Shown here piece after piece: positions 1 to 64,000 of a DNA stretch of 64,000 nucleotides. The position numbers were made by a program, and so were the translations under genes. Below the pieces are notes generated by a model. It saw nothing but the letters and a program-made list of their open reading frames with translations, had not been told where the DNA came from and made no database searches. The first letter of the stretch is position 1, and the number at the start of each line of letters is the position of its first letter. This DNA is from Acarospora socialis (taxonomy: Eukaryota > Ascomycota > Lecanoromycetes > Acarosporales > Acarosporaceae), in the NCBI GenBank assembly GCA_025617375.2, contig JAMYGW020000012.1, positions 1,054,001-1,118,000 of the forward strand, given 5' to 3'.

Positions 1-125
1 TGAAGGGGTGCTACGCCTGTTATCGATAAGCGTGCTTAGCGTATCTTCACTCAAGCAACCCTCCACTACTAGCTAGACCTTACCTCTCTTGACTACCTGG
101 CACTCTCTGAGATCTTATAGATATC

Positions 126-2572
126 ATGAGTCGCCCACAGTCCCCACAAATCCGTAATGGGGACTCACCGGATCCTGCAAGTCATGCTGTGACAGTCTAC
201 GATCCAGAAGGTGAGTGGGTAGACGAGGAAGAAGATATCGATGATGACGACATGGAGTATGAGCCGACAACAGAAGATAGTGAAGACATTGAATTCTTCG
301 AGACTGAGGACGACGAGGGCGAGTTTCATGGTGCGGTTGCAAGATTACACGGGATCGCCGAATCTCAGTGAAAGATGTAGCTGACACTTACTTAACGGGA
401 TAGATGCTGAGGATGGCTTGAGCGGTGTCGAAGTCGAGTTCGCCTTGAACGACACCGAGTCCGGTATTCAGGATGATCAAACTGCGGGCGAGCAGACGGA
501 AACGGAGGGCCAGGAAAGCTCGACTGCAACTACCCAGGCTGCGCCTATTCAAAGTATGGGTCTGATCGGCACCTTGCATGAGTTCGATAACAACTAACAA
601 CTTCAGATATAATCACGGTTAGCCGCAACCAAATACTACAGTTACTTGGATACCATGGTGCTCGCCATCTCTTCGGCAGCCACGCTGCATCTGGTCGAGG
701 GGCATCTGCCGCCGACGACGATGATGATGACGATGGCGGGTACGGGCGCTCGAATCGTCGGTCGGGGAGACGTACAAAAGACAGTAGAGATGAGTTTCCG
801 AAAGTCCCGAGTGAATTCGGAAGGCAGTTGATGGACTCTGGAACGTTTGGGAGTAATGAATATTATCTGGAAAGATTGAAGAGGAGGAAAACGAAATTGT
901 CGAGTCGGTTGATGAGAAGAGAGCTAGGGCTGGAGACGGACGCACGGCGGAAAAACCTCAACATGCTGATGGCACAAGTAATCCTCCTACGACCTTCTAC
1001 GGGTGTAACAGGACTGACTCGATCGTAGGGCATGATCCCCTCCTCGAAGGCTGACACAATCATCCACTATAACGCTCGATGCTACTCCGGTCAATTCTCT
1101 GACGACGGTAACTTCTTCTTCTCATGTGCTCAAGACTTCAAAGTCCGGCTATACGATACCTCAAATCCGTACAAATGGAGATATTACAAGACGGTAGTGT
1201 ATCCGTATGGTCAATGGACTATCACAGATGCTTCTTTAAGTCCGGACAACAAGTATATCGCATACAGTTCGATTCGAAGCATCGTATGCCTCGCACCGAC
1301 CGACCCGGGCGAAAGTGGCGAGCCTTGGAAACTCGACTTTTCGGATATGGGTGGGAGGTCCAGACGTGGTTTTGGCGGATACAGTCACTTTGGTGTACGC
1401 GATGTTTTCTCTTTTGCAGAAACGTTATGTACTAACACTAACTAGATATGGTCCATACGGTTCTCCGGTGACGGACGTGAAATCGTGGCTGGTACCTCGG
1501 ATCGATCTGTATACGTCTACGATATTGAGACAAGAAAATCTATCCTTACGATTGCCGCACACGAAGACGACGTCAATGCTGTTTGTTTCGGCGACGTATC
1601 CTCACCACACATCCTTTACTCCGGCTCCGATGATACGACCATCAAGGTCTGGGACCGCCGAAGTATGGGCGACAGTCGGGAAGCGGGTGTCTTCATGGGC
1701 CACACCGAAGGCTTGACTTACGTTGACAGCAAAGGCGACGGCCGCTATGTCCTGAGCAACGGCAAAGACCAGATGATGAAACTCTGGGATTTGCGTAAGA
1801 TGATGCCAACGGAGAAGTTCGACCGCATCGACCCCAACCGCTTCTCGACCGGCTTCGACTACCGCTTCATGCCCTACCGGGACGAAGACTACCGCGCCCA
1901 CCCCCACGACTGCTCGCTCGTCTCCTTTCGCGGGCACCACGTGCTGAAGACTCTGATCCGTTGCCACTTCTCCCCTGCGGGCAGCACCAACTCGCGATAC
2001 GTCTACTCCGGCAGCGAAGACGGCAGCGTCTATATCTACAACCTCGACGCCACCCTCGCCGGCAAAGTCGACGTCAACCACGCAACGCATCACTCGCGCC
2101 CACGCGACCCGGACCTCTACACCAGCTCCTACGAGATGGGCGGTCGCACTCGCGGCGCGTGGAAGACGTGTGTCCGCGATGCGAGCTGGCACCCTAACGC
2201 GCCCGTCATTGCCGGTACGTTTCTTCCCTCCGCTCCCTCCTCCTCCTCTACTCTGCTCTCCTTTCTACCGTACCATACCAACTCTAACCCTCTCCTCATC
2301 ATACAGCAACATCTTGGAACGGCTGGGGCATGTCGACGGGCACGTGCACGCTGCACAGTTGGAACGACGGCGCGGCCGACGACGAAGGCGAGCCGAAGAT
2401 GGGCATGCGCGTCAACGAGCGGCTCGAGTACGATGAGGATCTGTACGATAGTCCGCGTACGGGCGGGGCGGGGACGGCGGGGACGAGGTCGTTTATGCGG
2501 TCTAGGCTGAGGAGTCGAAGGGTGGCGGCTTTGGAGGATGATGATGAGGATGGGGATGGGGAGGGGTGGTGA
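126..2572 (+). CDS. WD40 repeat protein, WDR23/DCAF11-like (LEC14B family)
   Basis: This is a multi-exon gene. It opens with an acidic tail (about residues 25-75, rich in D and E), followed by a short motif ILQLLGYHGARHLFG typical of the WDR23/LEC14B family. A WD40 propeller follows, with repeats such as CYSGQFSDDGNFFFSCAQDF, IVAGTSDRSVYVYDI, ILYSGSDDTTIKVWDRR and YVLSNGKDQMMKLWDLRK. The C-terminus is low-complexity (R-rich, then D/E). In animals WDR23/DCAF11 is a substrate receptor of CUL4-DDB1 ubiquitin ligases; the WDxR-type ends (IKVWDRR, KLWDLRK) fit that role, but the fungal function is inferred. Introns lie near 551-608, 979-1031, 1395-1445 and 2215-2307. The first intron, between about 330 and 401, has an unclear donor. 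Start chosen as the first ATG; the stop follows GDGEGW. Confidence 0.85.
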
Positions 2573-3029
2573 GTTGATGGATTTGTTGGGTGCAGATATG
2601 CGTGGGTATATCGTGGGCGACGACGTGGTGGGGTAGATCGACATGGGATGGGATGGGATTGGGTTGGCATATAGTAACGGCCGATACGAACGGAGGAACG
2701 GCTTAGCTTATGAGGGTTTTGGAAAGCGGAGCTTTTAATTTCGAGGAGTTAGGGTCAAGGAGGCATTATCGATAGTCAATAGGCCACCAGGCAGTCGTTC
2801 TTGGTCTCCGCTACCCGGTAATGGTGTGGTATATTCGTACAAGTACAGCCCAGTCCAGCACAGAGCCATCCATCTTCGTTGACTCGAGAGCTCGAGTCTG
2901 ATCCATCGCGCTACCCCCGTTTAATCTTCGAACCCACTATATCACCTCCCCTAACCCAACCCCTTCCGCCCCGGCATCCTCACCTTTCGGCCCTCTCCCC
3001 ACCTCACTCCCACTCCTCCATCAAACCCA
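2573..3029. other. Intergenic gap, 3' ends of WDR23-like gene and SSS1
   Basis: This stretch lies between two convergent genes and probably holds both 3' UTRs. I see no supported coding sequence. The later part is C/T-rich on the + strand. Confidence 0.5.
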
Positions 3030-3717
3030 TCACGCCCCACCAACCAGAATATTATTCACCGGAATATGTACTAATCGACCCGCAACAGCGCACTCATTAG
3101 CCTCTGCTTTTCTCTCTTCCCCCGTCCCGCACACACTAAACCACCCCTCTATCTCCTTCGTCCATACCAGTCTTGTCTTATCTGGTCTGGTGCCTCTTCC
3201 GAGCAACGGGGAAGGAAAGGAAAAAGGAAAGGAAAGGAGAGGAGAAGACGTACTCAGCTTCACCAAATACCCAATCGCCCCCATGACGACGAAGCCCATC
3301 CCGACGGCCTGCGAGATCTTCATGAACTCGCGCTTGTCGGCTGGAAACGAGCGCGCGAGTGGTCAGTCGAGTTCAAGTCAAGGCTGAGGTGGCGTAGTGT
3401 AGTGGAGTGGAGTGTAACGTAGCGAGATGTAGCGCAGTGACAGGCGGAACGAAAACCGGCGAGCCGAGGACGAGGGAACGAGCCCGGCGGAAAGGGACAG
3501 CGGGGATAAAGGAGCAGTGCGAGGGTAGCAAGGATCGCGGGAAGGGGAGGATGGGAGGAGGACAGAGAGAGGGGGGGTAGAGTTAATCGGAGAAGCGAGG
3601 AGAGAAGAGGAGAGCAGAGAAAGGGGACGAACGCTTCGTGCACCGGTTCAGAAACAGCGTGCCTTCCTTCAGGAAGTCTTTGGGGATGTCAGTCAGTTCT
3701 TTGATCTGGTCGGACAT
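3030..3717 (-). CDS. SSS1: Protein translocase Sec61 gamma subunit (SSS1)
   Basis: This is the small tail-anchored subunit of the ER Sec61 translocon, which clamps the Sec61 alpha channel. Three exons (3717-3633, 3340-3254, 3070-3030) join in phase into 70 residues, the normal family length. The spliced protein carries the diagnostic pieces IKELTDIPKDFLKEG, NRCTKPDKREFMKISQAVG and KLIHIPVNNILVGGA, with one transmembrane helix in the last third (GMGFVVMGAIGYLVKL). Both introns use GT donors (GTTCGT and GTACGT) and AG acceptors, and splitting the KL-I-HIP motif over the second intron restores the conserved isoleucine. It is convergent with the upstream WD40 gene. The family assignment is very secure because of motif density. 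Confidence 0.93.
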
Positions 3718-4951
3718 GGTGGCTTCCGTGCGGTAGGTTTTGGCGGAGGGCGGATATAGAATGTGTTGATTACGAGGTCTTCGGCGGTGGTGGTGGGAGG
3801 TCAGAGGCGGGGAGGTGGGAGGTAGAGGGGTTTGGCGGTAGGGTATTGGTAGAGAGATGGGTTGGATTTAGGGTGCGCTGGTGGTGGTAGCGGGAGAGGG
3901 TTGGGGCGTTGGTGGTGGTCGCAGTTTGGTCGAAGCGAGAATGATGTAAGCGGTGGAAGTGTTGAAGACTTGGTGCTTCGTGGTTTGAGGTAAAGAGATT
4001 TTGCGGGTGTTGGTTCTGGAGATGCGATATGAGGCTCCGGGGAAAGTTGAAGGTGTCCTTGCAGGCGAGGTTGCCGTTAATGAATCTAAGCTTCTTGGGG
4101 CTTAGTGTAACTTCTTCGCTAGAGGAGGTAGCCAACTGGAGATTAGCATTATCTGAGATAGGTTCGGTGATCTGCTAGTAAGAGTTAACGTGAGTTTGGA
4201 GAGAAAATGGATTTAGTTTGTTCGAAGTATTGATATATGCTGCTGCTACTGAATGTTATAGAACACTGTTTAGCATCTCATCTTTGACCGCATCTGTACG
4301 AGCCGCAGCAACAGAGAATCAGACCGAGACCTGGTTTACACCTACTGGACCCAGCTCTGAGGAGGGGTGAGAGACGGAGCTTGGACTACAGAGACTTCGT
4401 GCCACGCCATCCCTCTCCGTTCAGGCCAAGGGATCGTTTGATGTCAAGTTGTTTCACCTTCCTTGACGCTGTCAAACAGGGAAGAATGAGTAGGTGGTTC
4501 ATGTTAATACATTACCCCTGTGAAACGTTAGATATCGAGTCGAGCCTGCAGCCGTAGATGGCTGGCTTTCAATTCTCTCCTCTTGTAAAGCGTACAGTTG
4601 TGGCGGGAAACTTTTAGAGAACCTTTGGGAGGGCAAATGATCAAGTACGCCGGACTTCTGTTCATTAGGACAAACCCTATCCTGCTATTTTGCACAATTG
4701 AGAAAGAAGCGTGAACGACACTATGAATATCCCCCGCCGAAACCCCCGTGACAGGAAGGGATCTATAGTACACAAAGTGTGGAAGTGATTGCGGTAGTGC
4801 TTGCACCAAACTAGGAAAGAAACCACACAAGGTATACTCGCCCACTGGTAACACATTACCGCCTGTTCAGAAGCATCGGGGAGACCGGCAACGTTTGGTC
4901 GGCGGGGAAAGTAAGGGGACTCGTAGGATGTCGATTGGATGAGACAACCAA
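3718..4951. other. Intergenic gap between SSS1 and the CPSF6-like gene
   Basis: The stretch holds the SSS1 promoter and 5' leader and the 3' UTR of the RRM gene. The part near 3750-3960 is G/T-rich. The open frames here (up to about 120 codons) are low-complexity or show no recognisable domain, so I call no gene. Confidence 0.4.
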
Positions 4952-6601
4952 CTATTCCTGCCGTGTTCGCTTCGCACCGTGCGGGTTCCAATTCCCATCG
5001 CCGGCGTTTCCAACTTGCTGGCCTTGCTGGAAAAAGGCGGGGTTGAAATGTGGCGTCGGTCCGGGAAAGCCAGGTTGACCTGAAAGTGACGCAGAGCGTT
5101 TTAGTGTGGCGTTCTCAAGCGGTGAGATGGGGGTGTAAGGGGTGGGAGGGCCTTGGGAGCCTTGAGAAGAAAAACTTGAAGATGGCTGGGAAGAGTAGCG
5201 GCTGGAAGGCTGAGACTGTGACGAAGGACTTGCAGCCGACGGGGTGGAATACAGTCCAACCCTCGAGGCAGGCTGATTGTTCCAGGTATAGGGGACTGCT
5301 GAAGATTGGATGGGCCCGCCGACGGCTGAGTTGTAGCCTGACGTTCCAATGATAGGTGGAGTATTGAAGCCGTTCATACCTTGCATTGGCATACCGCCCA
5401 TTTGTCCCATTCCCATGCCCACACCCATACCGCCCATCTGACCAGGCATGCCACCCATGGCCATCGCGCCCATCGGCATACCCCCCATCATCCCTGTTGC
5501 GCCCATTCCCCCTCTTCCTCCCCGCATGCCACCAGGTGCGCCACGCATGCCACCCATTATACCACCACGGTTCTGGAAGCCGCCAAACTGTGGCATTCCA
5601 CCCATCTGTCCGGGCTGGAAGCCACCCATGGCCGGATTTTGATATCCGGCCGGGCCACCCATTGGTCCCGAAAAGCTCCGATTGTTGTAATTTCCCATGT
5701 TATTCATTCCTCCTCCGCGATTGTTATAACCACCTCGCCCACCGCGGTAGCCTCCACCCATACTATTCATGCCATAGTTGTTCTGTGAGCCTCCGCCCAT
5801 GCCGCCTGGACTGTTGAAGCTGGCCGTGGAATTGGAGCGGTTGTCCCGGTTGTTTTGCTGGTTACCCCGCATAGGCGCGTCTTTAGGAAGGGTTCGGAAA
5901 GGATTCGTCATGGGGGAGGTATAGGTGACCATGTGCTTTTTGGCGTATTGTTGCCCGCTGCCATATGATTCGATCTTGCGTTTGACGGCCGTCGCAGCTT
6001 GCGGTGATAGGAATTCGACAAAAGCTTGCCTGAATGGACACGTCATGTATCAATGGTCTTCAACAAGGTCACAACATACGGATGCCTACCCTTTGCTTTT
6101 GCCGTTGACCTTGTGCTCGCTGAAGGTTATGTCTCGCAGTTCATCCTCACACTCGCTCTGGTTCACCCATCCGCGAATATCGTCGTCAGTAGTCCACCAA
6201 TGCAGGTCAGAAATAAACAGGGCAGTAGTCGCGCCGGGGTCAATGGGTCTATCATCAGAGCCTTCTTTTCGTTTTACACCTTGCTGCTGCGGGGCTTGTT
6301 TGGGAGGTTGGAGTTGATCTTGGGAGGGACCGTCGGTGCTGGAGATCTTCTGCTGACCATCGCCGAGCATGTAAGAACCATTGCTAGTTTTAGAACCATC
6401 GTAGTGGTTCGCACTATTTTTGTTCTCCCCCTCTGCAGTGGACACGCCGTTCGTTTGTTGGGTGGGGGTATTGGTGGTGTCCAAACTCAGATCCGTCGAA
6501 TCCTGCGCCTTGTAGTCTACTCCGCCTTGCGTCTCTTGTTGGTAGTCTTCGCCGCCATCGCCGTAGATGTCAATGTCGAAGTTATCTTCTTCAGTAGCCA
6601 T
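4952..6601 (-). CDS. RRM protein resembling CPSF6 (cleavage factor I large subunit)
   Basis: Two exons (6601-6090 and 6029-4952) join in phase to 529 residues; the intron splits the RRM at NGKSKG/QAFVEF. The N-terminus is acidic (EEDNFDIDIYGDGGEDY). A single RRM lies at about residues 135-210: TTALFISDLHWWTTDDDI is the CPSF6-type RNP2 with its WWTTD signature, and SKGQAFVEFLS is RNP1. After it come long G/M/N-rich repeats (MGGM, GGMRGG, RGG motifs) and a P/S-rich tail. In animals CPSF6 pairs with CPSF5 and selects poly(A) sites in the nucleus; fungal members are less studied. The G/M-rich tail replaces the proline and RS-rich tail of animal proteins, so equivalence of function is an inference. 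Confidence 0.82.
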
Positions 6602-8056
6602 TGTGAGTGATTGAGAGTGAGTGTCTCCAGTGCAAACGTCTGGATTGCTTGATTGCCTTATGCACAGGTCTGATCTCGCTGAGTGTCAAGTAGAAGAACA
6701 AGTCTGTAGAGCACATACAACTGAATTAGCCTAGAAGAAAACATGATTCCTAGCCATACGTATTGCGCCTTCACCGTTATGCCATCGCTATTGGCACGGT
6801 GCCAGAGACTCGCGATGCTTTACCTGAACCTCATCTGATGTAGGAAAAGGAAAGCGCATACGGAGATTGATGGCAGACATACGTACAAATCCCAAGGTAG
6901 CTCGGAGACAACAAATCTTAGTGAAAGCTCAACAGCTCGTGCTCGGATGTGAAACGTCTTCGGCTGCTCGCCTTCTATGCCAGATGCAAGAATGCGTGGT
7001 GAGCTGAGAGGTAGGATGAAGACAAAGTTAAGCCCTGAGACCGCACGCTGCCTTGCCCTTCAATCGTACAATGACACTGCAGAGGCTCTCTGTGCTTCTT
7101 CAATTCGATTCAAGAACAGGCAAAGAGACGCTATTCAGTAGAGTGAGGTCCAAAGTCCACAGGTACTGGAGAAAACTTCCTTCGCCCTCCTATCCAAATC
7201 GAGCCTTGTCAAGGAGTGCGATCCTGTTGAACACCTGTTATCAGCAGAATATAGTGAGGTCCCGAAGTGGATGGAAAGAACAAAGCGAGACAAGGATCTT
7301 ATATGCCAACAGAGCTACAGAGTGAGGAGTTCGTTGTAAGATGGGAAGTTCGCTGGTTGCGCTGTTGGCGACAATGAGCCGCACTCCTTCCCAGGGAGTG
7401 TCAACACGTGATCCCGCCTCATCGTTGTTCCGTGGTTATCATTGGCTCCTGCAAAGCACGCCAGAGACTTTCTTTTCTGAATTCAAGGCTACATCAAGGC
7501 TGTTGGAATTCTATACTTGTGAGACTGCGAGTCTCTCTAATGACTTAAGTACTCGAACTGCGTTTGGACTAAAGAAACAAGGCTTCAGTATCATTGTCAT
7601 CGAGCCATCGCGTCAAGCCCCATGGCTGTGGAGAACCCAGCCAGATGTTGCTTCTGCAACCAGATTGCGAAAAGAATGTGCCCGGTTGGTTGAATTGACA
7701 CCTCTACACCACAGTTCTTATACAGTACAACATACTGCGAGTTTTTTGTCTTTAGTAAACAGAGATGATCCTGCTGTTATGACTTTGAAGACAGTGTAAG
7801 GCGAGCGGCATCGCCAAAACAAGATACAGAATTAGACCTAGAAGCACCGTCGTACCACTTCCAAAGATAGCCTGACAGGAGATCAGAAGGGTATGTGATA
7901 TTCAAAGACACAAGCTAACCAACCCCAATGATCCTGCAGCGCAGAACAACAGTCCCGAAGGCGTAATCGTTCAGTTAGACACGAGTACTAGTAGGTGCCG
8001 TTGCTTTCAGTAGCACTTTTCGAGTGCTGTTGTAGATTCAAAAGTCAGCAAAACTT
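6602..8056. other. Intergenic gap, possible orphan ORF 7341-7799
   Basis: Two genes of the - strand flank this stretch: the CPSF6-like gene's promoter and 5' leader lie at the left, and the 3' end of the flavin monooxygenase at the right. A 152-codon ATG frame on the + strand at 7341-7799 begins MGSSLVALLATMSRTPSQG. It is Ser/Thr-rich with no domain, signal or membrane segment I recognise. It may be chance. Confidence 0.3.
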
Positions 8057-9950
8057 TCAATATGATAGAGGTTGACATCCCACCTTGATCCTCCATTCGT
8101 CAACTAAGCCACGGTAATCGGCAGGTCCATATGGTTTGAAGCACTCGGCAAACACCCCCCCTTTTCTATGACTCTCCAATTTCAAGTCCCGTAGCAACAT
8201 ATCCATGTATGGAAGCGCATCGAACACGAAGTCCGGATACCGTGCCCCAAACCCGGCGGGATACCGCCATTTCCCGAATTGGCTGTGGAGGAGTGTCTCC
8301 CACTGAACATCGTCTTCGAGCGAGGATTTGGAGTCCTGGCGTTGGTCAGAGGTCTTGTGGTCAATTGGCAGTTTGTTGTCGAGGTAGGCGGTGAGCCAGA
8401 GAGCTTGGAGTTGGGCGGCCGAGGCTGTGCTAAACGACTGGATCATGCCGTTGAACGCTATTGTTCGGTCCTCGATGAAGGCGGGTGGAATCATGAACCG
8501 ATACAGCCGGTAAGGCCGGTTGAGCGAGGCCTTGGACTTCTCGGATTCCAACGGTTTGTAATGGGGGTTGACTTCAGGTTGTGATCGGAGACGAGGGAAG
8601 CGGTTGAGGATCTCTTCGTCGGCCTGTTTGACGCGAGGATCTTCCGGCTCTTCGGCGTGGTATGGGAGCCCGAGTTCTCGATCGATCCCTTCGGGAAGGA
8701 ACTTGACGGGTGGATGATGCCTCCAACCGGTGGAACAGACCAGCGCGTCGGCCTTCAAAGATTCTCCAGTTGACAGCTGAAGGGTCTTGGCGGAGAGACG
8801 AGTAATGTCTGCGATATGGATCTTGATTGTGCCATTCCTGACAAAGTCGAAGAAGTCGGTTGGATAATTGAGGATACTCAATGAACTCGCAGTCCAGAAG
8901 GCGCTGGTCCAGGGCTTCAATTTCTTCATCTCAGGGTGTTTTTCGTATCCGTTCAGATCCTTGACGTCATTGGCGAGGACCCCCCAGAAGCCGTCGACTA
9001 TTCTCCGGCCCACTACGGAACCGTGGAGGAATCGTCTGATGGACGGAAAGCCGTCCCAGTCTCCCCAGACGCACGGGCTGAACCAGGTCAAGAACCGAGT
9101 GGTGACCAATTTCTCGATCCATATCTTGAGAGGCGTCACATATGACGGCGCCATCCACACCGGTCCATGGCCGGACTCCCGGATGACCCAATCGACCGTG
9201 ATGCCATGAGATGCGAAGGCGTAAGCGGCATCCCATGCCGACTTGGTCCCACCAAAGACTGCAACATTCGTCGCACTCTTGAACAGGGTATCTGCGTGAT
9301 CCAAGAGATATCTACAATGGAACAGGGGGGCGTCAAACGATGTGGCTCCGGGGATGTCAGGCAGAAATGGCTCCGAAGTCAGTCCAGTTGCAATAATGAG
9401 CTTATGCGCGAAAAGCTGTGTCCGACCGCCGGCAATATTATTGTTATTATTATTGCTGTTGCCCTGTTTGAAAGTGAGTATCCATCCTCCACCACCCTGT
9501 TGACGTTCCACCGTCTCAACCTTGGTTTCGAAGCGGATGTGCATGTAAACGTCGAATTTTTCCGCGTAACTACGAAGATAGTCGTGCACCACCTGACCGG
9601 GGATATGTTCGCCTGACTTCACGCCAAACGTAGCTTCATCCATTGGAAAGTCGCTGTATTCGTAGGTGCCAACCATATTATTGGACTTGAGACCCGGGTA
9701 CAGTCGATGTTTGGCCCATACTCCACCGACTGTCGGGGCAGCTTCCAAGATGATGACCTTGGTGGAGGGGTTGACTTCGACGTAGGTCTTTGCGGTAGCC
9801 AGTCCATGCCATCCTATTGTGAACGCATTGACTGTTGTCAGCAACGCGATCCTCTATCAGGGCGGGCAGCACATCGAAGGGGAGGTAATACTAGTAGATC
9901 AGTGGGAGAGACATACCGGCGCCGATGATGACCAAATCCGCGCTCTCCAT
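8057..9950 (-). CDS. Flavin-containing monooxygenase (FAD/NADPH-dependent)
   Basis: A 34-nt first exon (9950-9917) and a long second exon (9813-8057) join to 596 residues. Splicing is needed to make the FAD fingerprint: the spliced N-terminus reads ESADLVIIGAGWHGLATAK, a GxGxxG Rossmann motif. Further on are ATGLTSEPFLPDIPG, the second conserved FAD/NADP region, and NVAVFGGTKSAWDAAYAFAS, a modified NADPH-binding fingerprint. The end VCSTGWRHHPPV matches the late ATGW-type motif of FMO-like enzymes. It probably hydroxylates a soft nucleophile or takes part in secondary metabolism; the substrate cannot be read from sequence. No biosynthetic-cluster backbone (PKS, NRPS) is in the window, so a cluster role is unsupported. 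Confidence 0.85.
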
Positions 9951-12199
9951 GGTGGTGAAGATGCCGAATATCCCGTACACTTTCTACTCGTATAGCAACG
10001 TTAAAGGCACGAATCCTTCTCCGGCGCGGGCTGTATGTGCGCTTGGTGTACGGAGATGAAGTCTGGTTCTGATCTCCAAGGTCAGGAGAGTGACAGGCCT
10101 AGGCCCAAAAGGGCCGATATCGACCATTGGAATCGTCTCAGGCACAGAAAGTCTATCGAAGGATCAATATCGAGCAAGGCCTGGAACGGGACTAAGGTGA
10201 GATAGGAATGGCGATGGGGGTCGGAGGGACGCCAAAAGAGGATGTTCTAGAGTAGCACGCCTAGACTACCTACCTAAGGTAAGGTAAGGTAAATGTCCTT
10301 TTAATTTTGAGTTAGAACCCGTTCTGATGTCTTAAGGTTCGAGTTCACCCTGAATTCAAAAAATGCTCGAATCGAACGAGCAGTCTTGGCCCGTACTGTA
10401 CCCTCCTCGAGTGCTTGAGTCGCTGCCTCGGCAATTGCCAAAGAGAGGCTACCGGGATGACTTCGCCATCTAAACTCGTCCGAGCACTCCGTACTCTCTC
10501 ATAAAGACTGGAAAGGAGACAGCACCGTTGAAGAGGAGTCAAATGATGTTACCGTTAGGACCTTCGACCCATTACCACGGTTCGGGGTGCCTGAAACCAT
10601 GCATCGACATAACGTAATGGTGTCGACTGAAGGGCATTCCAGAAATGACGAGGTGTGTACTGTATAAGAAAGGATGAGGTCTGGATCGCTAGTCGGTGTC
10701 ACGGAACCCATCTTGAAAGCATCTTTGTAGCTGCGGAAGGGTGAGGGGAGGGGTCTGTTTTGGAGATGCACAATAAAGGCGGGAAATCGAGACACGGCCA
10801 AACGGTGGGTAGCGAACGGTGCGCCTAAGTCGGCTCTCGCAACGACGACGCATCAGGTATGCGAGCGAATTCTCCAGTACTGACATCTGCAGCATTCGAA
10901 AGGTACAACTACAGCATATGTGGATGGGTTAGAAAGTGCGAGTGCTCATACTCTGCATGAATCACATCAATACCAGGTAATAATGCATGATGGGACTGCC
11001 AAATGGAATAGATTAAAGGGCACGATGTGACATATCATCAATATCATCACACACCTTATCAACAATTAATATCATTGTATGATTACCCGCGTGCAATGTC
11101 TCCGGTTGGATAACAACCTATCGTTCAGACTAGGTATGGGACTTTCTTGAAATGCCGCTTCCATCACCTCAATAATGCCCGTTTTTGCTTTCACGGACCG
11201 AGGAACCTTCATCCTTCCACTGATGATTTGAATCTATCGGTCAGTGGGGTCAAGCCTGATACTCTTACACATACTACCTTAGGTACTCGAACAACAGCAT
11301 TCCTGACGCCCGTTGGGACGTCTGAGCTCGGCCCTTATCGGAACTGGTATGAGCATCTGTGCCCTTCCAAGCCGTATACCTAAACCTACCTTATCAAACT
11401 CACATCCCCTAGCTCTTCCTATACTATTTGCCCCAATATTTCCTCCCCTGGGCTTGAGTCAGTTCCAGCAAGGTTGCTTTGCACCATCTGACCCTTGTGA
11501 CCGAAACGGTGCACTAGACCGAAAGGTGTGAAGGTTTTCCCCGCCCCTGTTTTGGGGGCGTCGACGCCGTCCCGCTGTAACTAGGTAGGTAGCTAAGACG
11601 GCGTGATGACCGGTTGCATTAGTCGCATTTTTTCCCATCCCTTAAGCTTCGATTCTGAACTTCTACGCTTGTCTTGCCGTACCTACAGCCGCATCGCACC
11701 ACACGCGTATAGATTGCCTTAGAGTACAAACTTGTCTTGGCTTTCAAACTTTTAAAAACGTTCCGAAGTGGGTCTTCTGCAGACTTGCACACTGGCAGTT
11801 CCTTGCCATTTGTCCTCTCCATCTGGCTGTTGGGTTGTACCCGGTCTTGCTACCCATGCTCAAACAAGACCATGCTCCCACGGGTTTGACAGATGGCCGG
11901 AATAGTCGGCACCATGCAATCGTCTGCATTCAATTCAACCTCTATATCTTCCCTTCCCCTTTTCATTGGTGCCCTGTTGAACCCTATTCTTCTTTTCTTT
12001 TCGACCCAGGTATCTATGCATATACATATGTACCATTGATGCGGACTCACGGTCTCCAACCTTCTTTTCAATTTCAAGAGTAGCGGTTGCACATATACGT
12101 ACGCATCCGCTGGATCTGAGGAATTTATATCGCTCTGGTTGTTTCATGTCGAGTCGTTCCTTTTTTATCCGGAATTAACCATTCATTCTTTTGGTCAAG
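9951..12199. other. Gene-free stretch of 2.2 kb between divergent genes
   Basis: It separates the flavin monooxygenase (-) from the SAT4-family gene (+), so both promoters lie here. Visible are AGGTA-type repeats near 10272-10292, a related palindrome near 11276 and a short AT-rich patch near 11025-11080. All open frames are short and unconvincing. Confidence 0.45.
10268..10293. repeat. Short CTACC/AAGGT repeat with palindrome
   Basis: Runs of CTACCTACC are followed by four AAGGT-type units, and their junction forms a TACCTAAGGTA palindrome. A near-identical palindrome, TACCTTAGGTA, stands about 1 kb away at 11276, and GGTAGGTAG occurs at 11584. This type of motif is scattered in many fungal genomes; no function is claimed. 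Confidence 0.5.
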
Positions 12200-13722
12200 A
12201 TGGGTGACTTCGTCACCGAAGCCTTTACACTGCTCGCCATCGCTCTTGTTCTCATTGGCTTGCGGACCTACGCCCGATCGACGTCGGCGGGAATCCGCAA
12301 CTTCCAGTTAGATGACTACCTGATGCTGGTGGCGGCCGTGAGCAAGCCCTTTCTGCTCCTGTCCGCCTTGGATCGTTCCTGACGTGGTGCTGTTCAGGTC
12401 GTGTATGCGTTGGAGACGGCAGCGGCGTATGCGGTTGGAGCCAAATTCCATGGGCTTGCCAACAATAGCATGACCGATGAGGAACGAAGGACTCTCAACC
12501 CGGGTTCGCCGGAATGGGAAATGAGAGTCAATGGCTCCAAGACTCAGGTCATCGGATGGTCCCTGTACACATTACTTCTGTGGCTTCTGAAGCTGTGTAT
12601 GACTGTCTTCTATGGCCGCTTGACGTCAGTTCCTCTCCGCTATTGACTACCATCACTTTCTTACCCGACCTATGCCGTACTAACCAAACTTCGTGCAGAG
12701 AGGGTCTTGATGGCATGCAAACACGTATCAAGATTGGTCTTGTGGCCGTTGGAGTCACATACGTCGCAACGATTTTATCCATTCTTCTGGGTTGTCGGCC
12801 GCTCCACAAGAACTGGCAAATCAACCCTGACCCTGGCAGTAAGGCTTCTCTCCACTCCCTTTCAGCTAGAAAGGAAGTTGACCGACGTGTCCAGACCACT
12901 GCCAACCGGCAATCTCGAAAATTGATCTGTACGTTACAGTGGTATTGAACGTCGTTACAGACATTTACCTCATGTCCATTCCATTGCCGGTAAAGAACAT
13001 TTCACCCTTTGCAGTGATCGTAGTATTATAGCACTGACACTACTTCCATAGCTACTGTGGAAGGCACGCATTCCAACAAGAAGAAAGTACTTGCTCCTCA
13101 TCATGTTCAGCGGAGGGATATTCGTCACCATGGCCGGGATCCTCCGCTGCGTCCTCATCCTAACCGTACGTCCACTCCACCTAGATCCCCCAACCTCCCT
13201 TTCCCACCAGACTGACAATTCATGCTTGAACAGGCCGGTGCAAACGGAGCTCAACAAGCCGGCAGCTGGGCCGTCCGCGAAACCTTCGTGGCCGTGGTTA
13301 TTGGCAACATCCCAATGATCTACCCGCTGTTCCGACGCTGCATGCAACGGATGGGCGCTACTTGGATGTTCACGAACAACGGGTCGAGCGACCGCTCCGG
13401 CGGCCGCGGCTGGTCCGACATGGCGCGCAATGACCGCAAAGCCAAGGCCAACAAGTTCAGCCACCCGTTGTCGCGCTCCACCCTCACCGGATCCGACAGC
13501 GTCGAGCACATCGTCCTCCAGGACCAGAGCACGGCCAAGGACGGCATCACGCTCACCACCGAGACCGCCGTCGTTACGTCCAATGCCTCGTTGAGGAACA
13601 GAGACGAGGAGGCGGGCTACCCGCACTCGCATTACGGCCATGCGAAGCCGGCGGGGTCGGGCTACAGTTTCCATGTCAGCTCGAAGAGTGAGGGCGAGCA
13701 TCGAGGCGGTTTCGCGTCATAG
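12200..13722 (+). CDS. Fungal rhodopsin-like/SAT4-family integral membrane protein
   Basis: Five exons join in phase. Boundaries seen include 12337/12398 (giving LVAAVVYALE), then GRLT/EGLD, a junction giving NHCQPAISKIDLYVTVV, and a boundary before LLWKARIPTRRK. The order of motifs is that of the fungal rhodopsin-domain family (PF20684, SAT4): R-x-Y-A-R after the first helix, LDDYLML, a GxK helix end, GCRP-LHKNW, then VVLNVVTDIYLMSIPLP, RRKYLLLIMFSGGIFV, and the final helix with ETFVAVVIGNIPMIYPLFRR. Seven hydrophobic helices are expected, with a hydrophilic cytoplasmic tail of about 120 residues. Some relatives (PTH11-like) act as surface sensors; here there is no CFEM domain, so the ligand and role are unknown. 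Confidence 0.85.
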
Positions 13723-15903
13723 GCTCGACCATAGCACATCCACCCGCTCGTTCGGAAGAGTCGGGTTCACTTAGATTCGATTCGGTGGTTTTCTTTCTTG
13801 GAGACTCCACGTACTTTGTATCTTCTTGTCCTGCTTACGACGGATACCATTGTTACTGGCGAAGCATATATTTTCACTTCTGACTTGGATTTGTATGAAA
13901 TCATGGACTTGAATAGCGAATTCAGGGAGGATTTTGGGGTCAAGCTACGCTGGTCAAGACCTGGCTCAGTTCATAGAAGCTTGGACCTTGGTAGAAAACG
14001 GGACAGTGGATCGCTTTCTACACGTCGTGCCTAGGTCGATATGATAACTACGGGTGTCGTTCCGATACCGACGGACCTGAGAGAGTACCCAGGCAGCTGG
14101 AAAACATCCGATGTCAACTCCGAATATGTCACCTTCACTCAAACCGTCCTGAAGCCTGCCGCCAGTACCGCCGCGCATGAACGTCCATCTCAAATGGTAC
14201 TATGAATAGATCTGCTCACATCGACCATCTGTAATCCTCACCGCTTTTCCTCCGCCCGAGGACTTGATTCCTCATGCAGAAGCTGCGTGCATAAGGTACA
14301 TGTTTGTTTTTGTATACGCACAGCCCACCCTCATGTACTTCGTACGTAGGACGACCCAGCACGGCACGCACGGCACGGCATGCCACGGCACATGCAGGGC
14401 GAGACTAGGGCACGGCAAAGGCGGTACCAAGACGCTGTCAGTACACATACACAATAAATTTAGGTAGCGGCACGAACATGGGTACCGAGCCCGTGCCGTG
14501 CCTTTTCGAGCAGCGGAATCACCATCCCCAATTCTGTCCTCCCCGCTCCGACACCAGCCCTCAACACACTGGCGAGAACAATTCCTCCTTTCATCCAAGC
14601 GCCATCTCCCCTTCCAACCCCCCACCGCATCATCTCCCGTCGCGGTACCCTCGCCCAGCGCCCGTCCCCTTCTCTCGTCGAATCTTCTCTCATCCCGTTC
14701 CATTCCATTCCATCCAGTGGCGCTATGTAGAACGACCCCCTTTTCAACCCATATCATTCCCCAGCACCCCATCCTTGCAGAAGAGAAGCCAAGATTGATC
14801 CCTCCCACGATCCTCTCCCCAACCCCACCGCTTCATACGTGTACAGTACAGTCCTTCTGCCGCAAGATGCTTGCCTAACCTCCCCTCCTCCCCCACGCCC
14901 CCGCGCCCGCCCACCGGCCTGTCCGCCTGCTCGCCGCCTTGGAACTCACCCTGCACCGAGTCCATAGCTCAGGTCACATACATACATACATACATACATA
15001 CATACATACATACATACATACATACATACATACGTACGTACGTACCCATGCACGGAGAGGAGCAGTTATCGACGTCCATGACGGTCCCCCTCCCTCCCGA
15101 GACTTCCGTCACTCATGCTGCCAGCAGGTCCCTGAGACGGAGGAGCGCGGAGCGGTCCGTGCTGACCCTCGAACTGCTGTGCCGTTGCCTCGGCGCTTGC
15201 TTGGCGCAGGGCAGGGCAGGGTAGGGTGGGCGTTTATCTACGTCGCCGTAGCGATTCTGGGAGTCGTTGGCTGTCGATAAGGGAAAGGCGACGGAGCGGA
15301 GCTGAGCTCGTGTCGAGTGAGCGCTGGGTGAGGTGAGGTGAGGTGAGGAAGGTGTGGTTGGCGACTCGTGCTCGTGGTGACGGAGGGGGTTGTCGGGTTG
15401 GCTGCATGGTTGGGAGGATGAGTTGCATGTGTTTGGGTGACTGTCAGTCGGTCTGCAGACGCTTTTTCGTGCCCTTTGCATGGTGGGCCTTTCGTTTTTG
15501 CACGGCGGTCGCGGTGATGGTTAGGAGGACGTGGGTGGTGAGAGGGGAGGGTTAGGGTTCAGGGGATGGGTTTGGGTAGGGTTATGAGGACGGGTATGAG
15601 TCGAGGTGGAGGTAGGAGGTGACGGAGATGGTTCGAGGGAAGGGAGCGGGACGCAGGTGGGTTGCGGTGGAGCGGTGGTGTGAGGTACTGTGAGAGGTTT
15701 TTGTTGGTGGATGTATTGCCAGTTTGTGAGGAGTTTGTTTGCGGATCTGGTATATGTCTGTCCCCTGAACTCCCCGTATCTATAGAACGAGCCGCGTAGA
15801 GCAGAGAAGAGGACGAGGGTATTGTACATTTATGCAGCGATGGCTGTGCCTGATGGTGAGTATACAAAGCGCGTAGGTTATGGTACAGCGACGAGGCTTC
15901 ATC
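13723..15903. other. Gene-free stretch of 2.2 kb with simple repeats
   Basis: It lies between the 3' ends of the SAT4-family gene and the mitochondrial carrier, so promoters are not expected here. It contains a GGCACGGCAC-type run near 14359-14410, the CATA microsatellite at 14977-15044, a GAGGT run near 15327-15350 and G/T-rich segments. Open frames of up to about 178 codons follow these biased runs and resemble no family. Confidence 0.45.
14977..15044. repeat. (CATA)n microsatellite grading into (CGTA)n
   Basis: About fourteen perfect CATA units are followed by three CGTA units. The change of unit at one end suggests a point change that later spread by slippage. Copy number is likely to vary between strains. 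Confidence 0.95.
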
Positions 15904-17197
15904 TCACGACTGCGTGCCGAAGAGCTTCAGTATGACTTCGTACCTGTCTCAACGTATTAGTATCGCTCTCATAGTCCAACCAGCGAGAAAAAAGTAAGCG
16001 AGAGAACTCACATCCCAAACATAATCGCCGCACTTGGCACCACCCTCAACAAATGCGGCGTCAACCCACCATACAAGCTCGCCACACCCTCCTCCTTCCA
16101 GATCGTCGAGAAGCACTGCACCAACCCCGTATACTTCATCCGCCCACTCTCCATCGGCGCCTGCCTCAACCGCGTCCGCACCACCTCATGCGGATACGTG
16201 ACGATGGCAGCAAACAACTTCGCGCTGCCCGCGGCCCCGACCTTGCCGCTCCAATCGACCGTCTCGTCCCACGCCGTCCGTCTCCTGCCGGAAGCGAGAA
16301 GCCGCGCTTCGCGGCGGCGCAGGTAGGATTTCATCTGCTCGTACAGCACCCATTGGAGCGTGCTCTCCGTGACGCCGAGGTAGCTGGCGCTGAGGCCTCG
16401 GTAAAGACCGCGGATGCCCTCTTTGCGCAACGTCTGCATAGTGCAGTCAAGAGAGTTCCGATACTGCCGCACGGCTTGCGTGCCCGTCTTCTCGGCGTGC
16501 GATTTATCGAGCTGCAGCCGCGTCTTTACCACCCAGATCGGGTTCGTCGCGGTGCTGGTGACGATTCCCGCTGTCGCGGCCGCGCAGAGGTGCACCCAGG
16601 CCGCTTCTTGCCCGTTGTTCAGGTATTGGCTGATGAGCCGCTTGCCGTTGCCGTAGGTGTAGAAGTTTATGGCGCGTGCTGGGACGACGCCGACGAGATT
16701 GGGGCCGAGGCCTTTAAAGAGGGCGCGCCAGCCTTCGATACGGTGGATGGAGAAGAGAATCTGAAAGGTCTCGCGGAAGTGTAGGAGGGCGCTTCGAGGG
16801 AGGGAGAGAGTCGATAGGGGCGGCGTGTGGCGCGCGACGCGGGTGGCCGCCAGCTGAGCTTGGTAGTAGTCGGATTGGAGACGGGTTTTGAGGACGTCGA
16901 GGGGAGAGGTTAGGGTCGCTGCTGTCATGCCACCAATTCTATCGAGACGCAGAAGTAAGCGATAGTGTACACTTAAGCTGCTGATGGGTAGGGTAAAACG
17001 TACCCTCCAGCAACAAAATGTGCCCATGGCTTGGCCACAGGCCCTACTTGATTTGTTATCGTTGCGCCATTAGATCCACTATCTGGCAACGCATCTCCTG
17101 ACTCTCTGGACTGGGTCAAAGGGCTCTGGTAAAGTCCCTTGCCCGGATCTCGAATTTGCGCCTGCGCTGGAGAATTGGAAGCTGTAGAAAAGGTCAT
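15904..17197 (-). CDS. Mitochondrial carrier, pyrimidine nucleotide type (RIM2-like)
   Basis: Three exons join in phase: a first exon ending KPWAHFVAGG, a long middle exon from IGGMTAATLTSPLDVLKTR, and a last exon giving YEVILKLFGTQS before the stop at 15906-15904. The three carrier signatures are SPLDVLKTRLQ, NPIWVVKTRLQ and YPHEVVRTRLR, one for each of three repeats of two membrane helices. SPLDVLKTR followed by an insert, and the helix NFYTYGNGKRLI, fit the RIM2/PNC branch, which moves pyrimidine (deoxy)nucleotides across the inner mitochondrial membrane for mtDNA and RNA synthesis. The N-terminal 45 residues are S/Q/G-rich and not conserved. Transport substrate is inferred from branch resemblance only. 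Confidence 0.88.
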
Positions 17198-18325
17198 GAA
17201 CAGCTTCTTGGAGCTTGATTGAGACCAACTGGCGGAGAGAATTGGTCCAGGAAAAGCCTTGTTATGTTCGATTCATCTAGCCTAGCTTGAAGATTGCAGT
17301 TGAAAAGGAATTGTCTGTATCAAGCTCTAGGAAATTTGAATCACCGATGACGATGTCGATGGAAGTTTTCTGATACGGTTTAGCCGGGGTTTCGGAGCTA
17401 ACGATATGCCGCTCGCCGCCTGCCTTAGTAAGCGTACCATTTCAGAGATAATATCAGGCTTCCCTTGGAAACACTGGGCTACTCACTTGTTGCTTAAGAT
17501 ACGGAGTGTGTGTGCATGCAGCGTCATCTCAAACAGTAGGTAATGTGTTAAATTTTAAATGGAATGACGGTGCAGATTGATTATGCTTTAGGACAAGCTC
17601 TATGGATCGACACTTAAGAGCGGAGCTGAAGTCTACTGGGTCTTACTCCCACTCAAGTGTCTCATCTTCGGAGAATGCGAGTTTCATCAGAGTCAGTACT
17701 CGGGGCTGCATTTAGAAGATCGAAGTCGGGCTTGGCAGACTGTCTTCGTATATAACACTACGAAAGTGCTTTCGTGTAACAAGCATCTCTGTGGGACTCG
17801 ACTGGTCTAGACAGTTCTACGACTTGCTCGGTCTCACGAGAGCTCTGGGAAGAGGAATCCGGGGGATATGCCTGTTGTTTGAACTGCGATGGATATCTCT
17901 TGCACATAGCCACGCATATGACTTCAACATGAAGGTAAAGTTATATAGAGCTGAACGATGTACTCAGTCCAGATTGGAGGTGACAAGTGAAACGTTCGGC
18001 CTGGTGGCAATCTGCATTGATGGCGGAGCAGAAAGTCTGTCGTGACATGAGAAATCCATACCGCACCATTTCAGGACCAGACATAGTTCAAGCTGCTTGA
18101 ACATGATCTCCGACTGATTGACTGGATCGAGCAGATGAGTCTTGTCCTGGCCGCTCAGACGTTAAGATTCACAAGCCTCGAAGGTTGCAATGTAAATCCA
18201 AGCTTCAACGTAACAGATCTTCGATTTGCTGCTAAGAGCTGGTGGCTCGTACAAGGATCTTATCTAACCTTCCTTACACCGAACTCTTCGAACAAGCAGA
18301 AGAACACCCACCCACCACGACCACT
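17198..18325. other. Intergenic gap of 1.1 kb
   Basis: Contains the promoter of the RIM2-like carrier at its left and the 3' end of RPL21 at its right. Open frames near 17791 and 18135 are short and show no recognisable domain. Nothing else is seen. Confidence 0.4.
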
Positions 18326-19019
18326 TTAGATAGTTGTCTCGTATGGAATTGGAGTAATAGTCTCCGGTGCGTTGTCCTTTGCGTCTATCGTCCGTGCTTC
18401 CCTTGGCATGGCTGGTTGTCTCTTAAGGAAAGTATGTGTACCCTCCGTCTTGGCTTTCTTCTGCTTTGCGGCGTTTTCCTTAACCCGGCGAAGAAACTCC
18501 TCCCTTGATCGTGACAGCGATACATGCTCGACTCTGACGTTTACCCGCTTCTCGATGTACCGGTTTCCCACCCGCTTGTAGATGATAACACCAACAGCGC
18601 TCTTTGTGACATTGTAGATGACGCCTGTCTTTCCGTGGTAAACCTTGTGTGGCATACTGTAGATCTGTCAGAATCATTTCCAATTATGAAGCTTGCACGT
18701 TTCATCTCGAATCGAGGTAGTTGCGAATTTGCGACGTAAAAGAAGCGGACTGACCCCTTTTGGACCGCGCCGTTGGCCTTGATGTCTACGATATCTCCAA
18801 CCCTTTTAGGTAGTCAGCACCAGGGTCATCGACTATTAGTGGGTTTGAACGTACTTGTACTGTCTCAGGTAGGTTGACAATGGGATATAACCCTTCTTCT
18901 TGAATGAGCGCGAGAACGCATACTGTCACCACGTTAGTGTCCAGTTGCATCGTGACCTCCCCATCTCGCAGTCCGTAACATACCCGCGTGCCGGCACGAA
19001 GACCACCAGAGTGACCCAT
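18326..19019 (-). CDS. RPL21: 60S ribosomal protein L21 (eL21)
   Basis: Four exons on the - strand give 160 residues, the usual fungal length: MGHSGGLRAGTR, then YAFSRSFKKKGYIPLSTYL..., then VGDIVDIKANGAVQKG, then MPHKVYHGKTGVIYNVTKSA through the C-terminus ETITPIPYETTI. Each piece is closely conserved in eL21, a component of the central protuberance region of the large subunit. The exon 1 donor GTATGT follows codon 12 directly. It is head to head with RPS9, 235 bp apart, which would allow shared control of two ribosomal protein genes. There is no sign of damage. Confidence 0.95.
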
Positions 19020-19254
19020 TTTGTTCTTTTATCGTCCGCGGTGATATTGTCGCTGTTGTCGCCGGATTTGAATTTCGAGAATTAGAGTGTGAGCTCGAAC
19101 CCTACCACAGTCCTTGTCGCTAAGCGAGGTGCTAGCGTCCACCACATCAAATGGTATTCGCATCTTTAGTTACAGACGAACAACGACAGTCAACGGTACA
19201 CGACCAAGGGCGCTTCAACACTGCGACATCTGATCGCGGAACGGAATCACAATC
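19020..19254. promoter_or_regulatory. Bidirectional promoter of RPL21 and RPS9
   Basis: The 235 bp between the two start codons must drive both genes. An AACCCTA element at 19098-19104 matches the telobox-like motif known in promoters of ribosomal protein genes of filamentous ascomycetes. CT-rich tracts stand close to both starts. Confidence 0.6.
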
Positions 19255-20132
19255 ATGGCGCCGTAAGTAGAGCTTGGGTTTTCATTGCTAGCTGGGCCTG
19301 CTCTAACATCTGCCACAGCCGTTCATACTCCAAGACCTACAAGGTCCCTCGTCGCCGTAAGTCTCCACACCGTAACACGGACATCTAGAAATTACTGATC
19401 CGAAGAATAGCATTCGAGTCGGCTCGTTTGTTAGTATTTCCCGGCCACTGAGCATGAGCTTGCCTCTGCTTATGTCGATGAACCTCCAACTTATTCTTCC
19501 TTAGGGACTCCGAGTTGAAAATTGTCGGTGAATACGGCCTCCGCAACAAGCGTGAGGTGTGGCGTGTGCTACTCACCCTCTCCAAGATTCGTCGTGCTGC
19601 TCGGTATGGCCCTAGATCCACTCTCGATTCCGAGGAAGCGCTGCTGATCGGTATCGATAGTCAACTTCTTACCCTCGACGAGAAGGACCCCAAGCGTCTC
19701 TTCGAAGGCAATGCATTGATTCGCCGTCTCGTCCGTGTCGGTGTGCTTGACGAATCTCGCATGAAGCTCGATTACGTGTTGGCTCTCAAGGTGGAAGATT
19801 TCTTGGAACGCCGTCTACAAACCTGTGTCTACAAGCTTGGCCTGGCCAAGAGCATCCATCATGCGCGAGTTCTCATTAAACAGAGGCATATCCGGTATGT
19901 GAACATCAAAAACGGCGGATAAGTTCGTATAAGGCTAACGAGACTATGATACAGTGTTGGAAAGCAGATCGTCAATGTTCCCTCTTTCGTGGTCCGCTTA
20001 GATTCGCAGAAGCACATCGACTTCGCGCTCACTTCACCGTTTGGTGGTGGGCGCCCCGGTCGTGTTAGGAGGAAGAAGGCTAGGGCTGCGGAGAAGAAGG
20101 ACGACGAAGGCGGCGAGGATGAGGAGGAGTAG
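19255..20132 (+). CDS. RPS9: 40S ribosomal protein S9 (uS4)
   Basis: The first exon is only 8 nt (19255-19262, ATGGCGCC), a pattern common in fungal ribosomal protein genes. The spliced protein begins [20 protein letters not shown] and continues [20 protein letters not shown]. The S4 RNA-binding domain follows: [20 protein letters not shown], then [26 protein letters not shown], with an intron of about 45 nt at the slash. The tail is basic then acidic ([21 protein letters not shown]). Length is about 190 residues, as in other fungi. uS4 is an early-binding protein of the small subunit body and helps decoding fidelity. Identity is certain from near-complete conservation. Confidence 0.96.
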
Positions 20133-20816
20133 ATGCTAGGATAGCGACAAGGTTCACATTGAGCTGATCATCTGCTCCGAGCATGTACTTGTAGCTCGTC
20201 ACTACAATAGTTCTGAGCAATGGATATTAGTTCCAGCAACTTCTAATGACTTCGTTACATCCGGAACACGCTAGTATGAAACTGGGTTTCCGTTATGGTC
20301 GTCGAACGTCTCAGTCATCACCGTGCCACGAAGGCGCCATCATTGCCTGGTGATGATAATCCCGCTCACCTTTCAAGGAGGAGGGAAGGAGCCCTCCACC
20401 GCGCAGAGACGTTCAATGAGATTCTTCAAAACCTCCACAATGGGTTAGACGCGAGAAAAGGTGGAGTGAACACTCATCATCGACTGACGATGATGAATGA
20501 ACTCTTCCTAGAGGGAGGGGAGCACGCCTCTCTGAGACGTTCAACGATAATCTTCAAAACCTCCATATTGGGTTGGAGGTAGTCATCATCAAGCATGATG
20601 ATGAACAACTTATCGGTATTTCAGGGAGGGGAAGCACTCTGCTTCAAGAGACGATCGACGACAATCTTCAAGACCCTGAATACAATCACTGCTTGCGAGG
20701 GACACATTTCATTGATATGCTTTCTCCTGCTCAAAACAACCACCCCCTACCTAAACTCCACGCTGAATGCAGGTAACGTAACAGAACCTGACGCCACGAA
20801 AAAGTCCCTAAACATC
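20133..20816. other. Intergenic gap holding a degenerate tandem repeat
   Basis: It lies between the convergent 3' ends of RPS9 and SLU7. Apart from the tandem repeat described separately, nothing is supported. Open frames of 67-95 codons cross the repeat. Confidence 0.5.
20372..20690 (+). repeat. Degenerate tandem repeat, three copies of about 114-128 bp
   Basis: Each copy has a G/A-rich GGAGGGA-type segment, then GAGACGTTCAA (GAGACGATCGA in the third), then ATCTTCAAAACCTCCA-like sequence; the first two add a GATGATGA-type block. The GAGAC anchors are at 20406, 20534 and 20648, so copies are spaced 128 and 114 bp. Read from that anchor, the copies give similar peptides (ETFNEILQNLHNGL, ETFNDNLQNLHIGL, ETIDDNLQDPE), with copies 2 and 3 in one frame. 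This may be a decayed repeat protein segment or plain duplication. Confidence 0.75.
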
Positions 20817-22265
20817 CTAATGAACTAACTCGTCCTTCCCCAGAAAAGCTGCCATCGGATCATCCGCAACGGCTCGACTCCGTTTGTAAGCTTCCAACTC
20901 CTCCTCGCTCACCCCACCCTTCATTTCCGTAAGCGTCCTCTTCTTAATTGTTACTTCGACGTTATCGGCAGGGACGTCATTCTCAACCACTTTACCCGTG
21001 GTCTCTTGGCTACGCGCAAGATCTTCCTCGTTGCTTCTCCATGCAATTGCCTTCGGTGGTGCCATATCGTCCAGATCCCCACCAAGTCTAGCACTGTTCG
21101 CTTCTTGGAAAGCCTTCTTCCCCTCTTCGCCAGTACAATAGCTATTCTTGACGGTAGAATTGCAGCAAGTATAGCCCCACTGGAAATTCGACCACCAGCT
21201 TCCCCAAACAGTTGTATGGTTGTTGATGAAGACGTCCTCGGGATATTTTGATTTTGCCACTACCTTCGGCGCACCTTTGATGGTGCCCGACTCATCATAC
21301 TCTACGTACCGCTCGTTCTCGATCACGGCCGCATCACGTAACGGAGCGGGTTGTAAGTGTTGTTCTCCACCGTACTTGTCCAGGAGGGCTTTCCGTTGGG
21401 TCTCTCGCCTGGCTTCGCTCTCTTCCTTCTCTTTCCGCCTGAAAAACTCGCCTTCTGTAGGGTTGGCTTGCAGGTGGGTCTTGTTCTTGTCGCCTCGCTC
21501 TTGAGACTCCCATGCGTAGCGCTGAGCTTTTTCGAATTCTGCCGCATCGCCTGATGCTCGCATGAAGTTATCCTCTGCGACCAAAGCCGCCGCTTGATCC
21601 GCTTGCGCACCCATGTCTACCATCGATCTGGTCTTCGGGTCATACTTGGCAGAGTCCAAGTCCAGATTAAGTAGGTACTTGGCCGTATCTTCCCGTATCC
21701 GTAAGTTCCTCGTCGCGGTGCTCTGCTGCCGCCCCATATCAGACTCTTCCGCGTACTTCGCCTCCTCTGCCGCATCCTGGTCTTCGTCTCCATCCTCCAG
21801 CAGCTTCTGCTCCTGGTCCCCTCCCTTCGCCTGCTTCCTCAGCACCTCCATCTCCTCGTATTCGTCAATGACGGCCTTGTACTCCACCGCGTCGTACCCA
21901 TTCCACCGATCTCTCTTCGCGTCCCACCCCAGCTCCACATCCTGCACGACCTCGTCCGCCTGTATGTCCTTCCCCGTCCACCTCGCGCCTTTCTTCCTCG
22001 GGCGACTCAAACACTCTTTCGTTTTGTGCGTCATAGCACCGCAGTTCTCGCACGCGCCTTTCCGGAACTTGGTCGCTGCGGGACCGAGCCTTTTGCCCCT
22101 GTCGTACCATTTCGACTGGTCCGGTAAGGCTTTCTGAAGTCGTTGATGTTCGAGGTAGTCGGCGGTCGTGGACTCGTCTTCGATATAGAATGGTTTCTTG
22201 GAGATGAAGGAGGGGATGTATTCGTTGCGCTCCTTGGAGGCAACGTCGGCCGGTTTGCGGGACAT
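20817..22265 (-). CDS. SLU7: Pre-mRNA splicing factor SLU7
   Basis: A single exon gives 482 residues. The start [20 protein letters not shown] was chosen over an upstream in-frame start because the family begins just before [14 protein letters not shown]. The zinc knuckle [14 protein letters not shown] (CxxCxxxxHxxxxC) stands at about residue 85, followed by [18 protein letters not shown], then [12 protein letters not shown] and [17 protein letters not shown], all hallmarks of SLU7. Later blocks [14 protein letters not shown] and [20 protein letters not shown] are also conserved. SLU7 acts in the second step of splicing, helping 3' splice site choice in the spliceosome. No intron or damage is seen. 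Confidence 0.95.
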
Positions 22266-23095
22266 CGTGAGGGTTATTCCGTGAATAATCGACAAACGGA
22301 AGTTCAGAACAGGTCACTATAGTCAGGTCTAAAAGAGCTGAGCATAAGGATGGGAGGGAATCCGGGACATAAGGTACTATGGTAGATGATCAGTACCTTA
22401 ATAAGCGTAAGTTCAACAGGGTGAGATCAGATTAGATTAGATCCTCCGAGGCACTCTATCTGCCCTTACTCCTTCTCCCCTGTTTCTACTTTCCAAAGCT
22501 ATACCAGTACACACGCCTTAAAAACAACTCTCATATGCTGTCTGACCTTTCCCACTGTTTGTTTTCATTTCCTGGACATTCTCCTAAGGTCGTACCGTCA
22601 AATTCAATCAATGGCCCCCACAGGAACAGCCCCGGCAGTTGTTGCAGGAACTTAGTAGGGATCGTTGGTTGACAAATAACTAGAGGTAGATCCTTTGACT
22701 ACAGGGTCAGAGTAAGGGCACACGGTCTAAATAAGGTAAAGCATGCACAGAATGCTTTGCAGACGAAATCCATGCGGGCCGACCCTGGAGTTAATAATGG
22801 ACCCCATATACATCTCCGCCTGCAGAATCCCGCCCCTATAGGTGGGCAGGCTTAAGAGTGCAAGGGTCTCTGTCTTATTCTGTTGATCTCAGTGCTGAGA
22901 GGACCTCTTCTCAGCTTTTCCTCTCTACTTACATGTATGTAGGCTCATTCGTTGTTATTATCTCGAGAGAAACTCACTTCTTGCCCCGAAGCTATCAATC
23001 GTCATCCTTATAGTTCTATTGTCTTTATTTCTACCTTCTCAAGGTAGCTTCGTTGGTTGTTCACTACCTTATTACGTTGGTAACTTGCAATATTC
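22266..23095. other. Intergenic gap of 0.8 kb between divergent genes
   Basis: Contains promoters of SLU7 (-) and of the surface protein gene (+), including a pyrimidine-rich leader before 23096. A short GATTAGATTAGATC run lies near 22431. No gene is supported. Confidence 0.5.
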
Positions 23096-25718
23096 ATGGC
23101 GTACTGCCTTATTGGTATCTTCTTCGTCCTGTACTGGACTTCTGTACTTTCAGTCAGTGGTGAGCTGTAGTCTTTCTCTCAACCTATCCACAACTCGATA
23201 TAACTGACTTGTTTCGCCTTTATAGTTTTCAGTAACACGTCCAACATCACCACCTCGCAGTTTGTCACTTCAATCACTCCGCCAGCAACGCTTCCGTCAG
23301 GCGGTTCCGGCACCTCCTATGCTTTAGCCTGTCAAGAAGCCTGGCAGTCATGGTTCGGCGCGGATGCATCTTTCAGCAGTCACAATGCTCCTATTGTGAC
23401 TACCATTACGGAGAAGCCGACGACCATCGCAGTGACGCCCACCAGTCCGCCATACTTTCTTTGTGATGGGATACCTCGGTACAACGAAAATAGACCCTAC
23501 AGCACCTACAATGTTAGCACATCCGCAGTGCGGACTGTACACCCGAGAAATCCTATACCTGCGCCAAGCTGTTCGATTCAACCGAGCGATTGCAATGCTG
23601 TGAACAGGTTTTATAATTCAATCCTCAAAACTGCTAATGGCTCGTATACTTACCATGCCATCTGCACACCGATTGTGACGCAGACCACGCGATTCTGCGG
23701 TAACTGCACCTTTATACCGTCACATGTGAAGCTCTTGTACTGGCCAGTTACGACTACCAATGGCGACCTCTGCTTGGGAAACGGCAGTACTATCACTCAG
23801 ATGCCAACAGGCAATGGCTCTCCCAACACGGTGGTCCTCAACGGAACCACATTCACTTCCCCTACGGTGTACATGTTGTACGACACGCTGGCCGCGAAGA
23901 ACTTCTGCGGCAGGGTGGGCAACAGTCATACCGACGGAATCATAGCGCTGAATCCCACGGACGTTAGTAGTATGCCAGCAAGTGGCATCCCAGGGGGAGG
24001 CCTCAACCCAACACAAGTAAACTACGCAGACCTTCCTCCTAACCCTGTCCGTCATCCACCAGCTTCCAGAAAGGCGCGTTCAGCCCAGCTGACGTCTAGT
24101 CTAGGTTCCTTGGAAGGTCTATTCTGTCCAAGTGCTTCCCGCAACTCCTTACACGTTTGGCAATCAGTCAACTATCTGGAATGAATATGCACCTTTCCTA
24201 TCTATACCTGTTCCTCAAGCTCGAGCAATCGATCCGGCCTGGTCTTCTTGCTATTTCTATCCCCAATTTGACGCTCTGTTTGATCCACCACATGCACTCG
24301 TAAGTGCAACGACAATGCTTACTCCCACGTCTGCGGTCGATCCGCCAGTCCCAGCGCCACCGCCTGCGAAGCCGGTCTCTAATAGTGTTCTAGAGATGCC
24401 ATCAAAGACAGCCACGCAGTTAGACCCCGTCGAAACCCCAGTGGATCCTCCCCCTCCAAGTCCCCAAGTATCGATTGATCCTCAACCGACTCCCATGTTG
24501 CCGGCAGCTACTTCCCAGTCGTCTTCTCCACAAGAACCGAATGAATCCCACGACTCAGCCTCACCAGTCTCTCGTGATCCGCAACTCACTGGTTCCCTTC
24601 TCAATGCGCAAAGTGGCAGTGAAAGCCTGTCTCCACAAGCCATCGCCTCAAAACTTAACCCAGTGCAGCTGCAGCCCACGCCCGGCCAAAGTGCAGGCCA
24701 GTCACGACCACCAGAGGACAATCCTCCAATCCAAGAATCTTTCAACCCATCTGTGGCCGCCAATCCTCAACCAATCGCACTTTCTGGGGCAGTCATCACC
24801 ATCGGTAGTCAGGTTGTGACTGCCGTTGCTTCTAAACCTGTGGTCATTGACGGCTCTACACTTTCCATAAACGCGCCAGCTGCCACCATCTCGGGCGAGA
24901 TAATCAGCCTCGGACTATCGGCTGTGGTCGTCGGAGACTCAGGGGTCCCATACTCCAATCTCTTCCCTCCTACGGCTGGGGCTCCATCACCTGTGCCGAC
25001 ACAACAACCGCCCATACCACATGCTGTCCTTACGCTTGGAAGCCAGACCTTGACAGCTGTACGAGATTCACGTGCCAACAGCCAAATCGTGGTTGGTTCA
25101 GCAACTCTTGTTATCGGTGGACCCGCCGTTACCATCAATGGACAAACCATCAGTGCTAAGCCTTCAGGTGTCGTGCTGAACAGCGTCTCTACAATTACCT
25201 TTTCCGAACCTCCTTTCGCTACTTCCACGGCGGGAGTGCTTGGAGGGCCGATGTCCAGTTCCCCTGCGCTCACTGCTGGAACTCCAATGCCTGTGACAAC
25301 AAGACCCCCTACTATGAATGCTGTCCTCACCCTCGGAAGCCAGACTTTAACCGCCATGTATGATCTACGCTCCAGCAACCTAATCGTTGTCGGATCAGCA
25401 ACCCTTTCTGTTGGTGGGCCCGCTACTACAGTGGATGGACAAATCGTCAGTGCTGAGCCTTCGGGCATCGTTCTCAACGGCGTCTCTACAATCACGCTTT
25501 CTGATGCCAATTCCGCCACGTCATCCTCTGGAGACATTGGTGGGATTATCATCTCGATGTTGGGACCGTATGACTCGCCGTCTGGTACGGCCACGGCAGG
25601 CAATTCGACAGCGGCTCCGATTCAGAGCGTCGAGCCGTTCCATGGTGCAGCGCCTGGGCGAGGGGGCTACAAGATAGTGACGCTGCTTGTGACTATCTTT
25701 ATCATTGCGTTGATGTAA
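23096..25718 (+). CDS. Secreted or GPI-anchored surface protein with three tandem repeats
   Basis: Three exons (23096-23159, 23226-24046, 24105-25718) join in phase to 832 residues. The first exon encodes a signal peptide (MAYCLIGIFFVLYWTSVLS). A Cys-containing, N-glycosylation-rich domain follows, then a long P/S/Q/T-rich stalk (about residues 370-560). Three repeats of about 60-90 residues share the pattern A-x-x-T-x-GSQ-x-x-TA, then V-x-GS-x-T-L and GPA-x-T-x-x-G-x-x-x-S; examples are HAVLTLGSQTLTAV and NAVLTLGSQTLTAM. The end KIVTLLVTIFIIALM is a hydrophobic tail suited to GPI attachment. Such repeats are common in Pezizomycotina wall proteins of unknown role. The donor at 24047 (GTCCGT) is non-ideal. 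Confidence 0.75.
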
Positions 25719-26402
25719 GACAAGTATATCATTGTATGCCTGGACGTTAAGTTATGAGCTTGAATCATACTATGGTAGACAACTAGTGACAGGGACCCTG
25801 CAATGGACCTGTGTGTAGTTCTAGGCTGTAAATGAATGCTAATAGTTTCATGGCGCACTCCAAAACATTAAGACATCAACAAATGTGACTCTTGAGGAAA
25901 GCTGATTATGTTACATGGAGGTCTCCATGAAACTGTCAAGAATGAAAAGAACTTCTTTTTACCAGATAGGCCTAGACCTGGGAGTACTTCACCCATACAT
26001 TGTCTTGGTGCACAACGGCATTCATTTATGGCCTGGAACCATATTCATGAATTTGATACCTTGTACAAAGTCACGCTCTTGCTTTGCGCACCTGCACGTA
26101 ATATAACTATGTCCTGCATGCGCTAAGGTAGGGACCGAGGCGGGGGTGGATGTTTCGTGGCACCGCGTAGGGCCAAATTTACTCAGTGATTTTGCTGCGC
26201 GCGGTGCCACGAAACATTCACCCCCGCCTCGGACCAAGCCAGAAACAAGCGACAAATATGTTTCGAGAACACCAGCCATCACCTATCTCGTCACACATTC
26301 TTCACTGAGCTTGGGTAATCTGACTGCTTGCTCTTGCTCTGCTGGCGCCATCATGACATCGCTTTTGCTTCAAGCTTCGTGCTACTTTCACCACACTCCT
26401 CC
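25719..26402. other. Intergenic gap before REV3, with an inverted repeat
   Basis: Contains the 3' end of the surface protein gene and the REV3 promoter. The hairpin-forming inverted repeat at 26135-26232 is its only striking feature. Small open frames are not supported. Confidence 0.5.
26135..26232. repeat. Inverted repeat, 33-bp arms with a 32-bp loop
   Basis: The arms 26135-26167 and 26200-26232 are reverse complements with a single mismatch (GGTGGATG against GGTGAATG). The core CCGAGGCGGGGGTG and GTTTCGTGGCACCGCG are GC-rich, so a stable hairpin is expected in RNA or single-stranded DNA. No clear target-site duplication is seen outside the arms. It could be a MITE-like relic, a transcription end signal or a structured RNA. 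Confidence 0.9.
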
Positions 26403-29400
26403 ATGGAGCTCTTCCGGGTGCGATTGAATTGTGTTGATCACTACCAGGCCGTTCGTACGGAACTCGATCCCCAGGTGCCCCGTGGCAATGGGGCTTCGCA
26501 GCGGCAGGATGCGCCCAAGGTCCCAGTCATTAGAGTCTTTGGTGCGACGGAGACAGGGCAGAAGGTTTGCGCCCATATCCATGGCGCATTCCCTTACCTT
26601 TACGTGGAGTATACTGGCAGCTTGATCCCGGACGAAGGTCAGTGATCCGCATCTCCAATCCTTCTAGTTATGCTGACCAAGCAGTTGATGCTTATATTCG
26701 ACGCCTTCAAGTCTCCATTGACCATGCGCTTGCAGTCAGCTATAGGCGCAACATGTACGACGGGAAGTCAGTCTTCGTTGCGCACATTACTTTGGTCAAG
26801 GGGGTACCTTTCTATGGATATCATGTTGGCTACAAGTTCTTCCTCAAAGTCTACATGCTCAACCCAATGCACATGACAAGATTAGCAGATTTGCTACGGC
26901 AAGGGACCGTCATGAAGAAGTTTCTGCAGCCATACGAGAGTCACATGCAGTATCTCGCTCAATGGATGTGCGATTACAACCTGTATGGGTGTGCGTATCT
27001 TGACTGTCGGAAAGTCAAGTTTCGAGCACCTGTACCGGACAAGCTGGAGATGCACAGTACAGTGCATCGATGGCACGATCACTCAATCTCACCAGATATG
27101 ATCTCAAATCCAGAGGAACTTCCAAGGCAGAGCCACTGCTCCATCGAAATTGATGTTTGCGTTCAGGATATTGTCAATCGGGACGAGATCAAATCACGGT
27201 CAATACACCACGACTTCGTCGAACGCGCTAACCCTCTATTGCCGGATGAGAAGCTCGTTCATAGTATGGCAGGTCTGTGGCGTGACGAGACCAGACGACG
27301 TAAAGTAAGGATGGGGATTCTGGATCCAGGCAGTAGCCCTTTCGCTCCAGAAGATCTGATCTCCGTGTCTGCCGATCCCAGAAGCTCCCAACGAGGAGGT
27401 TGGATACACGAGGAAGAGTATATGGAGAAGGTTCGAGCAATCATCTCAGAGGAAAGAAACAAGAGCGATGGGCGTAAAGTTGCCTTTCAGGGGTTCGTCA
27501 GAAAATCTCCGTTCGAAAGCAGAGTCAAGACGACGCTTGAAAGTGTGGAGGACCTATATCCAGAGAACCTTGCCAAAATCTCGATACTAGAGAGCACATC
27601 ACCGCGAATAGACATGGACAGTAAAGTTACCGAATCAGAGGAGATAGATGTTGACGAGAGCCGTATCTGGAAATGTGACGTTGAAGACTTTCCATACGAA
27701 TCTGATGAAGATCTTGCGCGTGACCTTGATCTTGCACGACGCAAGCAAGGTGAACGTCTGGAAGACACGAGCGAAGCTCAAGGTGACTTAAAGGTACCGG
27801 AGGTGACGGAATCCAATTCCAACGGCGATAGCGATGCTGAGCATGCGCGAAGTGCATTGACTCGCTTAGAGATTCCAGCACCTCATAGCTCCTCCGAGCT
27901 GGAAGCTCTCGGTATTCGAAGTGCCGGAGACACTACTCATCATGAAGAGGACGCTTTTGAGATTCCTGAAGAGTATGGAAGCGACATTGCTCGTAACGTA
28001 CAACGCGAGAAACGGTCACGGGAAATATCATCGGGGTCCGAGCAAGGTATCAAAAGGCGCAAAATCAAGCATAACGAACAAATGTCGTCTTGTGAAAACC
28101 GCCCTGCTGATGGAGAACCACATGAATCCCACATATCGTCTTCTCTACAGGCAGGCAGGTATATCAATGGCGAGGACCACCCTCGAGTCGATCTACTGAA
28201 CTCATCGGAAGATACTGTTGTAAATGGACAATCCCGTCTAAATCCAAGCATTGTGACGGTACCGAAATCATTACCCCGAGAAAGACAGAAGGCCAATGAC
28301 TTGAATGGCAACAAGACCTTGTCATTTCAAGTAGTTAAAGATCCACACGACTCAGAGACTATCAGGCGGCTCAGCCAGCAGAGCAGCTCACCGCTAAAGG
28401 GCTCTCAAGGCTTAGGGGAGAAACATGTTTCTTGGAGTGACTCAGTCGGTGATACAAAATCGTTATCTAAGCGGTCTGACAGCATCCCCACGTCGTCTCT
28501 GGATACCCACAGCGAAGCTGAATCCCTAGGCCCCAAAGACTTGGACAGCATCCATGCTTCCTTTCGACTACCGTCCCACACGAGAGTACTGTGCTTCGGG
28601 CCAAAGTCTCCGACCGCTATGCTACTTCCATCTATGATGAAAGAAGCTAATCTTCCGTCAATAATCTATCAAGATGCATTCTATAGCGATGAACAGGATG
28701 TACCAGAACGTCCCCGAGAATATGCTGGAAAGGAGTTCAAGCTTGGAAGTCTAACCGTGCCATATCTCCCAGACTTTGATCCTACAGGAACTTCCCCAGT
28801 CAACGCTGGGGAGAAGTATAACATGGTTATTGATAGGGCTTCGGAAGAAAGAAGCTTTCAAAGGCGCAGAAGAACATGCAAGCTAAAGACCTGGGAGATC
28901 AGGGACCCTCCACCTACTCGGGCTGAAATCACGTCCTGGCTCGAGTCCGAACAGCACCAGCGTTATAGGATAAAGAGCACAGTCAACGTAAAAGCGGACG
29001 CTAAGGATCGAAATGTGAACAGTCGAGATCTGTCTCAGATTGAGGGTCCTACCCAGAAAAACCGGCATGGTTTCAAGTATTCTCAGAAACAGGCTTCAAC
29101 CAGTGTGCAGCATGAGACTCAGTACATGAGTATCATGAGCTTGGAGGTGCATGTCAACACGAGAGGTGGTTTGATTCCAAATCCAGAGCAGGATGAAATC
29201 GCTTGTATCTTCTGGTGCCTGCAATCTGACGATCATGATATTGATATGAACGGCGCTATCGAAGGGACGCATATTGGCATTCTGGCACTTTCCGAGAACG
29301 GCGGCCTGGCGCGCAAGATAACTCAACAGACCGGTGTGGAAGTGGAGGAAGAATCGACGGAGCTAGACCTGATCACTCGAATGGTAGACATCCTTCGATA

Positions 29401-31663
29401 TCATGATCCAGATATCCTGACCGGCTATGAAGTTCATGGCGGGTCTTGGGGCTATATGATAGAGCGGGCCAGGTTCAAATACGATTACAACCTTTGCGAT
29501 GAATTCTCGCGCATGAAATCGCAATCACATGGCCGGTTTGGCAAAGACAATGACAAGTGGGGATTCAATCACACATCGACCATTCGAGTAACAGGGCGAC
29601 ATATGATCAATATCTGGCGTGCGATGCGGGGCGAGCTTAACCTCCTACAATATACCCTAGAGAACGTCGTTTTCCACTTATTACACCGACGAATACCACA
29701 TTATCCATACCGAGACCTCACAGCTTGGTATAACAGCGGCAAACCGCGAGATCTTGCAAGGGTCATTGACTATTATGTCTCGAAGGTGCAATTGAACCTG
29801 CAAATCTTGGAGCAGAATGAGCTGATTCCTCGTACGAGCGAGCAAGCTCGACTACTTGGTGTAGACTTCTTTTCTGTCTTCTCTCGGGGTTCACAGTTCA
29901 AGGTCGAATCCTTAATGTTCAGGATCGCGAAGCCCGAGAACTTTGTCTTGGTCTCGCCGAGCAGGAAGCAAGTGGGGCAGCAAAATGCGTTAGAGTGCCT
30001 ACCCCTTGTCATGGAACCTCAAAGCGCATTCTACAATAGCCCATTGCTGGTCTTGGATTTTCAGTCGTTGTATCCTAGTGTGATGATCGCATACAATTAC
30101 TGCTATTCTACATTCCTGGGCAGAGTGGTGAGCTGGAGAGGTCAGAATAAGATGGGTTTCACGGATTTCAAGAGGGAGCCCCGGCTACTAGAGCTGTTCA
30201 AAGACCAGATCAACATTGCGCCGAACGGTATGATGTACGTTAGGCCCGAGCTTCGCAAGTCTCTCCTTGCAAAAATGCTGGGCGAGATCCTCGAAACTAG
30301 GGTCATGGTCAAAAGCGGCATGAAAGTAGACAAGGATGACAAGACGCTTCAAAGGCTACTCAATAACAGACAGCTAGCCCTGAAACTCATCGCCAACGTC
30401 ACATACGGGTATACATCAGCATCATTCTCCGGTCGTATGCCTTGCTCAGAGATCGCCGATAGTATCGTTCAAACGGGACGTGAGACGCTGGAGAAAGCTA
30501 TTGCTTTAATCCATTCGGTCGAGAGATGGGGCGCAGAGGTTGTGTATGGAGACACAGACAGCTTGTTTGTGTACCTCAAAGGCCGTACAAGGGGGCAAGC
30601 TTTTGATATAGGGAAAGAAATCGCAGACACGGTGACGAAGATGAACCCTAAGCCGGTAAAGCTGAAGTTCGAAAAGGTATACCACCCTTGCGTACTCCTA
30701 GCGAAGAAGCGCTACGTTGGCTTCAAGTACGAAAGCATGTCCCAGAAAGAGCCGGACTTTGACGCCAAAGGCATTGAGACTGTCCGTCGCGACGGCACCC
30801 CAGCAGAACAGAAGATTGAAGAGAAGGCACTGAAGATCTTGTTCAGGACTGCCGACTTGAGTCAGGTGAAGAGATTCTTTCAGCAACAGTGTACTAAGAT
30901 TATGAAGGGCAAGGTTTCTATCCAAGATTTCTGTTTCGCCAAAGAGGTGAAGTTAGGAACGTACAGCGACAAGGGACTTCCGCCTCCAGGGGCGCTCATC
31001 AGCACCAAGCGGATGCTGGAGGATCCCCGTGCTGAGCCTCAGTATGGCGAGCGTGTGCCTTATGTGGTCATAACCGGCGCACCAGGTGCGAGGCTCATCG
31101 ACCGTTGTGTGGCACCAGAGGTGCTGTTACAGAACGATCAGAACGAGCTCGACGCCGAATACTATATCTCGAAGAACTTGATCCCACCACTGGAACGCAT
31201 CTTTAATCTTGTGGGTGCCAATGTACGGCAGTGGTACGACGAGATGCCCAAACTTCAACGCATTCGTCGTATCGAGAGTGCTATGCTCATGGGCGGCAAG
31301 GACGAAATCGTGTCGAAGAAAACCTTAGAGTCTTACATGAAATCCTCTTCATGTCTAGTATGCCGAGACAAACTCGAGGCAGAGCTCCCAATCTGCAGCA
31401 AATGCCTTGAACGTGCCGATACCTCTCTACTTGCCCTGCGTTCACGCCTAGCCAAGGCGGAGAAGAAGGCTGTGCATCTGGAGAAAGTGTGTCGATCGTG
31501 TGCGGGTCTAGCTTGGGGTGAGCCGGTCAAGTGCGATAGCAAAGATTGTCCCGTTTTCTACACGAGGTCGAGACATATGGCCAGCTTGGGAAGCACAAAG
31601 GCGTTGATAGAACCTGTCATAGGGGTGCTGCAGGCGGAAGACAGGAATGCATTTGAATGGTGA
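26403..31663 (+). CDS. REV3: DNA polymerase zeta catalytic subunit REV3
   Basis: Two exons (26403-26637 and 26685-31663) join in phase to 1,737 residues. REV3 is the family B polymerase for translesion synthesis and most damage-induced mutagenesis. The N-terminal domain (VRLNCVDHYQAVRTELDPQ, HGAFPYLYVEY) is followed by a long divergent linker. The exonuclease-like domain starts near residue 890 (MSIMSLEVHVNTRGG). Polymerase motifs: LDFQSLYPSVMIAYNYCYST (motif A, about 1202), LKLIANVTYGYTSASFSGRM (motif B, about 1312) and VVYGDTDSLFV (motif C, about 1366). At the C-terminus are CysA (CLVCRDKLEAELPICSKC) and CysB (CRSC...CDSKDCPVFY), the latter the iron-sulfur site that binds Pol31/Rev7 partners. 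It looks intact and full length. Confidence 0.97.
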
Positions 31664-32043
31664 CAGCGTTTACGGGTATCGGATCTCATGAGTGTGGGAG
31701 TTTATCATCAGCATAGCGACTGGCGCAAGACTTGTGTACGAGTGTTATTAGAGGGTATTCGTATTAATATTTAGAATGAGAAACATTGAGTCTCTTGTAG
31801 CATGTTAGCTGCTTGTTCTTGGTTTGAATTCCTAAGTGGTTGGCCCAGAACTCTCGATATAGACGCCGGCGAAACGTTATTGCGGGCCAAGGTGACCGAC
31901 GTATGTAGTGCACCGAAGCCACCTAGCCGTCTGCGATAGCTCTAGAATGATGCACACAAGCTATGGGATATACTAGCGAGTAGATTCCGGCTCTACCGTT
32001 TTGTTCATGCTGGCGTGGCCCGCGCCGTACATCAGTCCTCGTT
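31664..32043. other. Intergenic gap between REV3 and the NVJ2-like gene
   Basis: A 380-bp stretch between two genes on the same strand; it must hold the REV3 terminator and the next promoter. No other feature is seen. Confidence 0.5.
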
Positions 32044-34877
32044 ATGGGCACTTTCGGGGAGTTTTTGATCATCTACTTCATAGGCGGGCTCACCTTACTC
32101 CCTCTAATAATATCTGTCATCCTTCTACACGCATATGTCACCTTTCCTAGACGATCCACCGCTACCGGCGTTCCGGCAACCCCGGGAGATGCCCTTCAAA
32201 GACCCGGCGATGACGACAACTCACTCAGGTCGGGTACAGCAGCCCTTGCGGACAAATTCCAGCGTGGTCGAGAGCCAGACGTTGCCGCGGGCTACTTCGC
32301 GGTATGCAGGGAGTTCGTACCAGGCGGTATCAATGGCAAACCACCGGAGCGTACGACACCTGCGGGCGCAGTGGTAGCGGCGGAGAGTCCAAGTGTATAC
32401 CAGAGCATGTACAGGAGTATCTTTGACCGGAAACAAGGGCCTAGCCTCGATAGTGGAAAGGGGAATGGGAAAAATGTCAAGAAAGCAAGGAATGTGTTCT
32501 TTGTAGTTCTGAGGTATGGACAATCAAGTCTAGTCCTCACGAACGGAACTTACGAACCTACAGACATGGTCATTTGATGCTCTATGATGATGCGGAGCAA
32601 CTCGAGGTACGGCATGTCATCTCCTTGGCCCATCATGATGTCAGTGTCTGCGCGGGTGGACAGCCGATACCCGAAGGGGAGGTTTGGATCAAACGGAATG
32701 CGTTATGTCTTACGAGGAAGCGGAACGTCGGGGACATCACCTCAACATCGAAGCCATTCTATCTGTTCTCCGACAACTGTTCGGACAAGGAAGATTTCTA
32801 TTTCGCTCTCCTTCAGAACCAGGAGCAGGTCGCCGGAGCTCCTGACAGTCCGCCCAGACCATTGCAATTTGACGTCAAGCACATCATCAAACTAGTGCAA
32901 CAATTGCACTCTTCAGAAGAACATTTGCAAACACGGTGGGTCAATGGGTTGATTGGGAGACTGTTCTTAGCAATCTATAAGACACCTGAGATAGAGGAAT
33001 TGATTCGTAAGAAGATTACAAAGAAGATTTCTCGTGTCAAGAAGCCAGCCTTTCTCTCGGATATTGTGATACAGAAGATTGACTTAGGAGAAGGGCCGCC
33101 TTATATCACCAATCCTCGACTCAAAGACCTCACAGTTGATGGCGATTGTTGTTGCGAGGCTGACTTCAAGTATCACGGCAACTTTCGACTCGAAGTCGCC
33201 GCAACGGCGCGCATCGAACTTGGCTCGAGATTCAAGGCTCGAGAAGTTAACCTTGTTCTAGCTGTAGTGGTCAAAAAGCTCGAAGGCCGTGCTCTTGTCC
33301 GATTCAAACCACCTCCGAGCAATCGAATATGGGTCTCCTTCGAAACGATGCCAGAAATGGACATGACTATCGAGCCTATCGTAAGCTCTAGGCAGATCAC
33401 CTACAATATCATTCTTCGAGCTATCGAGAGCAGGATAAGGGAGGTCATTGCAGAGACGGTAGTACTTCCACATTGGGATGATTGTCCGTTTACAGACACC
33501 ACATATCAGCGTTTCCGTGGCGGTATCTGGGCGGATGACAGTACTGGAACGAGCGCTCTTGACCGGCTTCCAATCAGCACTGAAGCAGAAGAACCGGATG
33601 AGCTCGAAACGGGGTCAAATCCGAGCATAGAACATTTGAAAATGTTGAAAACAAGAGATGATAGAAGTATGAGCATGCCAGCCTTGGTTGATCCGCCCGC
33701 ACTAGCCATGAAAGCTAGGAAAGGAGTCGTGTCCAGTGCCACACCAGCAGACCAGACGGATGGCGCATCTTCTACGGGCGTACAGAAGCGACCGCAGCCG
33801 CCGAAAGCGATGCGGTCACATTCCTTCGCCGCCGCTGCAAGCCCAGTTGTAACTACGGATACAGCAAACGTTGACTCGTTGAAGGCCGAGGGCAAGTTTA
33901 GCGAGCAAAGGGACGCCGCCAGCTCTATGGTGGCAATCTCTAATCGTTCGCAACCTACGTCTCCCACAGATACACCTGTTGGATCCCCGTCTCGGCCATC
34001 TACATTGGCGGAGAATAGCAGAAGTGGAAGCTCCTCGTCGAACTCTCTAACTGGCGGGAATAGCATACAGGAGACGGTGGTAACTTCTTCGTTAGGGAGC
34101 TCTAGTCAGGCTTCACTTCCGGGAACGCCGAGTAGTACAGGTACCACCTCAACCACATCTGGCTTCAGCAACGACCAGAAGCGGTCGGCTCTGCATTCAG
34201 TTGCTCGAACGCTAGCACCTTCGGATAAAAGATCGTCCATACCATCATTTGGGAATGCAACAGCAGCCGCAAAGAAATGGGGCTGGGGGGTGCTTAATCG
34301 TAATGCGGAACAGAAACATACCCCGGAAGGTGCGGCAGGCGCCGAGAGAGCAGGTACTCCAGAACATCCAATCGGACGGGGGCGGCCACTTCCACCTCCT
34401 GGAACGCCTCTTCCTCTGCCAGAGCGACCAAGGTCCAAAGCTTCTCCTATCAACGTACCCAAGCGAAAGCCTCTTCCCCCGCCAAAGCTACCACAGCGGC
34501 GCCAGGATATATCCAGCAGACCCGTCCCAGCGCCACCTCTTCCAGCCAGGCAGACAGAAGATGCAGTCTCTGGTGCCGTTGCTGGGGATGACGGGCTTTT
34601 AGTCGTCGAAGCTCCGCCTGACTCCGAGCCTACCAGTCCGCTCGAGGATGGCGGAGACGAGATTATCGGGTCTCTAGAAGCTGAGGGAGACGTCGATAAC
34701 AGACCCAACTCGGAACCCATTAGCACACCGGTAGCACAGCCAGACGAGGAGCACTCAACGCCTCATGTGTCCAGCTCGTTTGAGGACGATGACGGGACAC
34801 ATGGAAGCTGGTCTTCGGCCCAGGAGGAGGAAGCAAGATCGAAAAGCGTCTGGATACATGAGAACGAACACTCCTAG
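32044..34877 (+). CDS. NVJ2/TEX2-like lipid-transfer protein (PH + SMP domains)
   Basis: Two exons (32044-32513, 32564-34877) join in phase to 927 residues. A membrane helix lies at about residues 6-31 (FLIIYFIGGLTLLPLIISVILL). Next is a PH-like domain spanning the splice junction (VFFVVLRHGHLMLYDDAEQL, then ALCLTRKRN and KPFYLFSDNCSDKEDFYFAL). The SMP domain follows: HTRW-like LQTRWVNGLIGRLFLAI, then KISRVKKPAFLSDIVIQKID, LGEGPPYITNPRLKDLTVDG and FKYHGNFRLEVAATARIELG. The last 450 residues are disordered, P/S-rich, with SH3-type proline stretches. Yeast Nvj2 tethers ER to vacuole or Golgi and moves ceramide; the same anchor-PH-SMP order supports that role. A PH-domain gene beside MAT is reported in some Dothideomycetes. 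Confidence 0.88.
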
Positions 34878-35546
34878 GGCGTGGTGGGTATTTGGAACGC
34901 GGGTTTGGCGAATTTGCTTCACACTGGGCATTTGGTTGTTTCATGGCGGTCATGGGTACGGAGTTTGAAAGCGATGGAGCATAGGGGATTCGCTGCAGGA
35001 GGGCTGGGTTAGGGATATTGGCCGGTGTGCTGCCATCACCAAAGTGATCTATAGAGCTCCCCTACTTTGCGCAGGACTTGGAGGGGAGTTAGATCCCATA
35101 CCTACTTAAGACTGTATTTGCTGAGAGGACGTCCAAGTTTTGGTGAATGGAACCTGTCGCAATGAATAGGCTGCCATGTAGCTGCTCTCTGTGAATATCT
35201 TCCCTCTGAAAGTATAAGACAAGATATTTCAACGCAAGTGAGACGTTAGCTATGAGGATACGCCAAGCCTCACGCCTACGCGGCCGCCATCGAAGCGTGA
35301 CGTTGCCGACAGCTCGGACTAGGATTATTTGTTCGGCAGAGCTACCTTACCTACTCGTCAACTAATATGGGCAACACAGCTTAATGCGCCTCGTCCTCAC
35401 AGTCACAGGACTCTCTACTCCTATACCCTCTCATACTCGTTACCTCTCGATCTTCCTTTCACTGTGTATTGCTTTAAGTTGTGTTGGGGTTTGCCTGAGT
35501 TGACGAGATGTCGTATGGGTATGGCGGCACAACGCGCAACGTGGAT
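34878..35546. other. Intergenic gap before SLA2
   Basis: Contains the 3' end of the NVJ2-like gene and the SLA2 promoter and leader, which is C/T-rich just before the start. No gene or repeat is supported. Confidence 0.5.
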
Positions 35547-38500
35547 ATGAGCAGGTGAGTGCTCGTTACTAGTTCAGCTAGATATTATTTTGTCCATACT
35601 TGTGGCTCACGGCTTCGTCAGATCGGAGACAGACCTGGCAATCAACATACGGAAAGCAACAAGTATCGGTACGATTTCGCTCTGCCCCTCGCTCACTAGA
35701 TCAAGCAAGCTGATGAGAATGTGATTTCAGAGGAATCTGCGCCAAAACGTACAAAGACCTCCGAATCTGGGCTTGTGGGGCGAAGGAGACTTACAAGGCG
35801 CAGGAAAACATGTCCGGAGCTGCATCGTCTATACCTGGGACCACAAGTCCTCACAATCCTTCTGGGCTGGCATGAAAGTGTGAGCTTCCTCCTAGCCTCT
35901 GAGAACAGCCCTGGCTTCATCGTTCTTCTCTTCTTCATGGCCATGCCACTTACACTTCTGGTCAAGGCAACCCATTCTCGCCGACGAAGTTCAGACGTTC
36001 AAGGCTTTAATCACCATCCATAAGGTCTTACAGGAGGGACATCCGATCACTGTCAAGGAGGCACAAGCCAATGTCAACTGGTTGGAAAGCTTAACAAGAG
36101 GGGTCTCAGGGGACGGTCTCCGCGGTATGCTTCTTCGTACCTAACGCTGGGATGGATTTTGCACGGAATAGGGTTCGTGGAGAGCCTTCGATGATGGGAA
36201 AGCTGATAAATTAGAGCAGGTTATGGACCACTACTGCGAGAATACGTTTACTTTCTCTTAGCCAAACTTGCGTTCCATCGACAACATCCAGAGTTCAATG
36301 GTCCTCCCTCTTCCGTTCAGTACGGTGTCTAGTTGGGCTAACTAGTCGCAAAGGCCTTTTCGAGTATGAGGAATATATCAGTTTGAAATCTATCAACGAT
36401 CCGAATGAAGGGTGAGCAGTACCTCGTCAACTTGTTGCATTGTTTCCTATCTAACTAAAGAACAGATATGAGACCATATCTGATCTAATGATCTTGCAAG
36501 ATCAGATTGATTCTTTCCAGAAACTCATCTTCTCAAATTTCAGAACCGGTGCAAATAATGAGTGCCGAATATCGGCGTTGGTGCCGCTGGTGCAGGAAAG
36601 CTACGGCATCTACAAGTTCATAACCAGCATGCTTCGAGCTATGCATACGAGTAGGTGATCTGAGTGTTTCTGGAAGGGTCTGTTATTGACCCAAGTGAAG
36701 CTACCGGAGACGATGACGCTCTTGAGCCGTTACGAGGACGCTACGACGCTCAACACTATCGACTTGTCAAGTTTTACTACGAATGCTCTAACCTAAGATA
36801 TCTGACGAGTTTGATTACAGTACCAAAGCTACCTCAGGACCCGCCAAATCTACTTTCGGAAGACGAAGATCGACCGGCATTACCACGGCGTCCAACGAAA
36901 GAAGTGGAAAAACAGCCCACCCCTACCCCTGCGCCTGCGCCTAGAACCGTGCCTGCGGCTGATCCTGAGCCAATCAACGAATTCTGGAAGAACGAGCAGC
37001 GGCGGCAACAAGATGAGTTCGAAGCGGAGCAGCGACGTCTGCAAGAGCAATGGGAGCAACAACAGTATCAGCAGCAACTTGCACAACAGCAAGCGCAGCG
37101 AGACTTTGAAGAGCAGCAGCGTCTGCAAGCAGAGCAGCAAAGACTGGCACAAGAACAGTTGATGCGAGACCAGTATCAGCAACAGACTCAGGGTCGTATG
37201 GCGGAGCTTGAACGGGAGAATCTGAACGCTCGTGCACAGTACGAACGGGATCAGCTGATGTTGGAACAATATGATAGGCGGATGAAGGACTTAGAGACGC
37301 AACTCAACCAGCTGAACTCCAACTTCAACCAGCAAAACTCTTCGAAAGACGATCAGATTCGAGCTCTTCAGGAACAGGTTAATACGTGGCGGAGCAAGTA
37401 CGAAGCGCTAGCGAAGCTCTACTCTCAGTTGCGGCACGAGCACCTCGAGCTCCTGCAGAAATTCAAGAGCGTCCAACTTAAGGCTGCTTCCGCCCAGGAA
37501 GCAATTGACAAACGGGAAAAGCTGGAGCGGGAGATCAAGACGAAGAACCTGGAGCTGGCGGATATGATTCGCGAGAGGGATCGGGCTCTTCACGAGAAAG
37601 ATAGGGTAACAGGTGGAAACAGGGAGGAAGTTGAGAAGCTCAAGCGCGAGTTGAGGTTTGCACTGGAGAAGGCCGATAATGCTGAGCGTGCGAAAGGTTC
37701 GGAGCTTTCGTCAATGCTGGCCAAGTATAACCGGGAGATGGCTGATCTCGAAGAGAGCCTTCGGGTATGTACAATTGTTGCCGTGGGCTTGAAGATGCTT
37801 ACTAACCCGAGTAGAATAAGACTCGTGCTCTGGAAGACGTTCGCTCGAAGTATGGAGAGCGCGATGGCGATCTTGAACGTGCCCTCCGTGAAAAGGAAGA
37901 AGAACTGGAGATCTACAAGTCCGGAATGGATCAGACGTTACTGGAGCTCAACGAGCTGAAGATGGTGAACGGCACTGCTGGTTATCCGCTTTCCGGTGGG
38001 CTAACATTTCGTAGACTGGAGGCGACACCGACAAAGCGCTGGACGAACAAATCGATCAAGTACTCCTGAGCAACATCCAGAAGATCAACGACATAATAGA
38101 CTCGGTTCTGCAGAGCGCCGTTCAGCGAGTAGACGATGCTCTCTACGAACTGGACTCTTCTATGCAAGCAGGAAACCAGAACGCTTCGCCTGCCTACGTG
38201 TTGTCACAGATCGAGAAAGCCTCTTCCAGCGCGACGGAGTTCTCCACAGCTTTCAACAACTTTATCGCAGATGGCCCCAATAGTACACATGCGGAGATTA
38301 TCCGTACTGTCAATGTGTTTTCTGGATCCATTGCGGATGTCCTCAGCAACACCAAGGGTCTTACACGGTTTGCGACAGACGACCGAAAGGCCGACCAGCT
38401 CATCAACGCTGCTCGACAGTCTGCCCAGTCTACAGTCAACTTCTTCCGGGGCTTACAGTCCTTCCGCCTTGAAGGCTTGGAGGCAACACAAAAGACAGAT

Positions 38501-39386
38501 GTAGTCATCAACAACAATCACGAGGTGCTAATGAACCTACAGAAGCTTTCAAAACTAGCGGACGCCTTTGCACCAAAGAGCGGCAAGATCACCAGTGCCA
38601 GTGGCGATATTGGCGATCTCGTCGACCGCGAGTTGACGAACGCCGCCAACGCGATTGACGCCGCAGTGGAGCGGCTAAACAAGCTCAAAAAGAAGCCACG
38701 AGACGGGTATTCGACGTACGAACTGAAAATCCACGACTCCATCCTCGAGGCCGCCATCGCCGTAACGAACGCCATCGCCCAGCTCATCCGAGCCGCGACC
38801 GCCTCCCAGCAAGAGATCGTCAAAGAAGGCCGCGGCAGTTCTTCGCGGACAGCATTCTACAAACGCAACAACCGGTGGACGGAAGGCCTAATCAGTGCGG
38901 CCAAGGCCGTCGCAACATCAACCAACACCCTGATCGAGACGGCCGACGGCGTCATCAGCGGCCGCAACAGCCCGGAGCAGCTCATCGTGGCCAGCAACGA
39001 CGTCGCCGCCTCGACGGCACAGCTGGTGGCTGCCAGCAGGGTTAAGGCGACGCTGATGAGCAAGACGCAGGATCGTCTGGAGGGCGCGAGCAAGGCTGTC
39101 ACGGAGGCGTGCAGAAGTTTGGTCAGGCAGGTGCAGGACATCATCAGCCAGCGGAACCGGGACGAGAACGAGGTCGTGGATTATGCGAAGTTGAGCGGGC
39201 ACGAGTTCAAGATTCGGGAAATGGAGCAACAGGTTTGTCCTACATCGCACTGGCTAGAGCTTGGCCACTGCACACGGGTTCGCTAACGGAACTGTGTATT
39301 AGGTCGAGATCTTGCAGCTGGAGAATAACCTGGCGCAGGCTAGGCAGAGGCTCGGCGAGATGCGGAAGGTGTCTTATCAGGAATGA
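35547..39386 (+). CDS. SLA2: Endocytic actin-coupling protein SLA2/END4 (HIP1R family)
   Basis: SLA2 links clathrin-coated membrane to actin. The gene is fragmented at its 5' end: the first exon is 8 nt (ATGAGCAG), and several short exons rebuild the ANTH domain (SETDLAINIRKATSIEESAP, KRKHVRSCIVYTWDHKSSQ, FWAGMKVQPILADEVQTFKA, GYGPLLREYVYFLLAKLAFH). The junction giving MLRAMHTTTGDDDALEPLRG matches the family. A Q-rich coiled coil follows (about residues 340-620), then the talin-like THATCH/I-LWEQ actin-binding domain (YSTYELKIHDSILEAAIAVT, NRWTEGLISAAKAVATSTN) and the tail VEILQLENNLAQARQRLGEM. Total is about 1,000 residues. It is the classic left flank of the Pezizomycotina MAT locus, as found here. 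Confidence 0.95.
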
Positions 39387-39761
39387 TCGAGTCTGGACGT
39401 CTCTTGTGTATGGGTGTGCTTGCGGTCTCCGTTACGGCTCTGGGTTCTCGTACGGGTATACTCCCTTAGCGCGCATGGGGTTCTAGTTGCCGTGCTTCAT
39501 GTACCCTGGTAGTGGTTGTTCAAAGAGTGTGGCCATCGATATGTACACAGACGACACTCCGTTTCTGCAGCTTAGTCTCTCCGCTTGCTATACATTAGTG
39601 GCGGCGTTGCGGGGACTCCGAGCAACTGTAACCCTTCCCACGCTCGCAAGATTGAAAGCCCGCGCGATTGTTTTCTACCCATAGCTATTCCCGGAGTGCC
39701 AGAATGCGGACGTTGGTCAATTCGCATTCGAGTAGCATACGACAATTGTTCCATCAATCCA
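39387..39761. other. Intergenic gap between SLA2 and the decayed gene
   Basis: A 375-bp stretch at the convergent ends of two genes. No repeat or gene is seen. Confidence 0.45.
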
Positions 39762-40341
39762 CTACGGAAGTTCCAAAACGGTACCGATGAATAGCTTCAA
39801 TCGCCGACGTCTCGTATCCACATTCCCATCCATTGCCAGTCCGCACGCCACCAGCAGAGCCGCGATCTCAGCGTCTATCGTATGTTAATGCGCTGTAAGC
39901 TGCTAAGATTGAACGAATGGAATCTCACGGCTAAGTCGTGACAATGCTCCAAGATGGAGGGGAAAGCCGTTAACAGGTTGGTTCTGCGGGTTGCGGAGCG
40001 TTTCCAGCGCGGTGTCTTGATGCCGGATCGGAGAGTTCGCCATACGGGCGATTTGGTTCGAACTCCTGTAATATAGTGTTAGTTGAGGTTTGGGACAAGA
40101 GCAAAAATTGCTGACTTCTGCGTATCGAAAATCCTGATTCCTCAATCTGGTGTTCAATGCTGCGAACTTGTCGGGCATAGCCTGCCGAAGGCCACCCTAC
40201 TGATTGGTGGGGTCGGTGCGAATACCAGCAATCTGAGCTTGCAACACCTGTCCATTGTTGAATGCCGGTGTCTGCGGTACACGCGATAATTCCTCCGCGG
40301 CAGCTGTCAGGCTTTGAGACAGGCGGGCATAATCGGGCTGT
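39762..40341 (-). pseudogene. Decayed copy of a small uncharacterised fungal protein gene
   Basis: Reading the - strand gives four linked pieces: YARLSQSLTAAAEELSRVPQ with QIAGIRTDPTNQ, then MPDKFAALNTRLRNQDFRYA, then NQIARMANSPIRHQDTALET with NQPVNGFPLHLGALSRLS, then, after an intron, EIAALLVACGLAMDGNVDTR ending LKLFIGTVLELP. I recall this block order (coiled start, NS-x-x-R-x-D-x-x-LEPL, GFP, ALGLP-like end) from a family of about 200-residue fungal proteins without known function. A TAG stands between pieces 1 and 2 (near 40184), no splice pair joins pieces 2 and 3 in phase, and no start ATG is evident. I infer decay, but a misjudged exon structure is possible. Confidence 0.5.
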
Positions 40342-40838
40342 GCTGCTTTTCTAATTTATACGAAGTGAGCTTTGTGTTATGCTCTGGTCAAGTGTAAACA
40401 AAGTAATAAGTTGAATTTATACGAAGAAGCTTCGCTTGGTAACCAAGAGACTTATTTCCTTATTCGAGTGGAAGGGATGAGGAAGGTATGAGGGAGGGTA
40501 TGGAGGAAGGGAATTGGGGATGAGGGCTTAGGTGGTAGACGCTCTAAGCGCTGCCGCTGCCGGCAGGTGGCGGGCGTGGGGTTTGGACTGGGCAGGTAAG
40601 GTTCATTGCCGTTGCCGCCGCCGCCGGTGGGTGGGGTGGGGGAGAAAAGTTTGTTGCGACCTCATCTCCCAGCTCTCAACGCAACAACTGATACTGGAAC
40701 CTCATAATATTTCTTGAGTTCTATCTACGTTCGGTACCAAACTTATTATAAGAACTGGAGCCTGTTCCCTACCCAACAGAATGCCTATTCCCAACTCTCG
40801 AGTCGCCAAGTTCGTTCGACACAAAGCTCTGCCTAACC
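40342..40838. other. Intergenic gap downstream of MAT1-1-1
   Basis: Contains a direct repeat of ATTTATACGAAG (near 40355 and again near 40416) and a G/A-rich run near 40470-40515. No gene is supported. The left idiomorph border is likely to lie here or within the neighbouring decayed gene. Confidence 0.4.
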
Positions 40839-41994
40839 TCAGCTGAACATATCTTCGTTCAGGTAATCGCTCATGTCGAATGGGTTGAAAGGATCGCCCA
40901 TGAACGGATCGTAATGGAGATCGGTCGAATTGTCCGGGTCGAATTGACTATTGAATGGGAATTCATCCCCAGATTCCAACAGCACTTGCCCTAGGATGTT
41001 GTTGCCAAGCTGAGCAGCGTGGTCCACAACCTCTGCCTTCTTGGTATCGTTGTCCAAGTCCTTTAGCATACTCTCAACCAACTCCTTCTCAAAGTCTCTC
41101 TCGGCGGCTTCCTCTCCTCCAACAGTTGAAATCTGCGAAGTATCAGGATGAACGATAGATTCCTGAGTCGGTCCATCTTCTCTTGGTACCACAAGTTCGT
41201 CAGAAGGGGACTCCGTTGGTTGAGCGGTTGTTGCCATAGTCATGGTGGATCCATCCCTCACAGCTACCAGGTTCCCATCCCCAGCAACATATCCACAAGC
41301 GTAGCAGTGCTGAACAATATCTTCAACTGAGAGGTTGGTGGTAAGAAGACCTTGCTTAATGGTAGTGGCAGTGGACCCGCGAGTGAGAACAGTTTCATTG
41401 TCTTCATTGGTCGAAAACTTCCAGCCTAACATCTTGAAGTACTCAGTGGGAGGAAGTACACCAATGTGTGGAGCAGCGATGGCAAGGAAAGAGTCAAGCG
41501 GCGCATTCTCTTTTCCCTTGTCGTCGCGGATGATAGAGTACGCTTTGGATAAGATAGTCCATTTGGCTTTGAAGGGGTCGGCGTGCCACAAGCCGGTGAG
41601 GAAGGTCGAAATGTCCTTCTGCTGAAGGCTCGTAAACATCGGAGAGTAATAGCCTAACATTGTCAGTTTAGTTACTTAAACAGAGGACTCTTGCCTTACT
41701 TCGAAAAGCCATCCAGGAGTTCAACGGCCTTGTCGCAGCTTTCGTTGCATCTGCCTTAGCTCTTTTTGCCTTCTTTCTCATTTGATTCTCGTTGGGTCCA
41801 GATCGCTTCTTGCCGTTCACGTTGGCGCTGCTGTCCGCTGAGATGGATGGCGCGGGCGCGGATTGGGCCGGTATGACCGGCTGAAGCGGCTGAGGTTGTA
41901 CAGCTGCAACCATAGCAGTGATCTGCTCTGGAGTGTGCGTTGCTAGGAGCTGTTGGAAAGCAGGTGGAACCGGAGACAACGCCGAAGTCGCCAT
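40839..41994 (-). CDS. MAT1-1-1: Mating-type protein MAT1-1-1 (alpha-box transcription factor)
   Basis: Two exons (41994-41700 and 41653-40839) join in phase to 369 residues. The alpha-box domain runs from about residue 90: RPLNSWMAFRSYYSPMFTSL, then QQKDISTFLTGLWHADPFKA, then KWTILSKAYSIIRDDKG and FLAIAAPHIGVLPPTEYFKM. The intron splits the alpha box after WMAFR, the position conserved across Pezizomycotina. The N-terminus is P/A/Q-rich, preceded by a basic KKRSGPNENQMRKKAKRAK stretch; the C-terminus is acidic. The protein sets MAT1-1 cell identity and activates pheromone and receptor genes. An in-frame ATG exists at 42171, but the conserved-looking start MATSALSPVPPAFQQLL is preferred. It lies between SLA2 and APN2. 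Confidence 0.96.
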
Positions 41995-42411
41995 GTCGAA
42001 ATCGAAATCGAGGTTGTGTTGTTGAAGGCGACAGGGAGAAATCACGGACGAGAGCTGTCTATCTTCCAGAGATAGTACAAGAGTAATTGAAAGGATTTGA
42101 TATGTTGAGAGAAGGAGGAGCGAAAAGAGTGCAAATGAAAAGGTGGCGTGGGAGGTGAGGTGGGAGGTCATAGTGAAGGCATCTTGTGGTGTTATTGCAA
42201 CAAAAGCAGGAGGTTGGTCGTTCAGTTTTGCGCATCAACACAAAGGAAAACTCGCTATACTTCCCCTTATCTACGCACGGTACGTTGAGACGGCAGTTCG
42301 TTTAAAAGATTTCTACGCCGCAAGCCTCTGAAGCAAGGGTTGCCTAAAATTACACATTCTCCGCCACGCCTTTCTCCCCACTTATAAGCTGACATCGTAG
42401 AAAGTCATGTT
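41995..42411. promoter_or_regulatory. MAT1-1-1 upstream region
   Basis: This 417-bp stretch separates MAT1-1-1 from the 3' end of the next gene on the same strand, and so should hold the MAT1-1-1 promoter. An open frame in phase with MAT1-1-1 reaches back to an ATG at 42171 and would encode a hydrophobic extension. No known binding site was identified. Confidence 0.4.
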
Positions 42412-43640
42412 CTACTGTCCTCCCAAACGACTCTTCGGGATCATCTTCTGAATGACAATAGTAGGCAGCATCCGTCCGGTGATTCTAGGTGCGTGAGCAA
42501 CCTCATGGTCAAATCCATCTGTGACGATTAGCTTGGGTTCGTGTCTACCAGCTATTTTGGACCTTACCCATTGTTTGACCCAAGCGCTCCAGCTTGGTCT
42601 TGCTACCAGATCGTTCCGGATATCTCCTGACTGTCTATCACAATCGTCAACAGTATTCCGGAAATTGCAGGGAGTCACTTACAGTGAAGAATGGGTTCGG
42701 AGCCACAAAATACTGCTTGTTAACTCAGCGCCGCACTTCTGTAAGACCTTTGCTAATGGCTCACCTGACGTACACGGGTAATGTTGCCATCCAAGCCAAT
42801 CCCAGCATGGTTGTCTGTGAGCTGTACACCCTGCGAATATCAGCCTCGAGCTTCTGGTTGCTTGCCGACAAAGCCTCACCGGTTGAGTAATTGGAGCTCC
42901 GTCATGTTTCTATTGCAACTCGTCAGTAAGTCGCCCCGCTTCTCCTGAGTTGTGGTAATGGAGTACGAACATCTTCGATAGTCTTGATGATATCTTTGCA
43001 TTCCTTGGACCAACCACACAAGATTCTAACACCCGCCCAAGGCACTATCTGAGCACTCATGTTTCGACTTGGAGCACGTATGCCAGTGCCGCTGCCTGGC
43101 GCGTTCCGGCCCAAGAACTGCTGCCAAGGCTTGCGGCCTTTGGCGAAATGAGGGCGGGAGCGTTTCTGATACCTCCTTGCCAGGACTTGGGCAACGACTT
43201 TCTGGCGGTGAATGCGACGCTTCCAAGCTGCAATGATACGCATGCACTGCCTTGAGAGATCTCCAATCGATCCGAAGAATCTATGTGCTGAGGTCTTGTC
43301 AACGAACAGCTCCGGTGAGTGTACCAGCCGATCGCATTCTTCGTAAATCTTCTGCAAGCAGAGCTTGACAGCTGATTTCGACAGCTTTTTGTAGTTCAAC
43401 TCATACTCGTCCCGGATAGCAGAAAGGTCGGAGACAAGTACTTCGAGAAAGTCTTGGCTACAGGTGCGCATGGGCTCGTGAGGATTGTCTGAGAACCTTA
43501 GTGGAGCTTAGACGCAGGACACAACCCAGACACTCACCTTTGGTGACACCTCGATCATACTCTTGGTAAGTGACAGCCATTTTCACTCCACTACCCGCCT
43601 GCAGACCGAGCTTGTTGAACTTTTCTTTAACCAGACTCAT
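42412..43640 (-). CDS. Idiomorph gene of unknown function next to MAT1-1-1
   Basis: Six exons (43640-43538, 43488-42971, 42909-42880, 42830-42765, 42738-42683, 42634-42412), all with GT-AG ends, join in phase to 331 residues. The start MSLVKEKFNKLGLQ is the first ATG after an in-frame region lacking one. The N-terminal half is helical and charged (SDLSAIRDEYELNYKKLSK, CLQKIYEECDRLVHSPELF), then very basic (AAWKRRIHRQKVVAQVLARR, YQKRSRPHFAKGRKPWQQF). The C-terminus includes WSAWVKQWVRSKIAGRHEPK and ends MLPTIVIQKMIPKSRLGGQ. No HMG box, alpha box or other known domain is visible. Its place suggests a secondary MAT1-1 gene (MAT1-1-4 and MAT1-1-8 are known from other orders), but I cannot match it to either. 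Confidence 0.68.
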
Positions 43641-45686
43641 TCTCGCTTTATTTGAGTATGTTCCTTGTCTGGCTCGCGTTCGATGAAGTTGTTGTAGAAG
43701 AATCACATTGCCTGGAGTGTTGCGTGGATGCTGAGGTGGCAATGTTGCTTGGGAGATATCTCTACAACAAGTGTGGGTTATTATTTCCAAGGGCTAACAC
43801 CGCGCAATTGCTAGAGCAACAATAACAATGATATAGCCTTTAGCGTTTACACCCCCTATTGTCAGCTATACACTCTAATCAACCAACCACCATATTAAAT
43901 TGACAACTTTCGATGCATTAACTAATTGTATCGCATTCACTTTTGCTCTTAAGATTGGTCGTTGAGTCACTATAATATCGGCTCCTTGGATCTCAATCTA
44001 TAGTTCAACTAGAAGGACACCTGGCCCTACTCGCAAACGCCGAGCTCGAGCGCATGCCCGCGGGCTCGACCTGCCCCGAAGCAAGCCCCTTTTGAGTTCG
44101 CTATACTTGGTCACCTGCAAGCTTCAACAGATCCCCGACTCCAGTCTCACGGCACGAATGGTTTGGCTTTTTGTATTCCTGTTTTCGAGGCAGGCGGTTG
44201 TTCTACTATACGTCTGTAACCCGAAGCGTTTTCCCACCTGACCCAAATCCCCGTGGACGGCAGCGCTGGTTTTCTTCTCTGGAGATCTCAACCTCGAGGT
44301 GGTATGGTTGGAAGGGATGAAACGCAAATGGAGATGGAGGTGGTCCTGTATCCAGACTTGGCAGATAGTTGTCAATAACGGGATTGAATCATGTAGCTAG
44401 CTTAGTAGCCTAGGGAGGAGAGCAGGAAGGGGGAAATAGAAATGAATCGGTTAATTGGAAAGGGGGATAGTGTTGTCATTGCGAAGGGTGTCGACCTGTG
44501 ACTCGACAATTGATGTACGATACCAATCCAAGAATAATAACACTTCTTCTCCGATTCGTGGGAGTAGGAACCGTAACACTACGGACTATAAACCCCAACA
44601 ACATCCCTAACCAACTCCGCCTCCGTCTAACACTTCCCCTTTCATCCCGTCCTGGAACCATCATCAGCCTCTCTCCTTGTCCGCCTCTTCCTCCTCTCTA
44701 TTGGACCAGTACCCCGAGCTGCTCGAACACCCAAATAGAGCAGAGACGAGAAGATACTGCAAGTGATCCGACAATACCTACCCTCAAAACTACCCATATC
44801 AAGATGCGAACCAGCACACCTTGGCCCCGCTCAAGCGCTTAGGAACACCCACAGCTTATGCCGAGATATCTGTACACAGAGATTTGACTCTTTTTCCTTA
44901 TGCCGAGAACGCGGGTGAGAGCCGTGGAAGATGTGGAGTGTATAGATGTGGAGTGTATAGATGTGGAGTGTATAGATGTGGAGTGTATAGATGTGGAGTG
45001 TATAGATGTGGAGTGTATAGATGTGGAGTGTATAGATGTGGAGTGTATAGATGTGGAGTGTATAGATGTGGAGTGTATAGATGTGGAGTGTATAGATGTG
45101 GAGTGTATAGATGTGGAGTGTATAGATGTGGAGTGTATAGATGTGATGTGGAGCGTGGGGATGCAGAGGGAGTTGAGAACCGGAAAGTGGGCAAGACGGG
45201 AGGTAATTCGTGGTTGCGGGGATGGGAAAAAAGGGAATGCTGTGGCCCTGCAAGGATTGCAGAGGTGCAGGCAGTCTCTGTCAGTTAATGGCAGGAGGAA
45301 GTTGCTATGGGAGAGTTGGGGGAGCGAGGGTAAGTCGTTTTCGGCTTTGCTTGTGACGACCTTGAGCTCTCTGCCCAGGCGACGGAAGCATGGCAAGCGC
45401 AATCATGACATGTCGTGTACATTGGCCGTGACAAGCATTTCGAATTGCCCTGACACGTGTGTTCCTCAGCTTTGTTGGATTGGCTCGGGTATGGTGGAAC
45501 TTGGTTGCGAGGGCAGATCGCTTGTTGCCTTGTTAAGAGGACCGCTGTGCTGCGTGACGGTAGTTGATGGGTATGAAGATGGAGTTAGAGATCGAATATT
45601 CTCGCACAAGTCTAGATCTCAGACGCTCCACGATTCTCCAAACTCCCTTGATCCCAATTTTCCCACACGTCCATTGCGGAAAACAA
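43641..45686. other. Gene-free stretch of 2 kb between the idiomorph gene and APN2
   Basis: Contains the promoter of the unknown idiomorph gene, a minisatellite at 44933-45142 and the APN2 3' end. The segment near 43800-43990 is A/T-rich. I looked for an HMG-box reading frame on both strands and found none. Long frames across the minisatellite are a result of its 15-bp period. The right idiomorph border probably lies here. Confidence 0.5.
44933..45142. repeat. Minisatellite, 14 perfect copies of a 15-bp unit
   Basis: The unit is GTGGAGTGTATAGAT, repeated 14 times without a mismatch over 210 bp, with a partly related start (GTGGAAGAT) just before and GATGTGGAGCG after. Because 15 is a multiple of 3, several frames stay open on both strands and encode simple pentapeptide runs (CGVYR, VECID, TLHIY). 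No coding role is supported. Perfect identity implies recent expansion. Confidence 0.97.
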
Positions 45687-48012
45687 CTAAGTCCCTAATC
45701 CACCCCCATTCCAATCACTACACCAGATGAACGTCTGACACCGCCACTGCGTATTCTTCTCCTTCGTCCCCGTCGGGCCGACGGGTCGCGCACACATCCA
45801 AAAAGAGCGGCCGCAGTTGAAGCCGCTTTTCTTCGTTAGCATGCTTATGCATGGTTCTTGGTGGCCTTCACAGCGGGGCGCGGCGGGTTTGGTAAAGAGC
45901 TTGGACCAGGATTCTTTGCTGATGACGGGGTCATGGACGAACTCCTGGTCTGCAACGGAGGTGGTGCGGGCAATGGTGGGTGACGAAAGGAGAGAGGGAG
46001 TTTGAGTGTCTTGTTGGGCGATATCGTAGTCGTTTGGTGCAGGGGAGTTATTGGGTGGTGGTGATGCGGGCGCTGTGCTGTTCTTGGCCTGCTTTGTTTT
46101 GAGACTAGTGCTTGCTGACTGGGATGTAGGGTGCTCTAAGATACCAAGGAATGATTGCACACCATCTCCAGAGCCAGTTCCGTCATTGGTGGACATGTTA
46201 GGTGTCTTCGGTTTGAAGAAGCCCTTTAGACTCTGCTGACCCTTTCCTGCTGATGTCCCATTTGTAGCTGTGGAGACCGATTTGGATCGTTTGAGAGGGC
46301 GGTTCGTCGATGTGTCGCCAAGGGATCGCTTTTTGTTGGTACTGTTCACAGGACTTGCTGGCGGGACAGGAGAAGCTGGGGTTGGAGAGGACTGTGATGG
46401 TAGAGTACTCGCGGGCGCCACAGAGGTAGCCACCCGTGAATTCACAGCTTCTTGTGACACGGTCGGAGGCACTTCGGACACATCTGTCAACGGCTTATTG
46501 TCACTCTGCGGTAGTATTGACGACTGGAAGCTTTGTGCGGTTGGTAGAGAAGGCTTTCGAGAAAACATATCTTTGATATTCCTTCGTCGATCGAATTCTG
46601 GGATTAATTTGCCAGACAACGGAAGCAGGTCCTTCATAGAGTATTCTCGCAATCTCTTGCCGTCTTTGAACATTCCAGCTGGGTTCATAACGTCTCGTAC
46701 GTCAACCTCTTCGCCATCAAGCAAGATCTTATCCTTCAGTGCTGCGTATACTGGGCAGTGATCGGAACCCTTGGATAGTCTTAGTCATCGCAGTTCATCC
46801 CTGCGAGGTTGTGGATCTTACCAGGAGTCCTTCCTGTATGTTGGAATCGCAGAACCAGTCCTTCATGTCCTCGCTACAAAGTACGTAGTCAATTCTAGCA
46901 CCGTAATTCCCGGGCCTAGCATTAATTTTCTGCTCCCAGCAAGTAAACATACCCTTGCGCGTGGGATGGAAGCCTCTGCAGATATCCCAAAGTACCGGCT
47001 TCTCCCTGCCTTCGTCCCTTTCCCCGAACACCTTCCCACCAACCAGCAGCTGGTTGAAGAGTCGCCGCGCGGGGGTAGAGGCATACTCTTGCCCTGACAG
47101 TCCGTTCTTTCGCATCGTTTCTTCGGCATTTGCAGTATCAAGCTCTTCTCTCGAGATGTTAAGATCGCCAGTCAAGACTACTCTTTTCCCTTGCGCTACC
47201 AAGTTCCGAATACGAGCGTCCAGCACATCAAGAAAGCCGAGCCGGAAATCATCCCTCGTATGATCTCGGTTCGCAGGACTATACACTCCGAGCAGCACGA
47301 ATGCTGGGAACTCTAGGAGAAGACATCGTCCTTCAGAGTCAAGTGTTGCTGCATCAACTGTAGAGCTGGCAAGCTGACTAGGCGAAGGGTAGCCACCTAT
47401 TTGCTGGTCCTCGGGAAGCTCGTTGTAGCTCGTCGAGGAAGCTGGCGGGCATAATGTGCCAGTAATACCCTCTTCAGCCCTGATCGGAGCGCAAACGGAT
47501 TGCCTCGTGTAGATCACGACACCCGAGTAGCCTTTGTCCATGTCAGCGACGAGACATTCACCCCCGAGGAAGCATTCCTTGCCTTTCTTATGCTTTGGCA
47601 AGCTAAAATAACAGTCCCAACCTGGGACAAGCACCATGTCATCCTGTAGATCCTTCCTCTGAATCTTTGCCTCTTGCATAACCACGATGTCCGCTTCGAG
47701 AATGTCGAACATGGCCTATTGGCCAATCAGCCTTCGGCGTCCGAGATAGCTACAAATCCAGCATACCTGGAAGGTTCTTTGGTCTCGCCATGGTTGATAG
47801 CTGAACGGGTTTCTGTAGGGTAGACAAATCAGCATGGGCCAATGCTTCAGTCAAGCTGGTGCGCTCGAAAGTATCGTGATATGAGGGATGCGGAGCACAT
47901 GTAAAAACAGCTATGACTGACCGGATGCCATTTACTGCAACGTGAACTTAGTACCTGAACCCTCCATTGGTGCAGTAGACATACCATTCCAAGTCGTTAT
48001 TCGAAGAACCAT
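45687..48012 (-). CDS. APN2: DNA lyase / AP endonuclease APN2
   Basis: Five or so exons. Three short ones rebuild the conserved start: MVLRITTWNVNGIRNPFSYQ, then PWRDQRTFQ, joining AMFDILEADIVVMQEAKIQR. The exonuclease III-type domain has the catalytic blocks VVLTGDLNISREELD (GDLN) and the late GSDHCPVYAAL, reached by a short intron near 46770-46820. After it lies a long S/T/P-rich linker with PCNA-type QQSLKGFF at about two-thirds. The C-terminal GRF zinc finger is CEGHQEPCISMLTKKSGFNC with GRSFWMCARPVGP and WRCQTFIW. It is a class II AP endonuclease with 3' repair activity in base excision repair. It stands on the classic right flank of MAT and shares a promoter region with COX13. Confidence 0.95.
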
Positions 48013-48296
48013 TGTGAAGTATTGGCTTTTCGACGCTTCATAGCTCTGTCCTGGTATTCAGCGTACTACATCCGCTCTCCTTTGACTGAGATATTGAAAT
48101 CCGTCATGCGATTCGTGATTCACCGCTAACTTCTATGTAAACCTCCCTGAGCGTCCTCGAATCGAGCATTCTAGTGGCCAGTGACATCAGCTCCAGAACC
48201 CTGCTGAGTCAGCAACGCTCCCCTCGGTAGCCGCAACAGCTAACCTCACGACCAACAGCACCAGCTCACAAACGTCAACACCGAATCACAATCACG
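48013..48296. promoter_or_regulatory. Shared promoter region of APN2 and COX13
   Basis: The 284 bp between the start codons of two divergent genes must hold both promoters. No specific element was recognised. Confidence 0.5.
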
Positions 48297-48883
48297 ATGT
48301 TCCCTCAACGCACTCTGCTTCGGGCTTCACAGCGTGCCACTCAGCAACTGCGATCTCCAGTATTGCGCTCCAACCTACAACGCCGCTTCGCCAGCACCGA
48401 AAAGCTCAGCGGTCCGGCCGACAATGCTTTCAACAGGGAGAGGCAGGCCGTGAAGCACCACGCGGCGGCAACGAGTGGTAAGTCCAGTCTTCGTCTCAGA
48501 GGACGGAGGAAAGCTTGGAAGGGTGATACGAACTGACGAACCTGTTTCTTAGACCTCTGGCGGAAGCTGTCAATCTAGTATGTCTCCGACGCATACCACG
48601 AGGTCCTCGGAAGAAGTACACACTGACCTTGTCTCAGCGTTACTATTCCCTGCCTGATAATCGCATCGGTAAATGCTTGGAATCTATGGAACGAGCATTG
48701 GGAGCACTGGGCTCACCAGGGGCCGCCGGATGAGCGTCCCGAGTACCCGTATTTGAATATCAGGACAAAAAGCTATTTCTGGGGCGACGGTGATAAGGTT
48801 AGTGAGCTCCACTACTGGTTTTGAAGAGATGAGACGATCGATACAGAAGCTGACAACGAGGTGATGTCTAGACTCTATTGTAA
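48297..48883 (+). CDS. COX13: Cytochrome c oxidase subunit 6A (COX13)
   Basis: Four exons. The first (MFPQRTLLRASQRATQQLRS...) is an R/S/Q-rich mitochondrial presequence ending near RRFASTEK. The second gives SDLWRKLSIY; the third starts VTIPCLIIASVNAWNLWNEH, the single membrane helix, then WEHWAHQGPPDERPEYPYLN and IRTKSYFWGDGDK; the last adds TLL and the stop. The YPYLNIRTKSYFWGDGDKT box is the signature of subunit VIa. The protein sits at the dimer interface of complex IV in the inner mitochondrial membrane. It is next to APN2 in head-to-head order, as in most Pezizomycotina MAT regions. Confidence 0.95.
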
Positions 48884-49441
48884 GTCAGCAGTCTCATAAC
48901 TGAACGGTTTAAGGAATGATACATCGCTTGAACGATGTATGAGCACTAGAGTCATGAAAATCAAGCTAGTGAAATGGGAGAGAGGATGGCGAGTGGATCA
49001 AGTCGAAGAGCAAGCGTACTGACGTAGATGTGTAGCTGGAATGACGAGGTCAACCACCACAAGAAGGACGAGTAAGCAAGGGAGTGAGGCTGTTGGTAGT
49101 GTCAGCAATGGTATGGGATGAGCGGTAAGGAGTAGTGTACAAAGAATGGAGGAAGGACTTGGAAGGAGATGTTGAAGAAGGCGTCTTTGCTTATTCCTTT
49201 ATAAGGTACTTCACCCAAAGTGAATGTTGCTGGTAGAAGATTGTGACTAGCAATACGACCAATAACCCACTCCTAAAGATTTGATATGATTCAATACAGT
49301 GAAGCAGGAAAGTGTCACACTTCTCTGATTCTCAGAGCCTCCGTATGCAATACAGACCCCGTAGCAAGAACGAGAGAGGTGCTGAAACACCCAGCACCAT
49401 CTTACCATTTATAAGGTCAATCTCCATGATACATGTAATCC
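48884..49441. other. Intergenic gap between COX13 and APC5
   Basis: Two convergent genes flank it. No gene or repeat is supported; the sequence is A/G-rich on the + strand near 49060-49180. Confidence 0.45.
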
Positions 49442-52097
49442 CTATAGCTTATCACTAGCCGCTTCCCGCTTAATATCGAGATACTTCGCCGCATAATCAT
49501 TCGCAAGCACCAAATCCCCGACCAAATGCATAATCGTCGCCTTCTTCGCCATCATCTCACACTGCCCCTGAATATCCTCGATGCGTGAAAACTCCGCGAA
49601 CGCGGCATCAATGGATTCCAGCGCTTTGGTCAAATGCTCCTTGCGCTTCGGCGTCTCAGGGTTCGCCTGACCCGCCTGACCCATCTGCGCGTCAACGAGC
49701 AGGGAGTACGTCCTGGCCGCGAGATCGCAATCCTCGCACTCGAGCACTTGCGGCATGATGCTATCTAGCATCTTCCCGGCCGCTGCGAATTCCTTCAGGC
49801 TGATCAGGACGTTACTTACGGCCCCAACGGCATCCCACAATGCCGGCAGCAGCTTGGCTCGATGGGCGATGGTCGCGGCTCGCACGGCGATGGAGAAGCC
49901 CTTCTCTGGTCGGCCGCATTTGTCGAGGATACGCGCTTTTAGCGTCAAGAGTTTGACGCGTTGGTAGATGTCGGATTTCTCTTCGGCAAGCTTGGTGTGG
50001 TAGTGTTCAAGTGTGCTAAGAGCCACCGAGTAGTTCTGTTGGCGGATGAGGTGCTCTAGGTGGAGCAGCGAGATGGAGTAGGCGACTTCGCTGTCTGGTG
50101 CTGGGGTTGCTCTGAGCTGTGCGAGAAAGTGGCCTGCTGCGAGAAGATTGCCCCTTCGCATACATGAGCTGAAATTCGGGCGGTGCTATGGTACAGTTGG
50201 CCTACCTGTGAAGCGCTCTTCGGAGCTTTAACAGCCCATAACAGATCGTCCAGTACTGGTGAAACTTCAGAATGCGCAGTGTCTCCGGATCGACATCCTC
50301 GAGCGTAGACATAGCCTCGTCGTAGCGGCCTCTGCGCGCCAGCTTGACCGGCCGGAGTCAGCACTTTATTCGCACAATGAAAAGCTGGGTACTCTTACCA
50401 GTTCTGAACTCCGACAGATGCATCTTAGACCATCTTCAATTGGGGATCGGCCGGCGTAACATTGAATAAAAACTTCGCCATAGGACCAAGCTAGCTGTGT
50501 GACGCCTGAGAAGATATCGGCAGTCAGGCCTGGTAGCTTATCACGCGGCGAGGAAAGTATTTACCCAGTCGTCCAAAGATGGATGATTGCAGAGCCATTT
50601 GGGCACCTATCATGGCCGTAAGACCTTTCGTGATATTTAGATGAGTCGCTTTGACGACATTCTCAAACGCTAGGGCTACGCTGTCCCCCTAGATGACCCT
50701 CACTAGTCAGCAGCTATATCTCCAACCCTTAACTTCCGAAGCGCTCACATTTGTGAGTAGCAACTTCGCTTCACTGAGTAACGTAGTGCTGAGAAGACTC
50801 CACATTCCGGATTCCTTTGCTTTCGCTCTCAGGAAAGCCAAAGCCTCCCTCTCTGTACCAAGCATGCCGTTTTTGCCGACTTCGCCCATTTCCCCGGGAT
50901 GCGCTTTACCGAAGTGGTATAGCCAGCTCAGACTGAAATTCAGACATCCAATGTCCTTGTTCTCTCGGGCGGTAGAGATAGTCTCTTGCATTGCCGTTAC
51001 TGCTTCGCTGTAGCAACCAAAGTCGGCTTGAAGGATCGCGAGGTTGAGGAGGGCATACTGGTAGAAGGTACGGTCGCGATTGTGCATGGTATAGTCGAAG
51101 TAACGATGGAGGTTGTCAAAGGATGAAGGGTAGTCTCCAGCTTTCCAAGCATCTAAGAATCTAGTAAAAATCAGGCCTAATCCTAACACGCTTCGAAATG
51201 TTCGGTATAAAGCCAGCAGAACTGCTGCGTACTTTACATAGTGAGACAGACTAGGCACTGTCACGCATGTTTGAACCATATTGCGGAACTGCTCCTTCAT
51301 TTCGTCTGATAGCCTGTTCCCCATCTCTACCACAAATGTTAATATAAGTCATCCACAAGGATCCATTCCGCCAACATACTCTGCATTCCATCTACCTGGA
51401 ATTCAAGCAGACGGTCAACATCGTCCGTACTGACCGAACCTTCCTCCCCGCCGCTCTCTTGAAGATCTCCATATAGTACCTCTGTCAATTCGTCTTGCCA
51501 CCCTAGACCATTTGCATGGAGGTTAATATCAAAGCTAGTTTTGCCGGCAGCAGCATTCCTCTTCTTCCACATAGGTAGTGTGGGTTCTCGGTATGCGATG
51601 TAACTCTTCCACAAGATCATCGTATCATGAAACTGTAGCCGTGTAAATTCGAGCTGGGCTCTTCGCACAAAGACTCCCAGCGGAGAGGTTCTGGAGAGAA
51701 GCATCCGGTCGACGGCAGGAGTGGCCCCGTCCTCGGCATCCTTTTGTTGCTCCTCGCGAGTTTTAACTAACAGAAATGACAAATTGTCAAAGAACATATG
51801 CAGCGCATCGAAGGAACTGATCTCCCACAACCTCTTCAGCAAGAGATCCCAAACAGTTCGACCAGGAATCCCAGAGGCGTGGGTGATCGTAGCATTCTGA
51901 AAGTCATCAATTGAGATGATGACGTTCCGATCTATTTGCCTCGATCCGGTCTGAGCACTAGACGCATTCAATGGCAAGATATGAGACACGATAAAGGACA
52001 GTATAGGTATGGTGGACGCAGTAGCAACAACAGAGTCGGTATAGAGCGATATTAATGCCAGAAGGCCAACTTTGGAAGGCGTTAAGTAACGCGACAT
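49442..52097 (-). CDS. APC5: Anaphase-promoting complex subunit 5 (APC5)
   Basis: This is a scaffold subunit of the APC/C ubiquitin ligase, made of TPR-like helical repeats. The start MSRYLTPSKVGLLALISLYT is family-typical. Exon 1 carries the N-terminal domain (SPLGVFVRRAQLEFTRLQFH, ILWKSYIAYREPTLP). A short intron near 51325-51380 leads to MGNRLSDEMKEQFRNMVQT; another leads to RFLDAWKAGDYPSSFDNLHR and YFDYTMHNRDRTFYQYALLN, the best-conserved APC5 block. Helical TPR-type repeats follow to the C-terminus (LDSIMPQVLECEDCDLAART). Several further introns lie between 50150 and 50750; their exact ends were not all resolved. It is the third gene of the standard APN2-COX13-APC5 flank. Confidence 0.92.
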
Positions 52098-52322
52098 GCT
52101 TCACACGACTATACTCCTGTCATTGTACGTCAAAAATGAGGTGGAGGGCGCCGATGGATGATGAGGATATTCCTGATACGGGAAGCTTTTGGGGGACCCG
52201 CGCCGGACTCGGCACGCTCGTAAGGCTGAAGCTGCCCCACTACTGCCCCGCCTAAATTATTTGATCTCGAGCTTTCGTACGCACACTTTGCCGTTTCGAG
52301 TGGGCGATCATCATTTGAAGCA
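52098..52322. promoter_or_regulatory. Shared promoter region of APC5 and ADE1
   Basis: 225 bp separate the start codons of the two divergent genes. No recognisable element; both promoters must be within or overlap it. Confidence 0.5.
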
Positions 52323-53444
52323 ATGAGCGGGTCAATATTTACGCAGACAGACCTTCCAAGCAGTCTTCCTCTTGTTGCGCGGGGCAAAGTTAGAGATCTT
52401 TATGCGGTAGATGATCGGATATTATTGTTCATTGCAACAGATCGCATCTCGGCCTACGATGTTGTTATGGAAAATGTACCGTATCTTCCCCTGACTTCAC
52501 ATGATTGTTCACCGCTAAGGAAGCCAGGGCATTCCCAACAAGGGCATCCTCCTAACTCTGCTGTCCGACTTCTGGTTCTCCTACCTGTCCTCCGCCCTCC
52601 CAGATCTTCGCACACATTTCCTCTCCCTGAACCTTCCAACACAAGTACCTCGAGAGCTACATCCGACCTTACGGAACCGGAGTATGCAAGTCCGCAAGCT
52701 TCAGATCTTTCCAGTTGAAGCCATTGTACGAGGCTACATCACCGGAAGCGCGTGGAAGGAATACAAGGAGAAGGGCACGGTTCATGGGATGAAGATCAAG
52801 GGCGGTCTTCGAGAGAGCGAAGCCTTTCCCGAGGGTCCAATTTATACACCAAGTACCAAGGCAGAGGCTGGAGAAAATGACGAAAATATCCACCCGGACC
52901 AGGGTGGGTCGAAGGAAATGTTTTGAGAATCGATCATCGATGCTAAAATGGTCTCATAGCTGCGGCTATAGTGGGCGAGAAATATGCGAAGCGAATTGAG
53001 GAGCTTGCACTATCACTGTACAAAACTGTCTGTTGCGTTGCTATCTCAAGTATACGATAAGCAACTGATGATTGATGGCAGGCGCGAGATTACGCCCTGG
53101 AGCGTGGCATTGTTATAGCGGATACGAAATTCGAGTTCGGCCTTGACACCAAGACGGACGAGATTGTACTTGTAGACGAAGTACTTACCCCCGATTCGTC
53201 ACGATTCTGGCCAGCGTCGTCGTATGAAGTCGGCAAAACGCAGGATAGCTTTGACAAGCAGTATTTACGGGACTGGTTGACGAGTCAAGGTCTGAAAGGC
53301 AAGCAGGGTGTAAAGATGCCAGAAGAGGTTGTGCGAAACACAGCAGACAAGTATCAGGAAGCATTCGAGAGATTGGTAGACAAGAAGTTAGTGGACGTCC
53401 TGCAGGACACGCCAAGACAGTCAGTTATAAACAACTTAGGCTGA
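52323..53444 (+). CDS. ADE1: SAICAR synthetase (phosphoribosylaminoimidazole-succinocarboxamide synthase)
   Basis: This enzyme joins aspartate to CAIR with ATP in de novo purine synthesis. Four exons. The first carries [20 protein letters not shown] and [15 protein letters not shown], the conserved GKVRD-Y and DR-S-yD-V blocks. The next begins [17 protein letters not shown] and contains [20 protein letters not shown] and [14 protein letters not shown]. Introns near 52910-52960 and 53028-53082 lead to [20 protein letters not shown] and [20 protein letters not shown], then [20 protein letters not shown]. The end is SVINNLG. Length is about 300 residues as in yeast Ade1. It looks intact. Confidence 0.93.
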
Positions 53445-53546
53445 GAACGAACTTCGTGCTCTTCTGGTATTCATTACATCTTACGAACAATCCCTGGCGC
53501 CGAAACGCCGTCGATTGCCACCATGTACCAGGACGTTATGTACAAC

Positions 53547-54434
53547 TTATCTCAATGCATTTTCAGGAATATCCGCCTCGGCTATCTCCTTTTCAGTCTT
53601 TCTGTCATGTAACCCATCTTCCTTCATCCTGCTCTCCTTTGCCATGTCCTCGGCAGTCAACCCGTTCGTTGCCCATATCTTCCTGATACCCAGATCAAAC
53701 GGCCCCGGCACCCTATCGATGAGCCCAATTCCCACAGTGCGAACTTTCTGTCGCAGCATCTCGGTCTGAGGTTCCACAACTGCTCCATGGTTCGTCCTCA
53801 CGAACTCGTTCCACTTGATGAGCACCGTCTCCCACTCGCCAGGCCTCTTCGCGTATAATCGATGCTGGTGCAGATCAGTTGGCACGATAGACTCGGTCTG
53901 GACGTTAACAAAGTATTTGCGGCCATCGGACTTGATCCGCAAAGCCAAATATGTATAAGGGTCAATGTCCCAGAGACTCTTGCCAAATATCGTGGCAGGT
54001 CTGTCGTGATTCCGCCACGCCGCGTAGCCCGTCCGTTGAATATGTGGTCTATTTGGAGGCAGTTCATTCGAGATACTACCGTGGAAGCGGGCGTGGGCGG
54101 GTTCAGTAGATGTGGAGGGAACGTAGTCGAGAGTGGCACGAGAAAAGCCTCCCGTGTCGGCGTCTGACATCACCTTGCATGCTGGAATGGTGGCAGGATC
54201 GGAGAAGTCGAGGAGATGGAAGGGTCCTGTAGGCGTTCGTAGGCCTTCCTGTTTTAACGCTGCGACTCAAGGTGTCAGTGGAATGACCCTTGCAGTAGAG
54301 ATGGCATCACATTATTAGGTATATGGCCGAGAGCTGGTGGCGTTGTAAAACTGACCGATGTTGGATAACCGCTTGAACTCGTCCAAGCTCCGCTTCAAGA
54401 AGCCAGCAGCAAATACCTGTGGCGTGGGTCTCAT
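53547..54434 (-). CDS. Complex I intermediate-associated protein 30 (CIA30)
   Basis: The start exon encodes MRPTPQVFAAGFLKRSLDEF followed by KRLSNI; the second exon reads ALKQEGLRTPTGPFHLLDFS and runs through SDADTGGFSRATLDYVPSTS. The galactose-binding-like CIA30 fold has GYAAWRNHDRPATIFGKSLW, then DIDPYTYLALRIKSDGRKYF and ETVLIKWNEFVRTNHGAVVE, VRTVGIGLIDRVPGPFDLGI. CIA30 (NDUFAF1 in animals) is a mitochondrial assembly factor for NADH:ubiquinone oxidoreductase. The C-terminal 40 residues are charged (KESRMKEDGLHDRKTEKEI). CIA30 is reported near MAT in several Dothideomycetes, so its place here supports wide synteny. Confidence 0.92.
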
Positions 54435-55952
54435 TCTTTTGGTTTCCAGGTCAACGTATAGGCATGAATCCCCTGATGTTTGGAATATCAGGAATTATTG
54501 TTATGAAATCGCATCGTCCAAACGGATTGCTTGTGATTTCAATAGGTATTTCTTGTCCCTACTACAACTGAGTGACGTTCCATGTTCGGCATTCTCCGGC
54601 AGCCAGCCCTACGCCTTGGCGGCACGTGCCGCACGTGGGTGAACCCTAATTCTTTTGAGCTCGACTACAGGAGTGTTTACAACTCACAAACAACTTGTCA
54701 CGAACACAGCATTTCATCATATCTAAACTCAACTAAAAGATATGTCTGCTAGAAGTTCAATGCTTGGTTGATATAACCATACGCGCTGAAAGACTGGCAT
54801 ATTAACCGTCTTTCTTTCAGACAACTCAGAATTCTTTTTTTGATGTTCGCAAAAGAAACCGGTACCGATTCGCTTAGTGGTGATCCTTCCGATCTTAGTG
54901 CCGAATTTTAATATCAGATCGATCCGGCCGCTCCAACTTCACACTTCCAGGTACATTCACAAGTGAATGATTTGCGCACTTGAGGCCTTCGGCGACTACC
55001 TTGGCTTATCGATGAGCTTCTCGGGCTTCTTCGGATATGCTCGTAGCCGCCGCTAGCTGTTATTTTAGCTTCAAGCTAAGCGCAGACGTGAGTTTGCCGC
55101 CGCTTGTCTGCTGATAAGCATTCTCTCTCACTTGTCCATTCAAGTTTTGACGTGTCGAGCAGAGGTTGATGTAAGGTTCCGCCGTAGTCCTATTGTGGGA
55201 ACTGCTTGAGGGAGCAGTTCTCGATCACGCATACCTGACACTAGCTGGTATCATTTTGTAACGGTGAGGTGAGGTGAAGTGGCCCTCTCGAAGCACTCGA
55301 GCTTCCAATAAAGTCAATCCACTCGAATTTTTCAAGAATCAATATTGAGGCTTGAAGCTGATGCCCAATTCGGACTTGTTCGCTGCATTCGGACACTTTC
55401 GAAGTGATTCCTGAGCAAGATATGGTGCGGGGTCAGCTGTAGCGCATATTTTGCACCATGCCCTAATCATCTCAAGCTTGCTCTGCCAATCACGAGCCTT
55501 CCGTTTACGTCCGATCCAATAAACTCAGACTCTCGGACCAGAAGAATGACCGTACCTGGATACCTTAGTTCAATATCCTTATCTTAGCGCGCCGTTTGGA
55601 CCTGAAACGCGTACCTGCCCAAGGCGGTCACTGTGGCATACCCGGCCCTGGTGACGTCTATTTAACCCCAACCTTTGCCAAGAAATTTATTTCTTTTGCC
55701 TTCCTCCTCTGACACTCTTCCCCACACACGGACTGCATTGCAACCTCACCAATTGAACTCCTCCTGTCAAACTGCTCAATCTCTTCTGCAAAGCTGCTGC
55801 TGTACTCAGCTTCTGTTCGAAAGCAAGACTTCGAGCCAAATAACAATCTTCTTCCTCTTTGCGTGACTACATTCCTTGAAAGGAAACAATTTTCCAACAC
55901 CTACCTTCCTTACACTCCTCGAAGAAACTCGAAAATCGTACCTCCAACCATC
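54435..55952. other. Gene-free stretch of 1.5 kb between divergent genes
   Basis: Contains the CIA30 promoter (an AACCCTAA telobox-like word stands near 54644) and the promoter and leader of the Rim4-like gene, which is rich in C/T from about 55690 onward. No gene is supported; the long leader is usual for regulatory RNA-binding protein genes. Confidence 0.4.
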
Positions 55953-58900
55953 ATGAAGCAAGTCAAAATTCCTTACTCGCCGGCGACACCGAGCAAGTCT
56001 GCGAAAGCTTCTCCTGTGAGTGGCTCCAAGGGTGTCGCTCTTCCATCTGCTCCATCCGCGGAGAAGCAGGCTTCCACCTCCAAGGTCAAGCAGCCTGTCA
56101 CCCTCGAACCATCTCCGGCGAGCACGTATGGCGAGACCGCTGCCGGCGATAGTTCTCCGGTTACGCCCTTCGAACCTGGACAGCATGGTAAGTACTTTTT
56201 GTCTTCCAGCCTTTCACTGGCGCCTACCCATGTTCTCATTGTCAGCTCCTTCTCTAACCTTGCTATCTCTCCAAATCCGCCCACACTTCTTCCTCTATCC
56301 ACCTAAGCTCTCCATCTCTCCACTTTAGCTAGCATATACGCTCCATTCTTTATTTCTCCAATCCTTGTTTAGATTCAATCGTGGCATCTCTCAATAAATT
56401 TCTCACTTCTCCACCACCTCATCCCCCGTCCTCTACCTCTCTACCTCTAGACTGGTAGACTTCACGACCACCCCGCCGACCAGTTATGAAGTTATCTCTT
56501 TACCATGACGCCTTGCACATGTCGCCCCTCGTCCCTCGATCTCTCCAAGTCTCTCTCTTTCCACCTCTCTGTCATTTCACTACCGCTTTTTCTTTTCCAG
56601 CTTCCCTTAGCTTCTTGGCATCTTGCGACAACTGCTCTTGTGAACTGCTCTATCTTTTCGATATTCCACCCTGCTGTGCCCTATCGCGTTGACCTCAGCG
56701 CCTTCTTTGATTCAATGCCTTGGCGCTTCCCAATCAATGTGTCGCCTCCTCTGTTCGTGCTATTTCGGTGATGGCAATGCTAACAGCTCCTTAGACGCTA
56801 CTGCAGCTCTGCTCGATTCTCTGAAAGCGGTCCACATCGAATCCACCGAGAACGAGCAAGTTGGAAGCTCCCCAGTTGCTGGTTCTACCGGTCATCCAAG
56901 TTATGGCCGCTCTTCGGTCCAATCTTCCTTTCACGGCAACGGAAATATTGGCGACTCTAAACACTCTAGCACAGCTTCTCCTGATTCGTCTCCGAGTGGA
57001 CGTTTACGAAGTCAAGGCGATATCAATAGCCCTTCTTGGCGTTCCTCTTCCGAATTCGTCCAACACTCCCGTGACAGTCAGGCCGAGGACCCCTTTGTGT
57101 CTCCTACCCACGGTCGTGAATATCCCTCGAGCCTTGAGGACACTCCTAGCCGCCGCTCCAAAGCTGACACTGGTACCCCTACTCCAACCGGACAGTTCGG
57201 CACACCGACTCGTGACGCTGGCCTCTCGAACAACCAAGCTTTCACGCCACGCGAGGATCGAGCGGGTCAAGAGATTTCTGTGGAGAATGCTCAGGCGATG
57301 CTTCCTCCAACTGCCTGCGTATTCGTTGCCAAGTGAGTTGATATCAGATAAGATGTAGTTGTAACTACTGACAAATGCAGTCTCTCGTCGCTTCGCACTG
57401 ATGACCAACTCGAGTTCTCCGTTACCAAAGTATTCCAGGAATTTGGTACTGTATACGTTAAGATTCGTCGGGATTCGAAGGGGATGCCTTTCGCATTCTG
57501 CCAATACGAGGTGAGCAACATCATCATTTGCCAATTGCTGAGATGCTAACCACGCGAATAGAACGTTGCCGACGCCGACCAAGCTGTCCACCAGGGTAGA
57601 GGTCGGCTCATCGATGGGCGTCCGTGCCGTACCGAGAGAGCCAAAGTGAATCGTGAGTGTCATCGTCGGAGGTCAGATATCTTCGCAAACTCATATGGCC
57701 CCGCAGGATCCCTGTTTTTATCGAAGATATCTGGCGGCCCCATCACGGAGGATGAGGCTCATAAGGTGTTGGACCCGTATGGCGCCATCGAGAAGCTTTG
57801 GTACAATACCCAGACAGATAAAGAGATGTTCCGCCTTCCGGAAGGTATCTGGGCCATGTTTGCATATTTCCAAGACTGTCGTGATGCTCAGGCGGTATGT
57901 GACAATGCTTTCCCGGTCTGACCCTGCGCTGACAGTGTGGAAGGCCTTTCGCGAAAATTACACCTATAGGTTGGAACAGCCAGCGATGCCATCCGACATC
58001 AAGACCAGATTGAACCGTCAATCCATGTCTCCTACGAATCGGTTCAGCCCCGGACGTGTTGTCTTCCAACCTCAGATGTCTGCACTTCGTAAAGTGACAG
58101 AGGACTGTACTTTATTCGTCGGCAGCCTCCCACCTACAGTCACCCAAGAGCAACTGATGAGGTTCTTCGGCGGCTTCGGACATGTTAGGAGTGTTGAGAT
58201 CATTGCCAAGGCATCGGCCAACAGTACGGCGGTACCTAGCCAGGTGTCAGTTTCTGTTAGGCTAACATCTCCCAGATAGTGGAGTTAATGTCTTCGCTTT
58301 TGTTGAGTTCTCCAGCGAGCAAGAGGCTTGTGCAGCTTTAGATGCTGAGGTACGAAAGAGCAAACATAAAGTTGACGACGAAAGACGCTAACCTGGACTG
58401 CAGCACACCCTAGACGGTTTCCATCTCCGAGTTGAGCGCAAGGAGTCTGTAGAACCACCCACACGGCGTACATCAGGCCGTCGAACTCCACCAGGCGCTC
58501 ACTTCATCGGGAGAAATACTGCAAGCCTGAGCAGCGGCGACGAAGTCACGCACTTCTATAATCGAGCCTTGGAGATGGGCGTCCCCCTAACCACTGCGGC
58601 GGAGATTTTCAGCCCTTCACGTCGTGCGGGTGAGACCTTCCAGACCGGCATTACTCCTCTATACTCCGGTACATACCCGTACTCTTACTATCACGCTCAA
58701 TACAATGCTGGCCCGTCTGGCGCCCAGTACGCAAATCAGACCTTCGATACTACTCACGAAGAGAACGTGTCGGGCATGTCTCCTAACCGCCAATCTCAGG
58801 CATACTACCCTCAAGGCGGTAGTCAAGGACCAATGAATCCAAACACAGGTCTCCGAACTTCGCCCGCCACTGCTCCACTTCAGTCCATGGTTCATCCGTC

Positions 58901-59105
58901 TGTTGCACAACCTATGGGCCAGTTTCAGTATCCGCACCCAGGCTTAGCATATGGTCAATATCCAGGCGGTCCATATTCTTACTACCCTACTGGCCAAACC
59001 ACCTCTGGTACTACTCTTTTCCAGTACGTGTATCCGCAGGCCGACAATCAGACTCAGTCCAACGTCACGCCAGCTGGTTCAGGGGAAGGGCCCGAAACGC
59101 ACTGA
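55953..59105 (+). CDS. RNA-binding protein with three RRMs, Rim4-like
   Basis: The start MKQVKIPYSPATPSKSAKAS opens an S/P-rich N-terminus. A 606-nt intron (56188-56793) follows exon 1. RRM1 spans two introns: ACVFVANLSSLRTDDQLEFS, VTKVFQEFGTVYVKIRRDSK, GMPFAFCQYENVADADQAVH. RRM2-like: GSLFLSKISGGPITEDEAHK, LDPYGAIEKLWYN. RRM3: DCTLFVGSLPPTVTQEQLMR, FFGGFGHVRSVEIIAK, NVFAFVEFSSEQEACAALDA. The C-terminus is Y/Q/P/G-rich and disordered. The layout of serial RRMs plus a low-complexity tail recalls yeast Rim4, a translational repressor in meiosis whose tail forms amyloid-like assemblies. The RRM calls are solid; the Rim4 link is by layout and RRM1 resemblance. Confidence 0.75.
56188..56793 (+). 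other. Unusually long, C/T-rich intron in the Rim4-like gene
   Basis: Removing this stretch with GT at 56188 and AG before 56794 joins EPGQH to DATAALLDSLKA in phase. At 606 nt it is about ten times the usual intron here. It is dominated by C and T, with many CTCTC and CTTCC runs, and has no repeat or ORF of note. Confidence 0.75.
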
Positions 59106-60451
59106 GTGACAGTCAACGAATCTGAGCTTTCCGCTGTCTCAGCAAGGGCGTTATCCGTTCGGCATTTCGAAGTTCAAGCTGGACGAGAATCCACCGGAAC
59201 GATATGCAGCCTTGTACGGCCGACGCAACTCATAGCTCCACGGGAGTGCGGACTTAGTTGAATTGTTCCTTTTCCTTCTGGTTTTCTTACTTTATCTGCG
59301 CGCCGTTCATAGAAGCCTAGATCATGTGTGGTATTCCTTGCTTTGTTAGAACAACGCCACTCCCCTGTCTCAGGAATATCATGTTGTTGTCCTCCCCATC
59401 ATCCTTCCCCTCCACTCCTCCGTTCCCTCCACTACTCCCTTTCCTTGTTATGATTCATGTTACCTTCGTCTCCTGAAACCATGTACTTTCCTTTCACACA
59501 CTTTTTTCTCCTGCGTCGTCGATTCCTTCGTTCTGTACTCGTCAAGTTGTGCGGATACCCAGATAAGGTGGTTCATCTTGTTCCGTTTGTATACTGCACG
59601 TTGTATACCACGTTGGATCTCGTTGTCGTTTGTGTGGCTTTCCGCTGCTCAACAGCCCTCGAGAGTCCATAGGAGACCCAGAACCTGTACTGCTAAGGAG
59701 AGTTGCTACCCCTGATCCCCTCGGGCCCAAGCACTGTATGAAAATTGCTGCTTCGCGACACCTTATTGCCTTACTGAAAAAAAAGTTTGTCGCTTCCGTT
59801 TTTCTTTAATACTGTTGGCGTGTATTCTCTTCTCGAAATTCAATCTATGTCCCGAAATCTCAATCACCGCTATCGCTGGCTTTGAGCGCGCGGCTGATGT
59901 CAAGAATCTATTGTGGGCGTTTCGACGAGTCAATCTTCGTCAGCAGATCTCAGTTGTATCCAATGGCTAGACAAATCCCTCAACCGTTTCACTTCATGTA
60001 CCAACACTCGCTCTTAGATTGCTCCAGAAGGGCGGATGTCTAGATAGTCGTGTCAGTATGCGCTGTCACTAGAAAGTTACTTAAGGCATATGCAGTCTCC
60101 CAGTTCCTTGACTTTGACAAAGGGTTGATATCTAGTCGTGATTCTAATGCTGAGCGAAACAAGAGCCTCCGCTTGCAATGGAAGGTAAGCACGCAAAGTA
60201 CACAGCACCGTTACCTTACTGGCTTATATTTGGCGTCCGACTTCGTCCTTGTAAGGTTTGCTGAAGATGACAAGATGCTTGATGCGACAACTTAAGTAGA
60301 CTGGGCCTTATCTATTGGCTGGCCTTATCATGGCGCACCGTCCCAAGCTTCTGGGGGCAGCAACGACGGCGGGGGCCAGAGGAAATTCGACTTTCCAACA
60401 ACACAACAACAGTCAATACATCTACTATAGCCACGACTGAGAAGTAGTGTA
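59106..60451. other. Intergenic gap of 1.3 kb
   Basis: Lies between the 3' end of the Rim4-like gene, with a C/T-rich UTR, and the promoter of the symporter gene. No gene, repeat or RNA is supported. Confidence 0.45.
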
Positions 60452-62891
60452 ATGGGACAGCCATCTTTCCAGGCCTCCAATGCCATCATCTATCTGACTT
60501 ATGGAGCTTTTCTGTCTGTTATACTGTTCTATGTTCTCCTCAAGATTCTAATGCTGACTATGATCGCCTATGTTCCAGTGTCGTTGGTCTTTACATTGCA
60601 TGGCATTGGAGACATCAGTCGAAGTCACAGTTTCTTGCTAGCAACCGAACACAGAAGGGTGAGATAAGCATTGCACACACGCGAACGTCGAAGGCCAGCT
60701 AGATCCAGACTACTTCGATTTGCGAATCCATGGCCAGAGGAACTTGAAAGGCTAACGTTTGACTAGCATTACCACTTGCTTTGAACTTCATAGCTTCGGG
60801 TGAGTCCACCGGTCAATATGGCGAGCGTCGAGAAGCGGCACCAGTGCCCTTGGTATATCGGTAAAGCCCGAAAGAGGTGTGCCATCCACCGAAATGGATC
60901 CGGGTGTCTGTGACGAGAAAGGCACCATGACTAGGTCCGTGTGCATGCAATTCAACGTTGATCATCTGTGCTTGTGCCCTTCTGGGTCTCTCAAACGATC
61001 CCTGCTGAGGATTGCGGGGGGCAATGGAAGGGTATCATCACAGATCCTGAGCGGCTTCACTACGGGCGCTGATTGCGTGCTGAAGCCTGTAGATCTACCT
61101 CTTGACCTTGCCCAAAGAGAGATCTGCAGGCGCTCAGCATACATGAAGCTGAGATTGAACCGTAAATACTCGATCAAGTTAATGCTTGCGTGGGAAATGT
61201 GCTGCCGCTTCTCCCCTCTCACCTAGTTGTTTTCCTTCTGACGTACGGCAATGCTGACCCTGGACTTTCCTCACAATAACAGGTCTGGGTTCAGGCATCC
61301 TATTTACTTATCCTGAGATATCAACTATCGCCGGGGTCCAAGGCTTGGTCATCTATGCTCTGTCATCGTCACTACCTCTTATGGTCTTTGGTCTCCTTGG
61401 GCCAATTATTAGGAGGAAATGCCCTGAAGGTTTCGTCTTGACCGAATGGACGAGGCAGAGATATGGAATCATAACGGCGCTCTATCTGAGCTTCTTGACG
61501 TAGTCCTGTCTGACCATACTTCAATACATCTCGTACTAACTATTGCTCTAGTCTTGTTACTCTGTTTCTCTACATGGTCGCCGAGCTCTCTGCACTCCAG
61601 CAGATTGTGACTGCCCTGACCGGCTTAGATGGCCTACCCGCAGTCATCGTTGAGTGTGTTGTAACTACCATCTACACTTGTACGCCTGTCCGATGCTCCT
61701 ATTACTCTTGGTTCCACGGAACTCGGCTAACCGCACACTCACAGCTCTTGGCGGCTTCCGTATCTCCTTCCTGACAGACAACGTTCAAGGCGCGATGGTG
61801 GTCGGTCTTATAATTCTAGGGGTCATAACCGTGGGTGTCGAAACCCACATCGACCGGTCGCTTGTGTCCTCCTCCGGTCTCCTAGCTTCCAGCCTCCTCG
61901 GCTGGCAACTAATCTATATCCTCCCCGTCGCCATATTAACAAACGACTTCTTCGTCTCGGGCTTCTGGATGCGGACCTTCGCCAGCAAAACTGACAAGGA
62001 CCTCCTCATCGGCACATCCATCGCTACCGTAGCCGTCGCCTGCATTCTCACGCTTGTTGGTGCCACCGGCCTGCTTGCAACTTGGACTGGCGCCTGGCCT
62101 GGCGACCCTCCACAGTCAGGGAGTATTGCTTTCTTCCTCCTCCTCGAGCAACTCCCCGGCTGGGTCGTCGGTATCGTACTCGTCATGACTGTCTCCCTTA
62201 GCACTGCCGCCTTTGACAGCCTTCAATCCGCCATGGTCTCGACCGGCAGCAACGACCTGTTCCGCAACAAGCTCGGCTTATGGTGGATCCGAGCTGCGGT
62301 CGTGCTGGTTATCTTCCCCGTCGTTGTCGTCGCGTTGAAGAGTCCGAGCGTGCTGCAGGTCTACCTCATCTCCGACCTGGTCAGCGCCAGTTCGATCCCC
62401 GTGCTCGTCATCGGACTGAGTAATCGCTGCTATTGGTGGCGCGGGTTCGAGGTCGTGGTCGGTGGATTGGGGGGTTTGTTGACCGTTTTCATCTTCGGTA
62501 CAATTTATTACGGGAATGCGCAGGATGGTGCGAGTTTGTTGCTGCTGCAAAACGGCCTCTATGCTGAAGACTGGAGCGCTTTTGGTATGTACCATCATCG
62601 AACAGTTTCATCATTCAACTTCTCAGCAACGTTCTCTGACCCAACCACGCAGGGGCGTTCGTCGCGGCTCCCGTTGGCGGATTACTCTGGGCGTTAGCTG
62701 CCTTTACGCTACGGATTGCTTGTCAATTCATCCTTGCAAAGGCCAGGGGGACAAGGTTCGACGCTCTCGATCGGCCTTTGCGGATGCAATCGTCGATGTT
62801 TGTCCGGACGGACACGTCGGATGAGGATGGGGACGGAGATCGTGTGCCCGTTACGAGTGTGGAGCCGCCGGTTAAGGGGCGTTTCTTCTAA
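60452..62891 (+). CDS. Sodium:solute symporter family, DUR3-like urea transporter
   Basis: About seven exons. The first intron (60526-60578) must be removed to give the helix SVILVVGLYIAWHWRHQS and then FLASNRTQK. Splicing continues to ALPLALNFIASG, GLGSGILFTYPEISTIAGVQ, PIIRRKCPEGFVLTEWTRQR, YG, LVTLFLYMVAELSALQQIVT and TLGGFRISFLTDNVQGAMVV. A large exon holds later helices (SIAFFLLLEQLPGWVVGIVL, VSLSTAAFDSLQSAMVSTGS) and the last exon gives GAFVAAPVGGLLWALAAFTL with a short acidic tail. The SSS fold has about 13-15 membrane helices. The substrate, urea or a polyamine or another solute, is inferred from resemblance. A 483-nt intron at 60800-61282 is unusual. Confidence 0.82.
60800..61282 (+). 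other. Long intron of the symporter gene
   Basis: GT at 60800 and AG before 61283 join NFIASG to GLGSGILFTYP, as the family requires. The 483 nt contain an open frame of 115 codons (60879-61226) with no recognised domain. Most introns in the window are 50-110 nt. A small insertion is possible, but no terminal repeats were seen. Confidence 0.7.
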
Positions 62892-63099
62892 ATTTTCACA
62901 TCACCGGGCAAGGTCTTGCTTGTTTGGCGATGTTGATTGGTTCAGGGTAATTTATGTCGACTAAACTGCGATGATTCTGCGTAGATGCTGCACTTGTACA
63001 ATTATCCCTACGAAGTATGTAGTAACGCAGAAAACCCGTATGATACAGCCACAATGGGCTCCTCACGACCTTTAAGGTATATGACGTGCATCATCCCAA

Positions 63100-64000
63100 C
63101 TACCTCTCCTCCGCCAACAGCTTCTCCATCGTCGTCTCCTCCGTCGTGCCCCAAACCAACCACCCCTCCTCCCTCCCTTTCCACAACCTCTTCTGAATAA
63201 CCACATACTCCTTCACGTCCTTCTCCTGCCCGGACCCAGCCACCACCTGGCCCTCCCTAAACCTCGTCAGGCTCTGCCTCGACCGTATCCGCACCACCGC
63301 CTGCCGCAATCCCGCCCCCTCAATCGGCAACCGCGCGGCGCGGTCCGAAACGATGCGCGGAAAGCGTCCGTACTTGTGCAGTGCCCATTCCACTTTCTCG
63401 CCCCGACGGGCGGCGATGCGCGCTCTGAAGCTTTCGTACAGGCCGTCGGCGCAAATGCGGCGGAGGGTCTCGGTGTCGCCTCTGCTCGATCTTTTAGCGT
63501 TGTCTCTCCAGATGCCAGGTCGTGGCAAGTGGTGGTCTTCACTCTGCGAAGGCGGTGTACATCTGTCGATGCAGCGCCACGGCCGTGGGAGCCAGTTTCC
63601 GGCGGCGGAGCTTCAGCCGGGGTTTCGCGATCCATTTCCACGCCATCAGACTATGCATACTGATCAGCGTTCTGCGAGAGACGGGGAAGTGGCGAAAAGC
63701 TAGACGGACCTACCTGCCGAAATCGACCACACGGGCTTTGATGCGGCGCCATTCCATCTTCAGGCGATGGCGCGGTGCGGAGAGGATGGAGGGTTTGTTG
63801 GCGCCGGTGGGCATGATGAAGGTGTCTGCGACAGTTGCATATCAGTACCGGCCGATGAGGGCAAGGGTTCAATTGGGCTACCAGAGAGAAGTCCGAGATC
63901 GGTGGGCAGGTCCATGTTCTGCTTCATTGCGATCTTCATGCTCGGTTGCGGCTGCATACGGGCGTCGTCTGCCATGGGCGCGACTCGGTAGTGGCGGGAT
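63100..64000 (-). CDS. Mitochondrial Mba1/mL45-like protein, partial at right edge
   Basis: The gene enters from the right edge in mid-frame (SRHYRVAPMADDARMQPQPS), so the start and presequence lie outside. Exons join as DLGLLSDTFIMPTGANKPSI, then HRLKMEWRRIKARVVDFGS, then LMAWKWIAKPRLKLRRRKLA, with an acceptor giving EGDTETLRRICADGLYESFR and WALHKYGRFPRIVSDRAARL. The blocks GDTETLRRICADGL and ALHKYGRFPRIVSDRAARLP belong to the Tim44-like domain shared by Mba1 and mL45. Mba1 is the inner-membrane receptor that docks mitochondrial ribosomes for insertion of mtDNA-encoded proteins. The end is EEGWLVWGTTEETTMEKLLA. The stop lies 208 bp after the symporter, in convergent order. Confidence 0.75.

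Follow-up and report, generated by a model that had tools for sequence, protein, structure and literature searches.

The analysed stretch of DNA (hereafter the window; 64000 bases, 51.6% GC) carries fungal genes throughout the examined part, and the genes around its mating-type (MAT) interval follow each other in the order PolB-type polymerase, an ORF with PH and PF10296 domains, SLA2, the MAT interval, APN2, COX13, APC5, SAICAR synthetase and CIA30. The polymerase includes a POL3_N domain and lies at 26534-31660, left of the PH/PF10296 ORF, which occupies 32454-34874 and precedes SLA2. Ribosomal S4/S9 and L21e genes stand farther left of the MAT flank. The L21e ORF (minus strand) and the S4/S9 ORF (plus strand) are near each other at 18329-19919, and 40SS9 is named among the MAT-locus genes sought in Phyllosticta in the available text of PMC6859488. 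A flavin monooxygenase-like ORF of 598 aa is found at 8060-9853.

The left flank is SLA2, encoding a cytoskeleton assembly protein (35508..39386, plus strand, several introns), with Pfam matches to ANTH (47.3 bits) and I/LWEQ (172.4 bits). The spliced-ORF script recovered only the 3' exons from 37162, and the ATG and 5' exons were read by eye. The C-terminal part of SLA2 had no relative in the scanned prokaryote and viral contigs. The right flank begins with the DNA lyase gene APN2 (45687..48012, minus strand; Exo_endo_phos, 60.0 bits), for which the script gave the last exon only and the start and 5' exons were likewise read by eye. COX13 follows with five exons (48297..49075, plus strand; COX6A, 26.2 bits at a cut-off of 25) in a hand model made by eye, from which the mis-modelled script version differs. 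APC5 comes next (49442..52097, minus strand; ANAPC5, 133.0 bits); the script gave only part of it and its ends were read by eye. An earlier note on this DNA had set the borders of the region at 35547 and 48883. These need correction to the SLA2 start at 35508 and the COX13 end at 49075, with 48883 falling just beyond the fourth COX13 exon.

The alpha-box gene and the mating system

MAT1-1-1 is intact and encodes an alpha-box transcription factor of 369 aa at 40839..41994 on the minus strand (exons 41994-41700 and 41653-40839). The product matches a single Pfam family, PF04769, with 154.8 bits (E 2.1e-45; cut-off 28.1). An intron of 46 nt (41654..41699, minus strand) lies within the alpha box and splits a serine codon, at an exact position that we take to be typical of the family. 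A spliced-ORF search over 1.3 kb around the gene returned the 369 aa, a length reached by none of 200 dinucleotide shuffles (maximum 219). The Pfam score and the intron bear out the earlier note, which had described an intron-containing alpha-box gene. Pezizomycotina are described as having a motif Y-[LMIF]-x3-G-[WL] downstream of the alpha box (PMC2999568, available part), and in MAT1-1-1 it reads YFKMLGW (residue 170). By itself this pattern is not specific, with 6 matches in the six frames of the window, and therefore supports the identity of MAT1-1-1 without proving it.

SLA2 and APN2 stand on opposite sides of the MAT interval. Flanks of the SLA2/APN2 type are reported, in the portions of the papers at hand, for Eurotiomycetes (PMC3091305) and Lecanoromycetes (PMC6414310). 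The best overall explanation, held with high confidence, is that the region is the MAT1-1 (alpha) mating-type locus of a filamentous ascomycete (Pezizomycotina), and nothing was found that contradicts the MAT1-1 assignment. The earlier reading of a MAT1-1 haplotype in an SLA2/APN2-COX13 frame agrees with the Pfam matches to the alpha box and the flanks. Judging from its family, the alpha-box (MATalpha_HMG) factor would be needed for mating-type-specific expression of pheromone and receptor, and its activity would make a haploid strain mate as one sex.

An HMG-box gene was not found between the SLA2 and APN2 flanks, with Pfam on 30 of 52 ORFs and with a motif scan in six frames, in line with the same statement in the earlier note. 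The 52 ORFs were all stop-to-stop frames, measured 55 aa or more and overlapped the SLA2-APN2 interval. The 22 frames outside the scan lay over the SLA2 end (1), MAT1-1-1 (10), the second gene described below (7) and a minisatellite (4), and the products of MAT1-1-1 and of the second gene were themselves scanned separately against Pfam. The 30 scanned ORFs gave two weak matches below cut-off (DUF2277 and Birna_RdRp_palm), neither of them an HMG box. For the motif scan we assumed a loose HMG-like N-terminal motif. Its only match in the six frames of the whole window was the alpha box itself.

We infer that the species is most likely heterothallic, with MAT1-2 carried by other strains. Homothallism with MAT1-2-1 elsewhere in the genome, unlinked to the MAT1-1 locus, appears unlikely, even though MAT1-1 and MAT1-2 lie apart in Neofusicoccum (PMC8905617) and Phyllosticta citrichinaensis carries both loci on different scaffolds (PMC6859488), as far as the available text of both papers goes. 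Against such an arrangement speak the HMG-box result within the window and the single core MAT gene between SLA2 and APN2 in 39 of 39 Lecanoromycete genomes (PMC6414310, available portion). The GC profile across the locus shows no clear step. The minisatellite and the short direct and inverted repeats revealed no idiomorph border and no flip repeat.

A probable second gene and a probable gene remnant

Between MAT1-1-1 and APN2 we modelled by hand a probable second gene at 42412..43640 on the minus strand, with about five exons and about 324 aa. The exons are 43640-43538, 43488-42971, 42874-42770, 42712-42683 and 42630-42412, with borders uncertain past exon 2. This is probably a real gene that escaped the earlier reader. 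The earlier note had called the region complete. The frame stands, but the gene inventory omitted the probable second gene and the remnant described below, and completeness needs amending because the former sits between MAT1-1-1 and APN2.

The case for a gene comes mainly from a shuffle control. Under strict splice rules the strand of the second gene yields a spliced ORF of 243 aa, which is not wholly within the hand model because the model frames diverge after exon 2; none of 200 shuffles gave one as long, and the opposite strand reached just 68 aa. The large exon 43488-42971 is common to the hand and loose models, and the strict model holds its main part; past exon 2 both script models, strict and loose, take borders and frames that differ from those of the hand model. 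Applied to the intergenic segment 43650-44920, this control found 86 aa on one strand and 109 aa on the other, lengths that 59 and 31 of 200 shuffles reached, respectively. For COX13 it found 133 aa, and 10 of 200 shuffles did as well; as COX13 is a real gene, the control has little power where genes are short. The hand model ends intron 2 at an unusual GAG acceptor; one APN2 intron, as read by eye, likewise seems to close with AAG.

These findings have to be weighed against chance open frames in intergenic DNA, which would account for the disagreement of the splice models past exon 2, the weak codon signal and the lack of both a Pfam model at or above cut-off and a significant relative in the PDB (best E 0.84). 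Codon usage does not clearly separate the second-gene exons from background, with log-odds of low power, as intergenic best-of-six values overlap the exon values, including those of MAT1-1-1 at similar piece length. The spliced ORF that no shuffle matched and the short ORF on the opposite strand make chance frames quite improbable, and we retain the second gene as probable. It had no relative in the scanned viral contigs. Two Pfam matches below cut-off, CSN7a_helixI (15.6 bits, cut-off 26) and Mvb12 (12.5 bits, cut-off 25), were set aside as chance. AlphaFold gave a poor model for exon 2 alone, with a mean pLDDT of 56.8, a pTM of 0.40 and helices only.

The second gene adjoins MAT1-1-1 inside the SLA2-APN2 interval, the position expected of an auxiliary MAT gene, with published positions varying. 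From this position we lean towards the auxiliary gene named MAT1-1-4 or MAT1-1-7 elsewhere. The available text on Letharia sets the auxiliary gene against unrelated genes between MAT1-1-1 and SLA2 (PMC10512270). A new Lecanoromycete gene is sited between MAT1-1 and SLA2 in the available part of PMC6414310, which thus puts the gene on the SLA2 side and conflicts with PMC10512270 on position. In dermatophytes, a gene described as similar to MAT1-1-4 has locus tags between APN2 and the HMG gene (PMC3091305, available part), so that such a gene need not be specific to MAT1-1. The second gene might accordingly be present in both mating types and lie outside the MAT1-1 idiomorph, a reading we entertain tentatively, given that the dermatophyte MAT1-1-4-like gene can accompany MAT1-2 (same source). 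The accessible text on E. dermatitidis points the other way, describing MAT1-1-4 together with MAT1-1-1 for the MAT1-1 strain and a MAT1-2 gene for the MAT1-2 strain (PMC10484061).

Between SLA2 and MAT1-1-1 lies what is probably a decayed gene, read from translated pieces, at 39762..40349 on the minus strand. Of three protein-like exon pieces (40349-40116, 40064-39929 and 39874-39762), the first has an in-frame stop, the frames clash where it meets the second, and a start codon was not found by eye. The best spliced ORF on this strand is 92 aa long and was matched by 75 of 200 shuffles, which leaves no intact gene there. The codon signal is within background and no Pfam match rose above cut-off. 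The translated pieces presumably resemble a small fungal protein family. Decay at MAT loci has precedents in an ORF of Aureobasidium subglaciale (PMC4227064) and in lorf, a pseudogene at the MAT locus of one Letharia (PMC10512270, available part). We consider it doubtful, if conceivable, that the remnant is an auxiliary gene decaying on the SLA2 side while the one on the APN2 side stays live, with the SLA2 side marking gene loss in a non-recombining part of the idiomorph.

A perfect minisatellite lies between the second gene and APN2 at 44929..45145, with a 15-bp unit in 14.5 copies at 100% match. This perfection suggests a recent expansion, and the array might serve as a strain marker.

Relation to known MAT loci

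The locus is a MAT1-1 locus of ordinary type and one more member of an already known kind. It resembles the MAT1-1 loci of Eurotiomycetes and Lecanoromycetes (Exophiala, Letharia and dermatophytes), as far as the sources at hand describe them, in its SLA2 and APN2 flanks, the single MAT1-1-1 and a further gene adjoining. It differs from them in the remnant between SLA2 and MAT1-1-1, and the papers, in their available parts, vary on the position of the further gene. With the Diplodia type of Botryosphaeriaceae it shares a PH/DUF2404 membrane-protein gene on one side and APN2, CoxVIa, APC5 and CIA30 on the other (PMC8905617, available portion). Here, however, the PH gene and MAT1-1-1 have SLA2 between them, while the available text of that paper does not mention SLA2. 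To the extent of these sources, two frames meet in this gene order: SLA2-APN2, as in Eurotiomycetes and Lecanoromycetes, and PH/DUF2404 with APN2-CoxVIa-APC5-CIA30, as in Botryosphaeriaceae. Gene order alone points to no single class of fungus.

Further likenesses are partial. In the accessible part of PMC3744574, MAT1-1 of Hortaea werneckii is flanked by APN2 and, opposite it, by a PF10296 membrane-protein gene, and there is an alpha-domain intron, as here, but its MAT1-1-1 has two introns, one idiomorph gene is anticipated and SLA2 goes without mention. Teratosphaeria MAT1-1 likewise has a second gene adjoining MAT1-1-1, there named MAT1-1-10 and comparable to ours in position (PMC7513301); in contrast to the flanks here, SLA2 and APN2 are absent from the available text. 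The surroundings of MAT in Aspergillus niger also list SAICAR synthetase and CIA30, and over 12 kb separate SLA2 from the MAT gene there (PMC8454179, available portion).

The locus alone settles no open question. For this fungus it provides a full MAT1-1 reference that could serve to design PCR primers for mating type. Its gene order has SLA2 together with a PH/DUF2404 gene as reported in Botryosphaeriaceae, and the locus adds a likely case of a poorly understood auxiliary MAT gene.
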